From: Closterium sp. NIES-65
Taxonomy: Eukaryota; Streptophyta; Zygnematophyceae; Desmidiales; Closteriaceae
Reading direction: 5' to 3'
Assembly (NCBI GenBank): GCA_948144175.1
Contig: CANXME010002096.1
Coordinates: 3,038,001 to 3,102,000, forward strand
Length of the DNA: 64,000 bases
The notes beneath the pieces were generated by a model. The model had not been told where the DNA came from, made no database searches, and saw nothing but the letters and a program-made list of their open reading frames with translations. A program made the translations under genes and the position numbers. Shown here one piece after another: positions 1 through 64,000 of this stretch (position 1 is its first letter; each line of letters begins with the position of its first letter).

Positions 1-3000
1 CGGCGCCAGTGGCTGCGGAGGTGGTGGCGGCGGAGGCGGTGGGAGCGGAGGCGGTGGCGGTGGCGGCGGTGGAGGCGGTGGCGGCGGAGGAGGTGGAGCT
101 GGTCGGGGGAGTGCTCCGCAGAGGAGCGGCTCTAGTGGTGGTCCGCGGCAGCAGCAGCAGCAGCAGCAGCGTGCTCGGGACGTCCTCACGCCTCAGCAGC
201 TCCGTGAGTGGTACACGCAGGGTCAGCGTGGTGGAGGCTTTGGCCCGTGCACCTACGTTCTTCGCAGCGGCGACCGCGCGGGTGAGCAGTGTGGGGGTGC
301 CCACGCCACCAGGCGCTGCTTTGGCCGCCTGACGGACGCCTGGCGTCAGCAGTTCCCTGACGCTTCTGAGATCCCTCGCTGGGGGGACCTTTCTAGGGCT
401 GGTGTAGCGATCTTTGAGCTAGACTTTGATGCTATCCTTGCTGCCATGTATGTTGTGTCTATTAGTGATGAGGGTGACTGTTACCGGTGTTTCCCGCCCG
501 GCCCGGGCATTGGTACTGCTGCTCTAGGTACTTGTGAGGCGTCTGCTCTAGGTGCCAGTGCGGCTGCGCTCTCAGGTACTGGTGAGGCTGCGCTCTCAGG
601 TACTACGTCGGCTTCGGCCTCCCTCACTTTCACTCTTGACTCAGGAGCTTCTCGCTCCTTCTTTCGAGACCGCACCACACTCAAGCCGCTTGGTCGGCCG
701 GTTGCGGTCTCCCTGGCTGACCCCTCTGGGGGTCCTGCTCTCTCTCACTTTTCCACTGTCCTTCCGTGTCCGGCTGCCCCCTCGGGCACCCTGTCTGGCC
801 TGTACCTCCCCTCGTTCTCGACGAACTTGGTGAGTGGTGCGGACTTGCAGGATGCGGGGGTTCACCAGTTCACTCCTGTGAGTCAGCGGGTGACCCACTG
901 CACGGACGCACGCACAGGCCGGCACCTGGCCACGTTCTCTCGTCGGCCGGGGTCGAGCCTCTACACCCTGACCACTGCGTCTCCTCTTGTCGCTGCGTCT
1001 GGTCAGGTAGCTACGTCAGGTCAGGTGTTTGCTGCTGCGTCCCGGTCTGGCCCTGAGTCTGCCCCCTGTTCGTGTCGCCTTCTGTCTCACGAGACTCTTT
1101 TGTGGCACCACCGGCTTGGCCACCCCTCCTTGCCCCGTCTTTGGGGCATGGCTTCCCGTGTCCTTGTCTCTGGTCTTCCCCAGTCTCTCCCTCCCCTTCC
1201 TTCGGGACCAGGACCTCCCTGTGTCCCCTGTGTTGAGGGGCGCCTCAGGGCTGCTCCTCACTCCTCCCAGTTTCCCCCGACAGAGGCTCCTCTGCAGACA
1301 CTTCACATGGACGTGTGGGGCCCGGCCCCCGTCCGTGGGCAGGGTCACGAGCGCTACTTCCTGTTGGTGGTTGACGACTACTCTCGTTACACCACAGTCT
1401 TCCCCTTGCGCAGCAAGGGTGCTGTCACTGAGGTGCTGATCGGCTGGATCCGCGAGGCTCGTCTCCAGCTCAGGAGGAGCTTCGGCTCGGACTTTCCTGT
1501 TCTGCGTCTGCACTCTGACCGAGGTGGGGAGTTCTCCTCTCGCCTTCTGCGAGACTACTGTCGTGCACAGGGGATCCGCCAGACCTTTACGCTTCCGGAC
1601 TCTCCACAGCAAAATGGGATTGCTGAGCGCCGCATTGGCATGGTCATGGATGTCGCTCGTACGTCCATGATGCATGCGGCTGCCCCCCATTTTCTGTGGC
1701 CGTTTGCGGTTCGGTACGCGGCGCATTAGCTCAACCTTCACCCCAGGGTCTCTCGGCCCGCGATGTCCCCAGTCTTACTGTAGACGGGGAAGGTCGGCGA
1801 TGCGTCTGCGTTCCGTGTCTGGGGATCTCGGGCGTTTGTCCGCGACTTGTCTGCGGACAAGCTGCCCCCCCGTGCTGCTCCCTGTGTCTTCCTTGGCTTC
1901 CCACCTGACGCTCCAGGGTGGCAGTTCTACCACCCCTCCTCTCGTCGTGTTGTGTCCTCCCAGGACGTCACGTTCAACGAGTCAGTCCCCTTCTACCGCC
2001 TCTTCCCCTACCGCACTCCTTCCCTCCCCCCGCCACCGGACTTCCTTGTGCCGGTTCCCCCCCCGTTAGACCCCCTCCCCCCTCAGGTTCCTGCCCCCTC
2101 AGGTGTGTCCCAGGTAGACGCCGTTGACCCGGTCGAGGTTACTGGTGACTCTGGTGCTGCTGCGGGTGCTGAGCCTGGGGGTGCTGACTCTGGGGGTGTT
2201 GTGCGCGTGGGTGCTGAGGCTGGGGGTGCCGAGCCTGGAGGTGCTGCTACTGGGGGTGCTGAGCCTGGGGGTACTACTGCTGAGGGTGCTGAGCCGGGGG
2301 GTGCTGTGCCTGGAGCTGCTGAGCTAGGGGGTGCTGCGTCTGGGGGTGCTGAGTCTGGAGCTGCTGAGCCTGGGGGTACTGCGTCTGGAGCTGCTGAGCC
2401 TGGAGGTGCTGAGTCTGGGGGTCCTGCGCCTGGAGCTGCTGAGCCTGGGGTTTCTCCTGGTGCTCCGTCTTGGCGGGAGCCCCTCTCTCCACAGGAGCTG
2501 CGCGAGTGGTTTGCTCGCCGCTGGAGGCGTACTGCTGGAGCTGGTGCATCTTCGACCGCCAAGGGTGTTGGTGCCGCCGGTCCCGGAGCTGCTGGGCCTG
2601 CGGGTCCTACTAGAGCTGGAGCTGCTGGGGGTGTTGGTGCTGAGACTACTGCTGTCTCTCCGGGCGGTGGTCCTGCTTCTGGTGCGACTGGAGGTCCTGC
2701 CGCTGTAGATGTTGGTTGCGCTGGTGTTGCCGCTGAGGGTGCAGGTGCTGTCCCTGCTTGGTCTGGAGCTGCCGCGCGGCCACGGCCGTACTTCGTTCCG
2801 CTCCTTCAGCAGGTTCTTGGTCTTTCTCCTCCTGTAGAGTGTCCACAGCCTGTCCAATCGCAGTCACTGTTGGAGCCTACCTCCCCACTGCCTGCTCCCT
2901 CTCCTTACACTGGTCCTACTGGAGGTCTTGCTGAGCGTCGTGAGCCTGCGTCTCGTCCTGCGTCGCCTGTTCGTACTGCTCGTGCTAGTGGTCGCAGTTC

Positions 3001-5367
3001 GCGTCAGCGTCCTCCTCCTGTCCCTGGCACGCACCGGATGTCTCTGCGTCCGTCCACTGCTCCTCTGCGTGCCCCTTTGCCTTCTCCTCCTGAGTCCTCT
3101 CTTCCTGCGCTTTCCGACCCGGAGTCGGACTCTCTTTGTGCTGCTAGTCCTACTGTCATGCGTCTTCTTGCTACTGTTGTCACTGACCCCTCTTTTGAGT
3201 CCAATGCTGCGTCTGCTCTTGTCGCTGAGCTTGTCGACTTTGCTGCTCGCTGTCGTCTAGACTACGCTGCTAGTCTTGTTGCTGAGTCTGCGTCTGTCTG
3301 TCCTCCGTCCGTCGGGGGTGAGTGTGCTCTTGGCACGGACGTCCTTGAGGACAGGCAGGAGGAGTTCCAGTGTCTGGCTGCTGCTTCACCTCATCTCGCG
3401 TCTGTACTACTTACCCCTGAGGGAGACCCGGATGCACTAGACATCCCGACTCCGCGTTCTTACGCGGAGGCCGTTGAGGGTCCCTACTCCTCTCAGTGGC
3501 AGGCAGCTATGGATGCAGAGATGGCCTCCTGGAAGTCCACAGGCACCTACGTTGACGAGGTTCCCCCTCCTGGTGCGAACATCGTCAGTGGCATGTGGAT
3601 CTTCAGGGTGAAGCGACCGCCGGGCTCTCCACATGTCTTCAAGGCGCGGTACGTTGCTCGTGGCTTCAGTCAGCGGCAGGGAGTTGACTACTTTCAGACC
3701 TTCTCTCCCACCCCGATGATGACTACTCTTCGGGTGCTGCTGCACATAGCCGCTCAGCGCGACTACGAGCTTCACTCTCTTGACTTCAGCACTGCTTTCT
3801 TGCAGGGCAGCCTGCACGAGGAGATCTGGCTGCGCCGTCCGCCTGGCTTCACTGGGACTTTCCCTCCTGGCACCCAGTGGAGCCTCCGACGGCCAGTCTA
3901 CGGTCTCCGCCAGGCACCGCGTGAGTGGCACGACACACTGAGGACTACGCTTGCGGCTCTTGGGTTTGCTCCCTCTACTGCTGACCCGTCGTTGTTTCTG
4001 CGCACCGACACTTCTCTGCCGCCGTTCTACATCCTCGTGTACGTCGACGACTTGGTCTTTGCCACTGCTGACACTGCTGGACTCGCCTACGTGAAGTCCG
4101 AGCTGCTGAAGAGACACACGTGCACAGACCTGGGTGAACTGCGCAGCTACCTTGGCTTGCAGATCACTCGGGACAGAGCACGCCGCACCATTACCTTGAC
4201 TCAGTCACACATGGTGCAGCAGGTCCTTCAGCGCTTCGGCTTCACGTACTCCTCGCTTCAGGCCACTCCTCTGGCTACTCGCCACTCGCTCTCAGCTCTG
4301 CCTTCGGATGAGTCCGTAGAGTCGAGTGGCCCGTACCCGGAGCTTGTTGGCTGCCTCATGTACCTGATGACCTGCACACGACCTGACCTTGCATACCCTC
4401 TTAGCATTCTTGCACGCTATGTTGCTCCTGGGAGACACCGACCAGAGCACATGGCTGCAGCGAAGAGGGTGTTGCGCTACTTGTGCAGTACGTCGGGCAT
4501 GGGGCTTGTGCTTGGAGGGCGGAGTCCAGTGGTCCTCACTGGTCACGCAGACGCTTCTTGGGCTGACGACCAGGCTACGCACCGGTCGTCGCAGGGGTAC
4601 ACCTTCAGTCTTGGTTCTGGCTCTGTCTCTTGGAGGGCTACTCGCTCGTCTTCTGTTCTCGGCTCCAGTTGTGAGGCTGAGATCTACGCCGGGCCCATGG
4701 CTGCACAGGAGCTTCGCTGGCTCACCTACCTGCTGTCTGACCTTGGAGAGCCGCCTCGTTCTCCTCCAGTGCTGTACGTAGACAACAAGGCCATGCTGGC
4801 CTTGTGTCGAGAGCAGCGCTTGGAGCACAGAACGAAGCACATTGCTCTCCGCTACTTCCTTGCTCGTGAGCTGCAGCAGCGTGGTCAGTTGCGACTTGCG
4901 TACGTGGCCTCTGAGGCCAACACTGCTGATGTTTTCACCAAGGCACTTCCGCCTTGTGATCATCAGCGCTTCTGCACTCAGCTGGGACTTGTTCGTGTCT
5001 TACCTCACTTACTCACCTCTTGACCTTGTCTGTACTCTTGCATATATATATATATATATACCTGCTCTTGCTTGTTTAGCCTTATATATATATGCCTTCT
5101 CTTGCATGTGAACTGGCCTTTTGGCCTTGACCTTGTGCTCGGACTGTGTGGTGACTTTGTGATCCACCCTGAGCTTTGCTTTGCTTTGCTAGACTGGTCT
5201 TGTGACCCCTTGTTCTCCCCCACTTTGCCTATGGGGGTGTGTCAGATTTATATGACATAGTTGCTGTAGGCTATAGTGGGGTAGCACATATGGGGTACAG
5301 GTTTCTAGGGTTGTATTTGTACCCAGTCTTCCCTTAGTCATTTCATTCCTGTTCTTCAACTCTTACA
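1..5367 (+). mobile_element. Cop-1: Ty1/copia element, 3' part
   Basis: Copia-type LTR retrotransposon entering the window from the left; its 5' LTR, leader and first part of gag lie outside. Parts in order: glycine-rich gag end, a C-x13-C-x3-H-x4-C finger near 250-320, an LREW motif near 200, protease with LDSGAS near 638, GAG-pre-integrase near 1095-1240, integrase with D (LHMDVWGP, about 1300), D (LHSDRGGEF, about 1510) and E (QQNGIAERR, about 1620), an Ala/Gly/Glu-rich linker about 2050-3450 holding a second LREW motif, reverse transcriptase with YVDDLVFA near 4040, and RNase H to about 5020. A conserved 3' noncoding block with AT microsatellites, a GGGGG polypurine site and the 3' LTR follow. 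It looks broken in about two places in the part seen, otherwise well kept, so probably rather young. Integrase-before-RT order and the motifs make the superfamily certain. Confidence 0.95.
5240..5367 (+). repeat. 3' LTR of Cop-1
   Basis: It begins TGTCAG directly after the polypurine site ending GGGGGTG and ends in TTACA, about 128 bp. It carries the GTAGGCTATAGTGGGGTA and ATGGGGTACA blocks seen in the LTRs of the sister elements in this window. The right edge was set by length and TG/CA ends, because the partner LTR is outside. Confidence 0.75.
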
Positions 5368-5499
5368 CGGGCATGAGTTTGTTATTTTGTCAAATTTGTT
5401 ACATTTTGTCACTTTTGGGTCAACTAAGGTTGCTCATAGCACATGTGTAAGGTCATTCTCTGGGCATCACACACATGTGTTATGTGGTGACCATATTTG

Positions 5500-6800
5500 T
5501 TTTGCATTTTTAGTGTTATGACACCTGTTCCAGCCCCCCTGAACATTTTCAGCTCTATGCAAACTGATTTGGTGGACTTTTTCTTGCAAGGAAGTTAGTG
5601 CTGAGTTGCCTGGTGTGATGTGTCAGGTGAAATCACCCACTTCTCCTTGGGCAAATGAGCCCATTTTGATAGGGCATAGTCATCACACCTAGTCCTCATT
5701 TCCATCCAGTTTTCACTTCATTTCATCAAGGTTTGCCATGCTTTTCATGTTATATTCTGCAGGCGGGTGCAGAATTCTGTGCAGAAATGCCTGGAACCAT
5801 GTTTCTTGTGAAAGCAACCATTTTTCCTTGAGAAAATGATCTGGTTTTCATAGGGGACACTCATCACACATATTCCAGACCCCCCTCTGAAATGTATCGT
5901 ATTTGCTCAAGGTTTGATATGGGTTTTAAGCCTTGTTGTGCAGCAGTCTGCAGAATTCTGTGCAGAATTGCCTTGAATCAGGTTGCAACTACAATCACCC
6001 TTTTATCCTTGGGCAAATGAGCTGATTTTTATAGGGAACTCTCATCACACATATTACAGAGACCCCTCTGAAATTCATCGTATTTGCTCAAGGTTTGTTA
6101 TGGTTTGTAAGCCTTGTTGTGCAGCAGTCTGCAGAATTCTGTGCAGAATTGCCTGGAATCAGGTTGCAATTGAAATCACCCACTTCTCCTTGGGAAAATG
6201 AGCTTTTTTTTATAGGGGACTCTCAAAACACATATTCCAGACTCCCCTATGAAATGTGTCTCATTTTCCTAAGGTTTGATATGGTTTTTAAGCCTTGTTG
6301 TGCAGCAGTCTGCAGAATTCTGTGCAGAATTTCCTGGAATCAGGTTGCAACTGAAATCACCCATTTATCCTTAAGAAAATGAGCTGATGTTTATAGGGGA
6401 CTCTCAAAACACGTATTTTAGACTCCCCTCTGAAATTAATCTCATTTGCTCAAGGTTTGATATGGTTTTAAGCCTTGTTGTGCAGCAGTCTGCAGAATTC
6501 TGTGCAGAATTGCTTGGAATCAGGTTGCAATTGAAATCACCCACTTATCCTTAGGCAAATGATCTGATTTTCATAGGGGACTCTCATCACACATATTTCA
6601 GACTCCCCTATGAAATTCATTTCATTTCGTAGAGGTTTGATATGTTTTTCATGCTCTTCTCTGCAGGCGGGAGCATATCACTTTGTTGAAATGTACAACA
6701 TTTGTTTTGTATTTAAATGCCATTGTTATACGGGTGCTAATGAGCCCTTATTGATAGGGCACTCATCTCACACTTATAGGATTATCCGTTTTAGAATTGG
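5500..6800. repeat. Satellite, about 181-bp period
   Basis: A 16-base landmark, GCAGAATTCTGTGCAG, starts at 5769, 5950, 6131, 6312 and 6492, giving steps of 181, 181, 181 and 180 bp. Flanking copies without the landmark extend to about 5585 and 6780. Each unit also holds a CACACATATT-like stretch and GAAATCACCCA. Copies differ by scattered point changes. No coding frame runs through the units. AT-rich in contrast to the GC-rich Copia on its left. Confidence 0.9.
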
Positions 6801-8047
6801 GTGTGCTAATCATGCAAAGTTCATGCTTGTGTTTGTTTTATGGGTTACAAAAACTAGCACTATATGTGCTACGCGAGTACCCCTATAGCGGTACTGTGGG
6901 ATGTACACGATCATTCGGTTTCTGACACGTGTGACAGGTCGCAGAGACTGCTCTATTTCCACTTTGCGGAGGGAACCATGCGGATGGGATAGTTATACGT
7001 GGCAGCCTGTCATGAACCTGTCACATGATACCTTTCTTTTTTTTTAGGGGCTGCCCGTCACCATTTCGTACTAGGTCGAGGCTAAGCTGAGACCATGTAA
7101 TGCACCGCAGAACATGCAATATGCTTAAATGGCATATAAGGTTGGCAATCAACCAACCAGCAACTGAAATAGAACATTTAGGAGAACAATCTGGCGACAA
7201 ATAGGCCAATCGCTGCAGAAGGATGCAAAGAGTAGTTCGCAGATGTTCGGAGGGAAATGGTGAGAAGCCTAATATTTTGATGTAGGGGGCAGAAAAGTCT
7301 TACTACGCCTGGCGTTTGTAGCAAAGCCTTTCCCACCTTCTGTGAGGACGAGAACACAACCAATTCTACCAGCGAAGCAGAAGTTGTTATCAGGGTGGGT
7401 GCACCAAAGCTCAAGGTCATTCTCGCCATTCCAATCTGAGTCTTGGTTCCACAACTAGCCTCCTCACAAGCTTCCCTCTCATTCTAGTGTCGGCCTCAAA
7501 TCCTGCAGGCGGACAGTGTATGGTAGTAACCATATAGCTACCTGCCATCTTCTGGCATACTTACGCGATGTCGTCCCAGTTAATCACAGATGGCTGCGGA
7601 TTGTCTGTACGACTAGGGCGGGAGTCTTATGAAATGTTAGCCGCTCGTCAGGAAGAGTGGAACGAGGCGCTGTTACTTTTCGGCCTTGTGTATGTATCCA
7701 AGCGCGGTTTGTAACGCACGCCGACTTCATCGGCACGTTAAACCCTTGTATTTTTAGACACGCACCTGCTATCTTCTTACCTCTACGACATGTCGGCTTG
7801 GATGCAGGGAGGTTGCCAAGGACAAGATCGGGGATCCTTGCGTTCGCAGGGACATAAAGATTTTGGCTCCTAGCGAGCATCCGCGTTTGAGGTCTGCCGT
7901 CCCGCGTGTCCACAGTTGTGGCAGCGAACATCGGCCGCTGTTGGACTACCAGATGGTTTTAATACCCATGATACCAGAGTGAGTTTCTTGACATGGATCC
8001 GCAACGTGTGTGGATGACACCAGCTTATCTTGCTAATCCAAACTGCG
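6801..8047. other. Noncoding stretch upstream of the coiled-coil gene
   Basis: No recognisable gene. It lies between the satellite and the first supported exon on the right. A short T-run occurs near 7038. The open frame at 7584-7931 on the minus strand resembles nothing I know and is probably chance. A further upstream exon of the coiled-coil gene may lie here, because a possible splice acceptor (ACACCAG) ends at 8023. Confidence 0.5.
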
Positions 8048-9888
8048 ATGTACCGCAGAGTCCCTGTTGTTCACTCGACGGCGATCAGTCTCATGGTGCT
8101 GATGAACCCGCAAGATTTGTTAGCACATCCCCGCGGAGAGTACCGTACGCGTGTGCTACACTTTGACCCTAAATCTCCAATCCCAACCCATCGCCATAGC
8201 GACCATGCCAAGGAGGTGTTTGAGTAAGTGTCACTCCTTAATCAGATGTGCGGTTTGTATGGACGCATGTTATTGATTATTTGCGACCCCCTTGCCCTGC
8301 AGCTGGCTTATTCGACAACTAGATGTGGAATACAGCCGAGGTCGCAGGGTCTCTGGCAGCCATGCCGAAGCGGTGCAGAAAGATTTCAGGGATCGCCTAG
8401 AGGAACTGATTCTGGAGGAAGGCAGGGTAAGGAGCCTCTATTTTTATGATTTAAGCGTTGTATGATATTAAGCTTGTAAAAAGTTACGGGAGTGTCTGAC
8501 AACCACCTTTTCACGCACATGTTGCAGATCAACAAGGTTCAGGGACAGATGCAAGTGGGTTCCGGGCTGCACGTTACCCATCTGTTCAGCAAGTTGCTGG
8601 ACAAATGGGGGGATGTCATGGCGATTCAAACTGCACAGCCGATGATCGCCTTAGGGAAGGGGAAAAACAACGCGAAAGAAATTCGGAGTATGCTGGAGTC
8701 GACCTGCAGGGCCTTCTTCGACCTGCAAGGTGTCCAGCTCCGTCCCGCCCAGGATGCTGTCATGACGACCCATGAGGCTCGAGTGGTGGAGAGCGCATCG
8801 GAACGGTCCGGAAATACCATGGAGCCGGCGGCACAGAACAGATCCGAAGCGGTAGAGGGACAGAGAGACGTACCTGCCGCAAACCGGGACGCAAATCCAA
8901 GAGTAGGGGAAATTTCATATTCCCGACGACCTGCACCGGGTGCACTACTGAGTGGCCCGACATCAAGGTCAGCCCGTGCGGACGAGCGTGTTAGGTCTGA
9001 AGTTAGGCAGCTCAGGTTTGCTGATCAGGTTAGGAGGCCGCCAGAACGCGAAGCACGGACGGAGACCGACTTGGCAAGTGAAGCAGATGAAGGCGAGGAG
9101 GGTGTAGAAGATCCACAGTTGCCAAGTCAGGTCGAACAGGCAGAGGAGCAGTGGAGGAAGGCGGCTGATGATAAGCGGATGGCTGAAGCAGAAGCCAAGA
9201 GGAGACGGGCTGAAGAGAGGCAACGGCGCTGTGATGGCGACACCGATCCTACCGTCTCTTTCCCAGGAACTGGAGACATACGTGAAGCATGGGAGCGTGG
9301 GGCACGAGCCGCTGCAAGGGCACACGTGGGAGAGGCAGGAGAGGAGCTCGCCAGCAATGTGCGGCAGCATATCGAGGAGGATAGGGGATACGTGAAAGTT
9401 CGCTTGCCCAGCGTAAAGCGGAAGGCAGCTGAAGAGGCCCGGAGAGGGGACGTCGACGTGCCAGAGAATTTGGGAGAGGCGAAAAGAAGGCGCAGAGCAA
9501 CGCGGGTGCAAAGGCTCATAAGATGGCGGAGGTAGAGGCGCACCAGAATGCAGAGGATGCGGCCCATCGGTTCGTCGATGCAGAGGCGGCACTTACGGTA
9601 GAGGACGGGGCACCAAAGGAAGCAGAGGCTGCGGCGCAGCAGAAGGTGGGTGCAGAGGCGGTCAAGAGTGCGGAGGCAGTCGCGCATAAAGAAGCGGGTG
9701 CAGCAGCAGAGCTGACGTTGGAGGTAGTCGAGCTGCAGGTGGTGGAGGCAGTGGCGCAGAAGGAATCAGAGGCAATGGCGATCCAGAAGGATGAGGCAGC
9801 GGCGCAGTAGAACGATGAGGCAGACGCACATAAGGAATCAGCGGCAGCAGCGCAGCAGAAGCATGAGGGTGCGGCGCCCAGGATGGTT

Positions 9889-10320
9889 GAGGCAGAGGTG
9901 CAGAAGGAATCAGAGGCAGCGGCGCAGCAGAAGGAGGAGGGTGCGGCGCCGAAGATGGTTGAGGCAGAGGCGCAGAAGGAATCAGAGGCAGCGGCGCAGC
10001 AGAAGGAGGAGGGTGCGGCGCCAAAGATGGTTGAGGCAAGGGCGCAGAAGGAATCAGAGGCAGCGGCACAGCAGAAGGAGGAGGGTGTGGCACCAAAGAT
10101 GGTTGAGGCAGAGGCGTAGAAGGAATCAGAGGCAGCGGCGCAGCAGAAGGAGGAGGGTGCGGCGCTGAAGATGGTTGAGGCAAAGGCGCACAAGGAATCA
10201 GAGGCAGTGGCGAGGCAGAAGAAGGAGGGTGCGGCGCCGAAGATGGTTGAGGCAGAGGCGCACAAGGAATCAGAGGCAGCGGCGAGGCAGAAGGATAAGG
10301 CAGCGGCGCTACATATGGAG
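9889..10320 (+). repeat. 72-bp in-frame tandem repeat in the coiled-coil gene
   Basis: Units start at 9889, 9961, 10033, 10105, 10177 and 10249, an exact 72-bp step, so each adds 24 residues without changing frame. The unit encodes EAEAQKESEAAAQQ followed by KEEGAAPKMV with small changes. The unit at 10105 has TAG where the others have CAG. Confidence 0.9.
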
Positions 10321-12479
10321 GAGGCAGACGCACATAAGGAAGGAGAGGCTCGGAATGAGGCAGAAGCAGCGGCGCGGCAGAAGGCGGAGGCAGAGGAGCA
10401 GAAACAGGCTGCGGAAGAGGCACTACAACTGGCTCGGGCAGAAGCGCGGAAGAAGGCTGTTGTAGAGGCGCGGCAGAAGGCGGAGGGTGAGGCGTAGAAG
10501 ATGGCAGAGGCCGAGGAACAGAAGCAGGCTGAGGCTGATGGACATAGGAAGCCAGATGGAGAGGAGGGTTCAAATGGGAATAAAATGATACAGACAGAGG
10601 GATGGGAGACGGCGGGTGCTGAGGGGCACATCATTGCAGAGGAAGAGGGGCAGCATGACGAGGAGGCAGCGTCGCAGGTATTTGCATACCGAGAGACGTA
10701 GAGCATGGCAGAGACAGAGCGTCAAAATACTATGGAGGAGGTTCGTGTGGTCCCGGAGGCTGGAGTGGGGCACTACGAGGGAGATGCGCTGGAAACAGAA
10801 GAGGAGCAGAATGAGGAGGATACGGTACATCCGGCAGTCCGGATATTTTTGGGAGGAAGTCCGACGCGGGGACCAGGAACCGGGGTAGAGGGGCCATGGA
10901 GGGTGGCAGACGATGGGGCGCCTAGGGATACAGTGGATCTCAACAGGCAGAGGCGGCCTACCCTTCACCAGAGAGCAGTGGAGAGGAATCTCGGCCAAGG
11001 CGGGGTGGCAGAAGCGTTTTGGCAGGTAGAGTGGGTCAAGGCAGAGACGGCAATACGGCGGATGCTGCATTGGACGAGTACAGTCCTGGTCGAACAAGGT
11101 GACAGGTTCGTCGAGGCCAAAAGCTGGGACATAAGCCTGGCAGAGGTAACGCGTCGTCTGACGCTCTTAGCCCGAATGGTGACGCAGACGTTATGCAACT
11201 TGGCGGCACGCAACAGCAGCATCAGTCGCGACGTGGCCGATCTGACCGTCCATTACTGCCGCGACGCCCTGGCCAACCTGGAAGAAGTCCGCCATGGAAA
11301 CAAGGAACGGCGGCGCCAAGCTGAAACGGCGGCCAGGTTTTGCGAGAAAGTGGACACGAGACTCTCCAACTTGCAGGAGAGTATCATAAGGGTGAGTGAT
11401 CAGGTTCGCCAGTCGGGAGGGGGGATGGCGGAGGGCACGTTAAAGGGGGTGGAAGAGAGGTTGAGAGAGGTTCTGAGAGAAGACTCTGAGCGGCGGAACA
11501 GGGATAGACTGCAGGACGAGGAGCGGAGGCAGAAGGCCACGAGGAAGGAAGCAGACGCCGCAAAGAGACGGAAGAAGGAACAACAGCAGGAGGAAGAGCA
11601 TCGGCAGAAGGAGATGAGAGAGGGAATGAGGGAGATGAAGGAGGCGATGATGAAGGACATGAAGGAAGAAATGAAGGAGATGAAGGATGGGATGGTAAAC
11701 CAGATTGTGGGGAGGTTGAGCGCGGTTTTGCGAGAAGAATCCGAGCGGCAGAAGAAGGCGAGGCAAGAGGACGCGGAGCGGCGACAACAACAGGACGCGA
11801 AGAGGAAACAAGTGGCGGACGAGGAGGAGAGACAGAAGAAGAAACAACTGGACGAGCAATGGCGGAAGGAGGAGGAGGAGAAGAGGAAGGATGTAGAGGC
11901 CACAGAGCGGCGGAGGAAGAAGAAACATCAGGAGGAAGAGCGACGGCAGAAGGAGGTGGAGGCGGGAATGAAGGAAGTGATGAAGGCTGTGAAGCAGATG
12001 AAGACGGGGATGAAGGGGTGGAAGGAGGGGATGCTAAGTGAGGTGGAAAAGCGGCTGTCAGTAGTTCTGAGATTGGACGCAGAGCTACGGCAAAAGGAGG
12101 AGCAGGGTAGGAAGGCAACGGAGGGAGATCGGCGACAGAAGGAGGATGCGCAGAGGAAGGAGGCTAAGGAGGACGATCGAGAGGAAAGGGAGAAACAACA
12201 GGAGAAGGAGCACCAGCAAAATGAGGAGGCGCAGAGGAAGGAGGCAGAGGAAGCAGAGCGGATGGAGAGGGAGAAACAGCAGGCAATGGCGCGCCTGCAG
12301 AAGGAGGAGGCGCAGCGGAAAGATGCAGAGGAGGCCGAGAGGCAGGAGAGGGAAAATAAGCAGGAGATGGCGCGCCTACAGAAGGAGGAGAGGCAGAGGA
12401 AGGAGGAGGGGCAGAGAAAGGAGGCAGAGGAGGTAGAGCGGCGTCAGAGGGCGAAACAGCAGGAATTGGACCGCCAGTA

Positions 12480-12800
12480 GAAGGAGGAGGTGTAGAAGAA
12501 GGAGGCAGAGGAGGCCGAGCGGCAGCAACGGGCGAAACAGCAGGAGATGGAGCGCCCGCAGAAGGAGGAGGCGCAGAAGAAGGAGGCAGAGGAGGCCGAG
12601 CGGCAGCAGCGAGCGAAACAGCAGAAGATGGAGCGCCTGCAGAAGGAGGCGCAGAAGGAGGCAGAGGAGGCCGAGCGGCAGCAGCGGGCGAAACAGTAGG
12701 AGATGGAGCGCCTGCAGAAGGTGGAGGCGGAGAAGAAGGAGGCAGAGGAGGCCGAGCGGCGGCAGAGGGCGAAACAACAGGAGATGGAGCGCCTGCAGAA
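12480..12800 (+). repeat. 81-bp in-frame tandem repeat in the coiled-coil gene
   Basis: The landmark GCCGAGCGGC recurs at 12514, 12595, 12670 and 12751, with steps of 81, 75 and 81 bp. Each unit codes for about 27 residues with the pattern KKEAEEAERQQRAKQQ then EMERLQKEE. The heptad-like spacing fits a coiled coil. Three TAG codons lie in or next to this block where sister units have CAG. Confidence 0.85.
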
Positions 12801-14395
12801 GGCAGAGCAGTGCCGAGCAGAGAAGAGGGCCAGACTTGCATCCTACGCGGAACAGCAGCGGCAACTGGAGGCAAAGGCAAAGGCGATGGCTGAAGAGACG
12901 GAACGATTGGCAAGGGAGATGGAAGAGGAGGATTTGACCATGCAGGGGGAGGGGACCTGGAAGGGAGTCGAGGAGGAAATAGCTGAGGGCCTGGGGAGTT
13001 TGCTGTTGATTGAGAGCGGGGAGGCGAATGTAGCAGAGGGCGTGGCTATTGTTCCCGGACAGAACGTAGAGGTGTCCAGGAGGTGGCCTAGACAGGAGGA
13101 CAGGGAGCCGGAGGGTCATGCGGCTAAGAGACGGCGTGCAGCTGGTATACAGGAGTTGATACCGATAATCCCAGGAGAAAAGAAAAGGATGAAGATCGAC
13201 AAGTGTGACAACAGGAAAAACGCCGTAGTGGACGACAAGGGTAAGACTTTGGGTGTCTGCCTGCCGTTCAGGGGAAGCGGGTTCTCTCAATGGGGCGAGG
13301 GAGCTTTGCAGAAGTGGACGTCTGAGCAAACCGTCGGCAGCCGGAAGCGGAACCTCGGCTCTCACAAAACGGTGTGGGAGAGGGCATACACGGTCGCAGT
13401 CTGCTGGAAGTTCTACTTCACGGATATTGACATGCAGGCATACGACATGAATCCAAACCGTATTAACAAGTGGCGGGAAGACCTCGACTTCACATTGTGG
13501 CTTCCAACAGGGGTGTGGAGCGTCATCAACGAACTCCACCTGGACAAACCGGACGGGTGAGTGTTTATGTGATGGACAGTTGCAACTTCTAAACACCCGC
13601 GAAGTTCGATGGTTCTGATCTTGCGACACTGGTGTCTTGTGCAGATTCTCACTCGTTCAAACCAACATGGCTCTTCGGCAGCAGCAGGGGGATGGCTTTC
13701 AGGTAGCTGCCTGCGCTGGTGTCGGAATAACTGCGTGGCAGAAGATGGTGGGAGGCGTGGAGGGTGAAAACGGCTATTCGACGGAAGAACACGCAGTCGG
13801 ACTTGCCGCCACGTTGTCTGTAATGTGGGCCGCATCCACGAATGTGGACTAGACCCAGTGGGAGACGGGCGCAACAACAGCTGCACGTGGAACTTCTACG
13901 GCCATAGCATCTTCTGCTGCCAGATCGTCCACTGCTACCTTCGCCTCGTCAGCTGCCTCGTCATCTTCTGCGGCCGATGTGTCCTCTGCCGTCCTCGATG
14001 CCCTTGCGACGCTTGCAGCCTTGGTTGCTTGCGTCGCGGTTGAGGCGATGAGGTCGGTCAAGGATCAGGAGCATGACAAGGAAGCGTGGATTCTCCCCCT
14101 GTCAGATGCGCTGCTGAAAGCGCTTCCGGCAGAGTCGCGAGCGGCCGGGGATACGAAGCAGATGACGAGGGTGGTGGCAAAGGTGGTGACCTCTTGATGC
14201 CTATGCAGCATGGCATCAAGAGGCCTTCGCCAGCACCAGGGCGTCTGCCTCGGAGTCCTGCAGAAGAAGTTGGGCGGCCAGGATACCACAACAGGGGCGG
14301 ATAAGGAGAAGAAAACCAAGAAATCGTCCGCGAAAAAGAACGCGACGAAGGATGTGTCGACGGAGGAGAACACCGGCACTGGCGGCCAGGAGTGA

Positions 14396-15018
14396 TAGAG
14401 GCAGACGGGTTCTTTGGAGGTCTTGTTAGTACCGTAGTAGAAATAGATTTTCCTTTCCGTTTATTTTTTCACCGTGTATAAATATAGGTGTTGTTGTATA
14501 CAATACAATGAGAGATGTATGTTTGCTATGCAAACCTTCACTACACTCGCGAAATTTGTAGGGCGCGTATGGAGTTAGCAATGCAGCCGATAGAACTCGC
14601 CATCAAAGGGAGGGCCAGCCGAATAAAATAATTGACGGCAGGACGGCCTTCTACGACACTTAATCTACGTTTAATACTCGGCTTCTACGAGGAGGTAGAA
14701 GTATGGGGCTAAACAATCGCATAACATCTTGTCTTAGGGAGCAACTCCTTAAGAATCGTATATGGTATTCCTATGCATACCAAAACGTATACAGAATTTC
14801 GCTGGGTGTATACCATCGATGTGTGCTTCAATGCATAGACCAGAAAAACTTTCTACGAAAAATAGCGCGTCCAGGGAAGAAGGTGGCATACAAGCCCCAA
14901 ATCGGGCTTCTACAGAGACAGACAAGTGCCTGTAGTGCATATTCAGTACAACTGGAACAAAGTACCCAAATAACTAAACCGCCCCACCCTTAAGGTACAT
15001 GCCCCCTCATTTTTGCTC
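14396..15018. other. Spacer between two convergent decayed genes
   Basis: No gene recognised. It is AT-rich and holds a TATAAATATA stretch near 14476 and several TTCTAC / GTAGAA words (about 14428, 14650, 14682, 14695, 14857, 14908). It would contain the 3' ends of both flanking genes. If the two genes belong to one element, this is its middle. Confidence 0.5.
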
Positions 15019-17293
15019 CTAGCGTTTCGACGCTTCGCCCTTCGCCTTTTCCCGTTCCGCCTTCTTCGCCGCAGCGGTTCGTTGTTTCTCCTCTTCCGCC
15101 TTCTCCTGCGCCATGTGTTCCTTGTGGATCTCCTCCCACTCATCATCCCCAAACAGCGAAGTTGCCCACTCCTGGTCGCGAAGGCCCTTCTTGACTAACA
15201 GCCAGCCCACTCTACGTTGCGCCAAGTCGTTGACGGTCCTCTTTTCCATCGACGAACCGGTCTGCTGTTTCTTGATGGGTGGAGTCTCATGCAGCACCGC
15301 CAGGCCGTTGGTGAATTCCGTGAAGTTGCACACGAGTAAAACCTCGTCCAGCAGCTTAATGGCCGTTGCGGTCGCCGCCTCAAAACTATCTTTTCTTAGC
15401 GTCTCCACGGAAACCATGACACGATGCACGCGACGCATCTTTCGCTCGCATGCACCCACAGCCATCCCGGGCGTACCTTTGTCAGCGAACCGGGAATATG
15501 CGGTGATGAAGCTGGAATTCTTGTCCTTCTTCTTATACCGGTCGAACTCTGCAAAGACTTCGCGCAGTGACTTGCCGCCCATGATGAGGCTTGGCTGCAC
15601 CCACACTTTCCAGGCAGCAGCAATAGTGGTGGCTTCACGCCAAGACACAACGACCACGACAAAGAATTCTTCCACGGCAACTGGTGCTTTGGATGCGTCC
15701 GTTGCCTGGTTTGCTCCTGTTCCCGCGCTCTTCGACGATTCGTCCATCTCTGCAGAGGTGTTTGCCGCATCATCCCTGGCCGCAACAGACTTCTTGTATG
15801 CTTTGAACTCTGCAATGACCCGAGCCTTGTCCTCTCGCTCAGCGGCGAGTTTCTCCCTCAGTTCAGCGTTCTCCATCGCCAACTGCATTTCACGTCCTCT
15901 CAAAATCCCAAGCTCCTCCCTGAGCATATTGGCGGTGAGGTGCATCTTCTGCATCTTCTCATCTGCGGTCGTGCGAAAGATAGCGTCCTGCAGAAACCAA
16001 CACGGCAGAACTCAGCATGAACGAATAACTCCCTCTCTCTACCACTAATAGCAGGCACTTACTGCTTTGGCGGTGGTTTGGCCGGTTGCCCGAAGCTTCT
16101 CGCCCTGGAAGTGAGAGATAGCGACCAGGTACGCCCACATTTGGAACAGCGGGTGGTTGCACAAGGGGCTCATCTGCACATATGGATGCCTCTCGCAATT
16201 GCACCGCGGGTTTCTCACGCCGTGCTGATGGCACAACGCCCACATCATAGCCAGATCCTGTGCAACAACGAGGCGTCCGATGCTCACGAGGGTCTCAAGG
16301 AACCTCGCCCCCGCATAGTGCCTCTTCAGCGGATCGGTCTGCGCAACGTTCCATTCTTCAACCTGACGGGATGAGTATGCAGGAGAAATGCGACGGTTCA
16401 TAATTGCGTATCAAAATTAAGCTACGAACGCGAAAACTGTACACTAGCATGTACCTTCTTCCAACCCTCTTCGACCCAGGGGAAAATGTGAAGCCTCAAG
16501 AGATCAAAGAGCTGCAACCACTCATCCTTCTCCTTATCCTTATGCCGCGGAAGCTTGGAGCGGGCTCTGCCGATGTAGTAGTCTCCACAATCCCCGCTAA
16601 ATCCTGCCAGCAGCCAAACCGGCTTGAACGGAATGCCGAGCACATAACACCTCCGCAACTCCCCCTGCGCCCATCCGCCCAGAGTGCCGATATCGTTGTC
16701 GGAGCAACCGTCGTCATGGAGTTGTTGCGCTCCGGATCTGCGGAATGCATGTGTCACCTTGCTCAAAATCCATCTCGCCTTCGTCATGGCCCACTTAATC
16801 CAGGTGTTATGCGTTTTGTAGTGCATCTCGTCTTGCTTCTGCTTTCCCTAGTCGCCCTTCTTCAAAGAAAAGAAGAGGTGCGCTTTAGTCCACAAGATCG
16901 GTTCAGAAAAGTCGAGAGGCTCGACGATACCGGGGCCGTAGCGCAGAGGAACGAGGTCGTAGATGAAATGAAGCCACAGGAACACATGGCCCATTCCGCA
17001 GAGCCGCTAGTCCCTATGCCTTGCAAGAAACTGATGACTCAGCTTGTTGTTGGGGTTGGTCATCGACTTCCTGGAAACAACGACGAGTACGAAAACGTCC
17101 AGATAGTTGTCGAGGTGTGATGTGCTCCGCGTCATGCGGACGAACAGGTTCCCAAGGCGAATCTTTTAAATTCTGCACCCTCTTCCGAGAAATTGGTGTC
17201 CGAGGTGCATCATAACCGGGACTTGCAGAGCCTTCCAGAGAGGAAGCGAGATTTGTGACGGAGGTGTCCGCCACCAGATCTCTAGGAGCTCTT

Positions 17294-17418
17294 TGTGAGA
17301 ATTGAGGAATGAAATGAGCTAGCACAAAGTTGGGTACAAGTAGGAAACCCTACGAAATTGTACCCCATAGTGTCTACCCCAGTATAGCCTACACAAGCTA
17401 TATAATATGAGTTTGACA
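17294..17418 (-). repeat. 3' LTR of Cop-2
   Basis: It starts TGTGAGAATT and ends TTTGACA on the plus strand, 125 bp, and pairs with 24407-24530. The flank 17289-17293 is the CTCTT target duplication. Confidence 0.93.
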
Positions 17419-20400
17419 CACCCCCATAGGCAAACTGGGGGAGAACAAGAGGTCACAAGACCAGTCAAGCAAAGCAAAGCAAGCTCAGGGTGGATCACAA
17501 CGTCACCACACAATCCGAGCACAAGAGCAAGGCCAAAAGGCCAGTTCACATGCAAGATCATATATAAAGACAAACAAGCAAGTGCAGGTATAGAAAGATC
17601 ACAGTACAAGCAAGGTCAAGAAGTGAGCAAGTGAGGCCAAGTAGGCACAAGACCTAACATCGTACAGAAACGCTGATGATCACAAGGCGGAAGTGCCTTG
17701 GTAAAGATATCAGCAGTGTTGGCCTCAGAGGCCACGTAAGCAAGGTGCAGTTGACCACGCTGCTGCAGCTCACAAGCAAGGAAGTAGCGAAGAGCAATGT
17801 GCTTCGTTCTGTGCTCCAGTCTGTGCTCCCGACACAAGGCCAGCATGGCCTTGTTGTCTACGTACAGAACTGGAGGAAAACGAGGCGACTCTTCTAGGTC
17901 AGTCAGCAGGTAGGTGAGCAAGCGTAGCTCCTGTACAGCCATGGCCCCTGCGTAGATCTTAGCCTCACAGCTAGAGCTGAGAACAGAAGACGAGCGGGTA
18001 GACCGCCACGAAACAGAGCCGGAGCCAAGGCTGAAGGTGTAACCCTGTGACGACCGCTGCAGAGCCTGGTCGTCAGCCAAAGAAGCGTCAGCGTGACCTG
18101 TGAGGACCACTCGACGTCGCCCTCCAAGCACTAGCCCCATGCCCGACGTACTGCACAAGTAGCGCAACACCTTCTTCGCTGCAGCCATGTGCTTTGGCCT
18201 GTGTCTGCCAGGAGCAACATAGTGTGCCAAGATGCTAAGAGGGTATGCAAGGTCAGGTCGTGTGCAGGTCATCAGGTACATGAGGCAGCCAACAAGCTCT
18301 GGGTACGGGCCACTCGGCTCTACGGACTCATCCGAAGGCAGAGCTGAGAGCGAGTGGCGAGTAGACAGAGGAGTGGCCTGAGGCGAGGAGTACGTGAAGT
18401 CGAAGCGCTGAAGGACCTGCTGCACCATGTGTGACTAAGTCAGGGTAATGGTGCGCTGTGCTCTGTCCCGGGTGATCTGCAAGCCAAGGTAGCTGCGCAG
18501 TTCACCCAGGTCTGTGCATGCATGTCTCTTCTGCAGCTCGGACTTCACGTGGGCGAGTCGAGCAGTGTCAACAGTGGCAAATACCAAGTCGTCGACGTAC
18601 ACGAAGATGTAGAACGGCGGCAAAGAGGTGTCGGTGCGCAGAAATAGCGACAGGTCGGCTGTAGAAGGAGCAAACCCAAGAGCCGCAAGTGTAGTCCTCA
18701 GTGTGTCGTGCCACTCACGGGGCCCCTGGCGGAGACCGTAGACTGGCCGCCGGAGGCTCCACTGGGTACCAGGAGGAAACGACCCAGTGAAGCCAGGTGG
18801 GCGGCGCAGCCAGATCTCCTCGTGCAGGCTGCCCTGCAGGAAAGCCGTGCTGAAGTGAAGAGAGTGAAGCTCGTAGTCGCGCTGAGCGGCAACGTGCAGC
18901 AGCACCCGAAGAGTGGTCATCTTCGGGGTGGGAGAGAAGGTCTGAAAGTAGTCAACTCCCTGCCGCTGACTGAAGCCACGAGCCACGTAACGCGCCTTGA
19001 AGACAGGCGAAGAACCCGGCGGCCGCTTCACCCTGAAAATCCACATGCCACTGACGATGTTCGCCCCAGGTGGGGGAACCTCGTCGAAGTAGGTGCCTGT
19101 AGACTTCCAGGAAGCCATCTCTGCGTCCATGGCCGACTGCCACTGAGAGGAGTAGGGACCCTCGATCGCCTCAGCGTACGATCGAGGAGTCGGGATGTCT
19201 GGTGCATCCGGGTCTCCCTCAGGGACAATCAGCGTGGACACTAGATGGGGCAAAGCAGCAGCAAAGCACTGGAACTCCTCTTGCCTGTCCTCAAGGACGT
19301 CCGTGCTAAGAGCACACTCACCCCCGACGGACGGAGGACAGACGGACTCAGACTCAGCAACTAGACCAGCAGCGTAGTCTAGATGACAGTGAGCCGCGAA
19401 GTCGACAAGCTCAACAACTAGGGCTGACGCAGCAGTGGACTCAAAGGAAGGGTTGGTGACAACTTGCCAGGAGACGCTTGAGAGAATGACAAGCAGCACG
19501 AAGAGAGTCAGACGCAGGGTCAGCAAGAAGAGGAAGAGAGGACTCTGGAGGAGACGGCAACGGAACACGCAGAGGAGCAGTGGAAGGACGTAGTGCCAGC
19601 TGGTGTGTGCCTGGGACTGCAGGAGGATGTGGACGCGAAGCACGACGACTAGTGCGAGCAGCACGAACAGGCGACGCAGGACAAGACGCAGGCTCACGAC
19701 GCTCAGCAAGACCTCCAGTAGGACCAGTGTAGGGAGAAGGAGCAGGTAGGGGGAAAGTGGGCTGTAACTGTGACTGCGATTGGATAGGCTGCGCACACTC
19801 TAAGGGAGGAGCAAGACCAGTAGAGGGCGGGAGACCAAGAACCTGCTCAAGGAGCGGAGTGAAGTACGGCCTCGGCCGCGCAGCGCCTCCAGAACCAGCA
19901 AGGACAGCACCAGTACCCCCAGCGGCAGCACCAGTGCCAGCAGCACCTCCAGCTCCAACAGCGCCAACTCCAGCACCCCCAGACGCACCAGCACCAGCAG
20001 AAACACCAGCGCCAACACCCCCAGCAGCTCCAGCTCCAGCAGCTCCAGCACCGACAGCAGCTCCAGCAAGACCAACTCCAGCAGCCCCAGCAGCACCCCA
20101 AGTCCCATTAGCTCCAGTACCGCCAGTACGAGCACCTCCGGGACCAATTGCAACAGTAGTACCTCTAGCTCCAGCAGCACGGCTCCAGCGGCGGGCAAAC
20201 CACTCGCGCAGCTCCTGTGGAGAGAGTGGCTCCCGCCTCGACGAAGCACCGCCGGCGGCCACACGAGCAGACCCAGCGCCCCCAGGCTCCGCAACCCCAG
20301 GCTCCGCACCCCCAGGCTCAGCACCTCTAGACCCAGCACCCTCACGCTCACCACCCCCAGACTCAGCACCCCTAGTCTCAGCACCCCCAGACTCAGCACC

Positions 20401-23400
20401 TCCAGACCCGGCACCCGCAGGCTCAGCACCTCTAGCAGCACCAGAGTCAACAGCTACCTCAACAGGCTCGACTGCGTCTACATGGGACACACCTGACAGG
20501 GCAGGACCATGAGAGGGGAGGGGGTCTACCGGGGGAGGACCTGGCGCAAGGAAGAGCGGCGGCGGGGGGAGGGGCGCAGTGCGGTAGGGGAAGAGACGGT
20601 AGTAAGGCACCGACTCGTCAAAGGTGACGTCCTGGGAGGACAGAACACGGCGCGAGGTGGGGTGGTAAAACTGCCACCCAGGCGTGTCAGGGGGAAGCCA
20701 AGGAAGACGAAGGAAACAGCACGGGGGGACAGCTTGTCCGCAGACAAGTCGCGTCCAAACGCCCGAGATCCCCAGACCCGAAACGCAGACGCATCGCCAG
20801 CCTTCCCCGTCCACCGCAAGGTGGGGGAGGTCTCTGGCAAGGAGACCCGGGGCTGAAGGTTGAGCTGATGCGCGGCGTACTGAATTGCAAACGGCCACAG
20901 AAAATGGGGGGCAGCCGCATGCATCATGGACGTACGAGCGACGCCCATGACCATGCCAATGCGGCGCTCAGCAATCCCATTTTGCTGTGGAGAGGCCGAA
21001 AGCGTGAAGGTCTGGCGGATGCCCTCTGCACGACAGAAGGCTCCCAGACGGGCAGAGGAAAACTCCCCTCCTCTGTCCAAGTGCAGACGCAGAACAGGAA
21101 AGTCCGAGCCGAAACTCTCCCTGAGCTGGAGACGAGCTGCGCGGATCCAGTCGATCAACACCTCAGTGACGTCACCCTTGCTGCGCAAGGGGAAGACTGT
21201 GGTGTAACGCGAGAAGTCGTCAACCACCAACAGGAAGTAACACTCGTGTCCCTGTCCACGGACGCGGGCGAGGCCCCACACGTCCATGCGGAGAGTCTGC
21301 AGCGGAGCCTCTGTCGGAGGAAACTCGGAGGAGTGAGGGGCGGCGCGCTGTCCCCCCTCGACGTAGGGGACGAAGGTAGGGGCATGCCCCGGAGGTAGGG
21401 GAGGTAGAGACCGGGGGAGACCAGAGACAAGGACACAGGAGGCCATGCCTCGGAGACGAGGCAGGGAGGGGTGACCAAGAAGGAGAGTCTGGTGGGACAG
21501 GAGACGACACGAGCAGGGAGCAGACTCAGGACCAGACCTGGACGCTGCAGCAAACACCTGACTCGACGCAGCTACCTGGCCTGACTCAGCAGCCGAAGGA
21601 GACTCAGTAGTAAGGGTGTACAGGCTCGACCCTGGCCGACGGGTGAACGTGGCCAAGTGTCGGCCTGTCCGAGCACACGTGCAGTGGGTCACTCGCTGAC
21701 TCGCTGGAGTGAACTCGTCAACCCCCCTATCCTGTTGGTCCGCTCCACTCACCAAGCTCGTAGAGAACAAGGGGAATTAGAGACCTGACAGGGTGCCAGA
21801 GGGGGCTGCCGGGCACGGTAAGAGAGTGGAGAAGCTAGCAAGGATAGGACCCCTAGAGGGGTCCGCCAGGGAGAATGCAACCGGCCTACTGAGCAGCGTA
21901 AGAGTGGTGCGGTCTCGAAAGAAGGAGCGGGACACACCCGAGTCAAGGGTGAAGGTGTGTAAGGCTTGAGCCGACGTAGTACCTGAGAGAGCAGACTCAC
22001 TAGCACCTGGGGCAGCAGACCCACTAGCACCTGGGGCAGCAGACGCACTAGCGCCTAGAGCAGCAGCCTCACCAGCACCTAGAGCAATGGCCTCCATGCC
22101 CGAGTCTGGCGGTACGCACAGGTAACAGTCACCCTCAACACTAGTAGCCACAGAATACATGGCAGCAAGGATAGCATCATAGTCAAGATCAAAGATGGCA
22201 ACCCCTGCCCTAGACAGATCTCCCCAGCGAGGGATCTCTGACGCCTCAGGGAACTGGTGACGCCACGCGTCCGTCAAGCGGCCGAAGCAGCGCTGGGTGG
22301 AGTGCGGGCCCCCGCACTGCTCACCAGCTCGGTCCCCAGTACGGAGGACGTAAGTGCAGGGACCAGTACCCCCACCGCGCTTACGCGCAGCGTACCACTC
22401 ACGAAGCTGCTGAGGGGACAGGGTCACACCACGCTGCTACTGCTGGCGCGGACCACCACCTGACCCTCTCCTCTTTGCAGAGTCGCGACCCGCTCCACCA
22501 CCGCCGCCTCCGCCGCCTCCGCCGCCTCCTCCACCCCCGCCTCCTCCGCCACCTCCGCCGCCTCCGCTCCCTCCGCCACCACCGCCGCCTCCTTTGCCTC
22601 CACTGCTGCTGCCGCCGCCGCCACTTCCGCCACCACTCCCACCACCACCCCCACTCCCTCCACTGCCTCCACCACCACCTCCACCGCCCCCGCTAGCCCC
22701 CCCAGCGCCCTTGCCCCCCTTGCCCTTGCCGGTGCGGCGTCTCCCGCTAGGGGCAGACGCAGCGCCGACCCCGTAGAAACCAACGAGGTCGGCAGGAGTA
22801 GCAGAAGCAACAGAGGGCAAGAGGGGGGAGGGGGAACACCCCTCAAAGACGGGGGTGCGAGGGTCACCATGAGAGGCTCCTACAGCGACTATGCTCTTCT
22901 CTGCTGCTAGGAGGCCCTTCTCGAGGAGGTCATCGGTGAGAGTGGTGGGGCAAACAGAGAGGAAGTGGTCCCTGACTACGCGGAGAGAGTCAGGGAGCCG
23001 GGTGACTATGTAGTAGAGGGCGAGGTACATGGGGGGGGGGGGGTTCTTGGCGCAGAACTCAGTAGGAAGCGCAGCGCGGTAGCGAGTGTCACTAGTGCGG
23101 AGGTGCGTAATGAGGTCAGCGACTGTGGGAAAGGCAGCAAGGTTCGGGAAGAGGTACGGTAGCATGAGGCAGCTCAGTGCAGCAGTGGCAGGGGAAGAGT
23201 AGCGTGCAACTACAGCGCCGTACAAGGTCTGAGCACTCTTGTACTGGCTCAAGTGTGCACGCTCAGTGGTCGGTAAGTGGCGACGCACAGCAAGACGGGC
23301 AGCAACTTTGCGTGTCGCCCACTGTGAGCGAATAGTGCTGTCAGCAGTAGCAGGCGGGGCAGGGGAGGCATCAGGGGTGATGTTAAACAGAGAGAGGCCG

Positions 23401-23584
23401 TCTGCCCTATCGCACTGGAGGAACAGCTGGAGGTCATTGACCCAGACCTCAAAGTCAACAGCCTGGCCCTTAGTGTCAAAGGTAAGAGCACTGGGGGTAG
23501 CCATGTTTGCAGAGGTCTAGCAAGGAGTGAGCTCACAAGTACGAGTAAGTAGGGCCGGGGCGCGTCGGTAGGACTGGTAGCGGC

Positions 23585-24300
23585 TCAGTTGCTGGGCAGC
23601 TCAGCGGTCGGGTGCTGGGCGGCTCGGCGGCTCGGCTGCTGGGCGGCTCGGCTGTCGGGCGGCTCGGCGGGTCGGCTGCTGGGCGGCTCGGCGGCTCGGG
23701 TGCTGGGCGGCTCGGCGGCTAGGCGGCTCGGTTGCTGGGCGGCTCGGCGGCTAGGCGGCTCGGCTCCTAGGCGGCTCGGCTGCTGGGCGGCTCGGCGGCT
23801 TGGCCGCTTGGCGGCTCGGCGGCTCTGCTGCTGGGCGGCTTGGTAGTGGCGGCGTCGAGGCCACGTAGGAGGCGGCGTCGGGGCCGCTTAGGAGCGGTAG
23901 CAGGGCCGCGGAGGGGCGGCGACGAGGCCGCAAGAGGGCGGCGACTGGGGCCGCTAGAGGGCGGCGACGCGGCCGCGAGAGGGCGGCGACGAGGCCGCGA
24001 GGGGCGGCTGCAGGGCCGCTACGGGCGGCGACGGGGCCGCGAACGGCGGTGACGGGGCCGCGAGAGGGAGGCGACAAGGCCGCGATAGGGCGGCGAGAGG
24101 GCCTCGAGAGGGCGGCGACGGGGCCGCGATAGGGCGGCGACGGGGCCGCGATAGGGCGGCGATGGGGCCGTGGAGGAGGGGCCGCTGAGGGCGGCGCGAC
24201 GGGCCGCTAGGAGGGCGGCGACGGGGTCGCGAGGGGCCGTGAGAGAGGGGGAGGGCCGCTGAGGGCGGCGCGACGGGTTGCTAAGGGGAGGGCGGCACAC
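23585..24300 (-). repeat. GC-rich minisatellite leader of Cop-2
   Basis: Two blocks lie between the primer site and gag. 23588-23850 is built from short GGCGGCTCGG / GCTGCTGGGC words. 23850-24300 is built from GGCGGCGACGGGGCCGCGA-like units of about 20 bp. No conserved frame runs through it. Its place in the element matches repeat leaders in Cop-3, Cop-4, Cop-5 and Cop-7. Confidence 0.85.
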
Positions 24301-24406
24301 AAGGCGCGCCTCGGTCAGGAGCGACTCGATCTCAGGGCAGAAAAGAAAAATAGATGTTTAGTGGTTGGCCCTAGGAAGTTCCCACGAGGGAACCTGCTCT
24401 ATACCA

Positions 24407-24530
24407 TGTGAGAATTGAGGAATGAAATGAACTAGCACAAAGTTGGGTACAAGTAGGAAACCCTAGGAAACTGTACCCCATAGTGTCTACCCCACTATAG
24501 CCTACACAAGCTATATAATATGAGTTGACA
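24407..24530 (-). repeat. 5' LTR of Cop-2
   Basis: A 124-bp partner of 17294-17418. The primer site lies directly next to it at about 24391-24406, followed by a small inverted repeat GTTCCC / GGGAAC. Confidence 0.93.
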
Positions 24531-25658
24531 CTCTTTTCGCAGAACAGTAAGATGCAGCGTCCTATACTGGCTTCCTGTATAGCAATCACCAATTGATCCA
24601 CGGGTTTGATCTTGACCATCCTTGCATAGAATAGCACAGTAATTATGTAAACCATGTAGAAGAACATTCACAGAAACAGAAAGCACACGTATATGTTACT
24701 CACACGACTTGCTCGTCGTTCAGATCCTTCAGCTTGACTTTGAAATAATCTCGAGCATCCTTGATCCAGTCCTTGGTCAGTGTGATGGAGAAGCCGTAGA
24801 GCCCCGCCATCATCTGGCAAGGCATCCCATTGTGTTCATCTTTGCCTTGATCATTGAAGCCGTGCACCCCTTTGCCTCCTTCCCCACATATTTCTCGACA
24901 TTTGGCCGCATTTTTCCACGCAAAAACTTTGCCTGCTCGTCAGTTTCGCAGAAGAGATACTCGATGTATCGGCCGAGCCTCCATTCCGTGACTCACGGCC
25001 CGTGCAGATGAATTTGCCACTCGTCAGAGCTGCACGACCACCCATCATTTCCCAAGTTATTGCTCATATGAAACCCAACCTCGTCGTGCAGAGAGGGAGC
25101 AAGCCTATCTGCCACAGGGACATCTACCATAGTTGCCATGAAGATTATCACCCACCACTTGAAGTGTAGAAAGTGGAAACAATAGTGCCTTCTCGTGCCG
25201 GCCTCTATCAGCCGAAGCGGGATTGTTGAACGCCGGATCCTGCTCTCCTTTTCCGCAACGTCGGTCTGCCGCTGCGCATTTACGGGGGCCGCACCCTGCT
25301 CGACATGGCTCGCAGAATCGGGAGGTCGTCGTCGTCCCGGCGATGATTCTCCCTCCTCTTCTGCGTCAGATTGATCTCCATCCTCCTCGTACTGTTCTTC
25401 GGGCGCACCAGGTCGTGGGCGCACTCCATCGCCTCCCGGCCCTTCACTCCCTTCAACACTCCCCTGGACTTGAATCTGGACGGATGGTTCGTAGAGACCA
25501 CCCTGGAACAAATCCTCCTCGGTCGCCTCAAACTCGCTATCGTTCTCGCGATCCTGTGCGTAGTCTTGGTCAGTATTTTCATCGTCCTCCAGGTCTTCTT
25601 CTCCATCCTCTGCGCCCTGGGCTGCCATGGGGCGAGAGTGGACCGAGCTGTCGGCCAT

Positions 25659-27081
25659 TCACGGATTCCTAATTTATTAGCTAGCAACCGAGACTAGACG
25701 AAAGAATCGGATGGTGTCAGCCGCGATAGGTGGTAACGATTCGCAAGTGTGCAGATAACGTAGGCAGAATGCTTAGTGGCCTAAGCGCAGAAGCCGTAAG
25801 AGAGTCTGTGCTTTAGGCGTATGCACATTGGTCTTTGAACACCGCCTACAACTTGCGTTTACATATATCTGCGCCTACAACTTGCGTATACGGGGTCGCC
25901 TGACTGTCCCGTACCATATAGCTCTGTCACCCTTTGTTCTACCGCTTTTATTCTCTACAACGAAACAACGAAAATAAGTTCCTACCATTATACGGATATA
26001 ATCATCCACGGAACCCTTATGCTTGTACATAAATTTCGTGGGTTCGACGATATTATGGATTGGGATCGAATACTTCTACCGATAAAAAAAGCCTAACGTC
26101 GAAGATGTCCGGCTACAAGAGCGGGCGACCTACGACAATTGTTCCGGGCAAATACAAACAGTTCTACCGACAAAATATTCTACCACACAGATCTGCGCCT
26201 ACATAAGCGACCTAACAAGTGCGAGTGCAGTTATCCTAACTGGGCTGACCCAAAATAAAAAAGCCCACTCTATACGACCTACGTCACTACGTCGAGGACG
26301 CCAATGTTCTGCGAGTGGGCCAAGCAAGCTTAAAAGACTACGCTGGTGGACTAACAGGTGCTGGATGAAAAGATCTCAAAGAGCTTGCGGAGCATGAAAT
26401 GCAAATGAAAAGGAGCAAATGAGCACGAAAACATCCATTCGTACCCATCCACCACACACAGAAGCCCGTGTCCAGAACTGGTCATCCAACCCTGGGCTGG
26501 ATGATTCTCCCGCAAAAAAAAAAAGTTCCCTACACGACGCTTATCGGCTCTTGCAGCCTTGGGACTCTGACAACAACTGTTGCCATGGCCACGTGTGTAG
26601 AACACCTACACTTGGTAAACAATGACTATAAAACACAATGAGCAAACGTAGGATGCTACACTTGTACTCAAGTTATTCATAAAACACATAAGATCAATGG
26701 TATAAAGGAACACACCTGCTGCAGCTTTAAGGCTGGAGCAAAAAAAAAAAACCGAGTTAAAGCATATAACGACGCAGAGAAGACCAGTTGGTCGCAACCG
26801 GCCATGCGACCGGCGGTCGTCACTTGTCGGCCAAAGAGTTACGATGGCGAAAAATGTCATACCCATGAAATCACTGGCACAAAGGGTCACGGGCAGGTTG
26901 GTTGGAACACATTTTTCACGGTCAGGTGGGCGCGGAATTGTGAGCGGCTGGCCTTGTCGTATGCGGCGGAGCCTTGTGCCCAAGCCCTTCGGAATCCGGA
27001 GCACACGGATCCAAGGCCTCGGATCATGGGGCAAACGCACTCGGAACTCCGCCACAACGTTATCAAAGTCCCTGTCAAGAT
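25659..27081. other. Upstream flank of the recombinase gene, no clear gene
   Basis: The stretch 25690-26340 is AT-rich and carries repeated short words: GCCTACAACTTGCG near 25846 and 25877, TCTGCGCCTAC near 25870 and 26190, and TTCTACCGA / TTCTACC near 26070, 26162 and 26177. They could be subterminal motifs or promoter elements. An open frame on the minus strand from 27055 begins with an Arg/Pro-rich segment (MAEFRVRLPHDPRPW) that could be an exon of an unknown gene cut by the neighbouring LTR element. I cannot assign it. Confidence 0.4.
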
Positions 27082-27254
27082 TGTATTAGGCTTAGTAGCC
27101 TAGGGTAGAACGAGATTGACGAGAGAAGAGGGATTTCACTATGGAGAGGGTCACAACATATAGGGTAGGAAAGAGGGTACACCACCAAGCAGGAAATCAG
27201 GATAATTGCACTAACGCTAGAACTACATGCAGTTATAACAACATAATTCTGACA
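27082..27254 (-). repeat. 3' LTR of the short LTR element
   Basis: About 173 bp, ending ATAATTCTGACA. It matches 28122-28301 almost throughout, apart from a short gap near its left edge. Confidence 0.85.
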
Positions 27255-28121
27255 TCCCCCCTTAACTGCATGCAGGAATAGCAAAGTGCAAAACACAACC
27301 TGTAGGGGTACACAAAGCAGAACAAAGCAGCAACACGCAAAAGTAGTAGCAACCTGGTGCAACTGTGGTAGATACAGCTGCAGAAATCCCTTAGCCAAGA
27401 CGAAAGACGAAAGGGGGGAGCATGCATGCGGTGTAGGTAGCCTCAAGAGCGGCGTGCGGCGGCACAGCAGGCTCAACGTCAGCACCTGCGCCAACAGCAG
27501 CAGACGAAAGACGAAAGGTGGCGACAGGGGCTGCAGCTATAGGTGACACGTTAGTAGTGGGCAGCAGCTGCACATGCGTGGCTGCTGTTTCCACCACTCT
27601 CTCTTACCCTCCCCCTTTGCCCAGCAGCGAAAGAGAGAGAGGAGGAGGGGCGATTGCTGGCTCGGCAGAGTCTCTCCCGCCACCCCTTCATTGCATGTCC
27701 CCCCTTCACCGCCACCCACTCATCTCCCCCCTTACCCCACGGCAGATGGCGCTGGAGCGCGGGGCTGGTGCTGGCGCTGGCGCTCGCGACCAGCAGCGAG
27801 GCAAAGGGGCACCGCACGGGACGGGGGGACGAAACAGCGTTGGGTGACGGAGGGGGGCGTGGGGCGACGAAACCGTGCGAGGTGACTGGGGGGGCGTGGG
27901 GCGACGAAACCGCTCGAGGCGACTGGCAGGGCGCAGCGGGGGCGCGACGGACGGGCAGGGTGCACGGGTCGCGTGCGACGGGCAGTGCGACGGTCAGGGG
28001 ACAGGACGGGCAGCGCGATGTGCAGGGGACGGGACGGTCGCAGTGCGCCATAGGGACGGGTGGACCCATTGATCTTAAAAAAATAATTGAAGGTTCTAGG
28101 AAAGAACCAGCTCTGAAACCA

Positions 28122-28301
28122 TGTTAGAATTACTAGGCTTAGGAGCCTAGGGTAGAACGAGATTGACGAGAGAAGAGGGATTTCACTAAGGAGAGGGTCA
28201 CAACATATAGGGTAGGAAAGAGGGTACACCACCAAGCAGGAAATCTGGATAACTACACCAACGCTAGAACTACATGCAGTTATAACAACATAATTCAGAC
28301 A
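28122..28301 (-). repeat. 5' LTR of the short LTR element
   Basis: 180 bp from TGTTAGAATT to ATTCAGACA, directly next to the primer site at about 28104-28121. Confidence 0.88.
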
Positions 28302-29044
28302 ACCCCCAATGCATTACATGTACACGGGCACGAAACTCCAACCACCCTAACGCCAAGGGTAGTCGAGAACACCAAGTATTACGAACCCCATCTGGCTTTT
28401 AGCAGCTACATAGTCGAAATTGTACCCGGTGGCGAACTCACACTGCTGAAAACTCTGAATACTACCCTGGATAAACTCTGTCAAAACCCGCCGTACAGTT
28501 TCCCGCGATGAAAACCTTCTTGTTGATGCGAATGAATTCCGACTACTGCAGCTTCCCCAGATAGCAGCATCTGCTATCCGAAAATCTCAGCTGTTGTCTT
28601 GTTGTTGTGGCGAAATTGAAATCCTCGATTGCTGCAGCATCTCCAGCTGTCAACAGTTGCAATCCCAAAATTTCTGCTTTTGTTGCTGACGTCACCTTGT
28701 TGCCATTTTGTCGGAATCAAAATGTCGAAGAACAATTGTAACTCCCAGTCGTTGAAGCGCGTCATCAAAAGCTGTCGTCTTTGGCGAAAAATATTGTAGC
28801 AGAGAACAACAATCGGCGAGGAAGGCGAAGTCACGTAGCCTACCGATGGTTTCTTTCAGAATTTCCATCGAGAATCCGTACCGAGGGTCGTATAACGTCA
28901 GCACAATCGGCGATTTCGTCCAGACTCGCCAAGGTTGTTGTCGTGACTCTTCGAAAGCTCCCAGGCAGAGGCGAAGCTGCCCTCCTCTGACTTTGCAAAC
29001 AATGCTTCAAAGTTGAATCTGAACTTCCGATGACGTTAGCTACA
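28302..29044. other. Unassigned flank between two LTR elements
   Basis: No gene recognised. On the minus strand, short open frames at 28692-28904 (with YDPRYGFSMEIL) and in 28302-28540 have a protein-like composition, but no family comes to mind. They may be decayed exons of a gene that received both neighbouring elements. A stretch near 28935-28980 resembles the flank at 52456-52500, on the other side of Cop-4. Confidence 0.35.
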
Positions 29045-29175
29045 TGTCAAGAAACTGAATGAGAATGAATGCATTGACAAGAAACTGAGTACAAGTACTA
29101 AACCTATTTAGGTTGTACCCATTATGGGCTACCCAATTACAGCCTACACAATATGAACATTATAACAGTTTGACA
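29045..29175 (-). repeat. 3' LTR of Cop-4
   Basis: 131 bp, from TGTCAAGAAACTG to CAGTTTGACA on the plus strand, next to the polypurine site and the conserved 3' noncoding block at about 29176-29312. Confidence 0.85.
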
Positions 29176-30430
29176 CACCCCCATAAGCAAAGTGGGGGAG
29201 AACAAGGGGTCACAAGACCAGTCAAGAAAAACAAAGCAAGCTCAGGGTGGATCACAACGTCACCACACATTCCGAGCACAAGCAAATGACCACAAGGCCA
29301 GTTCACATGTAGAGTTATATCAAAGAGAACAAAGAACGCAGTGATCATAACCTAGCAAGTGTAGGCATGCATGCTTATGTATATAGATTACAGTACAAGC
29401 AAAGTCACGAAGTGAGCAAGTGAGACAAAGCAGGCACAAGGCCTAAAGCAGTACAGAAACGCTGATGATCACTAGGCTGAAGTGCCTTGGTGAATATATC
29501 AGCAGTACTGGCCCGAGTGGCCACGTAAGCAAGCCAAGCTGACCACGCTAGTGCAACTCTAGAGCAAGGAACGCAGAGCGATGTGCTTCATCCTGTGCTC
29601 CAGTCTGTGCTTCTGACACAAGGCAATCATGGCCTTGTTGTCTATGTACCGAATTGGAGGAGAACGAGGCTGCTCTCCCAAGCCGGTCAGCAGGTAGGTG
29701 AGCCAGCATAACTCCTGTGCAGCCATGACCCCTGCGTAGATCTCAACCTGACAACTAGAATTGAGAACAGAAGACAAGCGGGTAGACCGCCAAGAAACAG
29801 AACCGGAGCCAAGGCTGAAATTGTAACCCTGTGACGACCGCTGCATAGCCAAGTCATCAACCCAAGACGCATCTGCGTGTCCAGTGAGGACAACTGGACC
29901 CCGTCCTCCAAACACGAGCCCATGTCCGACGTAATGCACAAGTAGCGCAACACCCTCTTAACGGCCTCCCAGTGCTCTAGTCGGTGTTTCCCGAGCGCAA
30001 CATAGCATGCCACGATGCGAAGAGGGTAGGCAAGGCCAGGTCGAGTGCAGGTCATTAGGTACATGAGGCAGCCCACAAGCTCTGGATACGGGCCACTCGG
30101 CTCTACGAACTCGTCCGAAGGTGGAGCTGAGAGCGAGTGAATGGTAGGCAGAGGAGTGGAGCGTGGCGAGGAGTACCAGAAGTTGAAGCCCTGAAGGACC
30201 TGGTGCACCATGCGTGACTGAGTCAGGGTGATGGTGCGCCGTGCTTTGTCTCGGGTGATCTGCAAGCCAAGATAGCTCACCCTTGTCAATGCATGTATGT
30301 CTCTTCTGCAGCTTCGACTTCAGAAAGGCCAGTGCCTCAGTGTCAGTAGTGGCAAAACCAAGTCGTCGACATACACGAGGATGTAGAACAACGGCAGCGA
30401 AGTGTCGGTGCGCAGAAACAGCGACGGGTC

Positions 30431-30555
30431 TGTCAAACACTATATGTGTTGTTGTTGTGTAGGCTATGGTGGGTTAGCCTTTAGGGGGTACACAAAACTA
30501 GGGTTCGCTACTTGTACTCCATCTTGTCATAGTTCACACACTTCTCATTCTGATA
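30431..30555 (+). repeat. 5' LTR of Cop-3
   Basis: 125 bp starting TGTCAAACAC, followed at once by the initiator-tRNA-like primer site. It ends CTGATA rather than the usual CA. Confidence 0.93.
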
Positions 30556-30599
30556 TGGTAGCAGAGCTTAGGTTCTAGACCTAGGAGTCACCTAAGGGC

Positions 30600-31205
30600 C
30601 CACCATTAGAAGCGCCCTCGAGCGCCCCATCGTCCTAGCGCCCTCGAGCGCCGTTCCCCTAGTGCGCCCTCGTGCGCCTCGTCTTCTTCTGCTGCCTGTG
30701 CGCGGCTCGCTAGTGCCGCGCGCGGCCTTTTTTTTTTCCCGCGCGTCGCCCTCTAGCAGCCTGCGGGGGCCGTTTCTGAGCGCGCGCCGCCCGTTAGCCG
30801 CCCACGCCGCCACAAGCAGCCCGTTGACTGCCCCCCCCCTAGCCGCGCGCCGCACGTGAGCCACCTGTAGGCAGCCGCGACGCCCTCCCTAGGCCACCCG
30901 CCCGCTAGTAAGGCCCACAAGCAGCCCCGGCCTGCCTGCTACAGCCGCCAACGCGCACGTCCCCTAGGCGAGCACCGCCGCGTAGCCCAGACCGAGCCGA
31001 GCCGCACAGCCCGAATCGAGCCGCGCCGCCCGAACCAAGCCGCGCCGCCCGAACCGAGCCGCGCCGCCCGAACCGAGCCGCGCCGCCCGAACCGAGCCGC
31101 GCCGCCCGAACCTAGCCGCGCCGCCCGAACCGAGCCGCGCCGCCCGAACCGAGCCGCGCCGCCCGAACCGAACCGCGCCGCCCGAACCGAGCCGCGCCGC
31201 CCTAC
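30600..31205 (+). repeat. GC-rich minisatellite leader of Cop-3
   Basis: From about 30985 to 31200 the unit GCCGCGCCGCCCGAACCGA, about 20 bp, repeats some ten times with small changes. 30600-30960 is a looser GC-rich stretch with CGCCCTCGAGCGCC-like words. It lies between the primer site and the gag start at 31274, with no conserved frame. Confidence 0.88.
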
Positions 31206-34200
31206 TATGTTCCACCTGCAGCAACTCATGTTCCTGATCCTACAGTACTACTGCAACTGTTCCTATTGCCACAATGGCCACCCCATCCATTCTCACCTTT
31301 GACGCTGAGAGTCGCCCGATTAAGTTTGAGGTGTGGCTAGATGATCTTCACCTGTTCCTTCAGATCACTGCCAAGGACGATGTCTCACTGTATGGCCATA
31401 CGTCAGGCACTGCTCCCGCACCTCCCGCTACTGCTGACAGTACTGCTCGCTCCCAGTGGCAGACCCGTGATGCACACGCTCGCCTAGCCGTTCACAGTCA
31501 CCTACCGTTAGATGAGCGCGAGCACTTCGGACAGCATAAGACTGCCAAGGAGCTGTACGACGCAGTAGTCGCGAGCTACTCCTCCCCTACCACAGCTGCC
31601 ATAGGCCGTCTCTCACTGCCCTACCTCTTCCCCGACCTGTCCGCCTTTGCCACTGTAGCTGACCTCATCACCCACCTCCGTACCAGTGATTTCCGCTACC
31701 GTGCAGCGCTCCCCTCTGATTTCCTCGCCAAGAACCCCCCCCCGATGTACCTCACACTGTACCACCTTGTCACCCGCCTCCCTGACTCCCTTCGCACTGT
31801 CAGGGACCAGTTTCTCGCCCTCTCCCCCACTGACCTCACTGTCGACCTCCTCGAGAAGGAGCTCCTAGCAGCTGAGAAGAGCATTGTCGTCGTAGGTGCC
31901 TCTCGTGGTGACCCCCGTACCCCCTTCTTTGAGGGGTGCTCCCCCTCCCCCCTCCTCCCCTCCATTGCATCTGCTGCTGCTGTCGACTTCCTAGGAGCTG
32001 AGAGAGTCGGGGCCGCGTCTGCTCCTAGTGGGAAACGCAAGGGCGGCAGGGGCAAGGGAGGCAGGGGTGGTGGAGGTGGAGGCGGGGGCGGCGACGATGG
32101 AGGAGGTGGGGGGGGCGGGGGTGGTAGCGGGAGTGGGAGTGGCGCGGGTGGTGGGTGGGTTGGTGGCGGCACTGGGGGTGGTGGCGGCGGCGACGGTGGT
32201 GGGGATGGTGGCGGTGGTGCTGGTAGTGGTGGCGGCGGTGGAGCGGGTGGCGGGTGCGATGGAGCGGTACAGCGTGGGGGGTTTGGCGGTGACCAGAGGC
32301 AGCAGCAGCAGCGCCCCGGCAAGGCTCCCTCGCCACAGCAGCTCCGTGAGTGGTACTCTTAGCGTGGGGGGTCTGGGGGAAGGGGTACCTGCCCGTATGT
32401 CATCCGCACAGGTGACCGCACTGGCCAGACTTGTGGGAGGTTTCACACTGCGCAGCGGTGTTTCTTTCGCCTCGACGACTCCTGGCGCGAGCAGATTCCT
32501 GACGCCTCTGAGCTGCCCCGCTGGGCTGATCTGCTTAAGAAGGGGATTGATATATTTGCTCTTGATTATGATGCTATTCTTGCTGCTATGTATGCATTGA
32601 CTATTAGTGCTGAGGGTGACGGTTACCTGAGTGTTCCGCCTGACCCGGGCATTGGGACCAGTGAGGCTGCAGCTCTAGGTGCTAGCGCGTCTGCTGCTCT
32701 AGGTCTTGGTGAGGCTGCTTCCCTAGGTGCTAGTGCGTCTGCGTCTGCTTGCACCGCACCTAATAAGGCACTACACACCTTCACACTGGACTCAGGTGCT
32801 TCCCGCTGTATCTTTCGTGACCGCACTGCCCTATAGCAGCTTCCTCGACCGGTTGCTGTCTCTCTGGCTGACCCCTCTAGGGGTCCGGTCCTTGTGACCT
32901 CCACCACTGCCCTCCCTTGTCCTGCTGTCCCGTCTGGCACGCTGTCGGGCCTCTACCTCCCCTCGTTCTCTACGAACTTGGTGGTGGGCTCCGCACTCCA
33001 GGACGCGGGTGTTCACCAGTTCACCCCGGCCTACGAGCGTGTGACGCACTGCACGTGTGCTCGGACGGGACGTCACCTCGCTACGTTCACTCGGCAGCTG
33101 GGGTCGGACTTGTACACACTGACCACTGAGTCTCCTCAGGTAGCTGCGTCTGCGTCTGCGTCAGGTCAGCTGTCTGCCCCCTACTCGTGTTGCTCCTTGT
33201 CCCACAGGACTGTCCTCTGGCACCACCGCCTTGGTCACCCGTCAGTGCAACGCCTTCACGGCATGCACTCTAGGTACCTTGTCTCTAGTCTTCCCCGGGT
33301 TCTCCCTCCCCTCCCACCCTCGCCTGCTCCTCCCTGTCTTCCCTGTGTCAAGGGGCGGCAGCGCGCCGCTCCTCACTCCTCCTCGTTCCCTCCCACAGAG
33401 GCTCCCCTGCAGACTCTCCACCTGGACATGTGGGGCCCCGCCCGCGTCCGGGGACAGGGCCACGAGCGGTACTTTCTGCTGGTCGTCGACGACTACACGC
33501 GCTACACCACGGTCTTCCCCTTGCGTACCAAGGGTGAGGTCCCTGATGTCTTGATCCCCAGGATCCGCGCTGCTCGTCTCCAGCTCCGCGAGAAGTTCCA
33601 GTCGGACTTTCCAGTCCTGCCTCTGCACTCTGACAGAGGTGGAGAGTTTTCCTCTGACCTCTTGGCAGCCTACTGTGCGGAGCACGGCATCACCCAGTCG
33701 TTCACGCTCCCGGCCTCTCCACAGCAGAATGGGATTGCTGAGCGCCGCATTGGTCTTGTCATGGAGGTCGCTCATACCTCCATGATCCATGCGGCTGCCC
33801 CCCATTTCATGTGGTCGTTTGCAGTGCAGTACGCCGCGCATCAGCTCAACCTCTGGCCCCGTGTCTCTGTTTCGGAGACCTCGCCTACACTGCGTTGGAC
33901 GGGGGAGGTTGGCGATGCGTCGGTGTTCCGAGTCTGGGGATGTCGTGCCTTTGTCCGCGATACGTCCGCGGACAAGCTCTCCTCCCGTGCCGTTCCGTGT
34001 GTCTTCCTTGGCCTTGTCCCTGACGCGCCTGATTGGCAGTTTTACCACCCCACCTCGCGCCGAGTCTTCGCCTCTCAGGACGTCACCTTTGACGAGTCGG
34101 TACCCTTTTACCGTCTCTTTCCCTACCGCACTGCCCCGCTCCCCCCTCCGCCGCTCTTTCTCATGCAGGGTGCTACTTCAGTAGACCCCCTGCCTCCCCA

Positions 34201-37200
34201 GGGTGCTGCTCCCTCAGGTGTTTCCCAGGCAGACCCGGTCAAGCCTGTCAAGGTAGCTGTTGACTCTGGTCCTGTGCGAGGTACTGAGCGTGCTGAGCCT
34301 GGGGGTGCTGAGACTGCGGGTGCGGAGACTGGGGGTGTTGAGTCTGGGGGTGCGGAGACTGGGGGTGCTGAGACTGCGGGTGCGGAGACTGGGGGTGCTG
34401 AGTCTGGAGGTGCGAAGACTGTAGGTGCTGAGCCTGGAGGTGCTGCGACTAAGGGTGTTGTGCCTAGAGGGACTAAGGCTGGGGGCTTTGAGAGTGACAG
34501 TGCTGCGCCTGCTGGCGCTCCTTCTTCACAGCAGTTGCGTGAGTGGTACTCCTAGCGTTGTAGCCTTCGTCGTGAGGCTCCTGGAGTTGGGGGGTCTGCT
34601 GGGCTAGTCGTCCTGCGGGTGCCGTGTCGCAGCCGGAGCCCCCCTCCACTCAGCGGCTACGTGAGTGGTACGCTCGGCGCTGCAGCCTCCGAAGTAAAGC
34701 TCCTGGTGCTGAGGTACCGCCTGCTGGAGACGCTACCGCTGTTGGAGGTCCTGGAGCTCCTGGCAGTGCTGCTGGTGCTGCTGGAGCTGCTGGAGGCACT
34801 GGAGGTGCTGGAGGTGCTGGAGGTGCTGCTGGAGCTGTTGGAGGGTCTACTAGAGCTTCTGGAGGTTCTGGTGCTGTCTCTGCTGCTGCTAGGGGCACTT
34901 CACGGCCGCGGCCGTACTTTGTTCCACTCCTTCAGCGGGTTCTTGGTCAGCCGCCTCCTCCTAGTCCTCCCCCCTCCGTAGAGTGTCCTCCCCCTGTCCA
35001 CTCACAGTCACAGCTACCGCCTACCTTGCCGCTTCCTGGTCCTCCTCCCTACACTGGTCCGACAGGCGGTCTTACAGAGCGTCGTGAGCCTGAGTCTCGT
35101 CCTGTGTCGCCTGTGTCCCGTCCGGCGTCACCTGTTCGTACTGCTTGTGCTAGTCGCCGTGTATCACTTTGAGCGTCCGCCACCTGTCCTTGGCACACAC
35201 CGGATGTCACTGCATCCCTCCACTTCTCCACAGCGTGTCCCTCTGCCGTCTCTTCCCCCGTCCTCTCTTCCTGCCCTTGCTGACCCGGAGTTTGACTCCG
35301 TTCGTGCTGCCACTCCTATTGTCACGCGTCTCCTGGCCAATGCTGTCACTGACCCTTCCTTTGAGTCTGCTGCTGCGTCTGCCCTAGTTGCTGAGCTTGT
35401 CGACTTTGCTGCTCGCTGTCGTCTAGACTACGCTGCCATTCTTGTTGCTGAGTCTGAGTCCGTCTGTCCTCCGTCCGTCAGGGGTGAGTGTGCTCTTAGC
35501 ACGGACGTCCTTGAGGACAAGCAAGAGGACCTTGAGTGTCTTGCACCCGCTGCGCCCCATCTCGTGTCCATGCTGATTGCCCCTGAGGGAGACCCGGATG
35601 CACTAGACATCCCGACTCCTCGATCGTACGCTGAGGCGATCGAGGGTCCCTACTCCTCACAGTGGCAGTCAGCCATGGACGCAGAGATGGCTTCCTGGAA
35701 GTCCAGAGGCACCTACGTCGACGAGGTTCCCCCACTTGGGGCGAACATCGTCAGTGGCATGTGGATTTTCAGGGTGAAGCGGCCGCCGGGTTCTCCGCCT
35801 GTCTTCAAGGCTCGTTACGTTGCTCGAGGCTTCATTCAGCGAGAGGGAGTAGACTTCTTTCAGACCTTCTCCCCCACCCCAAAGATGACCACTCTTCGGG
35901 TACTACTGCACGTTACTGCTCAGCGTGACTACGAGCTTCACTCTCTTGACTTCAGCACAGCTCTCTTGCAAGCCAGCCTGCACGAGGAGATCTGGTTGCG
36001 CCGCCATCCTGGCTTCACTGGGTCGTTTCCTCCTGGTACCCAGTGGAGCCTCCGGCGGCTGATCTTCGGTCTCCGCCTGGCACCACGTGAGTGGCACGAC
36101 ACACTGAGGACTACTCTTGCGGCACTTGGGTTCGCTCCTTCTACTGCTGACCCGTCGCTGTTTCCACGCACCGACACTTCGCTGCCACCGTTTCTTGTCC
36201 TCGTGTACGTCGACGACTTGGTCTTTGCAACTGCTGACACTGAGGCTCTCGTCCATGTGAAGTCGGAGTTTCAGAAGAGACATACGTGCACAGACCTGGG
36301 TGAGCTGCGCAGCTACCTTGGCTTGCAGATCACCCGGGACAGAGCACGCCGCACCATTACCCTGACTCAGTCACACATGGTGCAGCAGGTCCTTCAGCGT
36401 TTCGGCTTCACCTGGTCCTCAGCACAGGCCACTCCTCTGGCTGTAGGTCACTTGCTCTCAGCTCTGCCTTCGGATGAGTCCGTAGAGTCGAGTGGTTCTT
36501 ACCGAGAGCTAGTTGGCTGCCTCATGTACCTGATGACTTGCACTTGTCCTGACCTAGCATAACCTCTTGGCCTTCTGGCCCGCTAAGTAGCTCCTGGCAG
36601 GCACCGAAAGGTGCACTGGGATGCTGCAAAGAGGGTGTTGCGCTACTTGTACAGTACACCGCGCATGGGGCTCGTGGTTGGAGGAGGGAGCTCAGTTGTT
36701 CTCACTAGACACTCAGACGCTTCTTGGGTTGACGACCAGGCTACTCAGCGGTCGTCACAGGGCTACACCTTCAGCCTTGGTTCTGGTTCAGTTTCGTGGC
36801 GCTCTACACGTTCGTCTTCAGTTCTCAGCTCCAGTTGTGAGGCTGAGATCTACGCCACAGCCATGGCTGCACAGGAGTTACGCTGACTCACCTACCTGCT
36901 GACCGACCTTGGAGAGAGGCCTAGTTCTCCTCCAGTGCCGTACGTCGACAACAAGGCTGCCATTGCCTTGTGTGAGGAGCACAGACTGGAGCACAGAATG
37001 AAGCACATCGCTCTCCGTTACTTCCTTGCTCGAGAGCTGCAGCAGCGTGGTCAGCTTCGTCTGCGTTACGTGGCCTCTCGGGCCAACACCACTGATATAT
37101 TCACCAAGGCACTTCAGCCTGGTGATCATCAGCGCTTTTGTACTTTGTTGGGGCGGGTGCCCACTTTTCCTCACTTGTTGTAGGCTTTGCGTGTACTGTG

Positions 37201-37411
37201 ATCTCTATATATACTCCTGCCTGTTTGCTCTGCTAGGCTGAGATCACCCTTGTTGTTTGTACTACATATATACTTCTGCATGTGAGCTGGCCATACGGCC
37301 CTTTGCTTGTGCTCGGAATGTGTGGTGACGTCGTGATCCACCCTGAGCTTGCTTGTCTTTCCTGACTGGTCTTGTGACCCCTTGCTCTCCCCCACTTTGC
37401 CTATGGGGGTG

Positions 37412-37536
37412 TGTCAAACACTATATGTGTTGTTGTTGTGTAGGCTATAGTGGGTTAGCCTTTATGGGGTACACAAAACTAGGGTTCACTACTTGTACTC
37501 CATCTTTTCATAGTTCACACACTTCTCATTCTGATA
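37412..37536 (+). repeat. 3' LTR of Cop-3
   Basis: 125-bp partner of 30431-30555, with four differences. It is preceded by the GGGGGTG polypurine site and followed by GGGTC. Confidence 0.93.
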
Positions 37537-38053
37537 GGGTCAGCAGTCAAAGGAGCAAACCCAAGGGCCGCAAGTGTCATCCTCAGTGTGTTCGTGCCAC
37601 TGACGAGGCGCCTAGCAGAGACCGTTGACTTGCTGCCGAAGGCTCCACAGGGTACCTGCAGGAAACGACCTAGTGAAGCCAGGTGCGCAGCGCAGCCAGA
37701 TCTCCTCGTGCTGGCTGACTTGTAAGAAAGCTGTGCTGAAGTCAAGAGAGTGAAGCTCGTAGTAACGTTGAGCGGCAACGTGTTGGAGCATCCGAAGAGT
37801 GGTCATCTTTAGGGTAGGGGAGAAGGTCTGGAAGAAGTCAACTCCTTGTCGCTGACTAAAGCCTCGTGCAACGTAATGAGCCCTGAAGATAGTCGGAGAA
37901 CCCGACGGCCGCTTCACCCTAAAAATCCACATGCCAACGACTATGTTCGCACAGGGAGGGGGAACTGCATCGACGTAAGTGCCTGTGGACTTCCAGGATG
38001 CCATCTCTGCGTCCATGGCTGTTTGCGACTGAGAGGAATAAGGACCTGTGATC

Positions 38054-38368
38054 TGTCGGATGCCATAGGCCTTCTCCTCTCTTGCCCACGTCCCTCTCCT
38101 TTCATCTATCCTCGCGGCCATCATGGCAGAGCTCCCCTCCCGTGTTGCTTGAAACCCTCATCACTCGCACCCATCACTGTACACGCGCTCTGGCTGCATG
38201 CCGTGCTGCAACCTCACACCCCCTTCCACGGTACTTTGCCAGCTGGACTCCCCCAACTCTCCGCTGGTCCGTGTTACATCCTCTGCTTTGCTATTCCCCT
38301 TCACCCCCTTCTCACACTCCTTTCCTTGTTGCATATGATTGCGAATTTACTTCCAATCTTATGCGACA
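38054..38368 (-). repeat. 3' LTR and terminal extension of Gyp-1
   Basis: 38112-38368 matches 45016-45273. The outermost 58 bp (38054-38111) instead resembles 38371-38430, just inside the LTR. The end TGTCGGATG and the GATC duplication mark the real element edge. Confidence 0.8.
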
Positions 38369-41300
38369 GCTGTTGGATGCCATAGGCCTTCTCCTCTCTT
38401 GCCCACGTCCCTCTCCTCTCATCTATCCTCACTTGCTGCCCTTCCTTCCTTCCTGCTCTCCCTTTTCTAGGACTTCCCGTCGGGAGCCGTCCTGCCCTTT
38501 TCCCTTGCTGTTCCTTCATACCCACTTGCTTTAGCCACTTGCCCCCTTCCGGGACCTGCCCTGCTCCTGCTACTGGTCTGAAGGAACTTGCCCCATCTTC
38601 TTCCCTGTAGCCTTTACTACATTCGTGATGTGGTCCTTGCGTTGCTTCCCTGCCTCTGACTCGAGCACTAGCACTCCAGAGGGTTTCACTTCTTTCACTA
38701 CCCACCGCTCCGCTGTGAGCCCCAAATCCAGCACGTCCTTCTTTGCCTTCCGCAGGTATACCTCGGTTCCGCTCCCCACCTCCTGCCCCTTTCCCTTGCC
38801 TATCTGCAACTGCCTCTGCTGGCACCTCTTCGCATCCCTCAGCTGTGCGGTGTGAAGGTTCTCCAGTGCTGCGGGCATGAGCTTCTTTAGGTACCTCGCC
38901 CTGCAGTCTGCTAGCGCTGCCCAGTTCTCTGCTGTCCCTGCCGTCACCACGTCAGTCAGCACCTTGGGCGCTTGTACTGGTAGCATTGGCTGCCTGCCGT
39001 AGAGCAGGTAGTACGACGAGTAATCCCGCAAGGCTGCTTGTTTGCTGAACCTGTATCCCGCCGTCACCCAGTGTAGTTCTTGGTCCCAATCCCGCTCATG
39101 ATCTTCTCCGTACGCTCGCAGCCCTCTCTTGATGGTCTGAACCATTCGCTCGGTCAGGCCGTCGGACTGTGGGTGATAGCTCTGCGGTGCACGATGCCGA
39201 CTACTTTGAGCAACTTGTCAAAAGCTCCCATGAAATCTGTGCCCTGGTCGGTGAGCACCTCTCCGCACGCTCCGAACCTCGTCAGCACTTGATCCGTGAA
39301 GGCCTCCGCGATCAACTTGGCTCTCTTGCTACTCAACGCCCGCACCTCCACCCACTTTGAGACATGCTCTATCATCACTAGCACGTAACGCTTGTTCTTG
39401 CGGCTCAATGGCATCTCTCTCGCCAGGTCTAGTGACCATCGGTACCCCAACCCCATGATGGGCAAGGATTGCAGCTCTTGTTGCTCCTTCTCCAACTGCG
39501 CTTTGTTGCGGCTGCAGAGCCCGCACTCAGCCACCACTTCCTTCACTTGCCGATGCAGTCCTGCCCACCACCAGGTCGTCACCATTAACTGCGCCGTGCG
39601 GACGTGACCATAATGTCCCAGTTGTTTGTGCACCTTCTCTATTTGCCCCTTCCTTTCCTCCGGCGCTGGCACCCCTTTCCAACCTTCCTTGCTCTGCACT
39701 TGTAGCTGCTGTTGGTACCACTGATAGTGCTGTCCCCGTGCCCTGGCACGGTCGCTAACCTCCTCTTCCGCCTCAGTTTCTCCTTTGACCCAGCGCAGTG
39801 CTTCCGGATCTCCCCAGATGTCTTCTGGTCCGGCTCCTCTGTATCTCATTGCATCTGCCTCCAGCCCTACTCTTGCCATGGCTACCAGACACATTGCTGG
39901 GGAACTTGCCCTCTCTCCCGCCTTTAGATCCTCTTCAGCCGTGGTGGGTTCTGTGACAGCCCATCCACATGCTGCAGCATCTTCTCGGGGCGATGACGGA
40001 TCTTGAATTCGTACTCCTGAAGTTGCATCGTCCATCGTGCGTTCCTCCCAGTGAGTGTCTGATTCGTCATCAGCCAAGTCAGAGGCTGATCGTCGGTGAC
40101 GAGTGTGAAGGGGCTGCCTTGCAGGTACACCCTGAAGTGATTCACCGCCCATACTGCCACGAGCCCCTCTCCCTCATACGAGCTGTAGTTTGCTTTTGTT
40201 GGGCTGCAGCTCCTGCTGGCGAAGGCAACCACTCTCTCTCCCTGCTCTGTCTCTTGGCAGAGCACTGCCCCGATACCTAGAGTACTCCAGTCGGTGTACA
40301 GTGTAAAATGCTGGTCCCTCCACGGCAATACCAGCACCGGCCCCGTCTTCACTGCCTTGAGCAGGTCTTTCAAGGTCCGATCTTCCTCTTCTCCCCACTT
40401 CCACTCGCTGCTCTCTCGGAGCAGCTGGTTGAGGACTGACGCTCGGCGGCTGAAGTTGGGGACGAACTTCCGGTAGTAGTTCAAAAACCCCAGTACCGCC
40501 CGCAGCTTGCTCCTGTCCGTTGGCGCCGCCACCTTGTCCAGGACTGCGACCTTTGCCTCCTGGACGGAGAGTGTCCCGTCGGACACTTTGAAACCCAGGT
40601 ACCGCACCGTGCGCTCTCCGAATCTGCAGTTGTTGGGATGGCAGGTCAGCCCCGCCTTCATGATTGCCCCCAGCACTCGCTCCACATCCGCCACGTGGCT
40701 TGCAGCATCCTTACTGAATATGATGACGTCGTCAATGTAGCAGGCTGCGCATTTAATACCCCGCAACACGGTATCCATGGCCTGCTAGAAGGTTGCCGAC
40801 AAATTCTTCATCCCGAACAGCATGCCGTTCCACTCCCAGAGCTCATCCATGCCGTGGAACGCTGTCTTTGCTTTGTCCTCTTTGCGTATCTGAATCTGGT
40901 TAAAACCCTGTTGCAGGTCCAGTGTGGTGAAGACCGTTGCTCCCTCCACCTTATCAAAGATGCTCTCCGGCACCGGCATCGGGTAGCGGTTCGCCTTAGT
41001 GATTTTATTGAGATCTCGGTAGTCCCCGCACATACGTCGTGAGAGCACTTCTCCATTCATGTCCTTCCGCGCTGCCACCACCGTGGCCGCCGCGTACTCC
41101 GATGTGGACTCTCAGATCAAGCCTGCCTCCAGCAGCTCGAAGCACTTCTCCCGGCATATTTCCTCACCCGCTCGATGTCATCCTCCGCTTGCGTTGGAAT
41201 GTGGGCACATCGGTAGTCAGCTCGATCTTCATCTCTCCCACCTTGCTTTTGCCCAGCTCTTTGAGAGAGAAGGCAAATGCCCCCCGATAGTGCCTCAGCA

Positions 41301-41729
41301 TCCCCTTCATGACCTCTGCCTGTTCCGCGTTCAGCACTTAGCCCACTTCCCATTCCTTCTCTGTCCCTCCTTCGACTGCTGTGCGTTCTGCTGACGCCTG
41401 CTCTGCGCCCGCGGCTGTTCCGTCTGCCAACGTTTGTTCTGCTCCTGCATCCACCGCAGCCCCCGCCTCCTGGCGCCTATGCTGCTTCTGCGTTTGTGGC
41501 GGCTCTTTGCGCTGGCGTCTGTTCTGCTCTCCCTTCTAGTGTCGTCGCTGTTGGGTCCGGCCCCTTCTGCCCACCACTCCTTTTCTTCCACCTTGACCTC
41601 CATGTCCCAGAGCAGGAGCTGGACTTCCACCGTGTGCAACATCCACTCCACCGCTTGCACATCCATCCCTTGCCCGAGAGCCCGCTTTTGCTCCCACTCT
41701 GCCACTCCTTCAGCCGCTGTAGCTCCTAG

Positions 41730-42590
41730 TAGAAACCCCATGGCCAATTCTCTTTCCAGCGCCGTGGATCCTCCCCACTCTCCTGTTCGCAAGTCCTTCA
41801 CCATTCCCGGTCCCGGTGTTCCTTCCCTCATCTGGAACGCGTATGACCCAGCGTGCGCTACCAGTGTTGGCCACGCTTCCCTTGGTTGGCCGGGCGTGTT
41901 GCAGGGGTATAGCGCCAGGTGATCAGGGTAGCGCACGGGTGCTTCCTGCCGGTTGGGCTCCAGTATGTCCCTCACCAGTCTTGCCTCAGGCCTTTTCAGC
42001 TTCGAGAGCTCCAGTCGCAAACGCCCCTCCGAGAGGCCGTTCTGCCAATAGCGTCGATCTCGGTGTGATCTCGATCCCGCTTGCGCCACGTCCATTGCGA
42101 CTCCTGCCCCCAGCAGGGACGTCACCCTTCGATTTGGCGCCTTTACTGGTTCTCTCAGGTCCGTGGCGAAATCCGGGTTTTACAGCACGTACAAATACTC
42201 CCCATGAATCCTGTGGACCATCTGCATCACCGGCACCTTATCCTCGAACAGCGCCGACCTTTCGTCTTCGAATCCAAGCCCTTCTCCCGCTCGGGACACT
42301 CCCTGACATTCCCAGCCGGCGATTAGCATGTCCACTCTTTCCCATGCTGCCACCTGCGCTTCCGTTATCTCTTTTACATCATGTCCGACTTGCCCCCAGT
42401 TACCGTCCGTGGCCCCCTCCAGAATTTGTCCGGGGTAGGTACGTTTCAGCATCTCCACGTGGTGCTCTGCCATCTTCCGTACCCTGGGGTTTGCTTCCAC
42501 GTACGTCCACCTTTCGATCCTCCACCCCGCCTTCAGCGCTGCTGCCAGCCCGGTTCCCAATCCTCCGAACAGCTCTAGCATTCTCACAGG
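41730..42590 (-). pseudogene. C5 DNA cytosine methyltransferase domain inside Gyp-1
   Basis: Seen directly: motif I-like RMLELFGGLGTGLAAAL near 42584, an acidic VEANP (motif II) near 42490, motif IV-like DMLIAGWECQGVSRAG near 42320 with the catalytic Cys in a Cys-Gln pair, motif VIII-like SHRDRRYW near 42065, and motif X-like STALERELAMGF near 41768. Order and spacing fit C5 methyltransferases and most resemble the DNMT3/DRM style. The usual Pro before the catalytic Cys is Glu here. It lies between protease and reverse transcriptase in the same orientation, so it was part of the element's polyprotein. Such domains have been reported in retrotransposons of dinoflagellates and charophytes. The copy is a fossil like the rest of Gyp-1. 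Confidence 0.85.
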
Positions 42591-45015
42591 CTTCTGCAGG
42601 AGACGTTTATTCAGCAGCTCTCCGGGAATCACTTCCTTCCTTTCTGCCCACGCCTCGCGAGTCTCCCGCTGCTTCAATTCTGCTTCGGCCTCGTACCAGC
42701 TCATTTCCCCGAGTTGGTCTTCCAGTTCCACCGTCCTAGCCTGATAAGCTCCTTTTGGTTCTTGGCTTACGAACCGCACTGGCAAGTTTCCTCTTGGCCC
42801 TCTTGGCCTCTAGAATCGTGGCCGGTAGATCACTTTCTCCTGCCACGTGCAGATCGTTGCTCCCACCGCATACAACAGCCTAATCCCCATCAGCAGGTCG
42901 TAGTCTTCAGACTCAGTCACCCCGCATGTCAGTTTCACGCGGCATTCATCCCTCTCTTCGGGCTTCAACACGATCTCCACGGTGCTACGTGTACACGGCA
43001 ACCATTTCGGTTCCCCTCCTTCGGCAGTCATGACGGAGAAGCCTCGTTCCTTCAACCTTCCTCGTGTAGTTGCATCTGCTTCGCCAGCCCTTTACCGATC
43101 AGGACATGGTGAGAGCCCGTGTCAACAATGGCCATGTCCACCGGGATTCCGGCTACAGCCACTGATCCCTTTGCCGCCACCAACACTGTCGACTGACACA
43201 GCATGCGCTCCTTCGGATGCCGGTACGCTTCATCTTCCAATTCTGGGTGCTCCTTGCACAGTTGCTCCCTGGCACATCCTCCTCCCGGCATGCCTGCTCG
43301 CAGCACTCCACCTCCCCGCTGCCGATGTTCTTCTCGCCTGGTTCCTGGCCTTGCCATGAGCACGAAGGACACATGACTCTGAGTCTCCTCGTCCTCTTCG
43401 GTTGTTACAAACATCGCCCCGACGCCTCTATCCTCTCCTCCCATCTCCTCCAACTGTTCTCGGAGCTTCCGCATCTTTTCCTTGATTTCACCCCTACTCT
43501 TGCTTCTCCCTTTTGGGGGCGCTTGGCGTAACAATCCGCTTCTCTGTGACCCTTCCTTCCGCAATTCTTGCACGTGGGGCTTTTTGGGCAGTCTCGCCGT
43601 AGATGCCCCGTCTCCCCGCACGTGTCGCATCGCGGCGCTTGAGCACATTCTTTTTGCAGGTGCCCCACTTGCCCGCACCGGTGGCATCTCCTCCTGTCCG
43701 CGCTTGGGCTTTCGTCGCACGCTCTTATCTCCCCTTGAGGGCTGGCCATCCACACTCCCCGGCGGCGCTCTGCTCCGCTGGTTTTTGCTTTTTCCAGCTC
43801 GTAAAGCTTCGATCCGGTCTCGTATCTGCACGCCAGATCATACACTTGATGTAGGGTAGCCTTCCATCCCATCTCGAACACCTTCCCTCGTAGCTCCTTG
43901 ACCATTTTCTTATCCTGACCGTTGAGAAACTTGCTGATCAGGCGTCGTTTGTCCGTACACTCCATGTCCAACACTAGCTCCCGCAGGCGTCCGTAATAGC
44001 TCAGCAGTGATTCCTCGCCTTTCCTCTCGAAGTATGAGAACTGCTGCACCTTTTCCGGTGTCTGCATGGGAAATTGCCGTCTCAGGTTCTCCAGAAACTC
44101 GTCGACGATGCCCCACGGCGGTCCCTTCTGGCTTCGGTATTTCTCAATCAGCTCTTCCTGCGTGATGCAATAGTATGTTCGACAGCCCGCGGAAGAACTC
44201 CTCCGCCTCCAGCCCATCTCGCCTCCAGCGGTACTGCACGTTATCGATTTGCATCAGGTAATTTTGCAGATCTGCTCCCACGCCCGCCTGCCCGACGAAT
44301 CTCTTAGGGACCTTGATTTCACGCAAGTTAATGTATTTCCACTTCTCGAATCGCTGGCCGGATCCATCTTCTCTCCTCGCTTCGGAACCTTCCACCAGCT
44401 CCATGCCTGTCCATCGCTGCCATTCCACGGAGCCGGCTCGCTGCAGAGGGCCGCTTCCTGACTCCCCACTGGCCCGCGTCGAGTCCTCTTTCCTAACCGT
44501 CAGCAGATCTTCTTGACTCCGCCTGCGTGGCGGGATCCGATAGACTTCTCCTTCTTTCATGTTGGTTCCCACCGACGCTCTCCCCGACCCTGCCGCTCCG
44601 CGGCTTGCCTGCTCTGCGCCTTCTTGCATCTCGTCCGACGTCTCGTTACCTCCATAAATTTCTTACTGGTACGTCCGCCCGGATCTCAGCGGCATGTGGC
44701 CGCCCCACTCTTCTTTGTATGCCGAAAAAGCCACTAACCCATCGACGGTTTCCTCTGACTGGCTAGTTAATGCTTGGTAAATTTGCACACACCATTCTAG
44801 TAAAACGAGAAAACATACAAAGAAGCAAGTTAGGAATTGAGGCTAGCAACCTATGTAGACGAAAGAACTGGCATAGCTCATCCTACGCCTGCCACCACGC
44901 TTGGTCGTGACCCTGCTCCTGCACACATGCGCAAGCAATCAACAGTCATCCGACATGCAGGCAATCGTAACCGCACATCACAGCCCACCATATGTACAGG
45001 GTATAATCTGCACCA

Positions 45016-45273
45016 CTCGCTGCCATCCTGGCAGAGCTCCCCTGCCGTGTCGTTTGAAACCCTCGTCACTCACACCCATCACTGTACATGCGCTCTGGCT
45101 GCATGCCGTGTTGCAACCTCGCACCCCCTTCCACGGTACTTTACCAGCTGGACTCCCCCAACTCTCCGCTGGTCCGCGTTACATCCTCTGCTTTGCTATT
45201 CACTTTCACCCCCTTCTCACACTCCTTTCCTGGTTGCATGTGATTGCGAATTTACTTCCAATCTTATGCGACA
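45016..45273 (-). repeat. 5' LTR of Gyp-1
   Basis: About 258 bp ending TTATGCGACA, with about 15 differences from its partner, mostly transitions. On the minus strand it is followed by TGGTGCAGATT, a possible primer site of unknown tRNA. Confidence 0.8.
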
Positions 45274-47390
45274 GATCGCCTCTGCGTAAGAGCGCGGGGT
45301 CAGGATTTCTGATGCATCCAGATCTCCCTCAGGGGCAAGCAGCATGGCAGTGAGATGAGGTTCAGCAGCCGCAAGACACTCGAGCTCAAAGTGCCTGACC
45401 TCTAGGACGTGCGTGTCAAGGGCACACTCACCCCCCGACGGACGGAGGACAGTCAAACTCAGACTTAGCAACAAGACTCGCGACGTAGTCGAGAGGAGAC
45501 GCAGCAGCAAAGTCAACAAGCTCAGTGACTAAGGCAGAGGTAGCAGCAGAATCAAAAGTAGGGTCTGCGACAAGAGTGGCGAGAACACGAGTAACAGTGG
45601 GTCTAGCAGCACGAGCACGGTTAGACTTAGGGTCAGGAACGTCTGGAAGTGAGGACGCAGGAGGAGACGGCAGACAAACTCGCAGTGAAAGAGAGGAAGG
45701 ACGAAGTGCCATAGTGTGAGTGCCGGGGACAGGAGGAGGACGCGGACGAGGAACACGCCGACCAGTGCGAACAGTGCGAATAGGCGAGGCGGGACGAGAC
45801 TCAGGCTCATGATGCTCTATAAGAGAGTTTGTCTGCTCAGTGTAACGAGAAGGCGCAGGCAGTTGGGAGTCTGGCTGTACATGTGGCTGCGACTGGTCAG
45901 GCCAGTAGAAGATGGGAGACTAAGTACCTGGTGAAGTACCGAGCCAGGTGGCAGCAGAACAAAAAATGGTCGCCGCTGCACAGTGCCTCCAGCACCAGTA
46001 CCGCCAGCTCCAGCACCCACAATGCCAACACATCCAGCTCTAGGTTCTCCAGCTCCAGTGCCTCCAGCGCCAGCACCTCTAGCTCCAAGGCCTCTAGCAC
46101 TAGCGCCTCCAGCTCCATGGTCTCCAACTCCAGCTCCTCCAGCTTTAGGGTCTCCAGCTCCAGCGCCTCCAGCTCCAGCGCCTCCAGCTCCAGTGCCTCC
46201 AGCTCCAGCAACTCTAGCACCTCCAGTTTTAGCAGCACCAGCACCTCTAGCACCAGCAATACCACCAGCTCCGGTAGCTCCAGTACCTCCAGTACAAGCA
46301 CCTTCAGGACCAGCAGCTCCAGCACCTCCGGTACCTCCAACTCTAGCGCCTCCAGCACCAGCAGTACCTCCAGCACCTTCTGGACTAGCAGCTCCAGCAC
46401 CTCCAGCTCTAGTGCCTACAGCGGCAGGGCCTCCAGCTCCAACAGCGCCACTTTGAAGGCAGGTGCGCCGAGCAAACCACTCGCGCAGCTGCGGCTGTGA
46501 GACAGGCTCTCGCCGGCGAGACTGCTGTGGCGAGGCACCCGCAGGTCCTCCAGCAGACGCACTACCCTTAGGCTCAACACCCCCAAACTCAGTACCCTCA
46601 AGCTCAGCACCCCCAGGCTCCGCACCCTCAGGCTCCGCAGTCTCACGCTCCACACTCTCAGGCTCAGCACCCCCAGGCTCCGTACGCTTAGGCTCAGCAC
46701 CCCTAGGCTCCGCACCCGCAGGCTTAGCACCCCCAGACGTAGCACCCCTAGCAGCACCACCCCCAACAGCACCGGAGTCGCCAGTGACCTCGACAGGCTC
46801 AGCTAAGGGGAGTGGGTCTACCTGAGACACACCTGAAGGAGCAAGCACCTGAGGGGGGAGGGGTTCTACTAGAGGGGGACCTGGAGCGAGGAAGAGCGGC
46901 GAGGGAGGGGGGGAGAGGGGCAGTGCGGTAGGGGAAGAAACATTAAAAGGGAACCGACTCGTCAAACGTGACGTCCTGAGAGGGAAGGACACGGCGCGTG
47001 GTGGGGTGGTAAAACTGCCAGCCACGCGCGTAAGGGGGAAAGCCGAGGAAGACACGGGGAATGGCGCGGGAGGAGAGCTTGTCCGCGGAAGTATTGCGGA
47101 CAAAGGCACGAGAGCCCCAGACCCGGAACACTGACGCATCGCCAACCTCCCCCATCCAACAAAGTGTATGCGAGGTCTCCAGCAAAGAGACACGGGGCCA
47201 GATGTTGAGCTGATGCGCAACGTACCGGACCGTAAACGGCCACAGAAAATGTGGAGCAACCGCATGGATCATGGAGATACGAGCCACCTCCATTACTAAG
47301 CCAATGCGGTGCTTAGCAACCCCATTTTGCTGCGGGGAGGCCTGAAGCGTGAACAGCAGAACTATGTTGGAAAAGTCGCGCCCAGCGCAT

Positions 47391-47420
47391 TATACGCAAG
47401 CGTATATACGCTTGCGTATA
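47391..47420. repeat. Perfect 30-bp palindrome near the hAT end
   Basis: The sequence from TATACGCAAG to CTTGCGTATA reads the same on both strands. At the other end, arms ACGAATATACG (50011-50021) and CGTATATTCGT (50038-50048) form an 11-bp inverted repeat. hAT transposases bind subterminal repeats, so both are candidate binding sites. Confidence 0.8.
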
Positions 47421-47659
47421 GTGCGTTATGCGCTTCGTGAGTGACTTTGAAAGTCGCAGAAAGTACGCTGCCCGGGCAGCAAAAGGTTTTTACCGGGCAG
47501 ACGAAAAAAACCGCCGAAGGAGGGGGGGGGAGAGTGGTGGTTTTACCGAATTTCATATATTGAAAAAACCCACCTTTCTCAACTACTCAAAGCAAGCAAC
47601 ATGCATCTCTCCTACCCCACCCCCTACTCCCACCCTCTACTCCCCCCGTCCCTTCCTTC

Positions 47660-49666
47660 CTCCTCTACTTGTACTCATCCTCCTGCTCATCCTCCTCCCC
47701 CTCCTCCTCATCCTCCTCCAGAACCTCGTTGTACCCTTCCGGCAGGGAGGCCTCAGGGATGTTCCCCGGGAGAACCGTCACCCACTCAGCCCCCTTGTGC
47801 CAGTTGCGCACAATGTTCTAATTGTGCGCAACACACACGAGGTCCCGACACTTCTCGGACCCCAACCTGTTGCGCTTGGCAGTGTGGATCGATTCCCACA
47901 CTGCCCAGTTCCTCTCACACGCCGATGCGGACACTGGCTGAGAGAGAACGCGGAAAGCGAGCGTTGTCAGCTCGGGGTGCTCTGTCCCGTGCCACGTCCA
48001 CCACTGGACGGCCGTCTTCTTACCGGCCTTTACAAGCTCACGGTCAGAGATGGCGTCGGGTAGGCCAAAGCTCCCCTGAAGGGTGTTGAATGCCGTCAGG
48101 TCGTCCTGGATAAACGTGGGATGCGCGGAGCTCCTCGCCCTCCTTGCGCGTGACGGTCCGCCCTGCGTAGTGACGAGCGACAAACGTTTTGAAGACGCGA
48201 GTACACTCCAGGTCGGTGCGGAAGATGCCTTCCTCTTGGTTGACCGGGGTTTAGGATCCGGCCAACTACGTGCATGGCACACGCCATGCTATGGTCCCAG
48301 CGCTTTTGGACGATGTTGGTCACCTCCGTGCGTTCACTGCTGGACAGCACCAATCCCGCCTCCTCCTCCTCTAGCTTCGCATTGATGTCTTCTGTGAGCT
48401 GCAGCATCAGATCGTACATCCTGCACATTATGCCCTTGGCCGTCGAGTCGGTCTTGTGCATGACAACAAAGGGGATCTTCAGGAGGGCGACAAAGAACTC
48501 CGCACCTTTCCACCACACGGCATCCATGATCATGGTTGCGAAGGGTACGACCGGCGGCTTCCTCCCCTTCGCCCAAGCCTGCCACTCCGGGCTCAGCACC
48601 ATCTATGTCAATGCACTCCGCACCTCGCAAAGCCGCTGCACCGCGATGAATTGCGTGCCAAATCTGGTGCCCGCCGGCTTCAGCACCTGCTTTCCCTTCC
48701 CTCCCTTCACCTGCGGGCTTCGCATGTAACCTTTGGTGAAATGGTGGGCACGCACAAAGGTAATAATCACCCCCGCCTTAGCCATAATGTCCTTCGCCCA
48801 ATCCATTTTCCCAATGTCCTCCATGAGCAGATCCATGACGTGAGTAGCGCACGGCACATGCTCAATGTGAGGATACTCAAGCATGAGTTCCCTACATGCA
48901 GCCGCATAATTGCTGCCCCCATCCATGCATAACGCAACTATGTTGGCGGGCCCCACCTTCTCAATGATCGGCCGCAAAACGGATGCAATGTAACCTCCCG
49001 TCTTCGTCTCCAACTTACAGTCGATGCTTTCGGTGAACACTGCACCGGAATTGTTGATGAGCAGGATGTTGGCTTGGGGACGACCACTTTTGTCCGTCAT
49101 CATGTCCGAGCCTAACGTCATGCCATCCCGCTTCCAGCTCGCAGTGATGGGAGCGAGCCCCCTCTCGATCTTTTCGCGGCAGCGCGCAAGGCCGACGCCA
49201 CCAACATACCGCCGCTTCGGGGGAACGTAGCCATGGCCCGCGTCCGTGATGCAGCGCACAGCGTTGCGCCAGAGAGGGTGATCGGCGAGATGCTCCGGGA
49301 GGTGAAGTGCCGCCCACATGAGGCAGATGGCGTTGTCTGCCGATTCCTTCGCACACGACGCCCCTTCCCCGTAGATGTCTTCGATGCACTGCTTCTTCGC
49401 TCCACCCGCACACACCTCAATTGCCATCTCCTCCGCCTTCTTCTTCCCTTCCCTGCGCAACGGAAGGCGCAACGGAAGGCGCAGTGCCGGCATATGCGGA
49501 GAGTACGCTCAGGACCATTCGAGGTACCTTCGGTAGAGGTAAGGAAATGCTTAAAAATAACATGGGTGTTCACAGGAACATCCTCGTCGTCCGCCATGGT
49601 CGCGTCATTCGAAACACTAGGAGCCTCACTAGTGGCACTTGCGGGAGTACCAGAAGGAGTCGACAT
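47660..49666 (-). pseudogene. hAT transposase, decayed
   Basis: Proposed Met at 49666 (MSTPSG). Near 49540 an ICRHC segment preceded by FKHF suggests a BED-type zinc finger, though its second half is obscured by a duplicated 12-base GTTGCGCCTTCC-like stretch and a frame change near 49490. The DUF659 core follows at 49490-48606, with LGSDMMTDKSGRPQANILL, ALCMDGGSNY and HVPCATHVMDLLMEDI, the hAT RNase H-like fold. An in-frame TAG lies at 48603-48605. The helical insertion and KRWDHSMACAMHVVGRILNP follow, then a frame change near 48260, then the C-terminal dimerisation region with WWTWHGTEHPELTTLAFRVL and ACERNWAVWESIHTAKRNRL. A further in-frame TAG at about 47828 precedes an acidic tail. A leader intron with GTAAGC donor near 49743 is possible. 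The protein is inactive as it stands but recognisable over its full length. Confidence 0.9.
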
Positions 49667-52334
49667 CAAGTGCAGGTGAGCGGGAGTGTTGAGAGAGAAT
49701 GAACGAGGAGAGAGATAATACAGATGACGGGAATGAGAGCTTACCTTATAGTCCAGGATGTGGTTGAACCACCTACGCTGGTTGACGACATTCGTGTTTG
49801 TGTGTTGGAGTCGCGCGATAGCATAGGGTGCAGTGCGGTTCAAATTTTCCCACGTCCCCACATTTTGACAGGTGTGGGTGACAATGTGGTTGGGACGTGC
49901 GTACAAATTGGGGTGGGACGTGCGTACATTTTGAGTCGCGTCGCACATTCGCAATTCGTGCGCGACTATTGAAATCTGGTTTTTTTTCGGGTCAGCCCGA
50001 ACTTTCGCCAACGAATATACGTACTACTTGCGTACACCGTATATTCGTAAACGACTATACGGAGTGCGCTTATGGTTTCTGGCGACTTTTCCAACATAGC
50101 GGCAGAAGGATGCCCTCCCCACGGCAAAAGTCTTGCAGGTTGGAGGAGAACTCACCACCTTTGCCAGAGTGCAGATGTAGGAACCGCTCGCGAAGCTGAA
50201 GACGGACAGCGCGGATCCAAGGGATCAAGACATCAGGGACCTTCCCATTGCTGCGCAAGGGGAAGATCGTTGTATAACGCGAGTAGTCGTCAACAACCAG
50301 CAGAAAGTATCGCTTGCGGCCCTGTCCACTGACGCGGGCTGGGCACCACACATCCATGTGGAGAATCTGCAGGGGACCAGTTGTCAGGGGAAACGAGGAG
50401 GAGTGAGGAGCGGCGCGCTACAAGGAAGGCATTGAGGGGCATCGTGGGCGGGAGGGGAGGCAGAGACCTGGGAAGACTAGAGACAAGGAGGCGGGAGTGC
50501 ATGCCACAGAGGAGTGGCAGGGAGGGGTGACCAAGGTGGTGGTTCCAAAGGAGAGTCTGGTGCGACTGGAGGCGACACGAGTAGGGGGCTGCTACCTAAC
50601 CTGAGGCGGATAGCTGACTAGACTTAGCAACCTGAGGAGGCGTAGTAGTCAGTCTGTACAGACTCAACCCAGGCCGACGGGTGAACGTGGCTAGGTGACG
50701 GCCTATCCGTGTACACGTGCAGATTAACACACGCTGACCCCCAGGAGTGGTGATAGTGACCATCGCATCCTGGAGGGCTGCGGTACTCACCAAGTTTGTA
50801 GAGAACGAGGGGAGGTGAAGACCTGAGAGCGAGCCAGACGGAACCACCGGACACGGGAGAACAGTGGAGGAACGTGCAAGAACTGGTCCCCCTGAGGGGT
50901 CAGCCAGAGAGACTGCAACTGGTGCAGGGAGTGGTCTGGCAATGGTACTGTTGTGAAAGAAACAGCGGGAAGCATGAGTCAAGAATGAAGGTGTGCAAGG
51001 CCTCAGCAGGTGTAGTACCAGAGAGAGCAAACTCACTAGCACCTAGAGCATCAACCTCTATTCCTGGGTCGGGCGGCACACACAGGTAACAGTCCCCCTA
51101 AGCACTAACAGTCAAAGCATACATGGCAGCAAGGATAGCATCATAATAAAGAGCTAATGCATCCACATCATTCCTAAGCAGCTCTAGCCAGAGGGAGAGC
51201 TCGGCCTCGTCGCCAAACTCTTCGCGCCAGGCGTCGTCAAGACGGGAGAAGCAGCGGTACTGTGTGTGACCAATCTTCCCGCATGTCTGACTAGCATGGT
51301 CGCTTGTGTGAATAACGTACGTGCAGCGAACACTACCCCAAGATGCCCCACGCTGAGCAAACCACTCACGAAGCTGCTGGGGAGAAGGGGTCTCGCGCGG
51401 ACGCTACTGCTGCTGCCTCTAGCCACCGCCAAAACCTCCCCTCTGAGCGGCTCCACCCCGACCGCCACCACTGCCGCCACCACCACTCCCACTGCTGCCA
51501 CCACCGCCGCCACCACTCCCACTTTCGCCGCCACCACCGACGCCCCCACTCCCACCACCACTCCCATCGCCACCACCGCCACCTCCACCACCTCCACCGC
51601 CTCCACCATCGCCTCCACCGCTGCCACCCCCACCACTCTTGCCTCCCTTGCCCTTGCCGCTGCGGCGCCTCCCACTAGGAGCAGAGCAGCCCCGACCTCC
51701 TCAGCACGAAGGAAGTCAACAGCAGCAGCAGAGGCGAATGAGGGGGCAAGGGGGGAGGGGGAACACCCCTCAAAGAAGGGAGTGCAAGGAGTGCCACGAG
51801 CAGCACCTACAGCGACTATGCTAGCCTCAGCTGCAAGGAGGTGCTTCTCAAGCAGGTCGACAGTGATGTCTGTGGGGTCAAGGGCAAGAAAGTGGTCCCT
51901 GACTGCGCGAAGAGAGTCAGGGAGGCGGGTGATGATGAATTAGAGAGTAATGCACATGGGGTGGGGGTTATTTTCTTGAAACTCGGTTTTGAGCGCGACG
52001 CGGTAGCGAGTGTTGCTAGTATGAAGGTGGGTGATGAGGTCGTCGACTGTGGCAAAGGCTGACAGCTCGGGAAAAAGATAGGGCAGTATAAGGCAGCCGA
52101 AAGCAGTAGTGGCAGGGGAGGAGTAACGAGCAACTACAGCTTCGTGACGGGCAGGGCAGGGCGGCGCGCTGCTGGCAAGGCGGCGCGACGGGCAGGGCAG
52201 GGTAGCGCGCGGCCAGCAGGGCGGCGCGACGGGCGGGGCAAGGCGGCGCGCAGCTGGCAGGGCGGCGCGACGGGCAGGGCAGGGCAGCGCGACTTGTGGG
52301 GGAGCGCTTTGGGCAGGGAAATACCCGGTGGGCC

Positions 52335-52450
52335 CTAAAAAAACTGAACGAGAATGATTGCATTGACAAGAAACTGTGTACAAGTACTAACCCTGATTGG
52401 GTTGTACCCCACTACATCCTACACAATATGAACATGATAACAGTTTTACA
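52335..52450 (-). repeat. 5' LTR of Cop-4
   Basis: It matches 29045-29175 over most of its length, with about ten differences and a missing stretch. The outer edge ends TTTTACA at 52450. The inner edge is blurred and the primer site is not clear. Confidence 0.75.
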
Positions 52451-52455
52451 CTACC

Positions 52456-54679
52456 TCGGTGGCGTTGTCGTGACTCGCAGAGAACCTCCGGGCAGGGGCG
52501 AAAACAGTTGTCGCCTTCTCCCCCTTTCTGATGGGAAAATGATCACGGTGTTGTCGCTGGTACCCCCGAACAGCTTCCAAATTTTACAGGTACTCTTTTC
52601 ATGATGGGTTCTTTCGTGCGCTTAATCAAGCACCACTGCAACTCTGTCGTTGGCATGGATACTATCACCGACCCCGCCGACTCCATTAAGACTCATCCTC
52701 GGAACTGCTTGTGGCACCCGCAAATGCTAGAAATGAACCACACCACGTAAATCTCGGTCGCCTGAAGGTTGTTATACAAAAGAACAAGTGTTTCTAGCAT
52801 GCCCACCCGGTCACAATATTTTTCGTGCAGTTAACCACCCAAGCGACCCACCAATAGAAGGTGATTTTTTGGCATGGAACCCAGTACTTATGGCTCTTCT
52901 GAGACCGATTTTCACGGACTCTAGCGCGCATCAACGTCGAAGATCTCGCCGTAGAACTTTCTAGGTAACTTTTGAAGTACACTTTAAATCGCTTAAACAA
53001 CTGCTGAGAAGACGTTCACCCGTCTCCCACTGTAGAAATCTTGCCTGAAAAACATGGTTGCGGGAGCAAGCCCCGAAGTCTTTTCCACCGAGTAGCTCCG
53101 ACGTTTTCGCGGTGATCTGACGTTCACCCATCTCCACACCCGCCGGAATTACACGCGACATATCCCTGGTATCCTTGGCGATGCACACCTCCGCCGCGCC
53201 TATTTACGTAAAAACTGACCCCTTCAAGAGTCCCCAAGTAAACCCTGAATTTGCAGAGAAGTTGTGCACAGGCTCAACCGCACTCAAGAAGCTTGAAAGA
53301 GCACCCACAACTTTCCCTCTTATGTTTGGTTTTCACCCCTCGACAATTTCACTTGTCGCCGTTCACCTAGCGTCCTCTTTTGTCGGATGAGGTATACTTG
53401 GTATTGCCAGCGATTTTTATGACGTTTGATGAAGGCGCAAACGCTATCGTAGTCGGAGCGAGTTTATTATATCAAACTCTCAGCCGGCCGCTTCGCTGCA
53501 CACCGTGCCTATCGCGCTTAAGACTCCACAGCTTCGGAAACTCGCTCTTAGCTGCTACACCTTCGTTGGGTAGACCTGTTGAATTAGGAGAAACTCTGAT
53601 AGCTGCCACAACTTCTTCAATTTCGACTTTTTCTGTAGGGTGATTGGTCACCGTAGTCCCGTTTTTGTCGGAGCCGAAACAATATCGCGCCACTCCACGC
53701 ACCACTTCGAAACCTTTTCTTCACGCCCAACTGTCGAATCAGCGCAATACCCGTGCTTTTTAACCAGCACAGGGCTAAGCACAGGGTCCCACCTTATTCG
53801 TCCAGGGCCAACAGGACTTACGTATTGCCTTCAAGGCCTTCTGGTGTGAGGTATGTGAGCCGTTAGGAAACCTTGGCCGGTATTGGTACCCATCCGGCTA
53901 CCGCCAATTAGCTGCAAACTTTTAGGCATCAGCTTGAGCGTTTCTCTTAAGGTCGTTTTCTCGCCTACTGGAGTCAAAAGCATTTTCTCTCTCTAGAACG
54001 GTATTCGCCGCAACTCCGTATATCGCAGCCCGTAGAACCCCCAAAATTCGTGAGTCTAGACATTGCGCCGAATCGTTGTGCCGTTGGTGTACTGCCCCGT
54101 CTGCAACACAACTACCTCTGGCCAGAGCAATTTGTGCCGCTTGAAGTACAATATTGGCTGCCACTGTTGCCACTGTCGCCGATTGTTGGTGCAGGCACAG
54201 AAGGGACCCTAACGGAACATACTGGTCATAAGCTAGCATCAGCCTCCACACAAGTTATGCGAGGAAGCAACATCCGCGTAAAGCAACCAGCATGAATGCG
54301 CCTAGAAGATACACGAAAAGCTACCGCGATTAAATTGGTGCGGAACCCTAAATGCCCGCTGAACAACGACAGGGTTATTACAAGTGGAAGTGTCAATGTC
54401 ATTTATATGGCCCTGTTCGATAGGCTAACACCTTGCAAAAGGCAAGGGTAAGGCTACTGTTAAGGGGAGGGTGCAGCACAACTTCTCCTAGCTGGTCGAC
54501 CGCCCAATCAAAAGCCCTGCCCCTAGGGATCGGAAGGAGCGGGGCCCTGAGGGCGATGCTGCGGAGAATAGGCGATTATGGGAGAACCTAGGTGCAGAGT
54601 TGCACGATCGAAGAGTGAAGTGTGAGGTTTGCGATAGGGACTTGCTGGAAACCGGATATTGGTATTTGAAGAACAGTAT
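52456..54679. other. Unassigned region between Cop-4 and Cop-6
   Basis: No convincing gene. Open frames are short (for example 53175-53390 on the plus strand) and match no family I know. Base composition is near balanced, unlike the GC-rich Copia elements. It may be decayed host DNA or a very old repeat. Confidence 0.4.
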
Positions 54680-54793
54680 GCTGGGTATGCAGCAGCAAGC
54701 TTGGTATACAGTAATGAAAAGAAGGTAATTGATTAATTGATTGATTACAACAGATACAACATGAACCTTATAGGAAACATAGTGACGTGTGCG

Positions 54794-54845
54794 AGAACGT
54801 TCTACGAGAACGTTGTCCATAAAGAACGTTGTCCAAGGAGAACGT
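54794..54845. promoter_or_regulatory. Cluster of GAACGTT motifs, heat-shock-element-like
   Basis: GAACGTTC at 54795-54802 is a perfect GAA-nn-TTC dimer. Further GAACGTT words start at 54808 and 54824, and a GAACGT at 54840. On the minus strand a CCTATAAGG TATA-like box lies some 30 bases downstream. Position fits the promoter part of the Cop-6 LTR. Heat response is an inference. Confidence 0.4.
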
Positions 54846-55326
54846 GCAAGCACCTACTCTAGTAAGTGGTTCCAGGTTGGCACCGCCAGGTGAAAATACC
54901 ATTGGGTGAAAATACCATCAGGTGCATTTTCTACCTGCCCAGTAGTAGTTGCGCAGGTGCTCGCAACAGATAGCTGCACATACTCGTTTGTGCAATGTCG
55001 TTACTTCCCTCCATTTCGGTTCAGTGTTGAACAATGCATACCAAAGCGCACAGATTGGAGTGTACTCGGTGAATACAGAACCTCCGGTATGCGGTATGCG
55101 AAACCTCGCTGCATCGCATAGGGCTGCTACACGCAAAACCAGGCGCGTGCAGGGCTTCACCTTAACACTCCCCTGCCCTGCTCGTGCCTAGGCAACTGAG
55201 GAGTTAGCACACCACACAAAGCGAAAAGGAAATAATAGAGTACAACAGGGTGACGATTCTGAAACTCGTCCGCATGTTTCCGCACACGCATACTCACCGC
55301 ACCAGCCATGTTGAAGGACATGGCAC

Positions 55327-56913
55327 CTATTCCTGCGCGTTGTCACGCGCATCATTCGCAAGATCGACTTGCTCAATGGCAACAGAGCAGCGCTTGAATG
55401 CCGGAGAATGCGACGCCTTCGTGAAATCATCCGCGGGTTGCCTGTTAGTCGGGATGTACGAAAGCGCTTCTTTGACGGTCATCGTCGCGATATCCCACCG
55501 TCGTTCACGATCAGCGCGCATATAGGGATCCAGTTCTGGCGGTGTGGTATCCGCATTCGCGTCAGCAAGGAGCGTGTTAGCAAATACCGGGTACACATTC
55601 TTTGAAGCCACATCGAAGTTGGAGCAGGTGGAACGCCGTGTTGGCAGCTTGATTTCCACCACTTCGCTCGAAGAGCTGTCTCTAGATGACTCCCCTGCAG
55701 CTTCGCTGATGACCTCCACAACGTCGCTCGACGTGCTGTCGCTGATCTGCTCCCCTGTCAACTGCTCCCGTGTCAACTGCTCCCCTGTCATGTGCTCCCC
55801 TGCCTGTTTCTGCATACCAGGTGCGCCGTTCTCATAATATGCAGCAGGTCGACCGTCGACGATGCCGATGCGCAGCGCCGAAGGTAACGCGTCATGGCTT
55901 CCCTCATCGTCGGCGGCCGACGTGGACAGGGCGTCGGCGGTTGGACGAGAGAGGGTGCCCGCAGCCGGCAGCGGAGAGGAGATGACGGTAAGCGAGGAGG
56001 AGGTTGATGGTTTGTTGACAGACGGTGGGAGGGTAGAGTTTGGCAGTGATGAACACGGACGGAGGTCCGTGCAGAGGACGCGGCCGGTGTAGCTCGCACG
56101 ACCGAGAATATCTCCCTCAGTAGATACGAGAAGTGTCTCGTCACCGGTGTCCTGAAACTGCACACCACTGTCTTTTAGCTGTCCAGCTGACAACAGATTT
56201 GCCTGTACGCCAGGCACATACATCACATTAGGATTGAGAACCTGTGTGCCCGCCGCCCGTTCAAGAGCAATTGTGCCGCAACCTTTTACAGGCTGGACAT
56301 CGCCACTGAATCCACGCACATGGTGAACGTCGCCTTCCACATTCATCTCCACGAATGCCTCATGCGTCCCCATGAGGTGATGAGAACAGCCACTGTCAAG
56401 GAGTACCACAGTTGGATTGGCTTGCACCGCTGCAGCTACCACCTGGGAATCCTCGCCAGCGTCCAGAGCCATGGAAATGGTCGGTTTCGCCAATGCGTCC
56501 GTCACCACGATGGCCATTGAACACGATGCTTGCCTGGTTTGCTCCAGATCGTCACTTGGGGCGTCCTTCACACCCTTTCCGCGGGAGGTTCCGGCATCCG
56601 ACAGCTGCTCGTCCTCCGAATCGAGGTGCTGGTTGTCCTCGCGGTATGCGGTTTTGCGACAAGGTTGACGGTTTTGCGACCGTCCTCGCGGAGCTTCTTG
56701 ACTGTCGCCAGCCTCCTTATTGACGCGATCGAGGCACTGGTTCGCGAAGTGGTCGGGATCCCCACACACGAAGCAGTATCGTTGAGAGTTGCGCTTTCCG
56801 CCATCGGAAAGCTCGTCACTCTTGGTCGTCTTCGCGCGTTTGACCTGTTTGTCATTCTCACCTCCTCCGCGCGATTTCGCCCACTTCTGTTGCTGCCACT
56901 GCTGCTTCAACAC
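55327..56913 (-). CDS. Cop-6 gag/protease-like open frame
   Basis: One open frame of 528 codons. Domains: basic stretch, CCHC zinc knuckle near residue 50, Copia protease with LLDSGCSHHLMG near residue 170 followed by a typical VPGVQANLLSAGQL, then a Ser/Pro-rich region, a small TGEQLTREQL repeat near residue 380, and a tail resembling the end of Copia RNase H. Integrase and reverse transcriptase are not present between protease and tail. Its long openness contrasts with the other old elements here, so selection on a gag-like product is possible, but chance or youth would also explain it. Confidence 0.55.
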   Translation of the reverse strand: MLKQQWQQQKWAKSRGGGENDKQVKRAKTTKSDELSDGGKRNSQRYCFVCGDPDHFANQCLDRVNKEAGDSQEAPRGRSQNRQPCRKTAYREDNQHLDSEDEQLSDAGTSRGKGVKDAPSDDLEQTRQASCSMAIVVTDALAKPTISMALDAGEDSQVVAAAVQANPTVVLLDSGCSHHLMGTHEAFVEMNVEGDVHHVRGFSGDVQPVKGCGTIALERAAGTQVLNPNVMYVPGVQANLLSAGQLKDSGVQFQDTGDETLLVSTEGDILGRASYTGRVLCTDLRPCSSLPNSTLPPSVNKPSTSSSLTVISSPLPAAGTLSRPTADALSTSAADDEGSHDALPSALRIGIVDGRPAAYYENGAPGMQKQAGEHMTGEQLTREQLTGEQISDSTSSDVVEVISEAAGESSRDSSSSEVVEIKLPTRRSTCSNFDVASKNVYPVFANTLLADANADTTPPELDPYMRADRERRWDIATMTVKEALSYIPTNRQPADDFTKASHSPAFKRCSVAIEQVDLANDARDNAQE

Positions 56914-56997
56914 GACATAATTGACTTGAGGGAGAAGCTGCTCCTTGCGCCGCTCGGATTCAAGTGTGAACTCCTCTTCGATGATATAGCTTGAAAG

Positions 56998-57133
56998 TGT
57001 GAAAAATAGAACGAGAATGGATGCACTATGAAAGAGTTGGGTACAAATAGCAAAACCCTAATTGGGTTGTACCCCCTATGGGATACCCCACTGTAGCCTA
57101 CACAACAGCATAAGCTACATATATGTTCTGACA
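56998..57133 (-). repeat. 3' LTR of Cop-5
   Basis: 136 bp, TGTGAAAAAT to TGTTCTGACA on the plus strand, preceded by GAAAG and followed by the polypurine site. Confidence 0.96.
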
Positions 57134-60100
57134 CACCCCCATAGGCAAAGTGGGGGAGAGCAAGGGGTCACAAGACCAGTCAAGCAAAGCAAAGCAAAGC
57201 TCATGGTGGATCACAAAGTCACCACACAGTCCGAGCACAAGAGCAAGGCCACAAGGCCAGTTCACATGCAGTAGTACACACATATATATATAAAGCTAGA
57301 CAAGCAAGAGCAGGTATATATATGCGACAGTACAAGTAAAGTCAAGAGGAGAGCAAGTGAGGCAAGACAGGCACAAGACCCAGCTGGGTGCAGAAGCGCT
57401 GATGGTCACAATGCGCGAGTGCCTTGGTGAACACATCAGCAGTGTTGGCCTCAGAGGCCACGTACGCAAGCCGCAACTGTCCACGCTGCTGTAGCTCACG
57501 AGCAAGGAAGTAGCGAAGAGCAATGTGCTTCGTTCTATGCTCCAGACGCTGCTCTCGACACAAGGCCAGCATGGCCTTGTTGTCTACGTACAGCACTGGA
57601 GGAGAACGAGGCGGCTCTCCAAGGTCAGTCAGCAGGTAGGTGAGCCAGCGAAGCTCCTGTGCAGCCATGGCCCCTGCGTAGATCTCAGCCTCACAACTCG
57701 AGCTGAGAACCGAAGACGAGCGAGTAGCCCGCCACGAGACAGAGCCGGAGCCAAGGCTGAAGGTGTAACCCTCTGACGACCGCTGCGTAGCCTGGTCGTC
57801 AGCCCAAGAAGCGTTCGCGTGACCTGTAAGTACCACTGGACTCAGCACCCCCAGGCTTAGCAGCTCCTGACGTAGCACCCCCCGGCTCAGTACCCCCAGC
57901 AGCAGCACCCCCAAGCTCAGCACCCGCAGGCGTAGCACCCCCTGACGCTGCACCCGCAAGAGGACCAGACTCAGCAGCAACCTCGACTGGCTCGACTGTG
58001 TCTACCTGGGACACACCTGAAGGGGCAGGAACCTGAGGGGGGAGGGGGTCTACCGAGGGGGGAACTGGCACCAGGAAGTCGGGTGGGGGGGGGAGGGAAG
58101 GAGTACGGTAGGGGAAGAGGCGGTAGAAGGGGACTGACTCGTCGAACGTGACGTCCTGGGAGGACAGAACACAACGAGAGGAGGGGTGGTAGAACTGCCA
58201 CCCTGGAGCGTCAGGGGGGAAGCCAAGGAAGACACAGGGAGCAGCACGGGGGGACAGCTTGTCCGCAGACAAGTCGCGGACAAACGCCCGAGATCCCCAG
58301 ACACGGAACGCAGACGCATCGCCGACCTTCCCCGTCCACAGTAACACTGGGGACATCGCGGGCCGAGAGACCCTGGGGTGAAGGTGGAGCTGATGCGCCG
58401 CGTACCGAACCGCAAACGGCCACAGAAAATGGGGGGCAGCCGCATGCATCATGGACGTACGAGCGACATCCATGACCATGCCAATGCGGCGCTCAGCAAT
58501 CCCATTTTGCTGTGGAGAGTCCGGAAGCGTAAAGGTCTGGCGGATCCCCTGTGCACGACAGTAGTCTCGCAGAAGGCGAGAGGAGAACTCCCCACCTCGG
58601 TCAGAGTGCAGACGCAGAACAGGAAAGTCCGAGCCGAAGCTCCTCCTGAGCTGGAGACGAGCCTCGCGGATCCAGTCGATCAGCACCTCAGTGACAGCAC
58701 CCTTGCTGCGCAAGGGGAAGACTGTGGTGTAACGCGAGTAGTCGTCAACCACCAACAGGAAGTAGCGCTCGTGACCCTGCCCACGGACGGGGGCCGGGCC
58801 CCACACGTCCATGTGAAGTGTCTGCAGAGGAGCCTCTGTCGGGGGAAACTGGGAGGAGTGAGGAGCAGCCCTGAGGCGCCCCTCGACACAGGGGACACAG
58901 GAAGGTCCTGGTCCCGAAGGAAGGGGAGGGAGAGACTGGGGAAGACCAGAGACAAGGACACGGGAAGCCATGCCCCGAAGGCGGGGCAAGGAGGGGTGCC
59001 CAAGACGGTGGTGCCACAGGAGAGTCTCGTGAGACAGGAGGCGACACGAACAGGGGGCAGACTCAGGACCAGACCTGGACGCAGCAGCAAACACCTGACC
59101 TGACGCTGCTACCTGACCGGACGCAGGGATAGGAGGAGACTCAGTGGTCAGGGTGTAGAGGCTCGACCCCGGCCGACGCGAGAACGTGGCCAGGTGCCGG
59201 CCTGTGCGTGCGTCCGTGCAGTGGGTCACCCGCTGACTCGCAGGAGTGAACTGGTGAACCCCCGCATCCTGCAGGTCTGCACCACTCACCAAGTTCGTCG
59301 AGAACGAGGGGAGGTACAGGCCAGACAGGGTGCCCGAGGGGGTAGCCGGACACGGGAGGACAGTTGAGAAGTGAGCGAGGATAGGACCCCCAGAGGGGTC
59401 AGCTAGGGAGACTGCAACCGGCCGACCAAGCGGCGTGAGTGTGGTGCGGTCCCGAAAGAAGGAGCGAGAAGCCCCAGAGTCAAGTGTAAAGGTGAGGGAG
59501 GCCGAAGCCAACGCGGTACCTGAGAGCGCAGCCTCACCCGCACCTGAGGAAGCAGACTCACTAGCACCTAGAGCAGCAGCCGCACCTGTACCTGGAGCAG
59601 GAGACTCACTAGCACCCAGAGCAGCAGCAGCCTCACCAGTAGCTAGAGCAGCAGGTCCTATACCCGGGTCAGGCGGGAGGCACAGGTGACCGGCACGGTC
59701 AGCACTAGTAGGCAATGCATACATGGCAGTGAGAATAGCATCATAGTCAAGAGCAAATATATCTACCCTCTGCCTAAGCAACTCCACCCAGTCGGGGAGC
59801 TCAGCCTCGTCGCCAAACACGGTACGCCAGGCGTCGCTCAGACGGGCGAAGCAGCGGGACTGTGTATGACTAGGTGTCCCACAAGGCTGACCAGTCCGAG
59901 CACCAGTGAGAATCACGTAAGAGCAGCGAACAGAACTGAGAGACCCTCCACTCTGAGCGTACCACTCACGAAGCTGCTGAGGCGTGAGAGACGCGCGTGG
60001 GCGTCGCTGGAGCTGCATCTGGCCGCCACCAGTAGTAGAAGCAGCAGGAGTGGTAGCAGTAGTAGCGCCACCACCCCTACAGCCCCAACCAGCGTACCAC

Positions 60101-60589
60101 TCACGCAGCTGCTGGGGCGTGAGGGACTCACGCAGACGTCGATGGGGCTGCATCTGGCTCCACCAGTAGAGGCAGGAGCAGGAGTAGCAGCAGTAAGGCA
60201 GGCAGCCAGGCAAGCCAAAAAGGGAGGCAGGCAGGCAAGCAGGCGACGCGCAGCGTGCTAGCAGGGCAGGGGCTCACCAGTGGTGGGTAGAGTAGGCTCG
60301 GCGACTCAGCGGCTCGGCAGCACGGCGGCTCTGCGGCTCGGGCGACTCGGGCGGCTCGGCAGCAACTGCAGCTCGGCAGCTCGGCGACCCGGCGGCGCGG
60401 CTGCTGGGAGGCTCGGGTGTAGAGCGGCTCGGCTGCAGGGCGGCGCGGCTGCTAGGAGGCACGAGACGAAGGAGGAGGAGAAGCAGGGGAGACCACACAC
60501 CTGCCACCCCTCAGCGGCCCCCTCAGGTCGCCTCGACAGGCGACGGGAAAAGGGGGAGGGGGGGGGGGGGGAGGCGGCTCGCGGGCAGT

Positions 60590-61580
60590 GAGGGGCCGGG
60601 ACGGGCGCGCGCGGGTGGCTAGGGGCCGGGACGGGTGCGCGCGGGTGGCTAGGGGCCGGGACGGGCGCGCGCGGGTGGCTAGGGGCCGGGACGGGCGGCG
60701 CGCGGGCGGCTAGGGGCCTGAACGGGCGGCGCGCGAGCGGCTAGGGGCCGGGACGGGCGGCGCGCAGGCAGCTAGGGGCCTGAACGAGCGGCGCGCGAGC
60801 GGCTAGGGGCCGGGACGGGCGGCGCGCGGGCGGCTAGGGGCCTGAACGGGCGGCGCGCGAGCGGCTAGGGGCCGGGACAGGCAGCGCGCGGGCGGCTAGG
60901 GGCCTGAACGGGCGGCGCGCGAGCGGCTAGAGGCCGGGACGGGCGGCGCGCAGGCGGCTAGGGGCCTGAACGGGCGGCGCGCGAGCGGCTAGGGTCCGGG
61001 ACGGGCGGCGCGCGGGCGGCTAGGGGCCTGAACAGGCGGCGCGCGAGCGGCTAGGGGCCGGGACGGGCGGCGCGCGGGCGGCTAGGGGCCTGAACGGGCG
61101 GCGCGCGAGCGGCTAGGGGCCGGGACGGGCGGCGCGCGGGCGGCTAGGGGCCTGAACGGGCGGCGCACGAGCGGCTAGGGGCCGGGACGGGCGGCGCGCG
61201 GGCGGCTAGGGGCTTGAACGGGCGGCGCGCGAGCGGCTAGGGGCCGGGACGGGCGGCGCGCGGGCGGCTAGGGGCCTGAACGGGCGGCGCGCGAGCGGCT
61301 AGGGGCCGGGACAGGCGGCGCGCGGGCGGCTAGGGGCCTGAACGGGCGGCGCGCGAGCGGCTAGGGGCCGGGACGGGCGGCGCGCGGGCGGCTAGGGGCC
61401 TGAACGGGCGGCGCGCGAGCGGCTAGGGGCCGGGACGGGCGGTGCGCGGGCGGCTAGGGGCCTGAACACGCGGCGCGCGAGCGGCTAGGGGCCGGGACGG
61501 GCGGCGCGTGGGCGGCTAAGGGCCGGGACGGGCGGCGCGCGGGCGGCTAGGGGCCTGAACGGGCGCGCGCGGGCGGCTAG
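60590..61580 (-). repeat. 62-bp dimeric minisatellite leader of Cop-5
   Basis: Two alternating 31-bp monomers, one with GGGGCCGGGACGGGCGG and one with GGGGCCTGAACGGGCGG, make a 62-bp unit repeated about 15 times with very few changes. The first units near 60590-60700 are shorter. GC content is extreme. It lies between primer site and coding part, where sister elements carry other GC-rich repeats. Confidence 0.93.
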
Positions 61581-61705
61581 GGGGCCGCAGGGCAGGCCGA
61601 AAGAGTGAGAGCGAGGGCCCGGAGCGCGCTCCAGGCAGAAAAAAAAAAGTTTAAAAAGTGGTGGGCCCTTAGCACAGTTCCCACGGGGGAACCGGCTCGA
61701 TACCA

Positions 61706-61841
61706 TGTGAAAAATAGAACGAGAATGGATGCACTATGAAAGAGTTGGGTACAAATAGCAAAACCCTAATTGGGTTGTACCCCCTATGGGATACCCCACT
61801 GTAGCCTACACAACAGCATAAGCTACATATATGTTCTGACA
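61706..61841 (-). repeat. 5' LTR of Cop-5
   Basis: 136 bp, no difference seen from 56998-57133. The primer site lies next to it at about 61690-61705, followed by a GTTCCC / GGGAAC inverted repeat. Confidence 0.96.
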
Positions 61842-62856
61842 GAAAGCGTATCCTCGTCGAGCTCTTCCCGCACACCTGGGAGTTTCACCCTGCGTCGAAG
61901 GAGATTGTAGCTTGCAGGCAGACCTTTGATGACATGCGTGACGTACGAAGACATTGAGTAGTCCACGCCAGCCATACGTAGATCTGCAAGAATCTGTTGT
62001 GCGCGATTGCAGTATGTGGTTGCGCTTTCGTGCTCCCCCATCTCCAGATTTGTCAACCGTTGCTCCAGCTGGCAAATGTAAAGGTCATCCGTTGCCTTGT
62101 AGGTCTTCATAATGAATTGCCAAGCTTGAAAACTAGCGTCCACCCGAAGACGGCATGGCTTCAATGCAACTTGGACGACTGGTGAGCAACACCTTGAGAT
62201 GACCATAAACGTCAACAGCTGTGCGGAATGAAATTGTGTGCGGCGCTCAGCGTCATCCTTGGGCGGCACCTCCACCGTGCCGTCAACAAACTTCTTCAGC
62301 TGCGCGATCTCCAACTGCGGCTCAATGGACTCGACCTACGTTGTCAAGTCGTGACGCCCTTCAAGCAGTTTCGGCGCGACGATCTTGTCGGGTGAGAACT
62401 TGAAGTATCCGTATTCCGGAGCGATTCCACCATCGCGTACCGTTGACGCATTTGCCGTCCACGAGGGTCCGCCACCACTCCGTTGTACAGAGTTGCGATA
62501 ACCCTGCGCGTCACTACGCACACTCGCTGTAGCGGCCGATCGAAGGACTTGCGCTTGTGTTCCACCGACGCTCGCGGTGTGCACTCTGACGGCCCCACGC
62601 AGTTCACTGCGCGTCACTCTTGCGCCTTCAATGTCATCGATGTTGACGTTGTTGCCTTCAGCACGGGGAGAAGCGGACTCAATTTCCGCCTCACCGCGAG
62701 GATGTGGGTCGCGAGCCCATTTCGCACGAGCTCCTTAGATCATCATCTCCATATCCGCATTGCTGATTTCGCCACCACTGTGGCACTCCCGTTAAGCAGC
62801 GACCTGCGCTTCCAGGTCCATGACTTTCGTAGCGGCGCCCTCGCCAATATCAAACC

Positions 62857-62973
62857 TGTATGCTATAGTCTGTGTAGGCTATAGTGGGGTAGACTATATG
62901 GGGTACAACACTTCTAGGTTTTCCTACTCGTACCCACCTCTTTCCTAGTTCATCCATTCCTCATTTCTTCACA
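62857..62973 (+). repeat. 5' LTR of Cop-7
   Basis: 117 bp from TGTATGCTAT to TTCTTCACA, directly before the primer site. It shares the GTGTAGGCTATAGTGGGGTA block with Cop-1, -2 and -3. Confidence 0.88.
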
Positions 62974-63119
62974 TGGTATAGAGCAGGTTCCCTAGTGGGA
63001 ACGCTTCCTTGGGCCCACCACTGAAATTGTTTTTTCTGACCGGAGCTCCAGTCGCTCCTGCCCGAGGCGCACCTTGTGGGCCGCCCTTCTGTCGAGCTCT
63101 CTTAGAGGCCCCTCTCAGA

Positions 63120-63560
63120 GCCCCTCGTGCCAGCCCTAGCGGCCCCGTCTCCGCCCTTCCAGGCCCCTCGCGGCCCCTAGGGGCCCCGTCGCCACCCCTA
63201 CGCGGCCCCGTCGCCGCCCCTAGCGGCCCCGTCGCCGCCCCTAGCGGCCCCATCGCCGCCTCTCTCCCTACACAGCCCCGTCGCCGCCTCCCTCCCTACG
63301 CGGCCCCGTCGCCGCCCCTACGCGGCCCCGTCGCCGCCCCTAGCGGCCCCGTCGCCGCCACTACGCGGCCTCGTCGCCGCCCCTACGCGGCCTCGTCGCC
63401 ACCCCTACACAACCCCGTAGCCGCCCCTAGCGGCCCCGTCGCTGCTCCCCTCCCTACGCGGCCCCGTCGCCGCCCCTAGCGGCCCCATCGTCGCCTCTAC
63501 CGGCCCCGTTGCCGCCTCTACCGGCCCCGTCGCCGCCTCTACCGGCCGCTTCACCGCTGA
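63120..63560 (+). repeat. GC-rich minisatellite leader of Cop-7
   Basis: Units like CGGCCCCGTCGCCGCCCCTA, about 21 bp, repeat some twenty times with variable spacing. 63555-63640 then shows GAGCCGCC-type words like those in the Cop-2 leader. Confidence 0.88.
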
Positions 63561-64000
63561 GCCGCCCAGCAGCTGAGCAGCCGAGCCGCCAAGCCGCCGA
63601 GCCGCCCAGCAACTGAGCCGCCCAACAGCCGAGCCGCGGACTCTTCACATGGACGTGTGGGGCCCCGCCCGCGTCCGTGGCCAGGGTCACGAGCGTTACT
63701 TCCTGTTGATGGTTGACGACTACTCGCGTTACACCACGGTCTTCCCCTTGCGCAACAAGGGTGACGTCACTGAGGTGTTGATCGACTGGATCCGCGAAGC
63801 TCGTCTCCAGCTCAAAGAGAGTTTCGGCTCGGACTTTCCTGTTCTGTGTCTGCACTCTGATGGAGGCGAGGACTTTTCCTCTGCCCGTCATTGAGCCTTT
63901 TGTCGTGCACAGGGCATCCACCAGACCTTCACGCTTTCGGCCTCTCCACAGCAAAATGGGATTGCTGAGCGCCGCATTGGCATGGTCATGGACGTCGCTC

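Follow-up and report, generated by a model that had tools for sequence, protein, structure and literature searches.

In the present study, a window of 64,000 nucleotides from Closterium sp. NIES-65 was analysed, and positions 38054-45273 on its minus strand were found to hold a full-length but mutated Ty3/Gypsy element. We consider it highly probable that this is a dead copy from a Ty3/Gypsy family whose Pol includes a C5 cytosine methyltransferase, the kind of element represented by KnitGypsy-Dnmt3 in the alga Klebsormidium nitens; the likeness is one of kind and is not a comparison of descent. Methyltransferase-bearing retrotransposons have been reported in dinoflagellates and charophytes by de Mendoza et al. 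2018 (PMC5890265). A preliminary description of this DNA had proposed a Gypsy retrotransposon with a C5 methyltransferase lying between protease and reverse transcriptase in the same orientation, and had pointed to the dinoflagellate and charophyte elements as its likely lineage. The repeats and the comparison of flanks confirmed its span, the order of the translated domains and their shared phase bore out the placement of the enzyme, and the element of de Mendoza et al. is indeed the best parallel. Since the split-repeat layout is shared as well, this parallel is stronger than had been recognized.

Frame-by-frame translation of the element gave the order gag, CCHC knuckles, DTGS protease, C5 methyltransferase, reverse transcriptase (YIDD), RNase H and DDE integrase, in which the Ty3/Gypsy order of gag, protease, reverse transcriptase, RNase H and integrase is present. 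Ten frames of the element were given to a Pfam scan, and the features are collected in Table 1. In the protease frame all Pfam matches were under the cut-off, and Gln_amidase (0.0009, over the gag part) scored better than Asp_protease_2 (0.0026). Minus frame 1 is common to the protease tail (43091-42813), the methyltransferase (42635-41610) and the reverse transcriptase with RNase H (41111-39927). The pol region carries stops at 42810, 42180-42182, 41331, 40785 and 39924 together with changes of frame, and this copy of the element is dead. Nine other frames in the window were also scanned with Pfam, of which one gave DUF659, two gave Copia or gag pieces, one had two matches under the cut-off and five gave nothing. 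The window is GC-rich and Copia-rich, which would suggest a streptophyte alga; it contained no tRNA genes and no Rfam matches at the gathering threshold.

Table 1. Features of the element and its insertion site (window positions)
Feature	Position	Strand	Evidence
Interrupted Copia element, left flank	37592-38053	-	84% inverted match to Copia copy 35638-36099
Target-site duplication GATC, left copy	38050-38053		Joined flanks compared with Copia copies
Repeat B2, element 3' end in coding orientation, terminus ...CGACA	38054-38113	-	Direct repeat with 38371-38430, 58/60 identical
Repeat A2, internal copy, sharing a few bases with B2 at the A|B joint	38111-38369	-	94% identity with 45016-45274 (259 nt)
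Repeat B1	38371-38430	-	Direct repeat with B2; joint with A2 reads CAACA-GC-TGTCG
Integrase C-terminal part, catalytic Glu region YHPQSDGLTER, frame 2	38573-39217	-	Motif; no relevant Pfam family, best E 0.25
Integrase, H2C2 zinc-binding and rve core domains	39157-40173	-	Integrase_H2C2 PF17921 8.4e-11; rve PF00665 9.5e-11
Reverse transcriptase and RNase H, internal stop at 40785	39927-41111	-	RVT_1 PF00078 3.9e-10 and 1e-07; RT_RNaseH PF17917 5.5e-32; PF17919
C5 cytosine methyltransferase core, motifs I to X; ECQ 42303-42311; stop 42180-42182	41610-42635	-	PF00145, phage alignment, fold match, codons
Protease C-terminal part in methyltransferase phase, closed by stop at 42810	42813-43091	-	Position; without Pfam match
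Gag-pol junction and aspartic protease (IVDTGSHHVLIG)	43055-43837	-	Motif read in translation; Asp_protease_2 PF13650 E 0.0026, below cut-off
Gag, three CCHC zinc knuckles	43408-44253	-	zf-CCHC PF00098 1.2e-13, three stretches
Gag N-terminal part, other frame	44147-44662	-	Open frame, by position only; without Pfam match
Repeat A1, element 5' end in coding orientation, terminus TGTCGCAT	45016-45273	-	Repeat match to A2; flank comparison
Target-site duplication GATC, right copy	45274-45277		Joined flanks compared with Copia copies
Interrupted Copia element, right flank	45274-47268	-	Inverted matches to Copia 35481-35641, 35173-35484 and 34000-34146; outer end from open frame

This element does not have an ordinary, complete terminal repeat at each end. 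Its repeats are split in the layout A-coding-B-A-B, in which A (259 nt) is 94% and B (60-61 nt) 97% identical between copies, and the joint of B1 with A2 resembles the two ends of the element brought together with an intervening GC. The element ends are TGTCG...CGACA, of the TG..CA type, with a 4-bp GATC duplication on both sides, and lie within a Copia element. When the flanks were joined, they aligned at about 81% identity to three Copia copies of the window that are uninterrupted (3314-3619, 35481-35785 and 19020-19325). The duplication and the exact ends inside the Copia element therefore indicate an integrase-like insertion. No convincing tRNA primer site was seen after A1 when this region was compared by eye with tRNA ends. 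The element has seven purine runs of at least 14, and the one upstream of B1 was left as a weak candidate for a second-strand primer site.

The repeat copies differ at 18 of 318 positions (K2P 0.059), by 13 transitions and 5 transversions. Seven of the 13 transitions fall at CpG, where CpG in either copy makes up 36 of the 318 bases (Fisher p 1.4e-4), a count which admits changes into or out of CpG and so favours CpG somewhat. Such an excess is as expected if the element DNA underwent CG methylation.

The methyltransferase was matched by DNA_methylase PF00145 (E 7.8e-07) with 29.3 bits against a cut-off of 22, and a longer read gave 27.4 bits. The match is confined to the motif IV region (profile positions 42-94 of 324), and NCBIfam TIGR00675 gave 28 bits, far under its cut-off of 100.65. 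Outside the motif IV region, the assignment is based on an alignment with six phage C5 methyltransferases and on the predicted fold. The alignment has 20 invariant columns, including the F/G of motif I, the Glu of motif II, Cys-Gln of motif IV, the Asn of motif VI, two Arg before YW and a C-terminal Gly. The fold was predicted with moderate confidence (pLDDT 71.7, pTM 0.76) and matches C5 methyltransferases at E 2e-13. In the phage alignment, the stop codon at 42180-42182 takes the position of the motif VI Glu, and the catalytic frame is not intact. This stop, the split repeats and the GATC duplication inside the Copia element had all been absent from the preliminary description.

Motif IV of the window enzyme reads Glu-Cys (ECQ in the sequence as read) and not Pro-Cys. 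The substitution, already pointed out in the preliminary description as a possible mark of a distinct subfamily, is real in the codons. Pro occupies that site in 86 of 86 alignable relatives (87 loci, of which L001 had no residue aligned there), 80 of the 86 having been fetched by a pattern admitting Pro or Glu. The Glu is possibly a mutation that arose after insertion in a dead copy and is uninformative on the family, although we regard this as the less probable reading. The several stops and frame changes of the copy are in its favour, as is the Pro in every alignable relative. However, turning a Pro codon (CCN) into the Glu codon present here takes a minimum of two transversions within that codon, and the repeat copies show only the 5 transversions noted above.

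It was also considered whether the methyltransferase came from a C5 enzyme of phage-like or giant-virus type, in an acquisition separate from that of Klebsormidium, and not from a host DNMT3, which we hold to be somewhat unlikely. The strongest profile match is the phage family phrog_116 (E 2.2e-12), and the phmmer scores of viral relatives went as high as 40 bits, compared with 19 bits for DNMT3A. However, human DNMT3A likewise matches phrog_116 best (E 4.4e-23), and that match was dropped as evidence of phage origin. The viral rows are the best 80 of 279 relatives, which came in turn from a list limited to 600 stretches. A tree of 46 rows was made from the window enzyme, two DNMT3 and the 43 of the 80 viral loci with a suitable open reading frame, the six phage loci being left out; in it the end branch of the window enzyme is 8.64, long-branch joining is flagged and the placement is unsure. 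In the fold search, the 50 PDB matches listed (of 159 with E up to 0.001) were all DNMT3-family chains, at 15-20% identity. The predicted model of a viral control (L076) likewise gave only DNMT3-family entries among the 50 matches listed of 222. Since the control gave the same outcome, the fold match has no power to single out DNMT3 and was dropped as evidence of DNMT3 descent. When viral contigs were searched with both methyltransferase halves and the reverse transcriptase, no relative was found, and the search of genome contigs gave one weak bacterial locus (46 of 209 residues matched).

That a host or viral methyltransferase gene landed by chance in one old Gypsy copy, and does not characterize the family, appears improbable. 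Just one copy is visible, with no second in the window by blastn of the element against it, as a chance event would allow; but the methyltransferase matches the protease tail and the reverse transcriptase in orientation and phase, the same blastn showed that only the A and B repeats recur inside the element, the element has exact ends and a single target duplication, and a methyltransferase in a Gypsy Pol frame has been published for K. nitens (PMC5890265). It is very improbable that a DIRS/PAT tyrosine-recombinase element was misread as Gypsy, for although PAT, Ngaro and Viper (PMC4157794) as well as DIRS (PMC8969392) are described as having split direct repeats, and SymbioDIRS-Dnmt3 carries a C5 methyltransferase as well (PMC5890265), there is an H2C2 and rve integrase match, no tyrosine recombinase family was matched in the ten element frames scanned with Pfam, and the 4-bp duplication is present where DIRS elements are described as having none (PMC8969392).

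For a Gypsy family with a methyltransferase in Pol, a working scheme can be outlined. A living relative would make a Gag-Pol with the methyltransferase packaged beside the reverse transcriptase. The packaged enzyme could methylate new double-stranded cDNA prior to integration, a role whose chances for the family we judge to be about evenly balanced. Reverse transcription would give an ordinary linear element with B plus A as its terminal repeat, and the ends of this element would then join into a circle. The integrase might open the circle at the B|A joint and not at the A|B joint, which would produce A-coding-B-A-B together with an integrase-type target duplication. The fuller proposal, which we offer tentatively as an unlikely one, is that a Gypsy lineage arrived by convergence at the split-repeat layout of tyrosine-recombinase elements but retained its DDE integrase, that it passes through a circle which this integrase opens at the internal B|A joint, and that a Glu-Cys C5 methyltransferase puts its mark on the circle or the cDNA ahead of integration. 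Methylation of cDNA before integration was proposed in 2018 for Symbiodinium DIRS elements, and when the K. nitens enzyme was assayed in yeast no methylation was obtained, a result that the authors call inconclusive (PMC5890265).

The element described here is a retrotransposon that carries in its own polyprotein the type of enzyme that cells use to mark and silence such elements. It adds a member to a short known list, the design of a methyltransferase in a Gypsy element having already been reported in one green alga (PMC5890265). Among the open-licence PMC papers listed in the searches, no other C5 methyltransferase in a Gypsy element was seen beyond that paper and those citing it. In the present copy, the charophyte-type design is accompanied by exact ends, a comparison with the empty site and a duplicated target, which together tie split repeats to integrase-type insertion, whereas PMC4157794 and PMC8969392 describe split repeats for tyrosine-recombinase elements. 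If sister copies keep Glu-Cys under selection, they would provide a test of how much variation the catalytic motif of C5 methyltransferases tolerates.

Compared with known systems, the closest layout is that of KnitGypsy-Dnmt3, which the Fig. 4 legend of PMC5890265 describes as having DIRS-like repeats and Gypsy domains. The window element likewise has Gypsy domains, a C5 methyltransferase within its Pol frame and DIRS-like repeats, layouts and not sequences being compared. Key residues are reported as conserved in the K. nitens copies, whereas the window enzyme has Glu in motif IV. The main text of that paper is without 'target site' and has 'TSD' once, for a LINE-type element, whereas the window element shows a duplication. 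SymbioDIRS-Dnmt3 of Symbiodinium has A-coding-B-A-B repeats and a C5 methyltransferase in the reverse transcriptase polyprotein, as here, but uses a tyrosine recombinase in place of the rve integrase and target duplication (PMC5890265). The wording of PMC12344493 is 'LTR Copia and DIRS'. The small C5 methyltransferase fold of DNMT3A/B and of the phage phrog_116 enzymes is common to the window enzyme as predicted, from which they differ in having Pro where it has Glu in motif IV. Finally, DIRS elements of the PAT type share the split direct repeats (A1-B1-A2-B2 in PAT; PMC4157794), but they use a tyrosine recombinase, the DIRS methyltransferase is given as adenine-type (PMC5890265) and DIRS elements are described without a target duplication (PMC8969392), whereas the window element has an rve integrase and the GATC duplication.

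Frame-by-frame translation and Pfam searches on ten frames showed that window positions 38054-45273 (minus strand) hold a single retrotransposon. Its domains run in the order gag with three CCHC knuckles, aspartic protease, C5 methyltransferase, RT, RNase H and integrase (H2C2 and rve), so that the gag, protease, methyltransferase, RT and integrase order given in the preliminary description was borne out. The protease was called from a DTGS motif and a sub-cut-off Pfam match (0.0026); the same frame also gave a sub-cut-off Gln_amidase match (0.0009), lying over its gag part. The N-terminal piece of gag and the C-terminal piece of integrase had no relevant Pfam match; both were placed purely from their position and motifs.

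The methyltransferase matched PF00145 above the cut-off (29.3 vs 22 bits) in the surroundings of motif IV only, which upholds the domain proposed earlier, and TIGR00675 remained far below its threshold (28 bits, cut-off 100.65). The other motifs were identified by alignment with six phage enzymes and by the predicted fold (mean pLDDT 71.7; residues 236-270 below 50), which in structure comparison matched C5 methyltransferases (E 2e-13). Since methyltransferase, protease tail and RT are translated in one common phase, the reading frame argues for a polyprotein domain rather than a chance insertion.

By sequence, the nearest solved structures were DNMT3A chains, a weak match (E 0.0052). The phage family phrog_116 matched better (2.2e-12), and it is likewise DNMT3A's own best match (4.4e-23). 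All 50 structure matches listed for the enzyme model were DNMT3-family entries, as were all 50 listed for the model of a viral relative (L076). In the tree, the enzyme had an end branch of 8.64 and long-branch joining was flagged. On these results, the enzyme probably sits, in broad terms, with the DNMT3-like C5 methyltransferases.

The unusual Glu-Cys-Gln of motif IV is real in the sequence, as translation and codon reading showed. Of 87 relatives fetched, 86 have a residue aligned to this Glu, in every case Pro, and one (L001) has none; 80 of these loci came from a scan whose pattern allowed Pro or Glu, and were the best 80 of at least 279 relatives. Because two transversions in one codon are improbable at 5 transversions per 318 repeat positions, the Glu of this single copy may be a family trait.

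The repeats are split, unlike ordinary terminal repeats.

Split repeats of the element (all coordinates in the window)
Repeat	Position	Strand	Place in coding orientation
A1	45273-45016	-	first part, then coding region
B1	38430-38371	-	3' of coding region
A2	38369-38111	-	between B1 and B2
B2	38113-38054	-	last part

The outer ends read TGTCG...CGACA with GATC on either side, and the joined flanks align across the insertion site with three Copia copies found elsewhere in the window, at about 81% identity; two of these alignments are free of gaps and one has two gap openings. This duplication and the aligning Copia copies mark the insertion as integrase-type. Split repeats have been described for tyrosine-recombinase elements (PMC4157794), and target duplications are said to be absent from DIRS elements (PMC8969392). 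Among the open-licence papers searched, the sole published exception found outside tyrosine-recombinase elements was KnitGypsy-Dnmt3 of Klebsormidium nitens, which according to a figure legend combines Gypsy domains with DIRS-like repeats (PMC5890265).

As a model rather than a result, the split repeats could arise through a circle. Suppose that reverse transcription yields a linear DNA whose true terminal repeat is B+A: joining of its ends would make a circle, and opening of that circle at a B/A joint would give exactly A-coding-B-A-B. The internal B1/A2 joint reads CAACA-GC-TGTCG, and would show the likely look of the cut site. If packaged, the methyltransferase could methylate cDNA or circular forms. 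Methylation of cDNA is what de Mendoza et al. proposed for Symbiodinium DIRS elements; when they assayed the K. nitens enzyme in yeast it gave no methylation, an outcome that they call inconclusive (PMC5890265).

The element is decayed, with stops in the main pol frame at 42810, 42180, 41331, 40785 and 39924 and frame changes elsewhere. Comparison of the repeat copies shows 18 differences over 318 positions (K2P 0.059). Seven of the 13 transitions fall at CpG (p 1.4e-4), where CpG in either copy covers 36 of the 318 bases; this concentration suggests that the element carried CG methylation in its host, as a silenced element would be expected to. CpG depletion is mild, as the whole-element observed/expected ratio is 0.79.

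Elsewhere in the window, related Copia copies lie on both strands (1784-5020, 17603-19799, 32837-37183 and 57802-60273; the stretches that match share about 73-93% identity), and two of these copies carry pronounced 15-nt repeats in coding sequence. Two Copia copies have a long antisense open frame whose start is near-identical (WGHRGPRDPGVKVELMRR; 1019-1774, minus; 58345-59100, plus), and a third copy, at the edge of the window (63457-63999, minus), has the later part of this frame; the frame may be a mere side effect of codon use. An open frame at 48606-49508 (minus) strongly matched DUF659 (PF04937, 7.2e-34), a domain present in hAT-like transposase genes, and no inverted repeats of at least 40 nt were found around it (47300-56000). 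The presence of Copia, Gypsy and DUF659 sequences points to a eukaryotic host. Repeats of 72/24 nt and about 81 nt occur within long open frames (9513-10388 and 12057-12900); the frames searched there (8480-9532, 10702-12477 and 12700-13557, all plus) had no Pfam match. A tandem array at 60481-61700 has a 31-nt period and 31 register positions; across the central part, similarity to the reference switches back and forth between about 87% and 95%, which hints at a true unit of 62 nt.

Overall, the element is a C5-methyltransferase-bearing Gypsy of the already known KnitGypsy-Dnmt3 design, the two having in common, as far as the published outline goes (PMC5890265), Gypsy domains, a C5 methyltransferase and DIRS-like repeats; to this design it adds a target duplication, together with its empty site, and a motif IV of unusual sequence.
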